This document shows, one piece after another, positions 1 through 50,795 of a stretch of 50,795 nt of DNA; within the stretch, counting starts at the first letter, position 1, and each line of letters begins with the position of its first letter. The notes below the pieces were generated by a model, which had not been told where the DNA came from, did no database searches, and was given only the letters and a program-made list of their open reading frames with translations. Source of the stretch: an uncultured Allofournierella sp. (GTDB lineage: Bacteria; Bacillota; Clostridia; Oscillospirales; Ruminococcaceae); assembly GCA_944382775.1 (NCBI GenBank), contig CALWNI010000011.1:1-50795 (forward strand). Direction: 5' to 3'. Both the position numbers and the translations under genes were made by a program.

Positions 1-1
1 C

Positions 2-85
2 AATGCGTTTGCATGGTATCGCCGTTATTATCGCCGCAGCGCAGTATTACAACGACTGGAAGATTTTATTGCTTCCATCGACTAG
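2..85 (+). CDS. 3' end of a truncated upstream gene
   Basis: An open frame enters from the left edge and ends at TAG 83-85. It encodes about 27 residues rich in Arg and Tyr (it contains WYRRYYRRS) and ends in ASID. The other forward frames give less protein-like translations. It lies 24 bases before the start of the next gene on the same strand, so it is probably the preceding member of the surface-glycan operon. Too little is visible to name a family. Confidence 0.5.
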   Translation, partial: NAFAWYRRYYRRSAVLQRLEDFIASID

Positions 86-109
86 AAACAACTCATTGAG
101 GTGAACCCA

Positions 110-814
110 TTGAACGTATTGGTTATCATACCCTGCTACAACGAGGCCGAAAACATCTGCCGCGTGGTAGAACGCTTAAAATCGGTGTGTCCCGACGTGG
201 ATTATCTGGTGGTAAACGATTGTTCTACCGACCACAGTGCCGCAATTTTAAGCAAAAACGGCTACAACTATTTAGACCTTCCCCTAAACTTGGGCATTGG
301 CGGCGGTGTACAAAGCGGTTATTTGTACGCTGTGGCAAACAATTACGATATTACGGTTCAGATTGACGGCGATGGTCAGCACGACCCCCACTATCTGCAC
401 GATGTGATTCGCCCCATTGCCGAGGGCAAGCTGGACATGTGCATCGGCAGCCGTTTTATCAAAAAAGAAGGCTTTCAAACCAGCTTTATGCGCCGTGTAG
501 GGATTCGTTTTTTAAGTGGATTAATCCATCTGTTAACAGGCGAAAAAATATTGGATGTAACCAGCGGTTATCGCGCTTGCGGCCGCGAGATGACCGAATG
601 GTTCGCCCAGCATTACGCCCAAGATTATCCCGAACCCGAAGCCATTGTAAGTGCCATTTGCAACGGCTACCGTGTAGGAGAAGTTCCGGTTGTAATGGAA
701 GAACGCCAGGCCGGTGTTTCTTCCATTCGGGCATTCAAAAGCATCTACTATATGATTAAGGTTAGCCTTGCGCTCGTGATACATCGGCTTGGTGCCACCC
801 AGAAAGGAAAGTAA
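110..814 (+). CDS. Glycosyltransferase family 2 (DPM1/GtrB-like catalytic domain)
   Basis: Cytoplasmic GT-A fold transferase, 234 residues, predicted to move a sugar from a nucleotide donor to a lipid or polymer acceptor. It starts with the GT2 signature VIIPCYNEAEN, and the metal-binding DGDGQHDP lies near residues 86-93. A TSGYRA motif follows, as in dolichol/undecaprenyl-phosphate transferases. Unlike GtrB it has no C-terminal membrane helices; the DUF2304 membrane protein directly downstream may supply the anchor, since such pairs are common (inference). A GTG at 101 is in frame, but it lies inside the ribosome site GAGGTG (98-103), so TTG at 110, six bases downstream, is the better start. 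Donor and acceptor are unknown. Confidence 0.85.
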   Translation: MNVLVIIPCYNEAENICRVVERLKSVCPDVDYLVVNDCSTDHSAAILSKNGYNYLDLPLNLGIGGGVQSGYLYAVANNYDITVQIDGDGQHDPHYLHDVIRPIAEGKLDMCIGSRFIKKEGFQTSFMRRVGIRFLSGLIHLLTGEKILDVTSGYRACGREMTEWFAQHYAQDYPEPEAIVSAICNGYRVGEVPVVMEERQAGVSSIRAFKSIYYMIKVSLALVIHRLGATQKGK

Positions 815-818
815 TCCC

Positions 819-1193
819 ATGAGTCCTCTATTTCAAACGCTTTTGCTTGTGGGCGATATTATTTTTTTATTGCTTATTTTTGTTTTGGTAAAACGCAATC
901 GGCTCAGTGTTCGCTTCAGCCTGCCTTGGCTTGGCCTAAGCGTCGGTTTGCTTATTTTAGCCATTTGGCCGGAAGTTGCTAAAATTTTACGCGGCATTTT
1001 GCAAGTAGAAGTCGTTTCCAATATGGTATTTATCATATTGTTTTGCTTTGTTTTATTGGTGTTGTTAATTTTATGTGCCGTTGTTAGCGATTACAACGAC
1101 CGCATCAAACGATTAACACAAACAAATGCCATTTTAGAACATCGCGTTCGCCAGCTGGAACAACAAAACATGCAAAACAAAACAAACAAATAG
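819..1193 (+). CDS. DUF2304 small membrane protein
   Basis: A 124-residue protein with three hydrophobic segments (about residues 5-22, 30-48 and 65-92) and a basic, Gln/Asn-rich C-terminal tail that looks coiled-coil (repeated Leu/Gln spacing around LEHRVRQLEQQ). This matches the DUF2304 family, small membrane proteins typically encoded beside GT2 glycosyltransferases. It starts at ATG 819, four bases after the upstream stop, with AAAGGAAAG as ribosome site, so it is translated with the transferase. The likely role is membrane anchoring or partnering of that enzyme; this is inferred from neighbourhood. Confidence 0.75.
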   Translation: MSPLFQTLLLVGDIIFLLLIFVLVKRNRLSVRFSLPWLGLSVGLLILAIWPEVAKILRGILQVEVVSNMVFIILFCFVLLVLLILCAVVSDYNDRIKRLTQTNAILEHRVRQLEQQNMQNKTNK

Positions 1194-1210
1194 TACAATG
1201 GTTGCGGTTT

Positions 1211-1245
1211 TGCCCTGCCCGGCATAAACTTGCTTAGGCAGGGCA
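1211..1245 (+). other. Intercistronic hairpin
   Basis: A perfect 9-bp inverted repeat (TGCCCTGCC at 1211-1219, GGCAGGGCA at 1237-1245) with a 17-base loop sits between the DUF2304 gene and the MBOAT gene. No T-tract follows, so it is not a standard intrinsic terminator. It may stabilise or process the operon mRNA, or weakly attenuate it. Confidence 0.5.
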
Positions 1246-1273
1246 CACAATACTATGGTGTGAGGTGTTTCGC

Positions 1274-2740
1274 GTGGATTTTAACTCGTTGATTTTTTTG
1301 GGCTTTTTTGCAGCGGTTGCAGTGCTTACCTATTGTGTACCAAAACGCATAAAGCCCTATTTTTTGCTAGCGGCAAGCTATCTGTTTTATCTGTACAAAC
1401 CCGAAAATGCACGCTTAATTTGGGTGTTAATCTGTGCCACACTTCTTTCTTGGGCCGGGGGTATTCTGCTTGGCAGCAGTCGCATACATAACCTTTGGCT
1501 TCGGCGCGGCATTTTGCTGGGCAACATTTTATTTTGTGGCTTTTGTCTGTTTCAATACAAATACTATGATTTTTTCACCACCCTATGGTCGGATTTGGTA
1601 AAGGGCTTTGGTGGCGAATTTCACCCAAAATCACTCAACATTATTGCCCCACTTGGTTTAAGCTATTTTTTATTTCAAAGCATGGGCTATTTGTTTGATG
1701 TGTATCGGCACAAGCAAAAACCAATTTTAAACCTTGCCTATTATGCACTTTTTGTCAGCTTTTTCCCCTGTATTTTTACCGGCCCAATCGAACGGGCTCA
1801 TCACCTTGTTCCGCAATTTTTTCATCCACAACCGTTTCAATACCAACGCATGAGCGGCGGTGCATTTCGCATGTTATGGGGTTACTTTAAAAAGATGGTT
1901 CTTGCCGATGGCATTGGTGCGTTTGTGGGTACCATTTATGCCAACCCCGAAAAAGCAGCCGGCCCTTATCTTTTGGCGGCAAGCCTTTTGTTCAGCTATC
2001 AGCTGTATCTGGACTTTTCCGGCTGCTGCGACATTGCCATTGGCGGTGCTCGCATTCTAGGTTTTGAACTAACCGAAAACTTTCAACGCCCGTTTGCTGC
2101 CTGTAATTACGGCGAACTGTGGCGCAGATGGCACATTAGCTTGTCATCCTGGTTTCGAGATTATCTGTACATTCCACTGGGCGGCAATCGCTGCTCTGTG
2201 CTTCGCAACAGCATCAATACCATTGTTACCTTTTTGGTCAGCGGTTTATGGCATGGTGCCAGTTGGGGCTACATCATCTGGGGCACATTGAACGGTGTCA
2301 TTTTGGTAATCGGCAAACAAACACATTCCATCCGCCATCATTTGGAACCCCGAAATCCGCTGTATCACAGCCTTATTGTAAAGCACACCATAAAGCGCAT
2401 TTGTGTTTATCTGCTTTTTACCGCCTGTATCGTCTTTTTTGCTGCCGATTTGTACGGCGGCAATGCCTTTACCGTTTACAGCGGTTTGTTTCAAGGCTGG
2501 AACCTCAGCGCTTCTCAGCTGTTGCAAGGCTTTGCTGATAATGGTTTGCCCACTGCCATTCTTTATGTATTGGTAATCGGCTGCACCTGCGTGGAGCTGG
2601 TTGAATGGCGCGGCCCGGTTGCTTTGTGGATTCGCCGCCAGCCTGCTGTTGTTCGCTGGATTATCTACTACCTGCTGATTCTGGCCATTTTGTTTTTTGC
2701 TTCGTTTGGAAAATCTGCATTTATCTATCAAAACTACTAA
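1274..2740 (+). CDS. MBOAT-family O-acyltransferase (AlgI/DltB-like)
   Basis: Polytopic membrane enzyme of 488 residues that would pass an acyl group, usually acetyl, across the membrane to a surface polysaccharide. It has about ten hydrophobic segments. The family hallmarks are WRRWHISLSSWFRDYLYIPLGG-type sequence (His near 287) and SGLWHGASW, with the invariant catalytic His near residue 327. The frame is open from a GTG at 1265, but that codon lies in the ribosome site GAGGTG (1262-1267); GTG 1274 is correctly spaced. The next gene encodes an SGNH/DltD-like protein, the normal partner that completes transfer outside the membrane. The acceptor polymer is unknown. Confidence 0.92.
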   Translation: MDFNSLIFLGFFAAVAVLTYCVPKRIKPYFLLAASYLFYLYKPENARLIWVLICATLLSWAGGILLGSSRIHNLWLRRGILLGNILFCGFCLFQYKYYDFFTTLWSDLVKGFGGEFHPKSLNIIAPLGLSYFLFQSMGYLFDVYRHKQKPILNLAYYALFVSFFPCIFTGPIERAHHLVPQFFHPQPFQYQRMSGGAFRMLWGYFKKMVLADGIGAFVGTIYANPEKAAGPYLLAASLLFSYQLYLDFSGCCDIAIGGARILGFELTENFQRPFAACNYGELWRRWHISLSSWFRDYLYIPLGGNRCSVLRNSINTIVTFLVSGLWHGASWGYIIWGTLNGVILVIGKQTHSIRHHLEPRNPLYHSLIVKHTIKRICVYLLFTACIVFFAADLYGGNAFTVYSGLFQGWNLSASQLLQGFADNGLPTAILYVLVIGCTCVELVEWRGPVALWIRRQPAVVRWIIYYLLILAILFFASFGKSAFIYQNY

Positions 2741-2755
2741 AAGGGAGGGCATGCC

Positions 2756-4117
2756 ATGACATCACTGAAACCCCGCATTCATCCGATTTTGCGGCAGCTG
2801 CTCACCTTTGTATTGATTCTGGTTAAATTTCTTGTATTGGTTGTTCCTGTTTTGGTGTTTATGGTCTGGTTCAGCTATAAAGTTGATATCAGCGGCTTGT
2901 TTCAAGGAGAACTCGCCCCCCGTGAAGTGGCTAACATGCTACTAAACGGCGACACCGTATCCAACTATGACCAGATGGACGAACGCCAAGTTTTAAAACT
3001 TTATGTGCAAAATTTGTCGGAAGAGCAGGTTCCTGAAACCTTGGCACTGGGCTCCAGCCGAGTGCTGCAACTGACCAAAGAAATTGTCGGAACCGACAGT
3101 TACTATAACGCCGGGTTAAGCGGTGCGGGTGTTATGGACATCATGAACGCCTTTTACTTGTTTGACCAGGCAGACAAGTTGCCGAAAAATCTAATCATCG
3201 AGGTAGACCCATGGATTTTTAACGGAACCTCTGCCGATGACCTAAACCGCAATGCCGACCATGATTTGTTTGCAGAATTTTTAAAAAACGGTTTACACAT
3301 CGACTCGGATTATACCGCACCAGACACCACTGCCCGTTGGAAAGCACTGTTTGATCCTGCTTATTTTCAGGGTAATGTAAAGTATTATCTCAAACAAAAA
3401 AACAGCAACACCTCCACCAACAAAGACGGTTCGGAAATTCCGTTTCATGCCGTTACCGGAGATTTTGAAACGCTGGATTATGCCATCAAACGTCCCGATG
3501 GCAGCATTTATTATCCGGTGGAGTTCCGCACCTGGAGCTATGAGCAGGTAATGGCAGAAACACTGGTGCAAGCCGGCACGCTTTCTGCCATGCACGGCTT
3601 TGACGAAATGGACCCTTACTGGACCAATTTGTTTGAACAATTCATCTCTTATGTGCAAAGCAAAGGCATTCGGGTTGTGTTTTTGCTCACCCCATATCAT
3701 CCCTTTATCATCAAGCATGTGTACAACAACCCTCAAGGATTTGCCGGATTTTTTCAGGTAGAACCTTGGCTGCGTGAATATGCAGCACAACACAACATTC
3801 CCCTGTACGGCAGCTATCATGCCAGCCGTGTTGGTGTGCAGGAATGGCTCTTTTTTGACGGCATTCACTGCAAAGGCGAAGCCCTTCGCCTTATATTCCC
3901 CGGCATTACAGCGGCTTTGCAAAACGAGCAAACCGCTTACCAAATCGACTACTATAATACTTACAACGATAAGTACCCCAACCTGGTCAGTGAAGCATTG
4001 GTAGGCTCTACCGCCGACTGTTTGGTGGTGGACGAAGACTGGTTTAACCAAGCCAGTTTTGCCACCGGTACCGGAATCCCTTATTCCGACCAAATCGAGA
4101 TTCCCTCTGCTTCGTAA
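2756..4117 (+). CDS. SGNH-hydrolase-like/DltD-like partner of the MBOAT acyltransferase
   Basis: A 453-residue protein with one N-terminal membrane helix (about residues 13-40) and a large extracytoplasmic domain. It carries SGNH-type blocks: LALGSSRVLQ near 97-106 (candidate Ser nucleophile), YNAGLSGAG (oxyanion region), and FFDGIHCKG with Asp368 and His371 as a D-x-x-H catalytic pair. This resembles AlgX/DltD proteins that take the acyl group from MBOAT enzymes and place it on the polymer. It follows the MBOAT gene by 15 bases with GGAGGG as ribosome site. Whether it transfers or hydrolyses acyl groups cannot be told from sequence. Confidence 0.75.
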   Translation: MTSLKPRIHPILRQLLTFVLILVKFLVLVVPVLVFMVWFSYKVDISGLFQGELAPREVANMLLNGDTVSNYDQMDERQVLKLYVQNLSEEQVPETLALGSSRVLQLTKEIVGTDSYYNAGLSGAGVMDIMNAFYLFDQADKLPKNLIIEVDPWIFNGTSADDLNRNADHDLFAEFLKNGLHIDSDYTAPDTTARWKALFDPAYFQGNVKYYLKQKNSNTSTNKDGSEIPFHAVTGDFETLDYAIKRPDGSIYYPVEFRTWSYEQVMAETLVQAGTLSAMHGFDEMDPYWTNLFEQFISYVQSKGIRVVFLLTPYHPFIIKHVYNNPQGFAGFFQVEPWLREYAAQHNIPLYGSYHASRVGVQEWLFFDGIHCKGEALRLIFPGITAALQNEQTAYQIDYYNTYNDKYPNLVSEALVGSTADCLVVDEDWFNQASFATGTGIPYSDQIEIPSAS

Positions 4118-4123
4118 ACAAAG

Positions 4124-4160
4124 CCAAAAGCCGCAAAGGAAATTCCTTTGCGGCTTTTGG
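4124..4160. terminator. Bidirectional terminator between convergent operons
   Basis: A 17-bp perfect stem (4124-4140 with 4144-4160) has a 3-base loop and lies exactly between two convergent stop codons. T-rich arms give U-rich 3' ends on both strands, though neither has a long pure T-run. Confidence 0.8.
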
Positions 4161-5204
4161 TTATGCTGCATTTGCAGCGCTTGTGCTTTCGGCACTGGTA
4201 TTCAAAATTCCTGCTTCCAAATCACTCAGCATAACATCCATAGCGGTGATTCCGCCTTCTGCCAGATACCATACAGTGGGGGTCAGGTATACGATATGTC
4301 CTTCTTGTGCAGCGGTGGTTTTCGCTACCAGGTCGTTGTCCATTACTTCCTGCGCCAGCTTTGCACCCTCGGTATTGATTGCGGAATCACGATCCAATAC
4401 AAAGATGTAGTCCGGATTCAAGCTAACCAGCAACTCAAAGCTGGACTCATTGCCGTGGGTAGAATCCACATTGTTTGCCAAATTCTCAAAGCCAATTTCG
4501 TTGCCAATCATGGAACAGCGGCTCTCGTTGCCCAAGGTGTTAAAGTTGGAGCTGGTTACCATGCCAACCACTGCGGTTTTGCCCTGTGCTGCGGCTTGCA
4601 GTGCTGCAATGCGTGCATCAAATGCGGTGGTCTTTTCAGCTGCAACTTCTTCTAAACCAAAGATTTTTGCTACATTTTCCGCATTATCCTTTACGCTCTG
4701 TACCAAGCCCACTTCATAGTCGATTGCCATGTACACAACCGGTGCAATTGCACTTAATGCGTCGTATTGGCTGCTTAAACGACCGCCAATGAAAATCACA
4801 TCCGGTTCGCAGCTCATCAACGCTTCCATATCAACTTCTTTTACAGTGCCTAGATTTACAATGGATTCGTTGTTGTTGTAATCCATCAGATAATCAATCT
4901 GAGAAGATTTCGGCATACCCACAACACGGTCGCCCAAACCCAAATTATCAATGATATCCAACGCAGCCATATCCAATACGGCAATTCGCTGAGGATTGTA
5001 AGGCACTTCAATTTCGGTGCTTGCTTTCTCACCATTCAATGTTTTTACGGTAACACTGGTCGGCTCGGTCTGTGTTGCAGCCTGAGAATCGTCGGCTTTG
5101 GAAGAGGAATTTGCTGTGGTGGATACCGATGTTTTGCTTGTGCCGCAAGCTGCCATCGAAACAGCTATGACTGCTGCCAAGGCGATGGATACTACTTTTT
5201 TCAT
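4161..5204 (-). CDS. Siderophore ABC transporter substrate-binding lipoprotein (YclQ/FatB-like)
   Basis: A 347-residue lipoprotein. The signal peptide ends in the lipobox SMAAC (Cys20), followed by a Ser/Thr/Ala linker. The mature part is a class III periplasmic-binding fold, with PQRIAVLDMAALDII, LVSLNPDYIFVLDRD and a C-terminal WYLAEGGITAMDVML. It is closest in type to YclQ/CeuE/FatB, which bind catecholate siderophores such as petrobactin. It is the last gene of a permease-permease-ATPase-binding protein operon, the same order as Bacillus yclNOPQ. It would capture ferric siderophore at the outer membrane face. The exact ligand is inferred from family resemblance only. Confidence 0.85.
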   Translation of the reverse strand: MKKVVSIALAAVIAVSMAACGTSKTSVSTTANSSSKADDSQAATQTEPTSVTVKTLNGEKASTEIEVPYNPQRIAVLDMAALDIIDNLGLGDRVVGMPKSSQIDYLMDYNNNESIVNLGTVKEVDMEALMSCEPDVIFIGGRLSSQYDALSAIAPVVYMAIDYEVGLVQSVKDNAENVAKIFGLEEVAAEKTTAFDARIAALQAAAQGKTAVVGMVTSSNFNTLGNESRCSMIGNEIGFENLANNVDSTHGNESSFELLVSLNPDYIFVLDRDSAINTEGAKLAQEVMDNDLVAKTTAAQEGHIVYLTPTVWYLAEGGITAMDVMLSDLEAGILNTSAESTSAANAA

Positions 5205-5274
5205 ACTGTATAATCTCCTTTAAATCATTGGTTTATAAATAGACGTGCCGCCAAAACAGCACCTTCTTTATAAC

Positions 5275-6030
5275 TTAGTAGTAAATTGACAGGGGTTTTC
5301 CTGCAATGGTTTGAATTTCAAAGTTAACCCCGTAAATCTCGGAAAGGTTTTCTTTGGTAATTACTTCTTCCACCGTTCCAAACCGTGCAATTTTTCCGTT
5401 TACAAATGCACAAATGTAGTCCGAATAAAACGCAGCGTAATTGATTTCATGCAAAACCAAAATCACGGTTTTGCCCAGCTCGTCGCAAAGTCTGCGCACA
5501 ATCTTCATCATATTGGTTGCATGGTAAATATCCAGATTGTTTGTGGGTTCATCCAGCAAAATGTACTCGGTATCTTGAGCAATTACCATGGCAATATAGG
5601 CTCTTTGCCGCTGACCGCCGGACAGTTCATCAATAAAACGGTCTTGAAATTCTTCCAATTCCATATAGGAAATGGCACGCTGAATAATGCGCTCATCTTC
5701 TTCGTTAATATGATTCCCACTGTAAGGGAAACGGCCGAAGGTTACCAGTTCTTTTACGGTAAGTTTCATCTGAATGTTGTTGCTTTGCGTTAAAATCGCC
5801 AAACGCTTGGATAGCTCTTTGCTGTTCCATGCGCTTAAATCACGGCCTTCAAACTCAACAACGCCTGCATCCTTTGCAATGAGCCGTGAAATCATACCCA
5901 TAACCGTGGATTTTCCCGCACCGTTTGGGCCAATCAGAGAGATGACCTTTCCCTTGGGAATGGAAAAGCTCACATCATCTACAACCGTTTTTTCGCTGTA
6001 TCGCTTGGTTAAGTTTTTAATATGCAGCAT
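5275..6030 (-). CDS. Iron-siderophore ABC transporter ATP-binding protein (YclP/FepC-like)
   Basis: Cytoplasmic ATPase, 251 residues, that drives siderophore import. Walker A GPNGAGKST is at residues 34-42; the signature LSGGQRQRAYIAMVIAQ is followed by Walker B and the D-loop (YILLDEPTNNLD) and the switch His (VLHEIN). The length and the ELVTFGRFPYSG region are typical of FecE/FepC enzymes. It lies 6 bases after the second permease and 70 bases before the binding-protein gene; no terminator lies in that gap. Confidence 0.93.
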   Translation of the reverse strand: MLHIKNLTKRYSEKTVVDDVSFSIPKGKVISLIGPNGAGKSTVMGMISRLIAKDAGVVEFEGRDLSAWNSKELSKRLAILTQSNNIQMKLTVKELVTFGRFPYSGNHINEEDERIIQRAISYMELEEFQDRFIDELSGGQRQRAYIAMVIAQDTEYILLDEPTNNLDIYHATNMMKIVRRLCDELGKTVILVLHEINYAAFYSDYICAFVNGKIARFGTVEEVITKENLSEIYGVNFEIQTIAGKPLSIYY

Positions 6031-6036
6031 GGTATG

Positions 6037-7005
6037 TTATGCCCTCCTTTGCTTGAGCAGCAGATACAAAAAGTAGATGCCGCCGCCCACGGTAATAAAC
6101 ACGCTAATGGGAACACTATAGGTAAACACATGTTCCACAATCAATTGTCCGCCCACCAAAATAAGCATACCAATCAAGCCGGAGCCCAAAATCAGATAGG
6201 TATGGCGGTATGTTTTAAACAACTGACGGGACAAGTTTGCAACAATCAAGCCCATGAACGATACCGGGCCCACCATTGCCGTTGCAATGGCAATAAACAA
6301 GGTAACGCCCAATAGTAGGCGGCGTATGGTTTTGTCATAGTCCACACCCAAATTGATTGCCTGGTCTTTGCCCAGCGTAATAACATCCAAAAGAGCCAAT
6401 TCCCGGCGCAATGCAACAATGATTATTGCCATTAACACCAGCGAAACCGCCACAATGCTTGCGTTCACATTGCTGAAACTTGCCACCAAGGTAGCCAGCA
6501 AGGAATCGTACTCGTTGGGGTCCATAACACGGGTTAGTGTGGTTTGTATGCTGCTGAAAAAGGTACTCATAATGGTGCCTACCAACAAAACATACAGCAT
6601 ATTGTGGTTTGTTTTTTTGAACAAATAACTGTAAATCAATGTTGCAGAACAGCCCATCAGCACCAAATCCACAACAAAAGAAAGGTTGGTATTGCGTGCA
6701 ATTAAGCTTCCGGAACCCAAAAAGAATACCACTGCCGTATGAATCAAGGTGTACAACGAGTTCATACCCAGCAAACAAGGGGTAACAATGGTATTGTTAA
6801 TAATCGACTGAAATACAATGGATGCGCTGCCAATGCAAAATGCGGTAATCAGCATAACAATCAGCTTGGGTGCCCGCAAGCTCATGGCATATTCAAAATA
6901 TTTCATGTTTACCGAAACAAACAAATACAAAACCGATGCCACTACCGTTAGTGCAATTAACACTGCAATCTTTTTTTGATTTGCTTTTTTCACTGCTGCA
7001 TTCAT
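6037..7005 (-). CDS. Iron-siderophore ABC transporter permease 2 (YclO/FecCD family)
   Basis: Polytopic FecCD-type permease, 322 residues, that forms the membrane channel with the preceding permease. The family region GPVSFMGLIVANLSRQLF (the ATPase-coupling segment) and a C-terminal GGIYFLYLLL stretch are visible. The chosen start is ATG 7005, whose ATGA overlaps the TGA stop of the upstream permease, with AGGGAGGG 8 bases before it. A GTG at 7011 is in frame but too close to that ribosome site. The overlap implies translational coupling between the two permease halves. Confidence 0.9.
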   Translation of the reverse strand: MNAAVKKANQKKIAVLIALTVVASVLYLFVSVNMKYFEYAMSLRAPKLIVMLITAFCIGSASIVFQSIINNTIVTPCLLGMNSLYTLIHTAVVFFLGSGSLIARNTNLSFVVDLVLMGCSATLIYSYLFKKTNHNMLYVLLVGTIMSTFFSSIQTTLTRVMDPNEYDSLLATLVASFSNVNASIVAVSLVLMAIIIVALRRELALLDVITLGKDQAINLGVDYDKTIRRLLLGVTLFIAIATAMVGPVSFMGLIVANLSRQLFKTYRHTYLILGSGLIGMLILVGGQLIVEHVFTYSVPISVFITVGGGIYFLYLLLKQRRA

Positions 7006-8039
7006 TCGCACTGCCCTCCCTGCATAACCGGTGCTGTGTTGCAGCCACTGCCGGACGGCTTTAATCGGATGCTGCGTCGTCCATTCTTCAACCGATAAAA
7101 CAGCAACGCCACAAAGATAATGCTGCCTACAATACCTACAATTAATTCAATGGGCAGTTCGTAGGGCGCAATCAGAACACGGCCGATCATATCGCATACC
7201 AAAACAAAAATTCCGCCAAACAAAGCCGTATCCAGCAAGGTGCCCTTAATGTTATCGCCTTTAAACATTGCCACAACGTTGGGCACAATCAAACCAATAT
7301 AAGAAATACTACCCACAACTACAACCACACTGGCGGTAATCATAGCTGCAATGGAAATGCCAAAGAACAATACAATGTTGTAATTTACACCTAAATTTTG
7401 TGAAAAATCGCGGCCCATGCCCACAATATTGAAATGACCCGCAAAGATAAAGGCTAAAACAACAAGCGGCAGTACCAGATACACAATTTCATACCGCCCT
7501 TTGATGACCAGCGAAAAATGGCCCACCAGCCAGGAAGACAAAGCCTGTGTCATTTCAAACTTATAGGCCAGATAACTGGTAACGCCGCCGATGATATTAC
7601 CAAACATGATGCCCACCAGCGGAACCATAACCACATCTTTGAATTGAATTTTTTGAATGAAGTAAACAAAAGCCCAAGTGCCTAAAATGGCGGCAGCAAA
7701 GGCAAACAGCGCACGCCCCCACAAACTGGAAGACGGCATAAACAACAGTGCCAGCAAGATGCCGAACTGTGCCGAAGATATGGTTGCACCTGTGCTGGGC
7801 GATACAAACTTGTTCATGCAAAGCTGCTGCATAATTAAGCCTGCCACACTCATACCCACACCGGTACACAAAATCGCCAGTAAGCGGGGCAAACGTGAAA
7901 TTAAAAAGATTTCCAGATGTTCGATATCCCCTTGCAATAAGGTGCGTAGGTTTAAATCAATTACACCAACAAATAACGAAACAACCGATAATATGGCAAG
8001 CATAAAAAACAAACCAAGTGTTATATGCTTTGATTTCAA
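7002..8039 (-). CDS. Iron-siderophore ABC transporter permease 1 (YclN/FecCD family)
   Basis: First gene of the iron-uptake operon, a FecCD-type permease of about 345 residues with nine or ten hydrophobic segments and the family motif GSISYIGLIVPNVVAMF. Together with the second permease it should form a heterodimeric channel. The start is TTG 8039 with ribosome site GGGAG at 8052-8048; TTG codons at 8042 and 8054 are alternatives, the latter sitting inside the ribosome site. The C-terminus carries a basic tail of about 25 residues. A DtxR/IdeR-like palindrome lies just upstream (8063-8093), so iron-dependent repression is likely. Confidence 0.9.
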   Translation of the reverse strand: MKSKHITLGLFFMLAILSVVSLFVGVIDLNLRTLLQGDIEHLEIFLISRLPRLLAILCTGVGMSVAGLIMQQLCMNKFVSPSTGATISSAQFGILLALLFMPSSSLWGRALFAFAAAILGTWAFVYFIQKIQFKDVVMVPLVGIMFGNIIGGVTSYLAYKFEMTQALSSWLVGHFSLVIKGRYEIVYLVLPLVVLAFIFAGHFNIVGMGRDFSQNLGVNYNIVLFFGISIAAMITASVVVVVGSISYIGLIVPNVVAMFKGDNIKGTLLDTALFGGIFVLVCDMIGRVLIAPYELPIELIVGIVGSIIFVALLFYRLKNGRRSIRLKPSGSGCNTAPVMQGGQCE

Positions 8040-8062
8040 CAAAATCACTCCCAACTGTTCTA

Positions 8063-8094
8063 TGCCAAAGTTAGCCTAAACTAACTTTATGGCA
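8063..8094 (-). promoter_or_regulatory. DtxR/IdeR-like iron box upstream of the siderophore importer
   Basis: An extended imperfect palindrome. The core arms are AAAGTTAG (8067-8074) and CTAACTTT (8081-8088), and outer TGCC/GGCA arms flank it. Read on the minus strand, the 19-base core TTAGTTTAGGCTAACTTTG agrees with the DtxR/IdeR consensus TTAGGTTAGSCTAACCTAA at 15 positions. It ends about 25 bases before the chosen start of the first permease gene. It does not resemble a Fur box. Confidence 0.75.
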
Positions 8095-8103
8095 AAAAAT
8101 AAG

Positions 8104-8141
8104 GCGGTGTTAAGCAACTCACCTTGTGTGCCTAACACCGC
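8104..8141 (-). terminator. Intrinsic terminator of the luxS operon
   Basis: On the minus strand a 12-bp stem (8141-8130 with 8115-8104, one G-U pair) is followed by TTATTTTTT. It lies 96 bases after the luxS stop and only about 10 bases before the iron box, so it insulates the importer operon from luxS transcripts. Confidence 0.75.
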
Positions 8142-8236
8142 GCTTTGCGTGTTTAGTATAACATGCCGTTTTAAAAAAATGTTTTTTAAAATTGACAACT
8201 CAGTTTAAAAATATTGCTTACTGCAACTTTATCCGA

Positions 8237-8704
8237 TTATGCGTGAAAATCGTATTGCAGCATGGGCTCCGACCAATTTTTCAACACTTCGCCCATATCC
8301 TTTGCCACCTGTTTTGCACCCGGCAAGTCATGCTCCAAATAATTGCCGCATTCCTTTTTCTTATTGCCGGGGATTTCGCCCTCAAAATCAGCAATAAACG
8401 CAAAACATTCATTAACCAGTGCAATGGCATCGGTTTTGTTAAGGCTATCGCGGGTCAAAAAGTAAAAACCGGTACGGCAACCCATGGGCCCAACATAAAT
8501 AATTTGGTCGCTGTAAGCAGAGTTGCGTACATAGGTTGCAAACAAATGTTCAAAGGTGTGCAGCGCAGGGCTGGAAATGTATACCCCACCGTTGGGCTTT
8601 ACCATGCGAATGTCGTAGGTGATTACATCGCCATCCACACGGGAAATGTACATTCCTTTTTCCAGTTTATCATGGTCTACCGTAAAACTTGCAATTGTTT
8701 TCAT
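8237..8704 (-). CDS. luxS: S-ribosylhomocysteine lyase (LuxS)
   Basis: Cytosolic metalloenzyme, 155 residues, that splits S-ribosylhomocysteine into homocysteine and DPD, the AI-2 precursor, in the activated methyl cycle. The metal ligands are visible: HTFEH (His49, His53) and Cys119 in KKKECGNYLEHDL. The catalytic Cys76 lies in GPMGCRTGFY. The length and all key residues are normal. It is the last gene of the minus-strand operon, 15 bases after the YfcE-like gene. No pfs (SAH nucleosidase) gene is nearby, so the preceding pathway step must be encoded elsewhere. Confidence 0.96.
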   Translation of the reverse strand: MKTIASFTVDHDKLEKGMYISRVDGDVITYDIRMVKPNGGVYISSPALHTFEHLFATYVRNSAYSDQIIYVGPMGCRTGFYFLTRDSLNKTDAIALVNECFAFIADFEGEIPGNKKKECGNYLEHDLPGAKQVAKDMGEVLKNWSEPMLQYDFHA

Positions 8705-8719
8705 TGAACTATCCCTTTC

Positions 8720-9262
8720 TTAATACGCTACACTTTGAATGGTCTCGCCATCCAGTGTTTTGGTGGTAAACACACCGTTTTCATACATCATATAACTGTG
8801 TGAACCATCTTTGGGAATCGATACGCTGCCCGGATTCAGAATCAAGGTATCGCCCTGCCACTCGGTATGTTTTACATGAACATGACCAAATACAAAGGCA
8901 CTGTGTGCAGGCATCGGGGGCAGATTTTGGGGGTTGAATTTATGGCCATGGGTAGCAAACAGCAATTTCCCCTCTTCCAGATAAATGGTTGTATAATCGG
9001 CCATTACCGGAAATTCCAACACCATTTGGTCCACTTCGGCTTCACAGTTTCCACGCACGGCAATAATCTTTTCCTTTAACCCATTCAGCATGGGAATAAC
9101 CTTTTTGGGTGCATAATCCTTGGGCAGGTCATTGCGGGGGCCGTGATACAGCAAATCACCCAACAGCAAGATTTTATCGGGGTTTTCCTGCTGAATTCGT
9201 TCCATCAGTTTTTCACAATAAAAAGCAGAGCCATGTAAATCAGAAGCAATCAATAATTTCAT
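8720..9262 (-). CDS. yfcE: YfcE/MJ0936-family metallophosphodiesterase
   Basis: A 180-residue calcineurin-like phosphoesterase. All five metal-binding blocks are present: SDLHG (Asp8, His10), GDLLYHGPRND (Asp36), GNCEAEVD (Asn72), THGHKF and FGHVHVKH, with NPGSVSIPKDG as in YfcE. Members of this subfamily hydrolyse model phosphodiesters, and the physiological substrate is not established. Its ATG overlaps the stop of the upstream polymerase-like gene (ATGA at 9262-9259), and luxS follows, so it is translationally linked to a glycan gene and a metabolic gene. Confidence 0.88.
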   Translation of the reverse strand: MKLLIASDLHGSAFYCEKLMERIQQENPDKILLLGDLLYHGPRNDLPKDYAPKKVIPMLNGLKEKIIAVRGNCEAEVDQMVLEFPVMADYTTIYLEEGKLLFATHGHKFNPQNLPPMPAHSAFVFGHVHVKHTEWQGDTLILNPGSVSIPKDGSHSYMMYENGVFTTKTLDGETIQSVAY

Positions 9263-10590
9263 TGTAGTTTCTCCTTCTTGAAAGCCTTTGCGTCAGATTT
9301 TGCTGCAAAACAAGGTTGTTCCTTGGGCCAATACAGCACGCCGCACAACAGCCACAACATCACGTTAACACAGGCCCATGTGATATGAATTTCCATTAAG
9401 CCATGGCATAAAATAACCAAACAGCAAGCTGCTTCGGTAAGATGTTTTTGAGCAAGCAAACGCCAAATAAGAAGCGAAAATGCCACCCACATTAACAAAC
9501 TGGCCACAGGACCGCTTAAAATCCAATGTTGTACATAGGCATTGTCCACCAGCATATCCGGGCTTCTCATCTGACCGGCAATGCGAAACGGCATTTCATT
9601 CAATGCCATCCAGCTTAACTCTACTCTACCGCTTAAAATGCGGTTTAAAGAAGTCATAAAGCCGGACTGCGGATCCCAGTTCATTGCAATCAGCACGCTT
9701 GCTGCCAACGCAACCAAGGGAGCAAGGCTTGCCAAAACACGAACCCACAACAGCTGAAAGAATTTGGGTGCCACCTGCATCACAAACAGTACTCCCACAA
9801 GCAAAAACAAACAAATGGAGGTTGCCCGGCTGTCCGGACCCAGGTCAGAAAATACTGCCAAGGCAAGCAAAACCGCAAAATCGTACCACTTAAAACGATG
9901 CAAACGCCGTAAACAGACATACATCAGCCCAAGCCCTAACAGGCAAGCACCAAAATAGTTAAACCAACCATATCCAAAACTATTTCTGGTTCGGCTTGTT
10001 TCCAAATCGTACAGGGTATCAATAATTCCAACGCAGGAACTAAGTGCAACCACCACCACGCTGGCAGTACCAACCGTAAAGCATACCGTTAAGGCTTTGC
10101 GCAGCGGAATATCCTTTGCTGCCATAAAAAACAGCACACCCATCATAATCCATTGGATGTGGTTATTAAAAAACACCCACCGCATAATAAAAAATATGCA
10201 AAACTGAACTGCGGTTTGCCAAGCAGAATATTTTGTGGTAAATAATATTTTGCTTAATAAACACAATGCTATGATATGATTTAATACAATGGTTCCTGTT
10301 TCATAAAGAAACGGCAGCCGTGTGCGATACAAACTGTTAATAAAAAAGATTTCAAATTGATAAATTGCTATCGCCACATAAAAAAGCCATGGAGCCACTT
10401 TGTTTCGTATTTGTATCCCCCATGAACCAAACAGCCAATGCTCTTGATTGAGATGCTGCCATGTGGTGTGCCAAGGCACATCTTTGGGGCATCGCATCAG
10501 CCGAACAACATACCATACACAACCTGCAAACATACCCAATAAAATAACATTTGCATAGGTGTATAGCCCATCAAGTAAAAATTGCCGCAA
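9259..10590 (-). CDS. Polytopic membrane protein, O-antigen ligase/polymerase-like
   Basis: A 443-residue membrane protein with about eleven hydrophobic segments. A longer polar loop (about residues 300-355) precedes the last membrane segments and contains NRILSGRVELSWMALNEM. That layout and the short motif DLGPDSRATS resemble Wzy/WaaL-type polysaccharide polymerases and ligases, but I see no invariant signature, so the call is tentative. The start is TTG 10590 with AAGGAG nine bases upstream. It lies 27 bases after the acyltransferase-kinase fusion gene and overlaps the phosphodiesterase start, so it belongs to the same operon. A general integral membrane transporter is the alternative. Confidence 0.6.
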   Translation of the reverse strand: MRQFLLDGLYTYANVILLGMFAGCVWYVVRLMRCPKDVPWHTTWQHLNQEHWLFGSWGIQIRNKVAPWLFYVAIAIYQFEIFFINSLYRTRLPFLYETGTIVLNHIIALCLLSKILFTTKYSAWQTAVQFCIFFIMRWVFFNNHIQWIMMGVLFFMAAKDIPLRKALTVCFTVGTASVVVVALSSCVGIIDTLYDLETSRTRNSFGYGWFNYFGACLLGLGLMYVCLRRLHRFKWYDFAVLLALAVFSDLGPDSRATSICLFLLVGVLFVMQVAPKFFQLLWVRVLASLAPLVALAASVLIAMNWDPQSGFMTSLNRILSGRVELSWMALNEMPFRIAGQMRSPDMLVDNAYVQHWILSGPVASLLMWVAFSLLIWRLLAQKHLTEAACCLVILCHGLMEIHITWACVNVMLWLLCGVLYWPKEQPCFAAKSDAKAFKKEKLQ

Positions 10591-10617
10591 AATAAAATTC
10601 TCCTTCGCCAGGGGGGG

Positions 10618-12243
10618 TTAACTATACTTTTTCACAATTGCTTTCATCTGCTCAAACTGCTGTTCCATTTCTTCTGCTAAACGGAACTGCGTGCGTGCAC
10701 GCACCAGGTTATGGGTTGGATACTGTGTTTTAAAATAGGTATCACCCTGCAGATAATCGGTTAAAAAGCGCATACCGCATTCCAATGTTAAGATTTTTGC
10801 GCCCCATACCAGATTTTCTTTTTCCGCCGGGGTTAAAACATCGCCCGCACTCTCCAAGTAGCCTTTGGTATAGGCCTCAAACAATGCAATATCAAAATGA
10901 ACCTTGGACAAGTCCTGTTCATCTTCCGCAGCAGTAGACGCACCAAAACGAATGGAATCGCCAAAATCATTCAGGGATAAGCCAGGCATAATGGTATCCA
11001 GGTCAATGATACAAATGCCTTCTCCGGTATGTTCATCAAACAAGATGTTATTCAGCTTTGTATCGTTGTGAGTTACACGCAAAGGCAATGCACCTTGACG
11101 CACCTGCTCCATTAATACGCTGCAATCAGCCTTATGGTTTTGCACAAACTCAATTTCCGCCTTACAGGTTTTTGCTCTGTTTTTCACATCTTGGCGCAAT
11201 GCGCGTTGAAATGTTTTGAAACGGTCTTCCGTATCATGGAACTTGGGAATGGTTTCAAACAAGGTATCCGCCGGGTAGCCATCCAGCTGTTTCAAGAAAC
11301 GGCCAAAACTGCGGCCCGATTGATAAAACTGCTCCGGTTTTTCCACACTTTGATAGCAAATGGAATCCGGAATATAGTTGTAACAACGCCAAGGCTGACC
11401 TTCAGTATCTTCAAAATAGGTTTCGCCGGATTTTGTTTTAATATAGCTCAAGGTTTCTCGGTCCGGGTCGCCACCGTTTGCACGGATGCTTTGCCGCAGA
11501 TACTCGGTTACACCAAAAATATTTTCCATAACTTCGCGGGGATTTTTAAATACATTGCGATTCACGCGCTGTAATACATAACTCAGCTCATCCTCGCCGT
11601 TTTCGGTGGGCATAAACACCGCATAGGTTTCGTTGATATGCCCTGCCCCAAAGGGACGCACATAGCTGCACTGGTTGCCAAATCCAAAGGCATACAGGGC
11701 ATCTTCCAGCATCCAACTGTCCACGCCATCAATTTTGCGGCGTTTTGCAAAAATCACTTCGCCGGCCTCCACCTTACGAAATGCCTCTACATGGCAGTTT
11801 GCCTTTACCACACTGCCCAAACCAATGTGAACGCCTTCTTCCACCACGGTGTCATGGTCTACAATTGCACCACTGTTTACCAGGCAAGCTTCGCCCAACT
11901 TGGTTTTGGTGTTAATTACTGCACGCTGCATTACAAAACTACCGGCGCCAATCTCTGCACTGGGGCTTACCACTGCGCTGGGATGAATGATGGTGGGCAC
12001 AACAAAATCCGCTTCCAACAGATTTTTTACCCACTGCAAACGCATTTTATTGTTGCCAAAGGCAGCCACTGCACAGGGATACTCCTTGCGAAAATCCTTG
12101 TAATCCACCAGCTTGCCAATTACGTTGCTGTCTTTGCAGGCATCATCAAGCATTGCAATTTTATCAAATTGGCGGGTTGCCACAGCCGATTCGTAAACCA
12201 TGTGCCCAAACCCACCGGCACCTAAAATCAAAAGATTTGGCAT
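10618..12243 (-). CDS. Fusion: NeuD/PglD-like sugar O/N-acyltransferase + NahK-like sugar kinase (APH fold)
   Basis: A 541-residue two-domain protein. Residues 1-165 match NeuD/PglD enzymes: a Rossmann start LILGAGGFGH (8-13), then left-handed beta-helix hexapeptides with NSGAIVDHD and a candidate catalytic His130. Residues about 185-541 are an aminoglycoside-phosphotransferase/choline-kinase fold: RPFGAGHINETY as the nucleotide loop, VTHNDTKLNN as catalytic loop (Asp394), and IIDLDT with metal-binding Asp414/416. The kinase part resembles N-acetylhexosamine 1-kinase (NahK). It would therefore phosphorylate a free sugar and may acylate an (amino)sugar; the substrates are inferred. No stop or frameshift separates the domains. 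It is the first gene of the operon that ends with luxS. Confidence 0.82.
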   Translation of the reverse strand: MPNLLILGAGGFGHMVYESAVATRQFDKIAMLDDACKDSNVIGKLVDYKDFRKEYPCAVAAFGNNKMRLQWVKNLLEADFVVPTIIHPSAVVSPSAEIGAGSFVMQRAVINTKTKLGEACLVNSGAIVDHDTVVEEGVHIGLGSVVKANCHVEAFRKVEAGEVIFAKRRKIDGVDSWMLEDALYAFGFGNQCSYVRPFGAGHINETYAVFMPTENGEDELSYVLQRVNRNVFKNPREVMENIFGVTEYLRQSIRANGGDPDRETLSYIKTKSGETYFEDTEGQPWRCYNYIPDSICYQSVEKPEQFYQSGRSFGRFLKQLDGYPADTLFETIPKFHDTEDRFKTFQRALRQDVKNRAKTCKAEIEFVQNHKADCSVLMEQVRQGALPLRVTHNDTKLNNILFDEHTGEGICIIDLDTIMPGLSLNDFGDSIRFGASTAAEDEQDLSKVHFDIALFEAYTKGYLESAGDVLTPAEKENLVWGAKILTLECGMRFLTDYLQGDTYFKTQYPTHNLVRARTQFRLAEEMEQQFEQMKAIVKKYS

Positions 12244-12332
12244 TTTGGAAAAATTCCCCTTTCTATTTTGGTAGAACCGTCATCCTTCTATCGCCTATTG
12301 TTGCATAATTCGACCATTTTAATCGTAGTTTT

Positions 12333-12361
12333 ATTATAATAAAAGTAGCCTTTTAATACAA
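12333..12361 (-). promoter_or_regulatory. Sigma-A promoter of the fusion-polymerase-yfcE-luxS operon
   Basis: On the minus strand a -35 TTGTAT (12361-12356), a 17-base spacer and a perfect -10 TATAAT (12338-12333). It is about 90 bases upstream of the fusion gene and follows the terminator of the Bax-inhibitor gene. Confidence 0.75.
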
Positions 12362-12400
12362 GCAATCCCTATATTTTTCTATTGAATAAATTCCTAACAA

Positions 12401-12430
12401 AAAAGCGGAAGCGCAAAGGCTTCCGCTTTT
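12401..12430 (-). terminator. Intrinsic terminator of the Bax-inhibitor-1 gene
   Basis: A 12-bp perfect stem (12401-12412 with 12419-12430) has a 6-base loop. On the minus strand the stem ends in a T-run (TTTTTTGTT), two bases after the stop codon of the gene. Confidence 0.88.
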
Positions 12431-12432
12431 TC

Positions 12433-13161
12433 TTAATCTCGGTTGCGTGCAAAAATACGCAGCAGATACAAGAACAAATTGATAAAATCCAGATACAGCT
12501 GCAATGCTGCATAAATGGATGCCTTTTGTGCCATTTCCGGATTACCGGCATAAGCAAAGTAGGCGGCTTTGATTTTTTGTGTATCGTAAGCGGTATAGCA
12601 AGCAAACAAAATAACACCCATAACGCTGAACAGTACGCCGGTTGCACTTAAAAAGAACATACCCAGTACCGATACAATCAGCATTACAATCAAACCTATG
12701 GTTAACGGGGTACGCCAACTGGTCAAATCCCGTTTGGTTAAATAGCCATAGGCAGCCATAACGCCAAAATACAGCGATGCTGCAGCAAATGCCATGAGTA
12801 CGTCACCCATTTCGTAAAGCCACAGATAGGCACTGAACACAATGCCGTTTACAATGGCGTAAAGGAAAAACATGGCACGGGCACTTGCCACACTCATTTT
12901 ATGAATTCGTGCAGCCAGCGACACCACTAGCACAATTTCGATGAGTGCCAAACCAATAAACATAAAGCTGCTTTGGAACAAATACAGCCCCAAACCGCTG
13001 GTATAGAACAGCAGCGATACACCAAAGGTTGCAAGCAAGCCTGCAAACATCCACAAAAAGGTTTTTGCCGTATAATTGCTTAGCGTTTCGTACTGAAACG
13101 ATTCATTCATATAAATGGTATTTCGATTGGGTTCATTCCACGGATTATAAGATTCGTTCAT
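12433..13161 (-). CDS. Bax inhibitor-1/YccA family membrane protein
   Basis: A 242-residue protein with a polar N-terminal region of about 35 residues (Asn/Glu/Tyr-rich) and seven hydrophobic segments. The family signatures are visible, including FACYTAYDTQKIKAAY, which holds the conserved acidic residue of the BI-1 fold, and DFINLFLYLLRIF at the end. Bacterial members form pH-sensitive calcium-leak channels or modulate membrane proteases; the physiological role here is unknown. The start is ATG 13161 with GGAG five bases before; a GTG at 13167 overlaps that site and is less likely. It is a single-gene unit with its own terminator. Confidence 0.9.
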   Translation of the reverse strand: MNESYNPWNEPNRNTIYMNESFQYETLSNYTAKTFLWMFAGLLATFGVSLLFYTSGLGLYLFQSSFMFIGLALIEIVLVVSLAARIHKMSVASARAMFFLYAIVNGIVFSAYLWLYEMGDVLMAFAAASLYFGVMAAYGYLTKRDLTSWRTPLTIGLIVMLIVSVLGMFFLSATGVLFSVMGVILFACYTAYDTQKIKAAYFAYAGNPEMAQKASIYAALQLYLDFINLFLYLLRIFARNRD

Positions 13162-13213
13162 AATCACTCCGTCCTTTCTTTGTTAGGTATTATATCGTAT
13201 TTTATGCATCTAT

Positions 13214-13242
13214 TTGTAAATAAACTAAAAATCTTTTATAAT
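13214..13242 (+). promoter_or_regulatory. Sigma-A promoter of hemW
   Basis: A -35 TTGTAA (13214-13219), a 17-base spacer and -10 TATAAT (13237-13242), about 80 bases before hemW. The 20-base palindrome at 13241-13260 begins inside the -10 box and covers the expected transcription start. Confidence 0.7.
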
Positions 13243-13322
13243 GGTTTTGTAAAAAACCATAACAATACGAACAAAGATAGTATTCCCCTATTTTTATCAA
13301 AAGTCATAGCAAGGAGATTTTT

Positions 13323-14417
13323 ATGCCTTTTGGTCTTTATCTACATATTCCCTATTGTTTGGCAAAATGCCATTATTGCGACTTTTATTCCCGCGGCGGC
13401 TGCAAAGGTGTTCCCGAGCAATACGTTGATGCACTGGTTGCACAAATGCATAAATTTCGCGAAAACGGCACGCTGCCCTCACATCCCGATACCCTGTATT
13501 TCGGCGGCGGAACTCCCAGTTTGCTCACTCCTGCACAGGTTAAATGTTTAATCGATGCCGCAGCTCCTGCCCAAAATGCAGAGGTTACGCTGGAAGCAAA
13601 CCCCGAAACCGTTACCCCTGCTTTGCTGGAACAATTTTTATACGCCGGTGTGAATCGTTTGAGCCTTGGCGTACAAACGGCATCGAACCAAAGTTTGCAA
13701 ATACTGGGCCGACCACATACCGCCGCCCAAAGCCGCGCCGCCTTTGCCGATGCCAAGCGTGTCGGATTTACCAACATCAGCGGCGATATCATGATGGCAT
13801 TGCCCAACTACAGTACCGAGGAATTTGACCAAACCCTTGATTTAATTGCCGGTGGCGGTGCCACCCATATTTCTGCCTATCTGCTGAAAATTGAAGAAAA
13901 CACTGTTTTTGGCAAACGGCCGCCGCAAAACCTGCCCACCGAAGACCAGGCGGCGGATTTTTATCTGTATGGTGTGGAGCAACTTTCCAAAGCCGGGTTT
14001 GCACAATATGAAATCAGTAACTTTTCCCGCCCCGGATTTGAAGGCAAGCACAATCTGATTTATTGGAACTGTCAGGACTATTTGGGTCTTGGTCCGGCTG
14101 CCCACAGCTGTGTAAAGCAACAGCGTTTTTATTGGCCCAACGGCACCAAGCAATTTATCGATCGACAAAGCGACCCCATTCCGGACGGTGTATGCGATGG
14201 CAACGACTACATTATGTTGCAGCTGCGTCTTACCAGCGGACTGAATCTGCAAAAACTGAAGCAGCTCTACCAAATTGAGTTTACAGCAAAACAAAAGCGA
14301 TTTATTGCCAATTGCCAAGCAGCCGGATATCTTTTGCAGAACGGGGATATCTTGTCCCTTACACCTGCCGGTATGATCATTCAAAATACCATTCTTTGCG
14401 AGCTGCTTTCTGAATAA
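13323..14417 (+). CDS. hemW: HemW: radical SAM heme chaperone
   Basis: A 364-residue radical SAM protein formerly annotated as oxygen-independent coproporphyrinogen oxidase. The 4Fe-4S cluster motif C-x3-C-x2-C is at Cys12, Cys16 and Cys19 (LHIPYCLAKCHYCDF), followed by FGGGTPSLL and ISAYLLKIEE. The sequence KHNLIYWNCQDYLGLG contains the HNxxYW heme-binding motif that marks HemW rather than HemN, and the family lacks the extra HemN cysteine. It would hand heme to client proteins. It starts at ATG 13323 with AAGGAG and forms a monocistronic unit. Confidence 0.93.
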   Translation: MPFGLYLHIPYCLAKCHYCDFYSRGGCKGVPEQYVDALVAQMHKFRENGTLPSHPDTLYFGGGTPSLLTPAQVKCLIDAAAPAQNAEVTLEANPETVTPALLEQFLYAGVNRLSLGVQTASNQSLQILGRPHTAAQSRAAFADAKRVGFTNISGDIMMALPNYSTEEFDQTLDLIAGGGATHISAYLLKIEENTVFGKRPPQNLPTEDQAADFYLYGVEQLSKAGFAQYEISNFSRPGFEGKHNLIYWNCQDYLGLGPAAHSCVKQQRFYWPNGTKQFIDRQSDPIPDGVCDGNDYIMLQLRLTSGLNLQKLKQLYQIEFTAKQKRFIANCQAAGYLLQNGDILSLTPAGMIIQNTILCELLSE

Positions 14418-14425
14418 AATCGGAG

Positions 14426-14473
14426 AACCGCACTCCCCCAAGGATAAACCTTTGAGGGAGTGCGGTTTTTTTT
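14426..14473 (+). terminator. Intrinsic terminator of hemW
   Basis: A 12-bp perfect stem (14426-14437 with 14456-14467) is followed by an eight-T run (14466-14473). It also separates hemW from the convergent nuclease gene. Confidence 0.92.
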
Positions 14474-14491
14474 ATCACATAAATCCACCAA

Positions 14492-16096
14492 TTAGTCTTC
14501 CCATTTTTCGCACAGGGCTTCAATCTGGCTTGCAAACCGTGCCAACTCTTTATTGGCATGGCCTTCTTTTGCTTTGATAATATTGAGCAGGCGATGACCT
14601 GCATCCAACAAGCGACGGAATACAGGGCTCTGCCGTTGCTGGCTTTCTTTTTTCTCTTCAATTCGCTTACGGTTGCCAATGGCCAAGCAATGCCCTGTAA
14701 GCAAATCATACTGTGCCCCATTGTATGGTGCGGTTGCCGCATAGCCCAATTCTGCCATTAAGCGATTTGCAAAGATATCACAAACCTCATCTTCACCATG
14801 GGTTACGAAAACCTGCTGAGGTTTCTTCGCCTTAAAAGCCGATGCCCATTGCATCAGACCCTCGTTGTCGGCATGGCCCGAAACACCTGCCAATACCCGA
14901 ATCTGTGCCCGTACCTCGATGGTTTCACCGAACAAGCGCACCTGTTTTGCACCTTCGACCAGTGCACGACCCAATGTGCCGGGGCTTTGATAGCCAACAA
15001 ACAGAATGGTAGACTCCGGCTGCCATAGATTGTGTTTCAAATGATGGCGAATACGACCCGCTTCACACATGCCGCTGGCAGACAAAATTACCTTTCGGGT
15101 CTGATCAAAGTTAATTGCCTTGGAATCATCGCTGGTCAACGCCAACTTCAAGCCACGAAAACTAATGGGGTTGATGCCTTGCTGAACCAGGGTGCGTGCT
15201 TCCTCGTCATAACATTCTGCCCACTGTTCTTTGAAAATGTGGGTTGCTTCCACCGCAAGGGGACTATCCACATAAACGGTAAAATCTCCATGGCCTTTTA
15301 CCAAATTCAACTCTTTGATTTGCCGCAGAAAATACAGCATTTCCTGTGTACGGCCCACCGCAAAGCTGGGAATTACCAGATTTCCGCCACGGTCAAAGGT
15401 TTCTTGAATAATACCCGCCAATTCGGTCACATAATCAGGCCGAGGACCATGGCTACGGTCGCCATAGGTGGATTCCATTACCACATAGTCGGCTTCGTTG
15501 ATGTACTCGGGGTCACGCAGCAAGGGTTGATTGGTATTGCCAATATCGCCAGAAAATACCAGCTTTTTGGTCTGACCGTCTTCGGTTGCCCAAATTTCAA
15601 TGCTGGCAGAGCCCAGCAAATGCCCCACGTCCACAAAACGGGCGCGTACCCCGGGTGCTACCTGAAAAACTTCGCCGTACTCCATCGGCTCAAACAAGCG
15701 AATGGCTGCCTCGGCGTCCTGCATGGTGTAAATGGGTTCATATTCTTCTGCGCCGGAACGTTTTGCTTTGCGGTTGCGCCATTCTGCTTCAAACTCCTGA
15801 ATGTGTGCAGAGTCTCGCAGCATAATATCGCATAGTTCGCTGGTGGCAGTGGTTGCAAAAACCGGGCCTCGATACCCGTTTTTGACCAGCAGCGGAATGC
15901 GTCCCGAATGGTCAATGTGTGCGTGGGTCAGCAACAAGCTGTCCACCTGACCGGGTGCCAGTGGAAGCGGCTGATTTTCATAAATATCCCGTCCTTGTTC
16001 CATGCCGCAATCAATCATAATATTTTGGTCGCCCACCTGCAGCAGATAGCAGCTGCCGGTCACCTCATGCGCGGCACCTAAGAATGTAAGTTTCAT
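14492..16096 (-). CDS. Beta-CASP metallo-beta-lactamase-fold RNA nuclease
   Basis: A 534-residue cytosolic zinc-dependent enzyme of the CPSF73/TTHA0252 type, predicted to cut or trim RNA. The metallo-beta-lactamase motif HAHIDH (58-63) and further ligands (DVGHLLGSA, SGDIGN) precede the beta-CASP blocks, SFAVGRTQEML, ILSASGMCEAGRIRHHL and VSGHADNEGL, with a C-terminal VTHGED. The last 60 residues form a basic helix-rich extension after a standard-length core. It is monocistronic, with its own promoter (16182-16210) and an AAAGGAGG ribosome site. It is not RNase J, which is longer with a distinct C-terminal domain. Confidence 0.88.
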   Translation of the reverse strand: MKLTFLGAAHEVTGSCYLLQVGDQNIMIDCGMEQGRDIYENQPLPLAPGQVDSLLLTHAHIDHSGRIPLLVKNGYRGPVFATTATSELCDIMLRDSAHIQEFEAEWRNRKAKRSGAEEYEPIYTMQDAEAAIRLFEPMEYGEVFQVAPGVRARFVDVGHLLGSASIEIWATEDGQTKKLVFSGDIGNTNQPLLRDPEYINEADYVVMESTYGDRSHGPRPDYVTELAGIIQETFDRGGNLVIPSFAVGRTQEMLYFLRQIKELNLVKGHGDFTVYVDSPLAVEATHIFKEQWAECYDEEARTLVQQGINPISFRGLKLALTSDDSKAINFDQTRKVILSASGMCEAGRIRHHLKHNLWQPESTILFVGYQSPGTLGRALVEGAKQVRLFGETIEVRAQIRVLAGVSGHADNEGLMQWASAFKAKKPQQVFVTHGEDEVCDIFANRLMAELGYAATAPYNGAQYDLLTGHCLAIGNRKRIEEKKESQQRQSPVFRRLLDAGHRLLNIIKAKEGHANKELARFASQIEALCEKWED

Positions 16097-16181
16097 AAAT
16101 GGCCTCCTTTTCAGCGCAGGGCGTTTTTATGCTTTCGCAAACAGGAGACAACATTCGCTCCACACTGTATTTGATAGCTTT

Positions 16182-16210
16182 ATTATACCGCTGAACCCCA
16201 TCAGTTACAA
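16182..16210 (-). promoter_or_regulatory. Sigma-A promoter of the beta-CASP nuclease gene
   Basis: On the minus strand, -35 TTGTAA (16210-16205), 17-base spacer, -10 TATAAT (16187-16182), with the gene start about 85 bases downstream. Confidence 0.72.
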
Positions 16211-16227
16211 GCAAAATTACAAAAATA

Positions 16228-16271
16228 AAAAATCGAACCGATGCCTTTTTTGGGCAATCTGTTCGATTTTT
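16228..16271 (-). terminator. Intrinsic terminator of the NitT/TauT-type ABC operon
   Basis: An 11-bp outer stem (16228-16238 with 16261-16271) encloses an inner TGCC/GGCA pair. On the minus strand it is followed by TTTTTTATTTTT. It starts about 12 bases after the ATPase stop. Confidence 0.82.
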
Positions 16272-16282
16272 CTTTGTTTTTT

Positions 16283-16843
16283 TCACCATTGAATCGTTTT
16301 ACACCCAAATGCCTGAGCTTCCTGAAAATTGTGGGTAATCAACAGCATCCAACGGTCTGCTATGGTTTGTTTGGTCCATGCAATGGCCTTTGCCCGTGTT
16401 TCCTCATCGAGCCCTTTAAATGGTTCATCCAGCAATACACCGTCTGCCTCTGCCAGCAACGCACGAACCAACGCAACACGCCGCGCCTGCCCGCCCGATA
16501 GCTGTTTTGTGGGTTTTGCAAACTCGGATTCGGTAAATCCCAGCGTTTGCAATGCCTGCTTTGCCTGCTCTTCGGTGATGTGCGGCGAAACCAAGCGAAT
16601 ATTTTGTATCGCAGTCAGATGGTTGCACAGGCGGTCTTCTTGAAACACTGCCACCAGTGTTCCGTCCACTTCTACCAAGCCGGAATCCGGTTGTTCCAAG
16701 CCAAGCAGCAACCGTGACAAGGTGGTTTTTCCATAGCCGGACGGTGCCATTAAGGCGGTTTGTCCTTCCAATACAAGGGTAAGGTCATTTAAAACAACCT
16801 GCCCTTGGTAGCATTTGCTTACCTGTTTTAAAACCGCCCTCAT
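16283..16843 (-). CDS. NitT/TauT-type ABC transporter ATP-binding protein
   Basis: A compact 186-residue ATPase of the SsuB/TauB/ThiZ group. Walker A is APSGYGKTT (first Gly replaced by Ala), the signature is LSGGQARRVALVRALL, and Walker B is GVLLDEPFKGLD with switch His in LLITHN. The domain is short compared with the usual 240-260 residues, because the C-terminal part after the switch is nearly absent. The start is ATG 16843, whose ATGA overlaps the permease stop; the frame stays open upstream to 16936 but would be buried in the permease gene. It powers the permease encoded before it. Confidence 0.88.
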   Translation of the reverse strand: MRAVLKQVSKCYQGQVVLNDLTLVLEGQTALMAPSGYGKTTLSRLLLGLEQPDSGLVEVDGTLVAVFQEDRLCNHLTAIQNIRLVSPHITEEQAKQALQTLGFTESEFAKPTKQLSGGQARRVALVRALLAEADGVLLDEPFKGLDEETRAKAIAWTKQTIADRWMLLITHNFQEAQAFGCKTIQW

Positions 16844-17595
16844 CCGTTGCCCTCCAGTTTTTTGCCCCATATATGCAAGCCTTTTACAAGCACGGTTTCC
16901 ATTGCGGCACTGCATACCACAATAACAGCCGTCCAAGCAAACAATTCCCCGGTTTCCAGATAGATTTTCGCTTGATACAAGGCTTCTCCAATGCTTTGTG
17001 TGGGCAGACCGATTACCTCAGCGGCAATGCCGCTTTTCCATGCCAACCCCATGCCCACAGCACAGCTTTGCACAAAATACGGCCATACCGCAGGAATCCA
17101 TACCGCCAGAATCACACGGGGCAACGGAACCCGAAATACCTTTGTCATTTCCAGCAGCTTTGTATCGGTTTGCAAAATTCCCTGCAAAATTGCGGTATAT
17201 ACCACAGGCAGCACCATCAAAAATGCAATCAAAACCGACAAGTTTCTGCTTTTTACCCACAATAAGGCCAGAATCACAAAGCTCGCCACCGGTACCGCCT
17301 TAATCAACTGCATCAACGGTTGAATCAAAAGACGAATTGGCTCTGCCATTGCACTTATCACCGCCAAAGCAATGCCTGCCGACACTGCCAATGCAAACCC
17401 CAACAAGATTCGTCCGCCGCTTTGTGCAATTCTTTGCCAAAACGAACCGCTTTGCAGCAAATGCCACAATGCCTGGAGGGTTTGCAACGGCGATGCTACT
17501 AATATGCTTTGCTGAATTGCCACCGCAACCCATTGCCATATCAACAACCAAATTACAATGACAATCAGCCGTTTTACCGTTGCATTAAGCGCCAT
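16840..17595 (-). CDS. NitT/TauT-type ABC transporter permease (SsuC/ThiX-like)
   Basis: A 251-residue BPD_transp_1 family permease with six hydrophobic segments. The coupling region lies around FRVPLPRVILAVWIPAVWPYFVQSCAVGMGLAWKSG, which has the EAA-loop layout seen in SsuC/TauC/ThiX. The start ATG 17595 overlaps the end of the binding-protein gene by 11 bases, and no strong ribosome site precedes it, so coupled translation is likely. It forms an importer with the flanking binding protein and ATPase. Confidence 0.88.
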   Translation of the reverse strand: MALNATVKRLIVIVIWLLIWQWVAVAIQQSILVASPLQTLQALWHLLQSGSFWQRIAQSGGRILLGFALAVSAGIALAVISAMAEPIRLLIQPLMQLIKAVPVASFVILALLWVKSRNLSVLIAFLMVLPVVYTAILQGILQTDTKLLEMTKVFRVPLPRVILAVWIPAVWPYFVQSCAVGMGLAWKSGIAAEVIGLPTQSIGEALYQAKIYLETGELFAWTAVIVVCSAAMETVLVKGLHIWGKKLEGNG

Positions 17596-18613
17596 AATAG
17601 AAGTCGTCGCCGGGCATGCTTCCGCCCACTGCTTCGGGGTTCTGCTCGTACAAAACCTGTAAATAGCCCGATAGTTTCTGTTTCATGTCGCTGCCATCCA
17701 GATAGGTCAGATTGCAAGCAGGCAACGCTTTTTGTGCCAATGCCGCTTTTGCCACAATGCCGTAATCTGCCACCAGTTGTGCCGCTTGTTCGGTGTTTTC
17801 GTTTACCCAAGTAATGCTGTTCTTATAATCCTGCAAAAATGCTTGTACCTGCTGGGGGTTCTGCTCTGCAAATTCCTTGCGTACCACCAATACGCCGGTG
17901 ATTAAGTCGGAATCCGCATTCACCTTATTCCACTCCTGGGTTAAATCCAACGCTACCGTCAAGCCTTCTACTTGTGCCTGTGCAGCTGTTACATAGGGCT
18001 GCGGCAGCACAGCAATTGCACCTTGCTCGGCAGCCTGCATGGTTGCCAGCACTTCGGTTGCTTCGCTTTTGTATTCAACGGTTACATCGGTTTGTGGGTC
18101 AATTCCGTTTTCGCTTAAGATGTAATTCAGCACATATTCCGGTGTGGTGCCTTTTCCGGTGGAGTAGATGGTCTTTCCTGCCAAATCCGCCACACTTTGC
18201 ACGGTTTCATCCTTGGTTACTACATACAGTACGCCCAAGGTATTTACCGCAGCAACCTGCAATTGCCCTTCTGTTTTTTGATACAGCACCGCTGCCAAGT
18301 TGGCAGGAATTGCAGCCATATCCAGCTCACCTTTGCTCAACAAAGGGATAATTTCATCCACTGCACCGTACATATCCACTTGATATGCAGGGGTTTCTTG
18401 TTGCTGCTGCTCTTGCATCAATTGAACCATACCCATGGTAGTGGGGCCTTTTAAGCCTGCAACACGGATCGTCTGCTGCTGTTCCGGCTGCGAACCGGTT
18501 TCGCTTACTGCCGAACTAATCTCCGATGCTGCGGCACTGCTTTCAGACTGACCGCAAGCAGCAAGCAATGCCACCATACTAACCGCCAAAAGTAACGCTA
18601 TGATTCGTTTCAT
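17585..18613 (-). CDS. NitT/TauT-type ABC transporter substrate-binding lipoprotein
   Basis: A 342-residue lipoprotein: signal peptide with lipobox ALLAAC (Cys20), a Ser/Ala/Glu-rich linker to about residue 47, then a type II periplasmic-binding fold (IRVAGLKGPTTMGMVQLM, KGELDMAAIPANLAAVLY, VADLAGKTIYSTGKGTTPEYVLNYIL). This matches the NMT1/SsuA-like family, whose ligands include nitrate, sulfonates, taurine and thiamine precursors. I see no riboswitch or biosynthetic neighbour that would settle the ligand. The divergent Crp-family gene, 122 bases away, is a candidate regulator. Confidence 0.85.
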   Translation of the reverse strand: MKRIIALLLAVSMVALLAACGQSESSAAASEISSAVSETGSQPEQQQTIRVAGLKGPTTMGMVQLMQEQQQQETPAYQVDMYGAVDEIIPLLSKGELDMAAIPANLAAVLYQKTEGQLQVAAVNTLGVLYVVTKDETVQSVADLAGKTIYSTGKGTTPEYVLNYILSENGIDPQTDVTVEYKSEATEVLATMQAAEQGAIAVLPQPYVTAAQAQVEGLTVALDLTQEWNKVNADSDLITGVLVVRKEFAEQNPQQVQAFLQDYKNSITWVNENTEQAAQLVADYGIVAKAALAQKALPACNLTYLDGSDMKQKLSGYLQVLYEQNPEAVGGSMPGDDFYYGA

Positions 18614-18645
18614 GTTTTCTTCTCCTTTTCACCAATCGATTGCAA

Positions 18646-18674
18646 TTGCGTTTTTATTGTAAGTTTACTATAAT
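18646..18674 (+). promoter_or_regulatory. Sigma-A promoter of the Crp-family regulator operon
   Basis: A -35 TTGCGT (18646-18651), 17-base spacer and perfect -10 TATAAT (18669-18674). A palindrome GTTGC-gtta-GCAAC (18690-18703) lies just after the expected start and could be an operator, possibly for the regulator itself. Confidence 0.72.
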
Positions 18675-18735
18675 AGAAGAAATTATGCCGTTGCGTTAGC
18701 AACCAAGCATCTGCTTCAGAAAAAAGGAGTTTTTC

Positions 18736-19443
18736 ATGCGCAATTCCACTCTTCTCGATGACTATTATCCTCTGCTTTTGCGCACCACCCTTTTTCAGGG
18801 ATTCAGTTTAGCAGAACTGCGTATGACATTGGACTGTTTTCAGCCTTTGGCGCGCACCTTTCGCAAAGGCGAGATTGTATTATTAACCGGTTACGAAATC
18901 AGCGACATTGGCGTTGTGTTGGCTGGCCAGGTAGAAGCGGTAAAAAACACGCCCGATGGCGGCAGTGTTTCCATTACCCACATGACACCCGGTAGTTTGT
19001 TTGGCGATGTGCTCAGCGGCAGTACCGTAAAAAGCCCTGTTACCATCATCGCAAAAACAGACTGCCTTGTTCTATTTATTCCCTATCAAAAAATTCTGCA
19101 TCCATGCCAGCGTATGCACGCAAGTCATTTTCAGCTGCTGCAAAATTTGGTGTACACCATTTCGGATAAATATTTTGCGCTGAATCGCCGTGTGGATTTG
19201 CTGATTTTAAAAAGTTTGCGCAGCAAACTTTGTGCCTATCTGTTGGAAGAATCCTCCCGAGCGGGTGCCGATACCTTTACCATCCCCTTTTCGCGTGCCG
19301 GCCTTGCCGATTATCTGAATTGCGAACGCAGTGCATTGAGCCGCGAAATTTCCCGCATGCGGGACGAAGGTCTGATTGAAACTTACAAAAACAGCTTTAA
19401 ACTACTAAATAAGGCCGAACTAAATCGGCAGTACCAGCATTAA
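18736..19443 (+). CDS. Crp/Fnr-family transcriptional regulator
   Basis: A 235-residue DNA-binding regulator. The N-terminal cyclic-nucleotide-binding-like beta-barrel covers about residues 15-130 (FRKGEIVLLTGYEISDIGVVLAGQVEAV, GSLFGDVL), a dimerisation helix follows, and the C-terminal winged HTH has GLADYLNCERSALSREISRMRDEGLI near 195-220. No FNR-type N-terminal cysteine cluster is seen, so an oxygen-sensing 4Fe-4S role is unlikely; the effector is unknown. Firmicute relatives often respond to redox, heme or nitrosative signals. It is divergent from an ABC importer and followed after 14 bases by a glycosyltransferase gene. Confidence 0.9.
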   Translation: MRNSTLLDDYYPLLLRTTLFQGFSLAELRMTLDCFQPLARTFRKGEIVLLTGYEISDIGVVLAGQVEAVKNTPDGGSVSITHMTPGSLFGDVLSGSTVKSPVTIIAKTDCLVLFIPYQKILHPCQRMHASHFQLLQNLVYTISDKYFALNRRVDLLILKSLRSKLCAYLLEESSRAGADTFTIPFSRAGLADYLNCERSALSREISRMRDEGLIETYKNSFKLLNKAELNRQYQH

Positions 19444-19457
19444 AGGAGATTCACCTC

Positions 19458-20423
19458 ATGAAAATTCCTGTTTTATACATTGTTATTCCCTGTTACAACG
19501 AACAAGAGGTTTTACCGGTAACCAGCCCTATGTTTCTGAACAAATTGAACGGGTTGATTTCTGCCGGAAAAATCGCCCCCGAAAGCAAGGTCGTTTTTGT
19601 AAACGACGGCTCCAAAGATAACACTTGGCCGCTGATTCAACAGCTTGCCGACAGCGACGAACACTTTGAGGGAATCTGCTTATCCCGCAATCGCGGCCAT
19701 CAAAATGCTTTGCTGGGCGGATTGATGACTGTAAAAGACCACTGTGATATTACAATTAGTATTGACTGTGACGGACAAGATGACATCAACGCCATGGATG
19801 CCATGGTAGATGCTTATCTGGATGGCTGTGATGTGGTTTACGGTGTACGCAGTAAGCGGGATACCGACACTTTTTTCAAGCGGTTTACTGCCGAAGGTTT
19901 CTACAAGCTGATGAATCACATGGGCGCCGAGGTGGTATTCAACCACGCCGACTACCGTTTAATGAGCAGCCGTGCCCTTAACGAGTTTTCAAACTTCAAA
20001 GAAGTAAATATCTTTTTGCGCGGCATGGTTCCCTTGGTTGGTTTTAAAAGCACCAGCGTTTATTACGAACGTGCCGAGCGCATGGCCGGCGAAAGCCATT
20101 ATCCCCTCAAAAAAATGCTGGCACTCGCCTTTGACGGCATTACCAGCTTATCGGTAAAGCCCATTCGGCTAATTACCGGTTTTGGGGCACTGGTCAGTGT
20201 GCTAAGTTTTATCGCCGTTATTTGGGCAGTGTTGCAGGCAGTTTTAGGCAACACCGTTGCCGGCTGGGCCTCTACCACCAGCATTGTTTGCTTTATGGGG
20301 GGCATTCAGCTGCTTTGCCTTGGGGTAATCGGTGAATACATTGGCAAAATTTATATGGAAACCAAAGCCCGTCCTCGCTATATCATCAGCGAAACCACCT
20401 TTGAGCAAAAGGAGAATGTATGA
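19458..20423 (+). CDS. GtrB/DPM1-like polyprenyl-phosphate glycosyltransferase
   Basis: A 321-residue GT2 enzyme with a cytosolic GT-A domain (IVIPCYNEQEVLP, FVNDGSKDNTW, SIDCDGQDD with the metal-binding acidic pair) and two C-terminal membrane helices (about residues 232-258 and 268-293), the standard GtrB layout. Such enzymes load glucose or another hexose onto undecaprenyl phosphate for surface-polymer decoration. The ribosome site AAGGAG precedes ATG 19458. It overlaps the following flavin reductase gene by four bases (ATGA), so regulator, transferase and reductase are one transcript. Confidence 0.9.
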   Translation: MKIPVLYIVIPCYNEQEVLPVTSPMFLNKLNGLISAGKIAPESKVVFVNDGSKDNTWPLIQQLADSDEHFEGICLSRNRGHQNALLGGLMTVKDHCDITISIDCDGQDDINAMDAMVDAYLDGCDVVYGVRSKRDTDTFFKRFTAEGFYKLMNHMGAEVVFNHADYRLMSSRALNEFSNFKEVNIFLRGMVPLVGFKSTSVYYERAERMAGESHYPLKKMLALAFDGITSLSVKPIRLITGFGALVSVLSFIAVIWAVLQAVLGNTVAGWASTTSIVCFMGGIQLLCLGVIGEYIGKIYMETKARPRYIISETTFEQKENV

Positions 20424-21040
20424 GCAAAGTTACCTGGAAAGGCAGTGTTCTGCTTGGCCCAATTCCTCCCGTTTTAGTAAGCTGTGGCACTATGGATACC
20501 CCAAATATGTTTACCGTGGCATGGGCGGGTATTATCAACACCCATCCGCCCCGTCTGTCCATCTCGGTTCGCCCCAGTCGATACAGCTATGAACTGATTC
20601 AAAAAAGCGGTGAATTTGTGGTAAATTTGCCTACCCAAAGTTTAGCCCGAGCCGTGGACTGGTGCGGTGTAAAAAGCGGACGTGATGTGGACAAGTTTGC
20701 CGAAATGGGTCTTACTGCACTGCCTGCAAGCAATGTGGCATGCCCACTTATTGCAGAAAGTCCCGTTAATCTGGAATGCAAGGTATTTCAGGTAATTCCT
20801 TTGGGTACACACAATCTTTTTCTGGCTGATATTGTGGCGGTAAACGTGGAAGATTCTTTGCTCGATCAATCCGGCAAGCTTCATTTGGAACAAGCTGATT
20901 TATTGGCTTACGCACACGGTCAGTATTACGGGTTAGGCAAAGCAATGGGCACCTTTGGCTGGAGCGTTCGCAAGAAAAGCATACCACAAAAAAGTTCTTA
21001 TAAAAAAAGAAAATCAACTGCAAAAAAGCGTAATAAGTGA
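20420..21040 (+). CDS. Flavin reductase-like (FMN-binding split barrel) protein
   Basis: A 206-residue protein of the flavin_Reduct/DIM6 family that binds FMN. Visible family blocks are PVLVSCGTMDTPNMFTVAWAGI, PRLSISVRPSRYSYELI and GEFVVNLPT. It probably carries out FMN-dependent reduction, but the substrate is unknown. The C-terminus (about residues 185-206) is an unusual Lys/Arg/Ser-rich tail ending in KKRNK that goes beyond the barrel and may bind nucleic acid or membrane phosphate groups. Its last codons also form the left arm of the downstream hairpin. Confidence 0.87.
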   Translation: MSKVTWKGSVLLGPIPPVLVSCGTMDTPNMFTVAWAGIINTHPPRLSISVRPSRYSYELIQKSGEFVVNLPTQSLARAVDWCGVKSGRDVDKFAEMGLTALPASNVACPLIAESPVNLECKVFQVIPLGTHNLFLADIVAVNVEDSLLDQSGKLHLEQADLLAYAHGQYYGLGKAMGTFGWSVRKKSIPQKSSYKKRKSTAKKRNK

Positions 21041-21063
21041 ACACCATGTTCACTTATTACGCT
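21027..21063 (+). terminator. Terminator-like hairpin overlapping the end of the flavin reductase gene
   Basis: A perfect 17-bp stem (21027-21043 with 21047-21063) with a 3-base loop; the stop codon and last four codons lie in its left arm. Only a weak T-rich stretch (CTCTTATTTAAAT) follows, so termination may be partial. Confidence 0.65.
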
Positions 21064-21122
21064 CTCTTATTTAAATATAGTAAGTTCTATTAATTTATTC
21101 TTCTGTTTTCGATGTTTTTCTA

Positions 21123-21170
21123 TTGACATTTATCGTTTAGACGATAAACTAGATATAGTATATCGTCTGG
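21123..21170 (+). promoter_or_regulatory. Promoter with palindromic operator upstream of the diguanylate cyclase gene
   Basis: A consensus -35 TTGACA (21123-21128), a 16-base spacer and a -10-like TAAACT (21145-21150). The spacer holds a perfect palindrome, TTTATCGT (21129-21136), TTAG, ACGATAAA (21141-21148). A related half-site (TATATCGTCTGG, 21159-21170) lies over the expected start. The design fits repression by a TetR-like dimer, but no such regulator gene is in the window. Confidence 0.65.
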
Positions 21171-21247
21171 CAATTTTATTATATGTGCTTTATTTGTCAA
21201 AAAATTTCTTTCACCCTAAAATTTATTGGTATTAGGAGCTTCATTAA

Positions 21248-23737
21248 ATGAACCGATTTATCCGTATATCGAGTGCATTGTTTCTATCGATTCTATTTCT
21301 TTCCTCGGCCTTTTTCTGCTTTGCAGAAGATAGCAAGGTTGTGCGTGTAGGCGTTGCCGTGCAAGATGGATTAACAGAAAAAGATAAGCATGGAAATTAC
21401 ACCGGATATACCATTGACTACCTAAACGAAATTAAAAAATATACCAACTGGGAATACGAGTATGTAGAAGTAGAGGGCAGCCTTAACGAGCAGCTCACCA
21501 CTTTGTTGCAAATGCTGCAAAACGGCGAAATCGATTTGCTTGGTGCCATGAACTACAATGAAGCTCTTGCACAAATGTACGATTATCCCGCCTATCATTA
21601 TGGTCTTGCTTACACGGTTTTAGCGGTAAAAAAAGACAACAGCAGATGGTTGGATGACGATTTTCAGCATTGGAACGGTATTACCGTTGGTGTGTGTGCA
21701 AACCTAGCAAAACGTATTGCCAATTTTGAAGAGTTTGCGCGTGTAAACGGCTTTACTTATGAGCTAGTAACCTTTGATACAGTGGATGAAATGATACAAG
21801 CTGTAAAAGACGGCGTTGTCGACGCTACCCTTTCGGTGGATATTTCAATGGATCCCGATTTTCGGGCAATTACCCGTTTTTCGCCCACACAGTATTATTT
21901 TGCTACCACCAAAGGCAATGCCGATATTGTTCGTGCATTAAATTCCGCCTTATCCAATATCGACGATTCCAACCCCTATCTGCAAACTTCTTTGTATGAT
22001 AAGTATTTTGCTACTGAAAATCAGTTTTTCCTTTCCGATGCGAATAAGGAATATGTACAGTCGCTGGGTACTGTGCGCACCTTAATTTTGGATGGCAATG
22101 CCCCGGTTCAAACCAACCAAAACGCTGGCCCCACCGGTATTACCATCAGCTACCTGAAAGCATTGAAAAAGGCAACCGGTTTAAATTATGAACTGGTAGT
22201 TGCCAAAAACTATGAGGAATTCACTAAAATTTTAGAGGACCCCGATTCTGCCATTGATTTAATTGCAGGCATTCCTTCGGATTCTTCGTTTATTGGCAAG
22301 GAAAACATTATTTCTTCGCTTCCTTACCTAAAAAGCAGTATGTGTTTGGTTTACAATGTAGACTATGACTCCAATTTTAAACTTAGCGAAAATTTATCGG
22401 GAAACACAGCAGACACTTTAAACTTTATCAACAAGCACAAAAACTCTGCTGCTTACTTAGATTCTCGTTGTGTAAACCTTTATTTGCAACATCGGGAGCT
22501 TTATAAAAACATCAGATTCAACTATAAGACTTCTGATTTTATTCATTATGTTTTCGCTTCTGCAAACAGCCGCACCGTTGATTTAATGCCGATTATCAAC
22601 AGTTATTTGAATTCGTTGGATGCAGATTTTCAACAGCAAATCATTTACGAAAATTCGCTTACCGATCTGGAGTATACACTTCCGCAAAAATTCACAATTT
22701 ATTTTACACAAATCATTATTGTTTCGCTGATTGCTGTTGTTTTGCTAAGCTTAATCATTACCCTTAATTTCCGTTCTCGTACTTCTATGCTGAAAAAAAT
22801 CGCACAAGAGCACGAACGGTTCCAACAGCTTTCCAATTTAGTTGACGAATGTATTTTTGAATACAACTACAGTACTGACTTTTTATGTATTCAAAACAAC
22901 AAATTCTTGTTTGAACAACAACACGAAATTGAACATTACTTGTCAACGGATCGGTATAAGTTTTTAAGCGATTTAATTTTAAGCAAACAAGACGGCTCCT
23001 GTGACTTTTTTGCCGATGCACCCGAAAATTCTTGGTATCGACTGATCTTTAAGGTAATTTGCGACGAAAACGGCGAACCATCTTACGCTTTGGGACGTAT
23101 TTACAACATCGATGATGAGGTTGCAAAAACCAAAGCATTGCAAGAGCGAGCCGAAAAAGATCCCTTAACTAAGCTGTATAACCGCGCTACTGCTGAGGAA
23201 TACATTGTACAGCATTTAGGGAAAACCCCGCCCCAAGGCACCTTACTTTTGTTTGACCTTGATAACTTCAAGGCTGTAAACGATACAATGGGGCACCAGG
23301 CAGGCGATAAACTGTTGCAGCACCTTGGTACATTCCTGGATTATTTCTTCCGTAAAAGCGATATCAAATGCCGTTTAGGCGGTGATGAGTTTATGGTTTT
23401 CATGGATTCTACCATTCCGAAGGAAATTCTAATTGAAAAACTGGAAATGATGCTTAGCCAAGCAAACAACTACATCTTTAAAACCTATCGTCATTTGAAT
23501 CTTTCCATGAGCATTGGTGCTGCCTATGTATCGGAAGAAACACAAACCTTCCATGCACTGTATCAAAAAGCTGACTATGCAATGTATGTTGCTAAGTTAA
23601 GCGGCAAAAACGGCTACTTTATCAGCGATTCCACCAATTGCATGCGTGATGAGTGTGCTTATTGCAAAAAAAGCTGCAAACGCCGTGAATATCTGAAAAG
23701 CAAGCAACGCCTTGAACATCAACAAGATTCACGATAA
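21248..23737 (+). CDS. Membrane diguanylate cyclase with two extracytoplasmic SBP_bac_3 domains
   Basis: An 829-residue sensor enzyme that would make cyclic di-GMP on binding a small ligand. Domain order: signal sequence (1-26); first solute-binding domain (about 30-255, VRVGVAVQDG, NGEIDLLGAMNY); second (about 270-470, IAGIPSDSSF); membrane helix near 485-507; PAS-like linker (about 520-630); GGDEF domain (about 640-795) with LFDLDNFKAVNDTMGHQAGD and intact active site GGDEF at 711-715. An RxxD inhibitory site (RKSD) lies five residues before GGDEF, so product feedback is likely. The tail holds four cysteines (798, 803, 806, 810) that could bind metal. Similar dual-SBP architectures occur in clostridial cyclases; the ligand is unknown. 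Confidence 0.92.
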   Translation: MNRFIRISSALFLSILFLSSAFFCFAEDSKVVRVGVAVQDGLTEKDKHGNYTGYTIDYLNEIKKYTNWEYEYVEVEGSLNEQLTTLLQMLQNGEIDLLGAMNYNEALAQMYDYPAYHYGLAYTVLAVKKDNSRWLDDDFQHWNGITVGVCANLAKRIANFEEFARVNGFTYELVTFDTVDEMIQAVKDGVVDATLSVDISMDPDFRAITRFSPTQYYFATTKGNADIVRALNSALSNIDDSNPYLQTSLYDKYFATENQFFLSDANKEYVQSLGTVRTLILDGNAPVQTNQNAGPTGITISYLKALKKATGLNYELVVAKNYEEFTKILEDPDSAIDLIAGIPSDSSFIGKENIISSLPYLKSSMCLVYNVDYDSNFKLSENLSGNTADTLNFINKHKNSAAYLDSRCVNLYLQHRELYKNIRFNYKTSDFIHYVFASANSRTVDLMPIINSYLNSLDADFQQQIIYENSLTDLEYTLPQKFTIYFTQIIIVSLIAVVLLSLIITLNFRSRTSMLKKIAQEHERFQQLSNLVDECIFEYNYSTDFLCIQNNKFLFEQQHEIEHYLSTDRYKFLSDLILSKQDGSCDFFADAPENSWYRLIFKVICDENGEPSYALGRIYNIDDEVAKTKALQERAEKDPLTKLYNRATAEEYIVQHLGKTPPQGTLLLFDLDNFKAVNDTMGHQAGDKLLQHLGTFLDYFFRKSDIKCRLGGDEFMVFMDSTIPKEILIEKLEMMLSQANNYIFKTYRHLNLSMSIGAAYVSEETQTFHALYQKADYAMYVAKLSGKNGYFISDSTNCMRDECAYCKKSCKRREYLKSKQRLEHQQDSR

Positions 23738-23738
23738 T

Positions 23739-23774
23739 AAAAAATAGGTCTGGGAAATCCCAGACCTATTTTTT
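23739..23774. terminator. Bidirectional intrinsic terminator
   Basis: A 17-bp perfect stem (23739-23755 with 23758-23774) with a 2-base loop and A/T tracts on both sides. It ends the diguanylate cyclase transcript and the convergent GNAT transcript, and overlaps the GNAT stop codon by two bases. Confidence 0.92.
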
Positions 23775-24045
23775 ATTTTTCTAAAAGATCCGCACATTCG
23801 GGATGCTTTTCAAACCATTTTGCCGCATAACTGCAACTTGCAATGGCTTTTCTACCACTTGTGCGCAGCTCTTGAACGCAACGCTCCATTAGCTGGCCTG
23901 CCATGCCCTGCCCGCGCAATTCTTCGTCCACAAAGGTATGGTCAATATCCACTACGCCATCTTTCACCTGTGGGTATGTGATTCTTGCCAGTTCGCGGCT
24001 GTCATCTCCATAAACAATGCTGTTGGGATTCACTTTAAATTCCAT
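23773..24045 (-). CDS. YjdJ-like small GNAT-family N-acetyltransferase
   Basis: A 90-residue minimal GNAT domain (PF14542/YjdJ type) with the acetyl-CoA loop ELRGQGMAGQLMERC and the C-terminal ASCSYAAKWFEKHPEC typical of this subfamily, in which a conserved Cys is found near the active site. It is thought to acetylate a small metabolite or protein; no substrate is known. ATG 24045 with GAGGTG six bases before is preferred over an upstream GTG at 24054 that lies inside the ribosome site. It may be read from its own promoter or by run-through from the large glycan operon. Confidence 0.85.
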   Translation of the reverse strand: MEFKVNPNSIVYGDDSRELARITYPQVKDGVVDIDHTFVDEELRGQGMAGQLMERCVQELRTSGRKAIASCSYAAKWFEKHPECADLLEK

Positions 24046-24086
24046 TACAATCACCTCAGTTTATAATATGAATTTTTCCTTATTCT

Positions 24087-24104
24087 ATCACAAGCTTTTG
24101 TGAT
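24087..24104. promoter_or_regulatory. Perfect 7-4-7 palindrome upstream of the GNAT gene
   Basis: ATCACAA (24087-24093), GCTT, TTGTGAT (24098-24104). It lies between the last glycosyltransferase gene of the minus-strand glycan operon and the GNAT gene. On the minus strand no T-run follows, so it is more like an operator than a terminator. Its identity is not established. Confidence 0.4.
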
Positions 24105-24136
24105 TCACTGTAACAATATCCCACTTCTTGTCGGTA

Positions 24137-25978
24137 TCATTCCATAACGGCTTCTTTCAAGTTTCGCAAATCGGCACTTTCGGAAAAATCTTCCCGATCT
24201 AAGGTTAGGCTAGGGTTATAATAGGGGTCACGGATTAACCCTTGGCGGGTAAAGCGGTCCACCAAGCGTTTTTGCTCCCCTGCAAAACGTTCTTTTTTCG
24301 CTTTGTCTTTTTCATCATTGCCACGGCTTTTGCTCTCATAATGATACAAACGGGCGTAAGGTGTCCAGACAATGCGATATCCTGCATCGCGTACCCGCAA
24401 GCAGAAATCCACATCGTTAAATGCCACGGTAAAGGCTTCATCCAGTCCTTGTATCTCATCGTAAACTTGGGTACGCACCAGCAAACAAGCCGCAGTAACT
24501 GCCGAAAAGTCCTGCACGGTGGCAATGCGGAACATGTAGCCGCTTCCGCCTGCTTTGCGGTATTTGTGGCTATGGCCTGCATATCCGCCTAAACCGGTAA
24601 TGATGCCTGCATGCTGAATGGTGTCATCGGGATAATACAGCATTGCACCGCAGATGGCTGCCCCGGGACGGCTGGCCTGCATGAGCATTTCGGTCAACCA
24701 CTCGCCATTGATGACTTCTACGTCATTGTTCAACAGCAACAAATACTCACCCTTGGCAAAGGTTCGGCCAAAATTATTGATGGCAGAAAAGTTAAAGCCA
24801 CCCTTATAGTACACCACATTACAATTGGGGTAACGGTGCTGCAACTGCTCGTAATAGGCAAAGGTCGCAGGGTCGGTGGAGTTATTCTCAATCACAATGA
24901 CCTCAAACCGCTGCCATGTGGTTTTTGTATAAATGGATTGCAGGCACTTTTCCAAGTCATCAATGTGGTCTTTGTTGGGGATTAAGATACTAACCAGCGG
25001 TTCGCCGGAAATGACCCAATCTACCTTATAGGTGCTGGGAAAAAGACCGTCGCGCACTTCACCTTGCTGTCCTGTACGCTGAAGATGTTCGCTAATGGCC
25101 TTTTTTGCTGCTTTTGCCACATAGGGCTTTGCCTCTACGCCGCCACTGGTGCTGCCGCTATGCACACGCCAATAATACAAAACTTGGGGTACATGTACAA
25201 TTTGTGCAGGCTGCAACTGTTCAATCAAGCGCAAAAACAGGTCATGATCCTGGCTTCCGTCACATTCCGACCGTTCGCCGCCCACACGCCAAAACAATTC
25301 ACGCTGGAATACCGCCAAATGGCAAATATAATTACAGCACAGCAGGTAATCCGGGGCATAGTTTGGCTTAAAATGCCCCACCATAGGCTTTTTGATGTTT
25401 TTGGTGAATAAGGCCTCATCGCTGTACAAAAACAGTGCTCCGGTTTTTTCAATGGTTTTTTGCATGGTATAAACGGCATGAGGGGCCAAGAGATCATCGT
25501 GATCTGCCAAAGCCAGATACTCGCCTGTGGCAAGTTCTGCCGCTGCATTGGTATTGGCACTGATGCCAAGATTTTGCACCGTTTTATAACAAATGCGCCC
25601 CTGTGCAGACTCCATTGCCTGCTTTACCAGCTGTTCTACCTGGGGCTGATGCTCTGCATCCGAGGCATCGGCAAGGCATAGCTGCCAGTTTGGGCTGGTT
25701 TGATTTAACACGCTGTTCAAAAGCTCTTGCAGATAGCGTTTTGGGGTGTTATAAAGCGGTACGCAAATCGAGATGGTTGGCCCGGGCATGGTTTGTTTGC
25801 ACAACGCTCTTTGCTGTTCCAGCACCTGCTTTTTTGGCAAATACCGGGCTTTTTTTCCAAAAAAGCGACGGCGTACAAAACCGGCTGCACGTTTGCAAAC
25901 CGGGCCTAAGCCCTCTTCGCGCAGAACCTGAACCGCATAACCGAACAGCTCTTTCATTCGTTTTATTCTTAAATGCAC
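24137..25978 (-). CDS. Double-domain GT2 glycosyltransferase (rhamnosyltransferase-like), paralogue 1
   Basis: A 613-residue cytosolic enzyme with two tandem GT-A domains. The first (about residues 65-280) begins ISICVPLYNTPKRYLQELL and has an acidic LADHDD metal site; the second (about 325-560) begins VSILIPNKDHIDDLEKCL and has LLLNNDVE, as in rhamnosyl/galactofuranosyl transferases. A basic N-terminal region of about 60 residues precedes the domains. The start is GTG 25978 after AAAGGTGG; GTG 25987 overlaps that site. It is the last transferase of the polysaccharide operon and closely resembles its upstream neighbour, so the two probably add alternating or adjacent residues. Confidence 0.88.
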   Translation of the reverse strand: MHLRIKRMKELFGYAVQVLREEGLGPVCKRAAGFVRRRFFGKKARYLPKKQVLEQQRALCKQTMPGPTISICVPLYNTPKRYLQELLNSVLNQTSPNWQLCLADASDAEHQPQVEQLVKQAMESAQGRICYKTVQNLGISANTNAAAELATGEYLALADHDDLLAPHAVYTMQKTIEKTGALFLYSDEALFTKNIKKPMVGHFKPNYAPDYLLCCNYICHLAVFQRELFWRVGGERSECDGSQDHDLFLRLIEQLQPAQIVHVPQVLYYWRVHSGSTSGGVEAKPYVAKAAKKAISEHLQRTGQQGEVRDGLFPSTYKVDWVISGEPLVSILIPNKDHIDDLEKCLQSIYTKTTWQRFEVIVIENNSTDPATFAYYEQLQHRYPNCNVVYYKGGFNFSAINNFGRTFAKGEYLLLLNNDVEVINGEWLTEMLMQASRPGAAICGAMLYYPDDTIQHAGIITGLGGYAGHSHKYRKAGGSGYMFRIATVQDFSAVTAACLLVRTQVYDEIQGLDEAFTVAFNDVDFCLRVRDAGYRIVWTPYARLYHYESKSRGNDEKDKAKKERFAGEQKRLVDRFTRQGLIRDPYYNPSLTLDREDFSESADLRNLKEAVME

Positions 25979-26004
25979 AAAAACCACCTTTTCTGCCCAA
26001 TCAA

Positions 26005-27882
26005 TTACTTCAGGCCATAATTTTCAAACAAAAGATTAAAATGACGATTGTAATAGGGATCGCCCTGTTCAATCAAATCATGATAGGTTTCAATAAAGTT
26101 TGCTTTTTCCCGTTCATACCGCTTTTGGTTTTCGCTCAGGGTATCCAAACCACGGCTTTTGCTTTCGTGATGATATGCCTGTGCAAATGGGGTGAAAACA
26201 TTCAGCAATCCTTTTGCATGCAATTTCAAACACAAGTCCACATCGTTGTATGCCACAGCAAACTTTTCTTCGTCCAAACCGCCGCAAGCATCGTACAGCT
26301 CGGCTTTTACCATAAGGCATGCGCCCGTTACCGCCATCATATTCTGCGGTGTGGCAAGGCGGTATAAATCCCCTGCCGATGCTCTGGGGTGGCTCTTATG
26401 GCTGTGGCCTGCGGTTCCGTTGATTCCTAAAAATACACCGGCATGCTGAATGGTATCGTCAGGGAAATACAGCTTTGCACCCACACAGCCCACATCCGAA
26501 CGCTGGCTATACATCAGCATTTCCACCAGAAAACCGTCGGTTAGCAGTTCCACATCGTTATTTAACAGCAGCAGCTGCTCGCCCTTTGCGTAACGGCGGC
26601 CAAAATTATTGATGGCAGAAAAGTTAAAGCTGCCCTCATACTTAACTACCTGTAAGCAGGAGAACTTCTTTTTGGCTTCTTCGTAATAGGCAAAGGTTGC
26701 AGGGTCAGTGGAATTGTTTTCAATCACAATCACTTCAAAACGATTGTATCCGGCATGCCGATATAGGCTTTCCAAACAGCGGGACAAATCTTCCACATGG
26801 TCTTTGTTGGGAATTAAAATGCTAATAAGCGGATGACTTGTCAATTCATATCGTACCCGATAGGCACCGGGGCAGCCTTCGATGCGTTCGGCACGACCTT
26901 CCAGGCCAATGCGCTCCAAATGGGCATCAATGGCACGTTCGCCTGCCGCCAGTGCATAGGGCTTTGCCTCCATGGAAGAAGCGGTGGAAGCCGCATGACT
27001 GCGCCAGATATACAGTGCATAGGGGATGTGGGTAATTTTCTTTGCTTTTTCGGTTAAGCGCAAAATCAATTCAAAATCTTGGCTGCCGTCGTATTTCACA
27101 CGCTCACCGCCGCCTGCCTTGCCAAACAATTCCTTGCTAAAGGCCGACAGATGGGTAATATAGTTGCATCCCCGCAGATAATCCGGCGAAAAATCTGGTT
27201 TAAAATGATAATCCACCAACTGCTTTAAATCGGCACTTAGCACGATTTCATCGGAATAGACAAAGTCTGCACCGTCTACCGCCGCCTTTGCAACCTCAAA
27301 CAAGGCATTTTTGTACAGTACATCGTCATGGTCCAGCAGAGTGAACCAATCACCGGTAGCCAGTGCAAATCCTGCGTTGGTATTGGCACTAATGCCTTTG
27401 TTTTCTGCCAGCTTTTGATAGACAATGCGAGTATCGGCAGCGGCATATTCTTGAATGGTTTTGCCCACTTCTTCATGGGCTTCGTCCGATGCATCTGCCA
27501 AAACCAGCTGCCACTTTTCATAGCTTTGCTGGGTAACGCTTTCGATCATATCCCGCAAAAAGGGCAACGGGGTATTGTATACCGGTACAATTACACTGAT
27601 GGTAGGGCCACCGGGTACCCCTGCCGCCCGTTGTTCCCGCAGCATACGGCGGGTGGGCAAATCGGCCCGATACTGCCAAGTATCCCGATGCAACGCCAAA
27701 TTGATTCGAAAACTAATTTCACGCCATAAGGCTTCTGCCCCCTGTTCCCGCGCAACCTGCACAGACCAACCAAATACTTTGCTGATGTGTTTGGGGTTTA
27801 AAAGCCGTTTTGCCATTCCGCCAATGCTGTCTTTTTTTGCAACATCTGCCGGCAACGCCTGCTCTTGTTTATCCTTTGCCAT
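26005..27882 (-). CDS. Double-domain GT2 glycosyltransferase (rhamnosyltransferase-like), paralogue 2
   Basis: A 625-residue enzyme with the same two-domain GT-A plan: ISVIVPVYNTPLPFLRDMI (first), LLDHDD, then LISILIPNKDHVEDLSRCLESLY (second) and LLLLNNDVELL. Long blocks are near-identical to the downstream gene, for example EVIVIENNSTDPATFAYYE, which shows tandem duplication followed by divergence. The start is ATG 27882 with AGGGGA about nine bases upstream; the frame is open 20 codons further but without a ribosome site. It lies 80 bases after the ABC-exporter ATPase gene. The sugar and linkage are unknown. Confidence 0.88.
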   Translation of the reverse strand: MAKDKQEQALPADVAKKDSIGGMAKRLLNPKHISKVFGWSVQVAREQGAEALWREISFRINLALHRDTWQYRADLPTRRMLREQRAAGVPGGPTISVIVPVYNTPLPFLRDMIESVTQQSYEKWQLVLADASDEAHEEVGKTIQEYAAADTRIVYQKLAENKGISANTNAGFALATGDWFTLLDHDDVLYKNALFEVAKAAVDGADFVYSDEIVLSADLKQLVDYHFKPDFSPDYLRGCNYITHLSAFSKELFGKAGGGERVKYDGSQDFELILRLTEKAKKITHIPYALYIWRSHAASTASSMEAKPYALAAGERAIDAHLERIGLEGRAERIEGCPGAYRVRYELTSHPLISILIPNKDHVEDLSRCLESLYRHAGYNRFEVIVIENNSTDPATFAYYEEAKKKFSCLQVVKYEGSFNFSAINNFGRRYAKGEQLLLLNNDVELLTDGFLVEMLMYSQRSDVGCVGAKLYFPDDTIQHAGVFLGINGTAGHSHKSHPRASAGDLYRLATPQNMMAVTGACLMVKAELYDACGGLDEEKFAVAYNDVDLCLKLHAKGLLNVFTPFAQAYHHESKSRGLDTLSENQKRYEREKANFIETYHDLIEQGDPYYNRHFNLLFENYGLK

Positions 27883-27962
27883 ATATTCGATTCCCCTGTT
27901 TGAAAACAGCCAAGAGCAACCGTGCCGCTTGTTGTGCCGCACAGTACCTTGGCTGTCGTGTT

Positions 27963-28703
27963 TTATTGCTCTCGTGTTGTGTGTTTATATGCTTCGCATA
28001 CTTCTTGGGTTGGGCCATTCATTTTAATGCGGCCATGCTCAAGCCATGCCACCTTGTTGCACATACGCTCGATTTGTTCAATGGAATGGCTAACCAAAAT
28101 AACAGTAGTGCCGCCGCTCATCAATGCCTGCATGCGCTTTTCGCACTTTTCCTGGAACAAAAAGTCACCTACTGCCAAAATTTCATCTGCAATGAGGATA
28201 TCCGGTTTGGTGATGGTTGCCACAGCAAATGCCAAACGGGCCACCATGCCGCTGGAATAGTTTTTCAGCGGTACATCCAAAAATTCGCGCAGCTCGCTGA
28301 ACTCTACAATTTCCTCAAAGTGGGCATCGATATACTTGGGGCTAAAGCCCAATACCGTACCGTTCAGATAGATGTTCTCGCGGGCTGTCAGGTCCATATC
28401 AAAACCTGCACCAAGCTCAATCAACGGCGCAATGGTACCTCGCACACGGCAGGTACCGCTGCTGGGTTTGTATACGCCGGAAATTACCTTTAACAAGGTG
28501 GATTTTCCGCTGCCGTTTAAGCCAATCAGACCGTAAAAATCACCGGGCTGAACGTCCAGGCTTACTTCTTTGAGTGCATAAAACTCATCAAACCGCAGCG
28601 TACCTTTTACCAGCTGCAAAAAATATTCTTTTAGACTTTCGCTTTTTTCTTTTGCCAGATTAAAACGCATGGAAACGTTGTCTACCTGAATAATGGGTTC
28701 CAT
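27963..28703 (-). CDS. Polysaccharide/teichoic acid ABC exporter ATP-binding protein (Wzt/TagH-like)
   Basis: A 246-residue ATPase that pairs with the permease encoded just upstream to flip a finished lipid-linked glycan across the membrane. Walker A GLNGSGKST, signature YSSGMVARLAFAVA (the MxxRLAF form typical of Wzt/TagH/KpsT) and Walker B PDILIADEILAVGD are intact. It has only the nucleotide-binding domain, without the C-terminal carbohydrate-binding domain that long Wzt proteins use to select capped chains. ATG 28703 has AAAGGAGG upstream. Confidence 0.92.
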   Translation of the reverse strand: MEPIIQVDNVSMRFNLAKEKSESLKEYFLQLVKGTLRFDEFYALKEVSLDVQPGDFYGLIGLNGSGKSTLLKVISGVYKPSSGTCRVRGTIAPLIELGAGFDMDLTARENIYLNGTVLGFSPKYIDAHFEEIVEFSELREFLDVPLKNYSSGMVARLAFAVATITKPDILIADEILAVGDFLFQEKCEKRMQALMSGGTTVILVSHSIEQIERMCNKVAWLEHGRIKMNGPTQEVCEAYKHTTREQ

Positions 28704-28718
28704 CAACAGCGCCTCCTT

Positions 28719-29519
28719 TTACATATACAGGACAAATTTGTCCTGTGTTTTCTTAAATACAAACAGACCCAGTGCCAACATGACCAGTGCCCATACACCG
28801 CAGATTGCAACTTGTGCCCCACTGAGCAACTGGCCATACAGAACCGTTGCACGGAATGCGGTAATGTACTGGTAAATGGGGTTGCAATTAATTGCAGCAA
28901 TCAGCAGCGGAACACTTGCAAACTGCTGGGCAGGATCATAGAAAATGGCCGAAAACCACATTAAAATGGTGGTAAACACTTCCCACAAATGAATCACATC
29001 GCGGAAGAACACCGCCAACGCCGATAAAATCATGCCTGCACCCAAGCTAAATACTGCTAAGGTCAGCAAGGGGTAAATGCCAAGGAATATGGTTGCATGC
29101 AGCGGTGTGCCGGTAACTACCATAACAATGACCAAAGCAATAAAGCTAAACAGGCAGTTGACCATGGCAAAGCAAATTTTTTGCAGCGGAAAAATATATT
29201 TGGGAATATACACCTTGCGCAGCAGCAATGCGTTGCCCATAATGCTGGACATAGCCATAGTGGTTGCTTCACGGAAAAAGGTGAACAACAACTGACCGAT
29301 TACCAGATAAACGGCATAATTGCTGCCTGCACCGCCGCGAATGCCGCCCATCATGGGGGCAAATACCACAAACATAACGGCACACATCATCAAGGGGTTC
29401 AGTACGCTCCATGCCACACCCAAAATACTGCGGCGATACTTCAGCTTAAAATCACGGCTGATTAAATTGTATAACAGATACCGATAACGCAAAAAGTCCT
29501 GTACGTATAATTTTAACAT
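28719..29519 (-). CDS. Polysaccharide ABC exporter permease (Wzm/TagG-like, ABC-2 type)
   Basis: A 266-residue ABC-2 membrane protein with six hydrophobic segments. The N-terminal FLRYRYLLYNLISRDFKLKYRRSILGVAWS pattern (shortened here as RDFKLKYRRSILGVAWS) and the late WFSAIFYDPAQ are typical of Wzm/TagG/RfbA permeases. It lies 15 bases before its ATPase gene and 13 bases after the epimerase gene. It forms the channel for lipid-linked polysaccharide or teichoic acid export. Confidence 0.92.
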   Translation of the reverse strand: MLKLYVQDFLRYRYLLYNLISRDFKLKYRRSILGVAWSVLNPLMMCAVMFVVFAPMMGGIRGGAGSNYAVYLVIGQLLFTFFREATTMAMSSIMGNALLLRKVYIPKYIFPLQKICFAMVNCLFSFIALVIVMVVTGTPLHATIFLGIYPLLTLAVFSLGAGMILSALAVFFRDVIHLWEVFTTILMWFSAIFYDPAQQFASVPLLIAAINCNPIYQYITAFRATVLYGQLLSGAQVAICGVWALVMLALGLFVFKKTQDKFVLYM

Positions 29520-29532
29520 CTATCTTGCTCCC

Positions 29533-30099
29533 TTAAAAGTTTGCAAAGCAATCAAAATTCTGCTCAGCAAACGGGATATGCTTTTTATCCTTTTCGCTCA
29601 GCATATAAGCGCAGCCACAGTCGGGCCATTCCACCTTTACGGTGGGGTCATTGTAAGGAATGCCGCCGTCCGATGTGGGGTCGTAATAATCGGTGCATTT
29701 ATAGCAGAATTCTGCCTCATCACTCATAACCAAAAAGCCGTGGGCAAAGCCCTTGGGTACATAAAACTGCTTTTTGTTTTCGGCACTCAGGGTAATGCCA
29801 ACCCACTGACCAAAGGTTTCGCTGTTGGGGCGGCAGTCCACCGCAACGTCAAACACTTCGCCTTTGGTTACACGCACCAATTTCCCCTGGGTATGTGCAG
29901 TTTGAAAATGCAACCCACGCAATACACCGCGAACCGACTTAGACTGGTTATCCTGCACGAATTCATCGGTGATGCCTGCTGCTGCAAACTCTTCTTTTTG
30001 AAAGGTTTCCATAAAATAGCCGCGGTCGTCGCCAAACACAGTGGGCTCTACAATCAGAACGCCCGGCAATTTTGTAGCAATAAAATTAAACTTACCCAT
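29533..30099 (-). CDS. rfbC: dTDP-4-dehydrorhamnose 3,5-epimerase (RmlC-like)
   Basis: A 188-residue cupin enzyme that epimerises dTDP-4-keto-6-deoxyglucose toward L-rhamnose. The catalytic His motif VLRGLHFQ, the KLVRVTKGEVFDVAVD core and the C-terminal CTDYYDPTSDGGIPYND match RmlC at normal length. The start is ATG 30099 with AGGAG nine bases upstream; an in-frame ATG at 30117 precedes the site. RmlA, RmlB and RmlD are not in the window. Beside QdtA/QdtB it may supply dTDP-rhamnose, or act on the shared 4-keto intermediate. Confidence 0.9.
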   Translation of the reverse strand: MGKFNFIATKLPGVLIVEPTVFGDDRGYFMETFQKEEFAAAGITDEFVQDNQSKSVRGVLRGLHFQTAHTQGKLVRVTKGEVFDVAVDCRPNSETFGQWVGITLSAENKKQFYVPKGFAHGFLVMSDEAEFCYKCTDYYDPTSDGGIPYNDPTVKVEWPDCGCAYMLSEKDKKHIPFAEQNFDCFANF

Positions 30100-30120
30100 T
30101 GTTTTCTTCTCCTGCATTGT

Positions 30121-30543
30121 TCACTGCTGTGCAATTTCGGCACAAAAGGCATCGTAATCTCGGATATACTCCTGCCCGTCGTAATGCTCGCTGGAAAGAA
30201 CCAGCAGCACGCTATCCGCCGAAAAATCATACATATCTTTCCACACCATACGGGGAATGTAAATGCCTGTGTTGGGCTGCTCCAAACAATACACATGCTC
30301 CTGCCCCAAACCATCGGCCACGCGCACCTTACTTTGCCCTGCCACATTAATTAAAACAAATTCGCTGTTGCGGTTTGCGTGCTGGCCACGAATTACTGTA
30401 GCATCGCTGCCATACATATAGAATACACGTTTGATTTCAAAGGGAACATCCTGCAAGCCTTCTACCACAATCAGACTGCCCCGTTCATCGCCCAAATCAC
30501 CAAAACGCAGCATTTTTACCTTATCATAATTTTGGTTTTTCAT
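30121..30543 (-). CDS. dTDP-4-keto-6-deoxyhexose 3,4-ketoisomerase (QdtA/FdtA, WxcM-like cupin)
   Basis: A 140-residue cupin-fold enzyme that shifts the keto group from C4 to C3 of dTDP-4-keto-6-deoxyglucose. The family blocks are GDERGSLIVVEGLQDVPFEIKRVF and TVIRGQHANRNSEFVLINVAGQ; QdtA/FdtA have RGxHAH at this position, so the second His is replaced by Asn here. The start is ATG 30543, whose ATGA overlaps the aminotransferase stop. The product would be Qui3N (QdtA-type) or Fuc3N (FdtA-type); sequence alone does not separate them. Confidence 0.85.
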   Translation of the reverse strand: MKNQNYDKVKMLRFGDLGDERGSLIVVEGLQDVPFEIKRVFYMYGSDATVIRGQHANRNSEFVLINVAGQSKVRVADGLGQEHVYCLEQPNTGIYIPRMVWKDMYDFSADSVLLVLSSEHYDGQEYIRDYDAFCAEIAQQ

Positions 30544-31646
30544 GTTGTGGGCTCCCATTCATTTATTGCATCAATGACATAATGCTGTTCTTCTTCGGTC
30601 ATACCGTTGTACATGGGCAAACTCAGCACCTCGTCGGCAAACCGCTCCGCAATGGGAAAATCCCCACGCTTTAGCCCCAAATAGGCATACGCTTCGGACA
30701 AATGCGGCGGAATGGGATAGTGAATAATGGTACCAATGCCCCGTTCTTTCAAGTAGTCTGCCAATTGGTCGCGCCCTTTGGGTACATGAATCACATACTG
30801 ATGCCAGGTAGAATCTGCCTCCTTGTGAATTTTAGGCAGACGGATATGGGGATTTTTTAATTCCTCATTGTATAATTCCGCAATTACACAACGCTCTGCA
30901 TTAAATTCATCCAGATGCTTTAACTTTACACGCAGCAAACCTGCCTGCAATTCATCCAAGCGGGAGTTTGTGCCCACCATTTTATTGTGGTATCGTTTTT
31001 CGCTGCCGTAGTTGCGAAATACCCGGAACATCTGCGCCAACTCATCGTTATCGGTTACAATGCAGCCTGCATCGCCAAAGGCACCGCAGCCCTTGGTGGG
31101 ATAAAACGAAAAACAGCCCACATCGCCAAAGGTACCGGCGGTTTTTCCGTTCCAATGGTTGCCGTGGCTTTGTGCGCAATCTTCCACTACCTTTAAATTG
31201 TGTTTGCGGGCTATCTGCATGATTTTGGTCATATCGCAGGCTTGTCCGTACAAATGAACCGCCAAAATTGCTTTGGTTTTGGGGGTAATGGCAGCTTCAA
31301 TTTTATCGGCATCCAGGTTATCGTACTCATCGGGCTCTACAAATACCGGGGTTGCTCCGTTCATGGAAATGCCCATTACACAGGCAATGTATGCGTTTGC
31401 ACACACAATCACTTCGTCGCCGGCACCAATTCCCAGCAGCCGAAAACTAATCCATAAGGCATCCAACCCACTGGCCAGACCTACACAGTGTTTTGCTCCG
31501 ATGTAAGCAGCCCATTCTTGTTCAAATGCAGCCACTTCCTTGCCCAAAACATACCAGCCACTGCGGAGTACCTGAATGGCTTTTTCTTCGTATTCTGCTG
31601 CATGCAAGCCGTATTGACGCCCCAAATCGTTGGGCATGATATTCAA
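30540..31646 (-). CDS. DegT/DnrJ/EryC1 aminotransferase (QdtB/FdtB-like sugar transaminase)
   Basis: A 368-residue PLP enzyme that aminates C3 of a dTDP-3-keto-6-deoxyhexose to give a 3-amino-3,6-dideoxyhexose. The PLP Lys185 is in SFYPTKGCGAFGDAG, with VVEDCAQSHG (Asp for PLP N1) and NSRLDELQAG typical of the VioA/QdtB group. The start is TTG 31646 with GGGAGGT seven bases before; an ATG at 31637 is too far from it. It is the first gene of the operon and is coupled to the ketoisomerase gene by ATGA overlap, the normal Qdt/Fdt gene order. Confidence 0.9.
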   Translation of the reverse strand: MNIMPNDLGRQYGLHAAEYEEKAIQVLRSGWYVLGKEVAAFEQEWAAYIGAKHCVGLASGLDALWISFRLLGIGAGDEVIVCANAYIACVMGISMNGATPVFVEPDEYDNLDADKIEAAITPKTKAILAVHLYGQACDMTKIMQIARKHNLKVVEDCAQSHGNHWNGKTAGTFGDVGCFSFYPTKGCGAFGDAGCIVTDNDELAQMFRVFRNYGSEKRYHNKMVGTNSRLDELQAGLLRVKLKHLDEFNAERCVIAELYNEELKNPHIRLPKIHKEADSTWHQYVIHVPKGRDQLADYLKERGIGTIIHYPIPPHLSEAYAYLGLKRGDFPIAERFADEVLSLPMYNGMTEEEQHYVIDAINEWEPTT

Positions 31647-31682
31647 TTCGCAAACCTCCCCAGCTTATAATATTCAATGTAT

Positions 31683-31711
31683 ATTTTACCCTATCCGCCT
31701 GCAAAGCGCAA
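31683..31711 (-). promoter_or_regulatory. Candidate promoter of the amino-sugar glycan operon
   Basis: On the minus strand -35 TTGCGC (31711-31706), 17-base spacer, -10 TAAAAT (31688-31683), about 40 bases before the aminotransferase start. The -35 is only a partial match. Confidence 0.5.
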
Positions 31712-31757
31712 TAAAAACTATCTTGCTTGTTGCAACGAATCCATCGTTGCGAAAAAT

Positions 31758-31784
31758 AACCGCCTGCAACTTGGGCAAGCGGTT
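31758..31784 (-). terminator. Intrinsic terminator of dacF
   Basis: On the minus strand a 10-bp stem (31784-31775 with 31767-31758, one G-U pair) is followed by ATTTTTC, 15 bases after the stop codon. A second 7-bp hairpin (31732-31750) lies further downstream. Confidence 0.75.
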
Positions 31785-31798
31785 GTTTTAAAAAAGGT

Positions 31799-33238
31799 TT
31801 ATCGGTTTGGGCGGTGGGTTCTGTGATTGGTTCTATGGTCATAAGGCCGACGCGGATTTACATAAATATTTTTGGTGGGAACATTGATTCCCTGGGGACG
31901 ATTGCGCACAATAATTTCCAAATCGGGAGCAACGCCGGTATTGCGTGCCTGTTTTGCCGCCACCTTTTGCACCCCGCCCTTGTTGCGCAGCTTTCCGAAC
32001 ACAAACGCTGCCACCATTACCACGCCAATGGCTGCCACCGCAATGCCCAGATACTTCAAGCTAAAGTCAATGGTCTTTTGCGGAACATAGGTATGCTGTG
32101 ATAGCAAATCCGCCAAGCCGGTTACCGGCAGCGATACACTTGCCAACAAGGGTGGCTGTACATCATTTTCCGGTAAATAAAATTCGATTGCGGCATCAAA
32201 ACTTTGCCCCAATACATATTGGTCTGGAATCTTATATTGAATTGTGATATCCTGTGGGCTAAAGGCATCGTTCAACAAAACCGAACCACCGGCGGACTGT
32301 ACCTGAAGTTCGCCCAACACCTCATATCCGCCGCCAACCAGTGGCACATTGTGCACCGTTTGCTCGGCAGGAATTTCCACCCTGCTGTAATGGGCAAAGG
32401 CATAGTCCAGCAGCAAACCGGTATCTTTAAAATGGGCGTTGCTGCCCGATGATTTCATTACTACCGAAATCAAATTAAGGTCGTTTTGCTGGGAATAGGT
32501 TACCAAGGTATGCAGTGCTTGGTCGTGATAACCTGTTTTTGAGCCTTTTACATAAGAACGATAGAGCAGCGGCCCACCCACCCGAAGCCAGTCGGTGCAA
32601 TGAAAAACACGGGCAGGCTGAATGTTGGTCGCTTCCATCTGCCACGCTTCGGTTCGGCAAAACACATCCAAAAAACCGGGTATACTGATTGCCCAACGGG
32701 TTAGATTTGCCATATCTCGGGCTGTGGTATAATGCTGTTCATCCTGCAAACCGTGGGGGTTCATGTAATGGGTATTGCTCAAGCCAAGCTGTGCGGCCTT
32801 TTCGTTCATTTTTTCCACGCCGCCTGCAATGGTACCGTCATCGCTGATATACTCCGCCAGTGCATTGGCACCGTCATTCGCGCTTTCCAGTTCGGTGGCA
32901 TAAATCACATCTTCCAGCTTTACCACTTCGCCCGGTTGCAATGCAACGTGGGACGAACCCAGTTCCATGCTGGTGGTAACCGCTTTGCTAACGGTAAGTT
33001 GGGTGCTCCAATCGCCCTGGGCTTTTTCCATGGTCAATGCCAATGTCATAATTTTGGTAATGGACGCCGGAAATAAAATTTCATCCGGATTTTTCTCCAT
33101 AATAATTTGACCTGTATCTGCATCCATAATCACATATGCTTCACAGGTAACCTGCGGCAAATCCTCTGCCAATACCGCCGGCGATAAACAGCACACCAAA
33201 AACACCATCATCGCCACTATAAAAACCAGTTGTTTCAA
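31799..33238 (-). CDS. D-alanyl-D-alanine carboxypeptidase (DacF/PBP5 family)
   Basis: A 479-residue peptidoglycan enzyme that removes the terminal D-Ala from stem pentapeptides. A signal peptide ends at about residue 24. The penicillin-binding motifs are S59-ITK62, S119-AN121 and K234-TG236. A PBP5_C-like beta domain follows, then a membrane helix near 405-430 and a basic cytoplasmic tail of about 50 residues rich in Arg, Asn and Pro. The helix plus tail is unusual, since PBP5 enzymes normally end in an amphipathic anchor. The start is TTG 33238 after AAGGATG. It is a single gene with its own promoter and terminator. Confidence 0.93.
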   Translation of the reverse strand: MKQLVFIVAMMVFLVCCLSPAVLAEDLPQVTCEAYVIMDADTGQIIMEKNPDEILFPASITKIMTLALTMEKAQGDWSTQLTVSKAVTTSMELGSSHVALQPGEVVKLEDVIYATELESANDGANALAEYISDDGTIAGGVEKMNEKAAQLGLSNTHYMNPHGLQDEQHYTTARDMANLTRWAISIPGFLDVFCRTEAWQMEATNIQPARVFHCTDWLRVGGPLLYRSYVKGSKTGYHDQALHTLVTYSQQNDLNLISVVMKSSGSNAHFKDTGLLLDYAFAHYSRVEIPAEQTVHNVPLVGGGYEVLGELQVQSAGGSVLLNDAFSPQDITIQYKIPDQYVLGQSFDAAIEFYLPENDVQPPLLASVSLPVTGLADLLSQHTYVPQKTIDFSLKYLGIAVAAIGVVMVAAFVFGKLRNKGGVQKVAAKQARNTGVAPDLEIIVRNRPQGINVPTKNIYVNPRRPYDHRTNHRTHRPNR

Positions 33239-33300
33239 CCGAATACATCCTTTTTCTTTTGTTGTTTACGTAAAATTTTTATTTTAACGCTAATTTTATT

Positions 33301-33330
33301 ATTATATCGTACCTTTTCTATCGGCTTCAA
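33301..33330 (-). promoter_or_regulatory. Sigma-A promoter of dacF
   Basis: On the minus strand -35 TTGAAG (33330-33325), 18-base spacer, -10 TATAAT (33306-33301), about 63 bases before the gene start. Confidence 0.65.
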
Positions 33331-33359
33331 GCCTTGCACACAATTTCCACATTTCACTT

Positions 33360-33368
33360 TGCTATAAT
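33360..33368 (+). promoter_or_regulatory. Extended -10 promoter of the 5-formyl-THF cyclo-ligase gene
   Basis: TGCTATAAT forms an extended -10 element, with TATAAT at 33363-33368. No good -35 is present. It lies about 46 bases before the ATG at 33415. Confidence 0.6.
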
Positions 33369-33414
33369 ATACGGAGCCAATCACATTTTTTATTCTATTT
33401 TGTCGGAGAATTGT

Positions 33415-33993
33415 ATGGATTTACAGCACAAAAAAGCCGCCCTGCGCAAACAGGCGCGGCAATATCTGCACATGCAGCCGCCCCAAACCTTTTCGGATTG
33501 GGGCAACGCCATGGCACTTGCATTGTTCGAACTGGACGTTTGGAAAAACGCCCAAACTGTTTTTTGTTTTGTAAGCACAGACTTAGAACCCTCTACCCTG
33601 CCTATTTTGAAAGCAGTACTTGCACACAAGGGCACCCTTTGTGTGCCCCGCACCACCGATGAAAACGGACAGATGGACGCCGTTTCCATCACCGATTTGA
33701 ATCAACTTTCGGCAGGAAGATGGGGGCTTTTGGAGCCGTCTGCTCAGCTTGCCGCCTTTGAGCCGCAGCAGCTGGATTTAATTGTTGCGCCCTGCTTAAT
33801 GGCCGGGCCAAACGGTGCCAGACTGGGGCAGGGCGGCGGATACTATGACCGTTTTTTCTCCCGCTGCCAGTGCCCCTCGGTGGTTCTGTGCCCGTCGGAT
33901 TTGGTGCACCCCAATCTTCCGTTGGAGCCATTTGACTGCCCCATTGATTATGTCATCACCGAAACAGGGGTTCTTCTCCCTAATGCCCGTTAA
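33415..33993 (+). CDS. 5-formyltetrahydrofolate cyclo-ligase
   Basis: A 192-residue cytosolic enzyme that converts 5-formyl-THF to 5,10-methenyl-THF with ATP. The ATP-binding motif GARLGQGGGYYDRF and the start KKAALRKQARQYL are diagnostic; GQGGG in place of the more usual GYGGG is a minor change. The start is ATG 33415 with CGGAG upstream; the frame is open for 27 more codons, but those overlap the promoter. Its TAA shares three bases with the stop of the convergent dpaB gene, with no terminator between them. Confidence 0.92.
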   Translation: MDLQHKKAALRKQARQYLHMQPPQTFSDWGNAMALALFELDVWKNAQTVFCFVSTDLEPSTLPILKAVLAHKGTLCVPRTTDENGQMDAVSITDLNQLSAGRWGLLEPSAQLAAFEPQQLDLIVAPCLMAGPNGARLGQGGGYYDRFFSRCQCPSVVLCPSDLVHPNLPLEPFDCPIDYVITETGVLLPNAR

Positions 33994-34565
33994 GGATTTA
34001 AAATCGGCCCAATCTGCCGCCCACGCAAGGCGCACTCCAAAGTATCCCCAATCAGCGAAAAATCACTTTGCAGGCTATATGGTTTTTTCAGGTAATCGTC
34101 CTGCGCAAAGGGCACCACATAGTAATTTTTTCGGTTCAAAAGTGCCGCCAAGTTCGCAAAACTTGCCGACAATCCGTCGTTGGTCGAGATTGCCAAAACA
34201 ACGGGTTTACCGCTTCGCAGCATACTTTTTGCCGCCAGCGTTACCGGTGTATCGCTGATGCCATACGCCAGTTTTGCCAAGGTTGCGCCGGTGCAGGGGG
34301 CAATTACCATGGCATGGGCCATATTTTGCGGGCCCAAGGGTTCCGCCCCTTGCAATGTTTCAATGGGCTGATGCCCGGTTGCTTGGTACAGCTTCATCTT
34401 CCAGTCGGCGGCTTTTCCAAAACGGGTATCCAAACCGGCGGCATTAAAGCTCATCAGCGGCAGCACTTCGGTGCCGCCTGCTGCCATTCTGCCAATCAGC
34501 GGAACAACGGTTTCAAAGGTACAAAAGCTTCCGCACAAAGCCCATACCACTTTTTTCTCATTCAT
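33990..34565 (-). CDS. dpaB: Dipicolinate synthase subunit B (DpaB/SpoVFB)
   Basis: A 191-residue flavoprotein-fold subunit (VVWALCGSFCTFETVVPLI, with VIAPCTGATLAKLAYGISDTPVTLAAK) that with DpaA makes dipicolinic acid from a dihydrodipicolinate-pathway intermediate in the mother cell during sporulation. The family matches SpoVFB in length and in the block FVDF-like region near the end. Its ATG overlaps the dpaA stop (ATGA). DPA is needed for spore heat resistance. Many clostridia instead use an EtfA-type route, so the presence of dpaAB is informative about lineage. Confidence 0.9.
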   Translation of the reverse strand: MNEKKVVWALCGSFCTFETVVPLIGRMAAGGTEVLPLMSFNAAGLDTRFGKAADWKMKLYQATGHQPIETLQGAEPLGPQNMAHAMVIAPCTGATLAKLAYGISDTPVTLAAKSMLRSGKPVVLAISTNDGLSASFANLAALLNRKNYYVVPFAQDDYLKKPYSLQSDFSLIGDTLECALRGRQIGPILNP

Positions 34566-35362
34566 ACCCCTTCTCCTCTCTCATTTAACATAGCAATCAC
34601 TGCCTGTGCCACAAATTCACCTGCGGTAATGGGTGCACAGCGTGCAGGCAAGCTCAAGGCGCGAATGGCACGCACACCCAAACGGTTTGCGGCATCCAAA
34701 TCCACACCGCCCGGCAAACTGGCCAGGTCAATTACCAAACTTGCTGCGGACAACATTGCCAGCTGCTCTTCTTCCAGCACCGTTGCAGGAATTGTATTTA
34801 CCACCACTTCCATGGTGGGCAACACCTGATTCAGTTCGTCCAGCGATACGGCATTGCAGCCCTGCGCCACCGCTTGGGCACGCTGCCCTGCATCCCGTAC
34901 AGCCACTGTAACCTTGGCATCCAGTGCCATTAACCGCCGCACCAACGCCTGCCCGCATCGGCCATATCCCAGCACCAGCATGGGGCTGCGCCAGATGGTC
35001 TTGGTCCGATTTTGCAGGATAAGTGCAATGCAACCTTCGGCGGTGGGCACCGCATTCAGCTGTGCCAGTTCCTCCCGTTCCAGATAATCTTCCAACCCAA
35101 TGTGCGCTGCTTGTGCCGCTGCTCGTGCTTCTTCCGATACTTTGCCGCCAAATGCCAACGCGCCCGGTTTTGCGGCACGCAGCAAGCGGGCAAAACCGGC
35201 ACGGTCTGCCGAAAGCGGCATGGGCATAAGCACATAGTCAGCCTGGTATACATCTTCTGCCTCCAATACCACATATCCTTTACGGCGCAGGTATTCGCCT
35301 GCCGCAACTTGGCGGGCATCTTCGCCAATTACGGCAAAAATTTTGGGTTTTGTTTTTGCCAT
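34562..35362 (-). CDS. dpaA: Dipicolinate synthase subunit A (DpaA/SpoVFA)
   Basis: A 266-residue Rossmann protein with the NAD(P)-binding block MLVLGYGRCGQALVRRLMALDAKVTVAVRD near residues 150-180 and the SpoVFA-type C-terminus (DLASLPGGVDLDAANRLGVRAIRALSLPARCAPITAG in part). The usual length is near 290. The N-terminal domain here begins KIFAVIGEDARQVAAGEYL. The start is ATG 35362 with GAGGGGGGA upstream; the frame continues to 35428 without a ribosome site. A sigma-K-like promoter lies about 100 bases upstream, which fits mother-cell expression. Confidence 0.9.
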   Translation of the reverse strand: MAKTKPKIFAVIGEDARQVAAGEYLRRKGYVVLEAEDVYQADYVLMPMPLSADRAGFARLLRAAKPGALAFGGKVSEEARAAAQAAHIGLEDYLEREELAQLNAVPTAEGCIALILQNRTKTIWRSPMLVLGYGRCGQALVRRLMALDAKVTVAVRDAGQRAQAVAQGCNAVSLDELNQVLPTMEVVVNTIPATVLEEEQLAMLSAASLVIDLASLPGGVDLDAANRLGVRAIRALSLPARCAPITAGEFVAQAVIAMLNERGEGV

Positions 35363-35466
35363 TTCAGTCCCCCCTCTTTTCCAATCGGCTTGGCTGGTTG
35401 TCTTTGCCAAGCGCGAACTGCACCCCAAAACTGCGGTATTTTCGCCTTTTGGGGATTGCTTAGTTT

Positions 35467-35494
35467 TATGGTATGCATTGGCCTTGGCAAACGT
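35467..35494 (-). promoter_or_regulatory. Sigma-K-like promoter of dpaAB
   Basis: On the minus strand a -35 CAC (AC at 35494-35493), a 17-base spacer and -10 CATACCATA (35475-35467) fit the Bacillus sigma-K consensus mAC-N16/17-CATAnnnTA. B. subtilis spoVF is sigma-K dependent. The leader of about 100 bases contains a hairpin at 35423-35454 (CCCCAAAA/TTTTGGGG). Confidence 0.55.
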
Positions 35495-35608
35495 GAGAAT
35501 CTGCCGTAAAATTGGGACTTGCCTGTCGATTTATGTATAATTGCAGCCTTATTTTATGTGGATTCTAAAATTTGTTCGTAAAGTGTTTATTTTATTGCTT
35601 AAAAATTA

Positions 35609-35724
35609 TATAATGTAGTTATACAATTCGCTTTTCTCGAAACGCGCGGATTTGTTTCGAGCTTCAAGGCGCACCTGATTTTGTGCCTTGGTATTTTACA
35701 AAACAAAAATATGAGGTGTAGTAT
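35609..35724 (+). promoter_or_regulatory. murC promoter region and structured leader
   Basis: A perfect -10 TATAAT is at 35609-35614; the -35 is weak (TTTATT at 35586-35591). The leader holds two hairpins: CTCGAAAC/GTTTCGAG (35637-35662) and AAGGCGCA/TGTGCCTT (about 35666-35690). The ribosome site GAGGTG precedes ATG 35725. No known riboswitch is recognised. Confidence 0.5.
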
Positions 35725-37098
35725 ATGGATTTTTGGGGAGGCCTTAACGCCGAAGTATTTGCAAACAAAAAGAATTTGCATTTCATTGGCATTGGCGGCA
35801 GCGGCATGTATCCGCTGGTACAGATTTTGCACGCCCGCGGTTTTGTTATCAGCGGCAGCGATGTGAACGAAGGCAGCATCATTGATGCCGAGCGTGCCAT
35901 GGGCATTCAGGTTTTTATGGGCCACAATGCCGAAAATGTTGTCAATGCAGATTTGGTGGTGTATTCTGCCGCCATTCATCCCGATAACCCGGAACTGAAA
36001 GAAGCCAACGCCCGTGGTATTCCCACCATGGAGCGCAGCGTCCTGCTGGGTCATATCAGCCGCATGTACCCTCGCAGCATCTGCGTTGCCGGCACACACG
36101 GCAAAACCACCGCCACTTCCATGATTACCAGCCTGCTGGAGCTGGCTGGTCAAGACCCTGCTGCTGTAATTGGCGGCAAGCTGCCCCTGATTAACGGTTA
36201 CGGCAAAAACGGAAGCGGCAACACGGTGGTAATCGAAGCCTGCGAATTTGCCGAAACTTTCTTGCATCTCACCCCGTCCATTGCGGTGCTGCTAAACATC
36301 GACAACGACCATTTGGACTATTACGGTTCCATGGGCAACTTGAAAATGGCATTCCGCAAGTTTGCATTGCTGGCAAAGCACACCATTGTTGCCAACGCCG
36401 ACGATCCGAATGTGCTTCAGGTAGTAAACAGCATGGATCGCACCGTTCGCACCTTTGGTATTGAGCGGGGTGCTGATTTCAAGGCCGTAAACATTCGGGA
36501 GCACAAACCCGGATTTTATGAGTTCGATGTGACCGAGTGGGATATGCCCTTTGCTCATTTAAAGCTTTCTGCACCCGGCTATCACAACATTTACAACGCT
36601 TTGGCAATGGCTACCTGTGCCCGTATTTTGGGCTTAACCGGTGAAGATGCCGCTGCTGCTGCCGAAAGCTTCCGTGGCGCAGGCCGCCGTTTTGAGATTC
36701 TGGGCGAGTTTAACGGTGTAACCGTAGCCGATGACTACGCACACCACCCCACTGAGGTTGCCGCCACACTGAAAACCGCACACGCTTTGGGATATAACAA
36801 AGTTTGGGTTGTGCATCAGCCCTTTACCTTTAGCCGCACCCGAGAGTTGCTGGACGAATTTGCCGAAGTTCTCTCCACCACCGACCACGTTGTGCTTACC
36901 CCCATTATGGGCAGCCGCGAGGTGGACGACGGCAGCGTAAAATCCGAAGATTTGGCTGCTAAAATTCCCGGCAGTGTTGTGGTTGGCGGTTTGCAGCAAG
37001 CTGCTGACTACATCAAAGAACACGCCAAGCCCGGCGATTTGGTATTGACCATGGGCTGCGGCGATGTTTACAAAGCCGCTCACATGATACTGAAATAA
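35725..37098 (+). CDS. murC: UDP-N-acetylmuramate--L-alanine ligase (MurC)
   Basis: A 457-residue cytosolic ligase that adds L-Ala to UDP-MurNAc, using ATP, in peptidoglycan synthesis. The N-terminal Rossmann block is HFIGIGGSGMYPL, the ATP loop is G123-THGKTT129, and the central and C-terminal Mur domains include NIDNDHLDYYG, DDYAHHPTE and PFTFSRTRELLDEF. The length and motifs are normal. It is monocistronic between its own promoter and a strong terminator. Its neighbours dacF and dpaAB also act on envelope or spore, but they are not in one transcript. Confidence 0.96.
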   Translation: MDFWGGLNAEVFANKKNLHFIGIGGSGMYPLVQILHARGFVISGSDVNEGSIIDAERAMGIQVFMGHNAENVVNADLVVYSAAIHPDNPELKEANARGIPTMERSVLLGHISRMYPRSICVAGTHGKTTATSMITSLLELAGQDPAAVIGGKLPLINGYGKNGSGNTVVIEACEFAETFLHLTPSIAVLLNIDNDHLDYYGSMGNLKMAFRKFALLAKHTIVANADDPNVLQVVNSMDRTVRTFGIERGADFKAVNIREHKPGFYEFDVTEWDMPFAHLKLSAPGYHNIYNALAMATCARILGLTGEDAAAAAESFRGAGRRFEILGEFNGVTVADDYAHHPTEVAATLKTAHALGYNKVWVVHQPFTFSRTRELLDEFAEVLSTTDHVVLTPIMGSREVDDGSVKSEDLAAKIPGSVVVGGLQQAADYIKEHAKPGDLVLTMGCGDVYKAAHMILK

Positions 37099-37104
37099 CA
37101 AAAC

Positions 37105-37138
37105 AAAAAGACCGAGGGCTTTCGCTCTCGGTCTTTTT
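37105..37138. terminator. Bidirectional terminator after murC
   Basis: A 12-bp perfect stem (37105-37116 with 37127-37138) with T-tracts on both strands separates murC from the convergent membrane-protein gene; the stop codon of the latter is at its edge. Confidence 0.92.
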
Positions 37139-39015
37139 TATGATTCACTCAAAGCAGGCCAAACACGATGCAACTGCACCGTCTGCCCGGTTTTATCCAC
37201 GGCGTACAGTGCACCGCCCACAATATCCCCTGCATCTTCAAACAGGCTTGCGTATTTTTCAATAAACGAAGGAGTGATTTTATACAGATACACATAGGTA
37301 TAGTCTTGGATCAAAACTTCGTGCCATGCATCTGCGCTCACTTCATTGCTCCACAGCGCATAATCCCCTGCGGTATTAAAGTTATACCCCAAAGAACTGG
37401 TGATGCGGTTGGGATAAAAGCTGTACCTTGCGCACAGCTCCTCGTATACCGCCGTATCTTCCGCCACAAAATAAATCTGGTCGTTCTCTGACCATGCAAA
37501 GGGGAAGGTTTGCGGGGTAAAGTATGCGCTGCGCTGCTGTTGTTCCACCGCTGCTGCCTTGGTGGGCGATACCAAACGGCTGATTTCCGTTTGTGTGCCC
37601 GGCATAACCAAAAGTGCAACAAGCAATACACAGCCGCAGCCCATCCAGTTGCCTGCCGTATCACGGGCACAGGCAGCCAATACCACCATAGCCCCCAACA
37701 ATACCACGCCCAAAAGCCAGCTGGAAAGATAACGCTCTAAGCTTGCCACGTTAATGGCTTCGTACTCGGAAAACTGAAAAAAGTACAGATACAAAAGCCC
37801 AATGCAATACACCGCAAACCCTGCAAACAATCCTTTATTCATGCGTTTTAAGGTGCCGTTCAGCGTTGGAACCCATTGGCGCATGGCACGCAGCAACACC
37901 AATCCCAGCACAAACCATGCCAGCAACGACAAAGGCAGTACGCTTTCGTTTTTTGTGGGCAGGAACAAGTGCTCCCAAAAATTAGCCAGAGTAAGCGACC
38001 ATTTTTCCGGCCAAGGCGCAAACAGGCTTGCAGCACGCTGCACCAAATTTCCGCTGCCGCCGCCACTCAATCCCTGCATTGCCACCAAAACACTCCAGCT
38101 GATTTTCGCCGCTGCGGTTGTAAGCAACAGCACCCCTAATCGAAGGGCTGTCTTTTTACATTCATTGCCCGTGGTATTTCCTCGGGCGGCATACATGGCA
38201 TCCCATGCAATCAGGGCAAGTGCCACCAATGCAAATACCGTGCCGCTTTCTTTGGTCAACACCAGCACCGCCATTCCCAAGCCCAACGAAAGTTGCACAA
38301 AGCCCCGCAAATGGCGGTTGGATACCCAAGTATACAGCAGATACGCAAACAGCAACGCCAAGGTGCCGTCCACACATAGGTCGCTGTAAAATTGACCGTA
38401 AAATGCCAAGGGAAGCAAAAACAAACCGGCAAACCCCACCAGTGCCCCGGTCAGCTTTTTCCAGTTGAAGCGTGCCAACACCGGCAACAGCAAGGAAACC
38501 TGCAACAATGCCATGGCCCGATACAGATACCCTTCGGTAAAATTCGGCGTTAAGCGCACAAACAGGTATTCCAGCAATGCCAATGCAGGCGGATACTCGG
38601 GGAATATCAATTCCTGTGCATGCCAAATGCTCAGTTGGTCGTAATGGTCCATAACCTTAACGGTATACGCCCAGTGGCTGAACTCATCGTTGCCAATGGA
38701 CAACCGTCCTGCCTGCATCCACGCAATATAAACAATCGCAGCCAGCAGCACCAAACCGCCGGGCGTTGCCCAATGGTGCAAAAACAGCCTGCGCCGCCGT
38801 ATCATCTGAACCACGGCGTACAAAGCCCCTGCCATTCCCAGTCCGCTTACCGCCACAAGCCCCCAAGACAGCGGGCCTATTACCCCAAACAGATACATCA
38901 CCAAAATGCCCACAAACAACGCCGGGGCAAAGGTTTGCTCAATGCGGCGACCGTACCGAACCGACAGGCCAAGTGCCATGCCTAGAAAAATCGCCACCCA
39001 ATATAGATAAATCAC
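37138..39015 (-). CDS. Large polytopic membrane protein, GT-C glycosyltransferase-like
   Basis: A 625-residue protein with 11-13 hydrophobic segments and a C-terminal extracytoplasmic domain of about 110 residues. The first large loop has GNDEFSHWA near residue 110, then FPEYPPALALLEYLF. An acidic pair followed by a Pro-Pro stretch is the layout of GT-C enzymes (ArnT/PMT/RfbW-like), which use lipid-phosphate sugars outside the membrane. The family is inferred from this pattern, not from a recognised signature. The start is GTG 39015 with AAAGGA eight bases upstream; a TTG at 39036 is in frame but lacks a site. It has its own promoter. A Wzy-type polymerase is the alternative. Confidence 0.6.
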   Translation of the reverse strand: MIYLYWVAIFLGMALGLSVRYGRRIEQTFAPALFVGILVMYLFGVIGPLSWGLVAVSGLGMAGALYAVVQMIRRRRLFLHHWATPGGLVLLAAIVYIAWMQAGRLSIGNDEFSHWAYTVKVMDHYDQLSIWHAQELIFPEYPPALALLEYLFVRLTPNFTEGYLYRAMALLQVSLLLPVLARFNWKKLTGALVGFAGLFLLPLAFYGQFYSDLCVDGTLALLFAYLLYTWVSNRHLRGFVQLSLGLGMAVLVLTKESGTVFALVALALIAWDAMYAARGNTTGNECKKTALRLGVLLLTTAAAKISWSVLVAMQGLSGGGSGNLVQRAASLFAPWPEKWSLTLANFWEHLFLPTKNESVLPLSLLAWFVLGLVLLRAMRQWVPTLNGTLKRMNKGLFAGFAVYCIGLLYLYFFQFSEYEAINVASLERYLSSWLLGVVLLGAMVVLAACARDTAGNWMGCGCVLLVALLVMPGTQTEISRLVSPTKAAAVEQQQRSAYFTPQTFPFAWSENDQIYFVAEDTAVYEELCARYSFYPNRITSSLGYNFNTAGDYALWSNEVSADAWHEVLIQDYTYVYLYKITPSFIEKYASLFEDAGDIVGGALYAVDKTGQTVQLHRVWPALSES

Positions 39016-39071
39016 ATTGCATGTCCTTTCTGCCAAAGCCTTTGTTTGCTTTGCGCCGTTTTATCCGCTTT

Positions 39072-39101
39072 ATCATAGCATAAAATCCGCTTTTTACGCA
39101 A
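39072..39101 (-). promoter_or_regulatory. Promoter of the GT-C-like gene
   Basis: On the minus strand -35 TTGCGT (39101-39096), 18-base spacer, extended -10 TGCTATGAT (TATGAT at 39077-39072), about 57 bases before the start. Confidence 0.6.
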
Positions 39102-39107
39102 AACAAA

Positions 39108-39146
39108 AAATCCCGACAGAAACGCCATTGCATTCCGTCGGGATTT
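39108..39146 (-). terminator. Intrinsic terminator of the MazF gene
   Basis: On the minus strand a 10-bp stem (39146-39137 with 39117-39108) is followed by TTTTTTGTTT, a few bases after the stop codon at 39149. Confidence 0.85.
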
Positions 39147-39148
39147 GT

Positions 39149-39499
39149 TCACATACTTACCAGCCCCACACTGATTCCCAGTGCTTGGTCCACACGGCGC
39201 TGGTCTTGTTCGCTTAATTTTCCTGCCTTTTCACGCAGGCGGCACTTATCCAAAGTTCGGATTTGCTCCAGCAATACAATGCTGTTGCGGGTTAAGCCAC
39301 AGCTTTGTGCTGCAAGGCCAATGTGTGTGGGCAGGCGGGTCTTGTCCTGTTTTGATGTAATGGCGGCTGCAATTACCGTTGGGCTATGTCGATTCCCCAC
39401 GTCGTTCTGCAAAATCAAAACGGGGCGAACCCCACCTTGTTCCGACCCCACAACCGGGCTTAAATCCGCGTAAAACACTTCTCCTCTATGCACTTCCAT
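39149..39499 (-). CDS. MazF/PemK-family endoribonuclease toxin (EndoA-like)
   Basis: A 116-residue mRNA interferase of the B. subtilis EndoA/NdoA type: HRGEVFYADLSPVVGSEQGGVRPVLILQND (here shown in part, ADLSPVVGSEQGGVRPVL), AAAITSK and LEQIRTLDK are the family blocks, with the Arg and Thr active-site positions present. ATG 39499 has AGGAGG nine bases upstream. No antitoxin frame with a ribosome site lies in the 150 bases upstream. In Bacilli the usual neighbours are an antitoxin gene and alr, but here acpS is the upstream neighbour. It may be controlled by an antitoxin elsewhere or be a chromosomal housekeeping nuclease. Confidence 0.9.
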   Translation of the reverse strand: MEVHRGEVFYADLSPVVGSEQGGVRPVLILQNDVGNRHSPTVIAAAITSKQDKTRLPTHIGLAAQSCGLTRNSIVLLEQIRTLDKCRLREKAGKLSEQDQRRVDQALGISVGLVSM

Positions 39500-39650
39500 G
39501 GTTTTCTTCCTCCTGCTTTGCCCCAAGGCAGGCTATGTGATGCCGCACTTTGTTTGGAGCGGTTTATTTTGTCTTGTGCTTGTAGTATTCCCTGCACAAA
39601 TGCTTCTTAAACCGAATTGCAAAGAGTTGGATAATGTTATATATTTCGTG

Positions 39651-40031
39651 TTATTTCTCGGTTTGCTCCAACACCACAAAGGCCTGTGCCAAGCCTGCAT
39701 CATGGCTCAGGGTCAGGTGTGCTTTTATGCCATTTTGCTGTACCCATTGGGCCGCATTGCCGGTAAAAGAAAAACCGGGTGCGCCACCCTGCTTGCGTAT
39801 CGCTTGTATCTCGTGCAAGGCGAATCCGCCAATGCCCGTACCGATTGCTTTTAAAAAAGCTTCCTTTGCCGCAAAATTTGCTGCTGCACTTTGCATTCTG
39901 CGTGCTTCGCCCAAACCAAGCAGTAGCTGCCGTTCCTCTTCGCCAAACACTCGGTTCCAAAATGCTTCGCTTTTCAAACTTTTTTCCATGCGGTCAATTT
40001 GCACCAAATCCGCACCAATTCCGTAAACCAT
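39651..40031 (-). CDS. acpS: Holo-[acyl-carrier-protein] synthase (AcpS)
   Basis: A 126-residue phosphopantetheinyl transferase that activates ACP for fatty acid synthesis. The motif GIGADLVQIDR (Mg-binding Asp8) and FAAKEAFLKAIGTG (catalytic Glu) are intact, with LSHDAGLAQAFVV at the end. The length is normal. It is read from a promoter that lies back to back with the pheST promoter. The acpS-(antitoxin)-mazF order echoes the Bacillus acpS-ydcC-alr-ndoAI-ndoA region, with the middle genes missing. Confidence 0.94.
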   Translation of the reverse strand: MVYGIGADLVQIDRMEKSLKSEAFWNRVFGEEERQLLLGLGEARRMQSAAANFAAKEAFLKAIGTGIGGFALHEIQAIRKQGGAPGFSFTGNAAQWVQQNGIKAHLTLSHDAGLAQAFVVLEQTEK

Positions 40032-40064
40032 GGCGTTGCTCCCTATCTTTTTTTGATTGATTTT

Positions 40065-40093
40065 ATTATAGGGGATTCCCCTTTAATTCGCAA
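40065..40093 (-). promoter_or_regulatory. acpS promoter with GGGGATTCCCC palindrome in the spacer
   Basis: On the minus strand -35 TTGCGA (40093-40088), 17-base spacer, -10 TATAAT (40070-40065). The spacer contains the 11-base palindrome GGGGATTCCCC (40071-40081), a possible operator. Confidence 0.7.
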
Positions 40094-40101
40094 ACAGGGC
40101 A

Positions 40102-40130
40102 TTGCAATGAAAAAAAAAGCGTGGTATAAT
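40102..40130 (+). promoter_or_regulatory. pheST promoter
   Basis: A -35 TTGCAA (40102-40107), 17-base spacer and -10 TATAAT (40125-40130) directly precede the T-box leader; the expected transcript starts near 40137. Confidence 0.75.
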
Positions 40131-40136
40131 CGTGCA

Positions 40137-40402
40137 TATTCAAACACTTTGACGGAGAAAAGTAGCCCACATGTTACCCCGGCAAGAGAGAGGCCTCCCG
40201 GCTGTAAGGGCCTTACGGCGGTATGTTGGTGAAGTTCGCTCCCGAGTGGCTGGGCTGAACGGCATCCTTGCTCACTAGGCTTAGACGGCTTCCACCGTTA
40301 TCGGGATATGAGTGTTTGCTCAAAGAGCAAAAATTTGGGTGGTACCGCGGAGTTTTTTCAAGGCTTCGTCCCTGTAAGCAATTACGGGGGCGAGCCTTTT
40401 TT
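40137..40402 (+). promoter_or_regulatory. T-box riboswitch (tRNA-Phe), with terminator
   Basis: The leader of pheST senses uncharged tRNA-Phe. The conserved T-box core TGGGTGGTACCGCGG is at 40336-40350. The specifier loop GTGAAG-TTC-GC places TTC (Phe) at 40235-40237, followed by the conserved CCCGAGT. An AGAGAG bulge lies in Stem I near 40186. The terminator stem (40360-40377 with 40382-40398, loop GCAA) ends in a T-run to 40402. When uncharged tRNA-Phe binds, the antiterminator forms and pheST is read through. Confidence 0.93.
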
Positions 40403-40432
40403 GTTTGCCCCCACAACAAAAGGAGAGGTAAC

Positions 40433-41455
40433 ATGAAAGAGGCATTGGAATCCATCCGCCGAACAGCGGACGAACTGATTGCCCAAGCTGCCGACGAAAA
40501 GGCAGTGGACGAACTGCGTGTTCGTTTTTTGGGTAAAAAAGGCGAACTGACTGCAATTTTAAAGCAGATGGGCAAATTAAGCGCAGAAGAGCGTCCCGTG
40601 GTTGGTGCGTTGGCAAACGAAGTACGTGAGGACATCGACACCCACATTCGTTCCCGCATGAAAGAACTGGCAGAAGCTGCTTTGACCGCTCGTTTGGCTG
40701 CGGAAGAAATCGACGTAACCCTGCCCGGCAGCGAACCGGTACAGGGCGGTTTGCACCCCTTCCACCTGGTTTTGAACGACCTGAAGGAAATCTTTTTGGG
40801 CATGGGCTTTGACGTGGTCAGCGGCCCCGAAGTTGAGCTGGATCATTACAACTTTGAGATGCTGAACATGCCCAAGAGCCACCCTGCCCGTGATACACAA
40901 GATACCTTCTACATCACCGAAAATCTGCTGCTGCGCACCCAAACCAGCCCCATGCAGATTCGTACCATGGAAAAGGATAAGGCCCCCATTCGCATCATTG
41001 CGCCCGGTCGTGTATACCGCAGCGATGCCGTAGACGCTACCCACAGCCCCCTGTTCCATCAGGTAGAAGGCCTAGTTGTGGATAAGGGCATCACCTTCAG
41101 CGATTTGAAGGGTACTTTGGAAGTATTCATTCAAAAGCTGTACGGCCCCGATACCAAGGTTCGTTTCCGCCCCCACCACTTCCCCTACACCGAGCCCAGT
41201 GCCGAGATGGACATGAGCTGCTTTAAGTGCGGCGGCAAGGGCTGCCCCCTGTGCAAGGGCGAAGGCTGGATTGAGATTCTGGGCTGCGGCATGGTTCACC
41301 CCAAGGTATTGGAAAACTGCGGCATTGACCCCGAAGTATACAGCGGCTACGCCTTTGGCGTTGGCTTAGAGCGTATCACCATGATGCGTTACGGCATTGA
41401 CGATATGCGTCTTTTATATGAAAATGACCTGCGTTTCTTAAAGCAGTTCAACTAA
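40433..41455 (+). CDS. pheS: Phenylalanyl-tRNA synthetase alpha subunit (PheS)
   Basis: A 340-residue catalytic subunit of the alpha2-beta2 synthetase that charges tRNA-Phe. An N-terminal coiled coil (residues 1-85) is followed by the class II core: [19 protein letters not shown], the motif-2 region [16 protein letters not shown] and motif-3 [15 protein letters not shown] CxxC-x-C pattern ([14 protein letters not shown]) fits a zinc-binding variant found in clostridial PheS. ATG 40433 with AGGAGAGG is the start. It is followed by pheT after 19 bases and controlled by the T-box. Confidence 0.96.
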
Positions 41456-41474
41456 TCAAGGGAGGTACAGAACT

Positions 41475-43931
41475 ATGAAAATGCCATTGGGTTGGGCAAA
41501 AGAATTTGCCGATATTACCTGCACCCCCCAGGAATTCGCCGACCGCATGACCATGAGCGGAAGCAAGGTGGAATGCTGGGAAAGCGAAGCCGACCAAATC
41601 GACAATGTTGTGGTTGGTAAAATTTTAGAAATCGTTCCCCATCCGGACTCGGACCACATGGTCATCTGCCAGGTGGAAGTTGGCCAGGAAGAGCCGGTGC
41701 AGATTGTTACCGGTGCCGGCAACTTAAAAGTAGGCGATTTGGTGCCTGCTGCTCTGCACAAATCCCGTTTGCCCGGCGGCAAGGAAATCCGCAAAGGCAA
41801 ACTGCGCGGTGTTGTTTCCAACGGCATGCTGTGCAGCCTGTCTGAGCTGGGTCTGACCAAGCACGACTTCCCCAACGCGGTAGAAGACGGTATTCTGGTA
41901 TTAGACGAAGAGTGGGCACCGGGTACCCCCGCTGTAACCGCTCTGGGTATGGACGATGTAACCGTTGAATTTGAAATCACCCCCAACCGCCCCGACTGCT
42001 TGGCCGTGCGTGGTTTGGGCCGTGAGGCTGCCGCCACCTTCGGCGTGCCTTTCAAGGATCACACCCCCGAGGTAAAGCCCGGCCACGGCGATGTAAATAC
42101 CATGCTGAAGGTAGACATCGAGAACACCGAGCTGTGCTACCGCTACTGTGGCGCCGTTGTGGAAAACGTGCGTGTAAAACCCAGTCCCAAGTGGATGCGT
42201 CAGCGTCTGCGTAACTGCGGCGTTCGCCCCATTAACAATCTGGTTGACATCACCAACTATGTTATGTTGGAGTACGGCCAGCCCATGCACTGCTTTGACT
42301 ACAAGTATGTAAACGGTGCACACATCCATGTTCGCAATGCTAAGGACGGCGAGCACATTGTAACGCTGGACGGCGTAGACCGTGCCCTCAGCCCCGAAAT
42401 GCTGGTCATTGCAGACGACAACGGCCCCATTGGTGTGGCTGGTGTTATGGGCGGCGAATACAGCGGCACCTATGACAGCACCACCACCGTAGTATTTGAA
42501 AGTGCCATGTTTAACGGCCCCAGCGTGCGTACCACCGCCAAAAAGCTGGGTCTGCGCACCGAGTCTTCCGGCAAGTATGAAAAGGGTCTGGACCCCAACA
42601 CCTGCCATAAGGCACTGGCTCGCGCTTTGGAGCTGGTACAGCTGCTGGATGCAGGCGACGTGGTAAACGGCATCATCGACATCTACCCTGCACGCCGTGA
42701 GAGCCGCTGCATTCTGCTGCGTCCCGACATGGTAAATAAGCTGCTGGGTACCGAGTTGAGCCGTGAAGAAATGGTAAACATTCTGTTGCCCTTGGGCTTC
42801 ACCATGGACGGCGACTATGTGGTATGCCCCACCGACCGTTGGGACATGGAGCGTGACTGCGACATTGCCGAAGAAGTTGCTCGCTTTGTAGGTTACAATA
42901 AGATGCCCAGTACCGTAATGCGTGGCGTTGCAGAAGCTCGCCCCACTCCTCGCCAGACCTTTGACGAGAAGATGACCCATACCTTAGCCGGTTATGGTTT
43001 GTGGGAATGCGAAACCTTCAGCTTCTACAGCCCCAAGTGCTACGACCAGATTAACCTGCCTGCTGACAGCGAACTGCGCAATGCTGTTGTGATTTCCAAC
43101 CCCTTGGGCGAGGATACCTCCATCATGCGCACCACTGCTCTGCCCAGCCTGTTAGACGTGGTTGCACGCAACTACAGTGCCCGTGCTGCGGAATGTGCGG
43201 TATTTGAGCAGGCTACCGAGTACCTGCCCAGTGCTTTGGCGCACGAAGTAGCCGACAATGATTTCAACAATTATTCTGCTTTGTGTGAAAAACTTGCCGC
43301 CGAGGGCAAAACCCCCAGCGACCTGCTGCCACAAGAGAAGCAAAAGCTGATTTTGGCTGCTTACGGCGCAAAGTGGGATTACCTGGCAATGAAGGGTGTT
43401 GTGGAAAAGCTGCTGGCTACCGCCGGTATCAAGAACATCACCGTAGTGCGCAACGCCGAGGGCACCACCTACCACCCCGGCCGTGCCGCTGACTTGTATG
43501 TGGAGGAAACCAAAATCGGTACCGTTGGCGAACTGCACCCCACCGTATGTGCAAACTACGGCATTAAGACCCGTGTTATCGCTGCCGATCTGGATTTGGA
43601 TGCCATGTTTGACCTGCGTGCTGTGGAAACTCTGTTCCAGCCGCTGCCCAAGCATCCTGCCACCAGCCGTGACCTGGCTCTGGTTGCCGATACCAGCGTA
43701 CCCGCTGCCGACATGGTTGCTTGCATCAAGAAGGGCGCAGGCAAGATTTTGGAGAGCGTAACCCTGTTCGACATCTACACCGGTGATAAGATTGGCGAGG
43801 GCAAAAAGAGCCTGGCATACAATCTGGTATTCCGTGCTTCCGACCGCACCTTGACCGACGAGGAAGTGGATACCGCCGTTCAAAAGATTCTAAAGAATCT
43901 GGCTGCCATCGACGTTGTTCTGCGCAGCTAA
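41475..43931 (+). CDS. pheT: Phenylalanyl-tRNA synthetase beta subunit (PheT)
   Basis: An 818-residue non-catalytic beta subunit that binds tRNA and edits Tyr-tRNA-Phe. An N-terminal EMAP/tRNA-binding domain (about 40-150, GKILEIVPHPDSDHMVICQVEVG), the B3/B4 editing domain (about 215-380, NLVDITNYVMLEYGQPMH), the B5 domain (about 405-475), the synthetase-like core and the C-terminal FDX-ACB domain (about 725-818, PKHPATSRDLALVAD) are in the standard order. The region is more GC-rich at third positions than its neighbours, as in highly expressed genes. It is co-transcribed with pheS and ends at a strong terminator. Confidence 0.96.
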   Translation: MKMPLGWAKEFADITCTPQEFADRMTMSGSKVECWESEADQIDNVVVGKILEIVPHPDSDHMVICQVEVGQEEPVQIVTGAGNLKVGDLVPAALHKSRLPGGKEIRKGKLRGVVSNGMLCSLSELGLTKHDFPNAVEDGILVLDEEWAPGTPAVTALGMDDVTVEFEITPNRPDCLAVRGLGREAAATFGVPFKDHTPEVKPGHGDVNTMLKVDIENTELCYRYCGAVVENVRVKPSPKWMRQRLRNCGVRPINNLVDITNYVMLEYGQPMHCFDYKYVNGAHIHVRNAKDGEHIVTLDGVDRALSPEMLVIADDNGPIGVAGVMGGEYSGTYDSTTTVVFESAMFNGPSVRTTAKKLGLRTESSGKYEKGLDPNTCHKALARALELVQLLDAGDVVNGIIDIYPARRESRCILLRPDMVNKLLGTELSREEMVNILLPLGFTMDGDYVVCPTDRWDMERDCDIAEEVARFVGYNKMPSTVMRGVAEARPTPRQTFDEKMTHTLAGYGLWECETFSFYSPKCYDQINLPADSELRNAVVISNPLGEDTSIMRTTALPSLLDVVARNYSARAAECAVFEQATEYLPSALAHEVADNDFNNYSALCEKLAAEGKTPSDLLPQEKQKLILAAYGAKWDYLAMKGVVEKLLATAGIKNITVVRNAEGTTYHPGRAADLYVEETKIGTVGELHPTVCANYGIKTRVIAADLDLDAMFDLRAVETLFQPLPKHPATSRDLALVADTSVPAADMVACIKKGAGKILESVTLFDIYTGDKIGEGKKSLAYNLVFRASDRTLTDEEVDTAVQKILKNLAAIDVVLRS

Positions 43932-43942
43932 TCCTTCAATCA

Positions 43943-43972
43943 AAAAAGCCGTCCCTTGCGGGGCGGCTTTTT
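43943..43972 (+). terminator. Intrinsic terminator of pheST
   Basis: A 13-bp stem with one G-U pair (43943-43955 with 43960-43972), a four-base TTGC loop and T-run, 11 bases after the pheT stop. Confidence 0.92.
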
Positions 43973-43985
43973 ATGATTTATCCTA

Positions 43986-44015
43986 TTGACAAAATTCGAC
44001 ATGCCATTTTAAAAT
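43986..44015 (+). promoter_or_regulatory. Promoter of the SPFH/zinc-ribbon gene pair
   Basis: A perfect -35 TTGACA (43986-43991), 18-base spacer and -10 TAAAAT (44010-44015), about 60 bases before the first gene. Confidence 0.7.
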
Positions 44016-44076
44016 TTACTATAACAATTTAAGTTTTCTTTTATTCCCACTGTTCAAGTAAAAGGAGAATGGCAGC

Positions 44077-44907
44077 ATGCCCATCATCGATTTTGTGAAG
44101 TACAACGGAGCCCCCGATGTTCTCGCTTGGAAATACCCGAACGAAAACATTAGCTCTTATGCACAGCTAATCGTAAGCGATTGCCAAGAGGCCATTGTGT
44201 TGAAAGATGGGCAGATTTTAAACACCTACACCGCCGGGCGTTATGTGTTGGAAAGTTACAATGTACCACTAGTAAACCGTTTTATGGCTCTGCCCTTTGG
44301 TGGAAAAACGCCTTTTTCGTTGGAAGTTTGGTTTGTTAACAAGCTCTATGCTTTAGACATTAAGTGGGGCACTGCCACCCCCATTTTGCTGCAAGACCCC
44401 AAATACGGTATTATGCTGCATCTGCGTGCTTTTGGGCAATTTGGTATACGCATTGCCCACTCTGAAACTTTTCTGCGCAAACTGGTGGGCACCCTTTCCC
44501 GCTTTGACCACACCACCCTAACCGAATATTTTCGTGGGATGTATATTGCCAAGGTCAAAGAATGCATTGCCTCGTATGTTTTGCAGCATACCCTCAGCGC
44601 CTTGGAACTTAATGCACATTTGGATCGAATTTCTCAGTTTATCAAGGAACAGCTTTTCCCCGATTTTCAAGACTTTGGCATTGAGCTTTTGAATTTTTAT
44701 GTGAATGATATTAGCTTTGCCAGCCAAGACAGCAGCATGAAAAGCTTGCAGCTTGCTCTTGCCAAACGTGCAGAACAACAAATTTTACATTCTGCAACGG
44801 TTTGCCCTGAGGCTGTTCCGACGGTAACATATTGTACCGCTTGCGGGCAGGTTGCTGCCCCTTCTGCATCGTTCTGCTCCGCTTGCGGGCAAAAAATTTT
44901 GGAGTAA
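44077..44907 (+). CDS. SPFH-domain protein with C-terminal zinc ribbon (YdjI-like)
   Basis: A 276-residue protein. The N-terminal SPFH/band-7-like domain (about 5-230) has NENISSYAQLIVSDCQEAIVLKDGQ near the start, the YdjI/virion-core-protein pattern, and the C-terminus is a zinc ribbon, CTACGQVAAPSASFCSACGQ (two CxxC pairs). B. subtilis YdjI of this type takes part in envelope-stress/membrane-domain functions with its partners; the role here is unknown. No membrane helix is obvious, so it probably associates with membrane through a partner. The next gene encodes a membrane zinc-ribbon protein 13 bases downstream. Confidence 0.85.
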   Translation: MPIIDFVKYNGAPDVLAWKYPNENISSYAQLIVSDCQEAIVLKDGQILNTYTAGRYVLESYNVPLVNRFMALPFGGKTPFSLEVWFVNKLYALDIKWGTATPILLQDPKYGIMLHLRAFGQFGIRIAHSETFLRKLVGTLSRFDHTTLTEYFRGMYIAKVKECIASYVLQHTLSALELNAHLDRISQFIKEQLFPDFQDFGIELLNFYVNDISFASQDSSMKSLQLALAKRAEQQILHSATVCPEAVPTVTYCTACGQVAAPSASFCSACGQKILE

Positions 44908-44920
44908 CGAGGTGCTTTGT

Positions 44921-45388
44921 ATGCGTATTCCTTCGTTTCACTTACCCAAATCCAAAATTCCCCTTTGGCTTGTGGCTCTTTCTGCTGTTTTATTTCTTCC
45001 GCTGGGTGCTATATTGCTGCTTGTATGTTTTCAAAACAAGCCAAAACAAACAGCCTTTGGCGCAAAAATTCTGGTGGGAACGGGTGCCTTTTTCTCGTTT
45101 TGCCTGCTTATTTTGGTTTCTTTTTGGCTGTTTGGCGGTCTAACCACCGCAGAAGGAACTGTCTATCCGTTAGGCAGTTTTTTGTTTATCGGCAGCCTTT
45201 TGCTGGCTCTTGCGGCACTTTATCTTTTTTATGGTATACGGCTATTGGCTTTGTTCTCTAAGCCCGAAAACACCTGCTCCACAAAGCCGGTTTATTCGCA
45301 GCAATCGACACTTTGCCCAAACTGCGGTGCCCCTGCAACCACTGGCAGCAATCCAAATTGTGCGTATTGCGGAACGCCACTTGTTTGA
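44921..45388 (+). CDS. Small membrane protein with C-terminal zinc ribbon
   Basis: A 155-residue protein with three hydrophobic segments (about residues 14-40, 50-72 and 80-107) and a C-terminal zinc ribbon (CPNCGAPATTGSNPNCAYCG, two CxxC pairs). No family is recognised. It starts at ATG 44921 after GAGGTG and follows the SPFH gene in the same transcript. Because both proteins end in a two-CxxC ribbon, it could be the membrane partner of the SPFH protein, but this is inference. Confidence 0.6.
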   Translation: MRIPSFHLPKSKIPLWLVALSAVLFLPLGAILLLVCFQNKPKQTAFGAKILVGTGAFFSFCLLILVSFWLFGGLTTAEGTVYPLGSFLFIGSLLLALAALYLFYGIRLLALFSKPENTCSTKPVYSQQSTLCPNCGAPATTGSNPNCAYCGTPLV

Positions 45389-45407
45389 ACAAATTCTTTG
45401 TTGTTGC

Positions 45408-45436
45408 TTGCATCTAACCATAAAATCATGTATACT
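45408..45436 (+). promoter_or_regulatory. Promoter of ireB
   Basis: A -35 TTGCAT (45408-45413), 17-base spacer and -10 TATACT (45431-45436), about 44 bases before the ireB ATG. Confidence 0.72.
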
Positions 45437-45479
45437 AATGTATATATTTCATTTTTGTTACAAAGAGGGGGTTTTCACT

Positions 45480-45725
45480 ATGTCCGATCCAACCGCTGTA
45501 TTCTCCATTTATGATGACCGCGACCGGGAAATCCGTGCCGTTGTGCAGGAAGTGTACGACGCGCTGAAAGAAAAAGGTTACAACCCCATTAACCAACTGG
45601 TAGGTTATATTCTTTCGGAGGACCCCACCTACATTACCACCTATAAAAATGCCCGTGCTTTGATTCGCCGTGTAGACCGCGACGACCTGCTGCAAGCACT
45701 GGTGCGTAACTATGTGAATCTTTAA
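45480..45725 (+). CDS. ireB: IreB-family regulatory phosphoprotein (UPF0297)
   Basis: An 81-residue UPF0297/IreB protein, an intracellular substrate of PASTA-domain Ser/Thr kinases (IreK/PrkC) that affects cell-wall stress and cephalosporin resistance in Enterococcus. The pattern IREIRAVVQEVYDALKEKGYNPINQLVGYILSEDPTYITTYKNAR (partly visible as KGYNPINQLVGYILSEDP) is highly conserved. It starts at ATG 45480 with GAGGGGG upstream. In most Firmicutes it precedes ruvX and yrzB; here it stands alone with its own promoter and terminator. Confidence 0.93.
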   Translation: MSDPTAVFSIYDDRDREIRAVVQEVYDALKEKGYNPINQLVGYILSEDPTYITTYKNARALIRRVDRDDLLQALVRNYVNL

Positions 45726-45731
45726 TTGATT

Positions 45732-45767
45732 ACAACCCTATGGTTTTTTCCATAGGGTTGTTTTTTT
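45732..45767 (+). terminator. Intrinsic terminator of ireB
   Basis: A perfect 12-bp stem (45732-45743 with 45750-45761), six-base loop, seven-T run to 45767. Confidence 0.93.
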
Positions 45768-45778
45768 ACCCCCATACT

Positions 45779-45807
45779 TTGCAATTATACAGGCTTTTTG
45801 CTATACT
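45779..45807 (+). promoter_or_regulatory. Promoter of the right-hand glycosyltransferase operon
   Basis: A -35 TTGCAA (45779-45784), 17-base spacer and extended -10 TGCTATACT (TATACT at 45802-45807), about 40 bases before the first transferase gene. Confidence 0.75.
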
Positions 45808-45846
45808 GTAATCTGTATAACTATGTTTGAAACGAGGGATTTTTGT

Positions 45847-46965
45847 ATGGCACCGATTCGGGTTTTACACTGTGTAGCAGGGCTTGCGCACGGCGGCTAT
45901 GAAAGCCTTTTGATGAACCTGTATCGCTGCATTGACCGCCGGGTTGTGCAGTTTGATTTTGTAAGTTCTTTTCCCGGTGTATACGAACCCGAAATCCTCG
46001 AGCTGGGCGGCGTGATTCATCGGATTCCCTTTATCACGCAAAAAGGGCCTTTTGTTTATACCCATGCACTGAACCAGGTGCTTACTGCATCGCCTCAATA
46101 CGCCATTGTGCACTCTCACATGGACAAATTCAGCGGCCTTGTAATGCGGCAAGCAAAAAAAGCCGGTATTCCTTTTCGCATTGCCCACAGCCACAACACA
46201 CAAAACGAAGGCGGCCTTGCCTTTCAGGTGGTAAAAAACTACTATGGCAACATGGTTTTGCCCAATGCGACCCATCTGTTTGCCTGTTCCCAAGCGGCAG
46301 CTGATTGGATGTTTGGCTCACAATCTTCCCAAGCGCATATCCTGTTCAACGGCATTGACCCCCAGCGTTTTGCCTTTTCTCCCAGTGTGCGGGCGCAGGT
46401 TCGCTCGGAATGGAACCTTGCCCCGGACACGCTGGTATTCGGTCATGTGGGGCGTTTTGTGGAACAAAAAAACCATGCGCGAATCCTTTCTATTTTTTCC
46501 GAGATTCTTCGCAAACATCCCAACAGCGTTTTGCTGTTAGCCGGTACCGGCCCGCTGCAAACCGCCATAGAGCAAAAAGCGGCAGAACTGGGAATTCAGC
46601 GGCAGGTTTTCTTTTTGGGGGCACGCCAAGACATCCCCCAGCTTTTGCAGGGAATGGACTGCTTTTTATTCCCTTCTTTGCACGAAGGCTTGCCGGTTAC
46701 ACTGATCGAAGCGCAGGCTTCCGGCTTACCCATTACGGCTGCTTCTACCATAACAAGCGAAGTCGCCATCACTTCGCTGGTGCAGTTTTACTCTTTGCAA
46801 GACAACAACGATGCTTGGGCATCTGCTGCCCTGGCGCAAGCACTGGAACACCGCAACCTGCGCACCTCGCCAAGCAAACAAATTGCCGATGCCGGATACG
46901 ATATTCGGCAAACCGCCGCTTGGCTTACCGAATTTTATCAAACGCTTATTGCCTCGCAATCGTAA
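45847..46965 (+). CDS. Glycosyltransferase family 4 (EpsF-like)
   Basis: A 372-residue GT-B fold transferase. The acceptor-side N-terminus has CVAGLAHGGYESLLMNL, and the donor-side C-terminus has FGHVGRFVEQKNHARIL and the retaining-enzyme motif PSLHEGLPVTLIEAQASGLP (E-x7-E). It resembles EpsF/GT4 enzymes of exopolysaccharide clusters. The start is ATG 45847 after CGAGGG; the frame begins at ATG 45823. It is the first gene of a run of at least five transferases. The sugar is unknown. Confidence 0.9.
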   Translation: MAPIRVLHCVAGLAHGGYESLLMNLYRCIDRRVVQFDFVSSFPGVYEPEILELGGVIHRIPFITQKGPFVYTHALNQVLTASPQYAIVHSHMDKFSGLVMRQAKKAGIPFRIAHSHNTQNEGGLAFQVVKNYYGNMVLPNATHLFACSQAAADWMFGSQSSQAHILFNGIDPQRFAFSPSVRAQVRSEWNLAPDTLVFGHVGRFVEQKNHARILSIFSEILRKHPNSVLLLAGTGPLQTAIEQKAAELGIQRQVFFLGARQDIPQLLQGMDCFLFPSLHEGLPVTLIEAQASGLPITAASTITSEVAITSLVQFYSLQDNNDAWASAALAQALEHRNLRTSPSKQIADAGYDIRQTAAWLTEFYQTLIASQS

Positions 46966-46986
46966 TTGCGTTAGGAGGATTTTTTC

Positions 46987-47967
46987 ATGACGGAACAACC
47001 GCTTGTTTCTGTAATTGTTCTGGTCTACAACACCGGAGAATATCTGCAACCCTGCTTGCAAAGCATTGCGGAACAAACCTATCAAAATCTGGATGTTTTG
47101 CTGATTGATAACGGCAGCAAAGACGGTTCCGAGCTTTTGTGCGACCGTTTTTCTCAAAACGACCCTCGCTTTCGCACCATTCACCAAGAAAACCTTGGCA
47201 TCATTGGCGGACGAGGCACCGGCGTAACCAACAGCAAAGGGGATTTTATCGCCTTTGTGGATGGCGACGATTTGCTGCATCCCAAAATGATTGAACTGCT
47301 GGTGCAGGAATGCCAAAAAACCGGGCAACCTGTTTCGGGTTGTCGGTTCATTCCCTTTTTCGGCCCTCCGCCGGAACCGGAGTCCCAACCCAAAGAATAT
47401 TTGGTGTTTGAACATCCCAATCATCTGGATGCACTGCTGCATGACAAGCGTGTGGAGTATAGCCTTTGCAACAAACTGTACGCCCGCCATTTGTTTGATG
47501 ATGTACCCTTTTACTCCCCCGTTGTGTACAACGAAGATTTGTATTTAAACTGGAACATCTTGCAGCACGCAGGCGGTATGGCATTTGCTGATTTTATCGG
47601 CTACTACTACCGCCAGCATGCCAACTCCACCACCCATCGCCCTTTAAAAGAGCGTGTGCTGCAAGACCAGATTTTTGTGGCAAAAACCATCCGCAGTTCG
47701 GCGCAAAACAGCTCCTTGGAAACTTCGGCGGAAGCATTCTATTATGAAAAACTGCTGTATCTGAACAGTATGATTCTGCGGCAAGCCCATTCCAAAGAAT
47801 TTACCGCCGACCATAAGGCACTGAAACAGGAAATTCGCCAGAACATAAAGGCAATCTTAAAAAATGCCCGCCTTTCCAAAAACATGAAGCTGGTTGCACT
47901 GCTTACCTGTTGGGGCGGTGTGTTTTACCATGCACTGTGCCGCTTAATGCTCACCGACCGTCGGTAA
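46987..47967 (+). CDS. Glycosyltransferase family 2
   Basis: A 326-residue GT-A transferase: VSVIVLVYNTGEYLQPCLQSI start, DVLLIDNGSKDGS, FVDGDDLLHPKMIELL (DxD metal site near residue 91) and a basic C-terminal helix region with NIKAILKNARLSKNMKL. It resembles EpsH/WfgS-type GT2 enzymes of polysaccharide loci. The ribosome site AGGAGG precedes ATG 46987 by seven bases. It lies 21 bases after the GT4 gene, in one operon. Confidence 0.9.
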   Translation: MTEQPLVSVIVLVYNTGEYLQPCLQSIAEQTYQNLDVLLIDNGSKDGSELLCDRFSQNDPRFRTIHQENLGIIGGRGTGVTNSKGDFIAFVDGDDLLHPKMIELLVQECQKTGQPVSGCRFIPFFGPPPEPESQPKEYLVFEHPNHLDALLHDKRVEYSLCNKLYARHLFDDVPFYSPVVYNEDLYLNWNILQHAGGMAFADFIGYYYRQHANSTTHRPLKERVLQDQIFVAKTIRSSAQNSSLETSAEAFYYEKLLYLNSMILRQAHSKEFTADHKALKQEIRQNIKAILKNARLSKNMKLVALLTCWGGVFYHALCRLMLTDRR

Positions 47968-47987
47968 CCTTTTTTGTGAGGTACGCT

Positions 47988-49235
47988 ATGAAATTGCTTT
48001 GTATTTTAGACAGTGTGGAGTTCCCTTTGGCTCCCACCCCTGCCATTGCACGCCGTGCGGTTGCACTGCTTGCGCAGCAAGGGCACACCGTTCATTTTTT
48101 GGAACTGTACAACGGAAGCGTTGTTCCGCCCGAATACCCCGGCTGTACCCGAACACTGGTCCCCTTTGCGGACGAAAGCAAAATGAACGAAATTTTAGAA
48201 TTTGGCAATTCCAGCGGTACGCCTGTCCCTTTGCGGTTGGCAAAACTTTGCTTGCATCCTGCTGCTGCATGGGCGGCGGTGCAGCAGATTGCACTGAAAA
48301 AACCGCGGCGTATCTCTGCCGCTATTCGTGCCATTGAACAGCTAGACAAGCAACATCACTTTGACGCTGCCATTGCAGTTGCTGCACCCTATGCCGCCAG
48401 TTTTGCACTGGCGCAAGCCAAATTCGGCGGCAAAAAAGCAAGCTGGCAGATGGACCCCTATGCGGCCAATCACAGCTATCACGCGGCAAATGCCTACCAA
48501 AAGGAAACCGCCCTTTGCTCCGCTTTGGACGCAATCTTTATTGCGCCTGCCATGCAGCAGTACTACCTGCCCGATGCTCCTTTTGCGGCCTTTGCGCACA
48601 AAGCCCATGTGCTGGATTTCCCCAGCTTGGTGCCCTGCCCCAAAGAAGCAGCAAACAAGGCGGCACAAAACCAGCAAATCCACTGTGTTTTTGTGGGCAG
48701 TTTGTATCCACAAATCCGCACCCCGCACTATGCTTTGGAGTTATTCGCCGCACTGAATGACCCCAATGTTACCTTAACATTTGTGGGTGGCGGATGGGAA
48801 AACTATCCCCAAGATCTATTGAATTTCTACCGCCGCATTTTGGGCAATCGCCTCGTTGTTACAGGGCCATTGCCCGCCGCACAGGCTACCGAGCACCTTT
48901 CCAATGCCGATGTTCTGCTCAGCTTGGGCAACAGCGCGGACAATCAGGTACCCAGCAAAATTTTTGAATATTTTGCCGCCGGTAAACCGGTGCTACATCT
49001 GGCAAAAATAAAAAACGACCCCAGTCTTGCCTATTTTTCTCGCTGGCCATTGGCACTTTGCTTGCAGGAAAGCGAGGGTGTTGGGCAGTCGGTGCAGGCA
49101 ACACTACGAGATTTTCTGCACCAAAAGGGGCACTGCCGCCTTTCCTTTGAACAGGCACAACAACTTTTTGAACAAAACACACCCCAGGCCGCTGCTCGCT
49201 GCCTGATTTCCGTTTTACAAGAGGAACCATCATGA
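47988..49235 (+). CDS. Putative GT-B glycosyltransferase
   Basis: A 415-residue protein. The N-terminal half (LLCILDSVEFPLAPTPAIARRAVALLAQQGHTVHFLEL in part) looks like a GT-B Rossmann start, and the C-terminal half has FVGGGWENYPQDLLNFYRRI and the GT4-like donor-site motif VPSKIFEYFAAGKPVLHL. The full E-x7-E motif is incomplete, so activity is less certain than for the neighbours. ATG 47988 follows GAGGTACGCT. It is 20 bases after the previous gene and overlaps the next by four bases. Confidence 0.8.
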   Translation: MKLLCILDSVEFPLAPTPAIARRAVALLAQQGHTVHFLELYNGSVVPPEYPGCTRTLVPFADESKMNEILEFGNSSGTPVPLRLAKLCLHPAAAWAAVQQIALKKPRRISAAIRAIEQLDKQHHFDAAIAVAAPYAASFALAQAKFGGKKASWQMDPYAANHSYHAANAYQKETALCSALDAIFIAPAMQQYYLPDAPFAAFAHKAHVLDFPSLVPCPKEAANKAAQNQQIHCVFVGSLYPQIRTPHYALELFAALNDPNVTLTFVGGGWENYPQDLLNFYRRILGNRLVVTGPLPAAQATEHLSNADVLLSLGNSADNQVPSKIFEYFAAGKPVLHLAKIKNDPSLAYFSRWPLALCLQESEGVGQSVQATLRDFLHQKGHCRLSFEQAQQLFEQNTPQAAARCLISVLQEEPS

Positions 49236-50488
49236 CTGTATTTTGGCTACTAAACTTTATCCCACCTGCCATGGCCAACGCCTTGCAATTGCCGGTACAG
49301 GCCAGTGGCAGCTGGATTATGGCACTACAAGATGCATTGGCATCCCACCCCGTTCGGCTGATTTTATGCGGCTACAGCAATGCCGTTGACCAGCCGCAGC
49401 GTCGGGAAATTGACGGTACAATTTATCTTGCCCTGCCCCAAAGCGGCGGCAAGGCCGCCTTGCAAGATGCTTTGCAGCAGGAACAGCCTGACTTGTTGCA
49501 AATTTTCGGCACCGAAAACGACCATTCGGTTTGGGCGTTGGAACTTTTTCCGCCTGAAAAAACCTTGCTGTACATTCAAGGTTTGGCCGGCCCTTGCGGC
49601 GAACACATGGCAGACGGTTTACCCCCTCGTTTTTTACGCCGCCAGCCGCTCAAGGAAAAACTGGCCCATGCCACCGGCGGCGGTACGGTTTACCAGCTGA
49701 AACAGCAGCTGCTTGCCCGTGCCAAAACCGAGCAGCAGGCTTTTGCACAGGCTCGCTATGTGCTGGGCCGCACCGATTGGGACAGAGAGTTTTCAACTGC
49801 CATCAATAAAAATGTTGAATACTTTCCCTTGAATGAAATCATGCGGGAACCGTTTTATGAGGGCGGCTGGCAACGGGATGCCATTCGTGCCCCCCGCATC
49901 TTCATCAGCCAGGGCAATATCCCCTTAAAGGGATTGCATCGTTTGTTGGAAGCATTACCCCTCATTGCAGCTCGCTATCCCGATGTACAGGTATATGTGG
50001 CAGGATGGCCGCCGCCGCAAAAAGGGCCGCTGCTTACCCCATTGATGCACTGGCTGTCGGAATATTCCGGCTATCTTGCAAAGCTTGCCAAGCGTTTGCA
50101 GGTGCAAGACCGAATCCACTATACCGGCGTATTGAATGCCGCTTCCATGAAAGGCCGTTTTCTGGAAAGCAGCGTGTTTGTTTTGCCCAGCAGCATCGAA
50201 AACAGCCCCAATTCTCTGGGCGAAGCCATGCTGTTGGGTATGCCCTGCGTGGCGGCTTCGGTTGGCGGTGTTCCCAGTATGCTGACCCACCAAAAAGAAG
50301 GGTTGTTGTTTGACCCCAGCCAACCCGAAGAGCTGGCGCAAGCCATTTTAACCATGTTCGATGACCCCCACTATGCCGAGTCGCTGGGCAAAGCCGCCCG
50401 CGCAAGGGCATTGCAAGACCACAACGCGGCGACCATTGCCGCACAGCAGATGGCCTATTACCGCCGTTTGCTTGGAAAGGACGTGTAA
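49232..50488 (+). CDS. Glycosyltransferase family 4
   Basis: A 418-residue GT-B enzyme. Its ATG overlaps the upstream stop (ATGA), so translation is coupled. The N-terminal part (WLLNFIPPAMANALQLP) is followed by a donor domain with ISQGNIPLKGLHRLLEALPLI, YTGVLNAASMKGRFLESSVFVLPS and SSIENSPNSLGEAMLLGMPCV (E-x7-E-like), then GVPSMLTHQKEGLLFDP, typical of GT4 (WbaZ/ExpE-like). It works in the same pathway as the other transferases. Specificity is unknown. Confidence 0.88.
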   Translation: MTVFWLLNFIPPAMANALQLPVQASGSWIMALQDALASHPVRLILCGYSNAVDQPQRREIDGTIYLALPQSGGKAALQDALQQEQPDLLQIFGTENDHSVWALELFPPEKTLLYIQGLAGPCGEHMADGLPPRFLRRQPLKEKLAHATGGGTVYQLKQQLLARAKTEQQAFAQARYVLGRTDWDREFSTAINKNVEYFPLNEIMREPFYEGGWQRDAIRAPRIFISQGNIPLKGLHRLLEALPLIAARYPDVQVYVAGWPPPQKGPLLTPLMHWLSEYSGYLAKLAKRLQVQDRIHYTGVLNAASMKGRFLESSVFVLPSSIENSPNSLGEAMLLGMPCVAASVGGVPSMLTHQKEGLLFDPSQPEELAQAILTMFDDPHYAESLGKAARARALQDHNAATIAAQQMAYYRRLLGKDV

Positions 50489-50490
50489 CT

Positions 50491-50795
50491 TTGCAGCAGA
50501 TTCCTTTGGTAACGGTGTTAATCACCACATACAACCAAGAGGGTTATATTGCACAGGCCATTGACAGTGTACTGGCACAAAAAACCGATTTTCCCTTTGA
50601 AATTTATATTTCGGAAGATTGCGGAACCGACGGTACACGCGCCATTTTGCAGGACTACGCACGCCGCTACCCCGACATCATTCGACTGAATTTGCGCTCG
50701 GAAAATGTGGGCATCAGCCGCAACTGGTACGAAGGCCTGTGTGCAGCCCGTGGCGAATTTGTTTGCACCTTGGAAGGGGACGACTGGTGGCTGGA
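50491..50795 (+). CDS. Glycosyltransferase family 2, 5' part (runs off the window)
   Basis: A frame beginning with TTG 50491, two bases after the preceding stop, stays open to the window edge (101 codons). It has VTVLITTYNQEGYIAQAIDS, the EIYISEDCGTDGTRAIL block, ENVGISRNWYEG, and the acidic EGDDWW metal site typical of GT2 enzymes (EGDD form). The ribosome site AAAGGA lies about ten bases upstream. The rest of the gene is outside the window. Confidence 0.82.
   Translation, partial: MQQIPLVTVLITTYNQEGYIAQAIDSVLAQKTDFPFEIYISEDCGTDGTRAILQDYARRYPDIIRLNLRSENVGISRNWYEGLCAARGEFVCTLEGDDWWL

Follow-up and report, generated by a model that had tools for sequence, protein, structure and literature searches.

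A NeuD/PglD-like acyltransferase domain fused to an N-acetylhexosamine 1-kinase-like domain in Allofournierella and other genomes

A left-handed-helix acetyltransferase is joined to a sugar-activating domain in the bifunctional enzyme GlmU, where the activating domain is a uridylyltransferase instead of an ATP kinase, and where both the domain order and the families differ from those of the protein described here. The GlmU models in NCBIfam match our protein weakly, and a Pfam search found no NTP_transferase (pyrophosphorylase) domain of the GlmU type in it. The closest architectural precedent is Neisseria PglB, in which, as passages of PMC6959607 describe it, a PglD-type domain is likewise fused to another enzyme of the same glycan pathway, a phospho-sugar transferase. 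The solved kinases of the NahK/LnpB type from B. longum and B. infantis (4ocv, 4wh1) are chains of 354 to 379 residues that consist of the kinase only; an excerpt of PMC8106489 assigns NahK to the lacto-N-biose pathway. For PglD and Pcryo_0637, the relevant section of PMC8040287 reports that two Asp residues hold the UDP of the UDP-sugar, and that the residues for UDP-sugar binding and catalysis are Ser11, Asp40, Asp41 and His142 in Pcryo_0637, equivalent to Ser13, Asp35, Asp36 and His125 in PglD. The protein described here pairs two such families, both already known. We found no earlier description of the pairing in the open-access papers that we searched, nor NeuD and NahK named together there; the initial annotation, too, knew of no characterisation of this exact fusion.

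The fusion gene lies at 10618..12243 on the minus strand of the window, by which we mean the whole 50,795-nucleotide stretch of an uncultured Allofournierella sp. contig that was analysed. It is a single open frame of 541 codons plus stop, with no internal stops; the initial annotation had left its strand unstated. Residues 1-165 (11749..12243, minus strand) form a NeuD/PglD-like acyltransferase domain, composed of PglD_N and, in the model, about 4.7 turns of left-handed beta-helix. A junction follows at residues 166-180 (11704..11748, minus strand), and residues 181-541 (10621..11703, minus strand) form a complete NahK-like N-acetylhexosamine 1-kinase domain. Pfam matched PglD_N (PF17836) at residues 3-75 (46.6 bits, cut-off 23.4), Hexapep (PF00132) at 114-147 (30.3 bits, cut-off 27) and APH at 196-446 (59 bits, cut-off 23.2). 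In a PDB sequence search the kinase half retrieved Bifidobacterium NahK (E 4.4e-101), while the N-terminal half retrieved the Neisseria PglB acetyltransferase domain 4m98 (E 1.9e-23) as well as PerB and PglD. An AlphaFold2 model, for which 59 sequences were aligned (29 fusions, 20 stand-alone kinases and 10 stand-alone NeuDs), contains both folds with a mean pLDDT of 94.7 and a pTM of 0.74. Over the whole kinase, about 360 columns, identity to the solved Bifidobacterium NahK structures is 46-48%, with motifs and fold shared (TM 0.90-0.92 by target length). The fold comparison listed 50 structures, of which none is described as containing both domains. Pfam, the PDB matches and the model thus bear out the one-frame fusion that the initial annotation had read from the sequence, and the protein is a genuine two-domain protein in which a NeuD/PglD-like helix domain is joined to a complete NahK domain.

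An APH-superfamily kinase joined to an acetyltransferase also recalls AAC(6')-APH(2''), and by that analogy the protein might be a bifunctional aminoglycoside-modifying enzyme. We strongly disfavour this reading and consider it exceedingly improbable, because the kinase, 46-48% identical to NahK, shares only 12-14% identity with any aminoglycoside or spectinomycin phosphotransferase among the same 50 structures, and because the acetyltransferase is a left-handed beta-helix, with no GNAT domain in the Pfam search.

The fusion is uncommon yet stable. Among 197 genomes of the family, the fusion protein has matches in 74 (E 1e-10 or better); 16 of the genomes, counting the source genome of the window, carry the fusion uninterrupted. 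An independent collection gave 22 matching loci, 16 of them full-length fusions, with Fournierella massiliensis DSM 100451, Gemmiger spp., Drancourtella massiliensis and Ruminococcus turbiniformis among the carriers. At the order level (394 genomes) there was a full-length match in three genomes among the matches listed, all three of the window's family. A class-level search with the NeuD part alone matched 10 of 391 genomes; the other nine frames are 169-232 aa long, too short to include the kinase. For comparison we used 29 fusions, namely the window copy and 28 from other genomes, of which 13 of the 29 come from the independent collection only. Left out were L035, L036 and L041, which lie on the same contigs as L067, L070 and L063, and L066, which has the kinase only.

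The 28 other copies are 60-88% identical to the window copy and none is interrupted, so the fusion is no frameshift. Within the junction, I171 and G173 are invariant in all 29 copies and the internal Met178 varies; together with the 29 uninterrupted copies, this rules out a frameshift, an assembly error or an internal restart as the source of the fusion. Residues invariant in the N-terminal domain of every copy include G8, G10, G11, G13, L32-D33-D34 (12142..12150, minus strand), G63, N65, R68, D129-H130-D131 (11851..11859, minus strand; H130 is the predicted active-site histidine) and H139. The kinase motifs H392-N393-D394 (11062..11070, minus strand), with D394 aligned to Asp208 of B. longum NahK, and D414-L415-D416 (10996..11004, minus strand), aligned to residues 228-230 of the same enzyme, are likewise constant in 29/29. 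In kinases of this fold, the DLD motif forms the Mg site. Loss of motif residues among relatives is therefore ruled out; the active-site histidine and the HND and DLD motifs named by the initial annotation are present throughout, and neither a frameshift or stop at the junction nor a loss of catalytic residues, the concerns it had raised, occurs in any of the 29 copies. The ratio dN/dS was 0.016-0.297 for the NeuD part (computable for four of eight pairs) and 0.040-0.137 for the kinase part (five of eight), the remaining pairs giving no usable dS. Both halves are under purifying selection for the pairs where dN/dS could be computed.

Carriers of the fusion mostly keep a stand-alone NahK as well, often near a GH112 (lacto-N-biose phosphorylase) gene, from which we conclude that the fusion is a second, specialised NahK, a paralogue apart from the NahK of the lacto-N-biose/galacto-N-biose pathway. 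In the family sample, all fusion genomes but G025 and G052 (14 of 16) have a stand-alone NahK, and in 11 of the 16 it lies at most 10 kb from a GH112 gene, which in G008 and G047 is a fragment; among the 13 further fusion genomes, nine have a second, kinase-only match. GH112 is present in 13/16 fusion genomes as compared with 0/14 control genomes, and in all 13 that have it the fusion is on another contig or more than 1 Mb away. Contig C43 of the window's own genome encodes a stand-alone NahK, 59% identical to the fused kinase, next to an NTP_transferase gene; GH112 is 7.4 kb away. At a threshold that we set, 17 positions separate fused from stand-alone kinases. None falls in HND, DLD or GDSIRFGA, which makes an N-acetylhexosamine the most likely substrate of the fused kinase.

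A kinase tree of 51 rows places all 29 fused kinase domains on one side of one branch (support 96/93). Since they form one supported clade, the fusion probably arose once and spread later. Five copies, from Blautia, Sellimonas, Drancourtella, R. turbiniformis and Eubacterium ER2, nest together within this clade; metagenome bins account for several of these genomes, and the dataset assigns only the Blautia and Sellimonas rows among the five to Lachnospiraceae. Presumably Drancourtella, R. turbiniformis and Eubacterium ER2 are Lachnospiraceae in GTDB too. In a NeuD tree of 44 rows, a run that raised long-branch warnings, the fused rows need two changes, with the stand-alone NeuD of G012 (L076), on a long branch, nested among them. 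This stand-alone protein has either split off from the fusion or been misplaced. In L043, L044, L045, L048, L063, L064 and L069, the gene immediately upstream of the fusion encodes a further short NeuD that stands alone. In the Ruthenibacterium-type loci, these upstream genes belong to a different part of the NeuD tree from the fused domain, and a recent tandem duplication as the origin of the fused NeuD is therefore unsupported.

The N-terminal domain shares the PglD_N fold, the left-handed helix, the active-site His and the Asp pair with PglD, the Neisseria PglB acetyltransferase domain and Pcryo_0637 (3bsy, 4m98, 7l7z), but differs from them in its attached kinase and in its length. Its model has 14 short helix strands between residues 85 and 164, about 4.7 turns rather than six, and lacks the C-terminal turns of the CoA site. 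For Pcryo_0637, PMC8040287 reports in the section consulted six complete helix turns, the last segment of which, with a cis-proline, closes over CoA. Against the NCBIfam model TIGR03570 (NeuD/PglD/VioB), the domain scores 127.5 bits, below the cut-off of 160.8, matching profile positions 1-162 of 202. Because of this score and the missing last turns of the CoA site, an acyl-CoA donor is putative. Both Asp residues (D33 and D34) and the His (H130) are kept in 29/29 fusions, and the Ser that contacts ribose and phosphate in Pcryo_0637 and PglD is, in our reading of the alignment, a Gly (G10) in the fusion. An invariant His is no proof of base catalysis, since in the related QdtC, as partial text of PMC2943079 reports, His mutants lost only part of their activity. 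We infer that the N-terminal half works like a NeuD/PglD acyltransferase, and do not place it in TIGR03570.

A short helix without the C-terminal turns of the CoA site, in a domain that retains its nucleotide-binding residues, could also be what is left of an enzyme that now trimerises the kinase or senses a UDP-sugar on its behalf, and is no longer an efficient acyltransferase. We think such a regulatory role unlikely given that D129-H130-D131 is invariant in all 29 fusions. In addition, eight of nine loci examined for this purpose encode short NeuDs that stand alone, measure 148-178 aa and have a DH(D/E) motif, so the shortness was not caused by fusion. None was called in L078, which, like L098, L105 and L114 among others, had poor-looking gene calls from the codon-usage caller, making the counts of short NeuD and hexapeptide genes weak in these loci.

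The retained Asp pair, which would contact the nucleotide (UDP) by comparison with the residues described in PMC8040287, points to a nucleotide sugar as the likely acceptor, rather than the free sugar or the 1-phosphate of the kinase. This bears on a second possibility, in which the two domains act consecutively as in GlmU: a hexosamine, free or 1-phosphorylated, would be acetylated by the N-terminal domain, the 1-phosphate would come from the kinase, and a housekeeping uridylyltransferase would use the resulting HexNAc-1-phosphate. Across the 29 loci no gene is adjacent to the fusion in every one, as would be expected of such a self-contained module, and the B. infantis and B. longum NahK enzymes do weakly accept glucosamine. 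The conversions given in an excerpt of PMC6264712, 15.0% for B. infantis and 8.4% for B. longum with 15 uM enzyme, nevertheless make glucosamine a poor NahK substrate, which argues mildly against phosphorylation before N-acetylation. As D33-D34 are invariant and match the UDP-binding residues of nucleotide-sugar acetyltransferases, we regard consecutive action as unlikely, although it ranks next after the reading preferred below and ahead of the regulatory role.

Our preferred reading, to which we give about an even chance, is a bifunctional enzyme that makes an N-acetylhexosamine-1-phosphate and acylates a UDP-amino sugar, both for surface glycans. It is the best reading in light of the domains and their solved relatives, the invariant residues, the kinase clade, dN/dS, the stand-alone NahK of most carriers and a partial association with glycan genes. 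By homology, the C-terminal NahK would phosphorylate a free N-acetylhexosamine of the GlcNAc or GalNAc type at C1 with ATP. The N-terminal domain, judged by its fold and invariant residues and probably trimeric like its relatives, would transfer acetyl, or a different acyl, to a UDP-linked or, less likely, dTDP-linked sugar, with an amino or a hydroxyl as the accepting position. The two domains would then stand at the start (the anomeric phosphate) and the end (the decorated nucleotide sugar) of one line of surface-glycan precursors, with a uridylyltransferase encoded elsewhere presumably acting between both steps. The coupling of sugar 1-phosphorylation with acylation that was suggested by the initial annotation is plausible on these grounds. 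We also speculate on a salvage-and-decorate module, in which the 1-kinase and the UDP-sugar acyltransferase share one polypeptide so that a NeuD-bound UDP-sugar reports to the kinase, and in which the short NeuD is a kind of acyltransferase whose site for the acyl donor is reduced or of another sort; this elaboration is doubtful.

Downstream of the fusion by 27 bp is a gene for a WaaL/Wzy-like membrane protein of 443 aa (9259..10590, minus strand), which overlaps by 4 bp a gene for a YfcE-type metallophosphoesterase (8720..9262, minus strand). The membrane protein matched no Pfam family. Its model has a mean pLDDT of 89.4, and its best Foldseek match, the WaaL O-antigen ligase, is weak (E 0.017, probability 1.00, TM 0.42-0.45); the second is an FtsW complex (E 0.11), and there were no matches at E 0.001 or better. 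The YfcE gene lies at most 1.5 kb downstream of the fusion in 13/29 loci, a count that is unchanged within 6 kb, while the WaaL/Wzy-like gene is found downstream within 6 kb in 8/29, with several loci ending sooner. Searching whole genomes, with the single protein as query in the family sample and a profile in the 13 further genomes, we found a WaaL/Wzy-like gene in 10 of the 29 fusion carriers (8/16 and 2/13, respectively) and none in the other 19. The synteny with a polymerase-like gene to which the initial annotation had drawn attention is therefore real in the window but does not extend to most carriers. Its absence from 11 of the 13 further genomes rules out the WaaL/Wzy-like protein as an obligate partner.

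The WaaL/Wzy-like gene occurs in 13 of the 197 family genomes, eight with the fusion and five with a stand-alone short NeuD (G012, G054, G110, G151 and G189). For this count we chose eight fusion-free genomes as having a stand-alone short NeuD, based on matches reaching at least residue 160 at 38% identity or more; weaker or cut matches, such as those in G185, G099, G074 and G126, were not counted. The set with a fusion or a short NeuD thus numbers 24/197, and its association with the WaaL/Wzy-like gene has a Fisher p of 3.5e-14, or 8/8 and p 1.1e-8 by genus, collapsing to genus being the only adjustment for kinship made in any of the association counts given here. The stand-alone short NeuD of G012 adjoins the Wzy-like gene (L076/L144), and in G008 the Wzy-like gene is beside a gene of the Bac_transf family of initiating sugar transferases. 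The membrane protein accompanies short NeuDs, but the fusion does not require it.

A glycan locus at 24137-31646 of the window encodes two tandem double-GT2 proteins, an ABC exporter, RmlC, FdtA and a DegT aminotransferase, in a gene order that is conserved in L099, L100, L101, L103 and L106. FdtA (PF05523) and the aminotransferase, FdtB-like by position (together 30121..31646, minus strand), are a possible source of amino sugar. With FdtA, the aminotransferase and RmlC at 29.5-31.6 kb, the NeuD domain might supply a missing N-acetyltransferase of FdtC type for this locus, converting a dTDP-3-amino-3,6-dideoxyhexose to its N-acetyl form. No hexapeptide acetyltransferase was flagged in the locus or its five counterparts, albeit by a crude repeat count that gave zero flags in all 21 stretches and is weak for that reason. 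FdtA scores over the family cut-off in 10/16 fusion genomes as compared with 10/181 others (20/197 in total, leaving out four genomes with weaker matches). It is absent, however, from four near-complete fusion genomes (G134, G018, G142 and G031), which weakens an FdtC role as the general function, and the D33-D34 pair resembles that of UDP-sugar enzymes. We consider the FdtC role very unlikely.

Returning to the bifunctional enzyme, the surface-glycan setting that was proposed for it by the initial annotation holds in part of its range. RmlC is commoner in carriers (15/16, versus 71/181 other genomes), which indicates that fusion genomes are rich in glycan genes in general; DegT (PF01041) is useless as a marker, being present in 16/16 fusion genomes and 14/14 controls. 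The gene after the fusion in L037 is of the LytR_cpsA_psr family. In L075 a stand-alone short NeuD is flanked by Polysacc_synt_2/Polysacc_synt_C genes on one side and a UDP-GlcNAc 2-epimerase gene on the other, and in L077 one adjoins an Acyl_transf_3 gene. The neighbours in these three loci point to surface polysaccharides. In Ruthenibacterium-type loci, by contrast, the gene after the fusion encodes a Cys/Met family PLP enzyme (checked in L048) and is not a glycan gene. The glycan-context evidence therefore covers only part of the range of the fusion, outside the copies of Blautia, Sellimonas, Drancourtella and R. turbiniformis. If the preferred reading is true, a NahK known from milk- and mucin-glycan salvage has been duplicated and joined to an acyltransferase, and gut Bacillota have retained the product, which would let salvaged amino sugars pass straight into their own surface glycan. 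The fusion also offers, for direct assay, an enzyme whose NeuD domain is short and whose acyl-donor site is putative.

Two further regions of the window deserve mention. At 1265-4117, a gene for an MBOAT O-acyltransferase is followed by one for a 453-aa protein with no Pfam match, a pair that recalls those of polysaccharide O-acetylation. Near the right end of the contig, at 45823-50488, four adjacent glycosyltransferase genes apparently form a second glycan locus.
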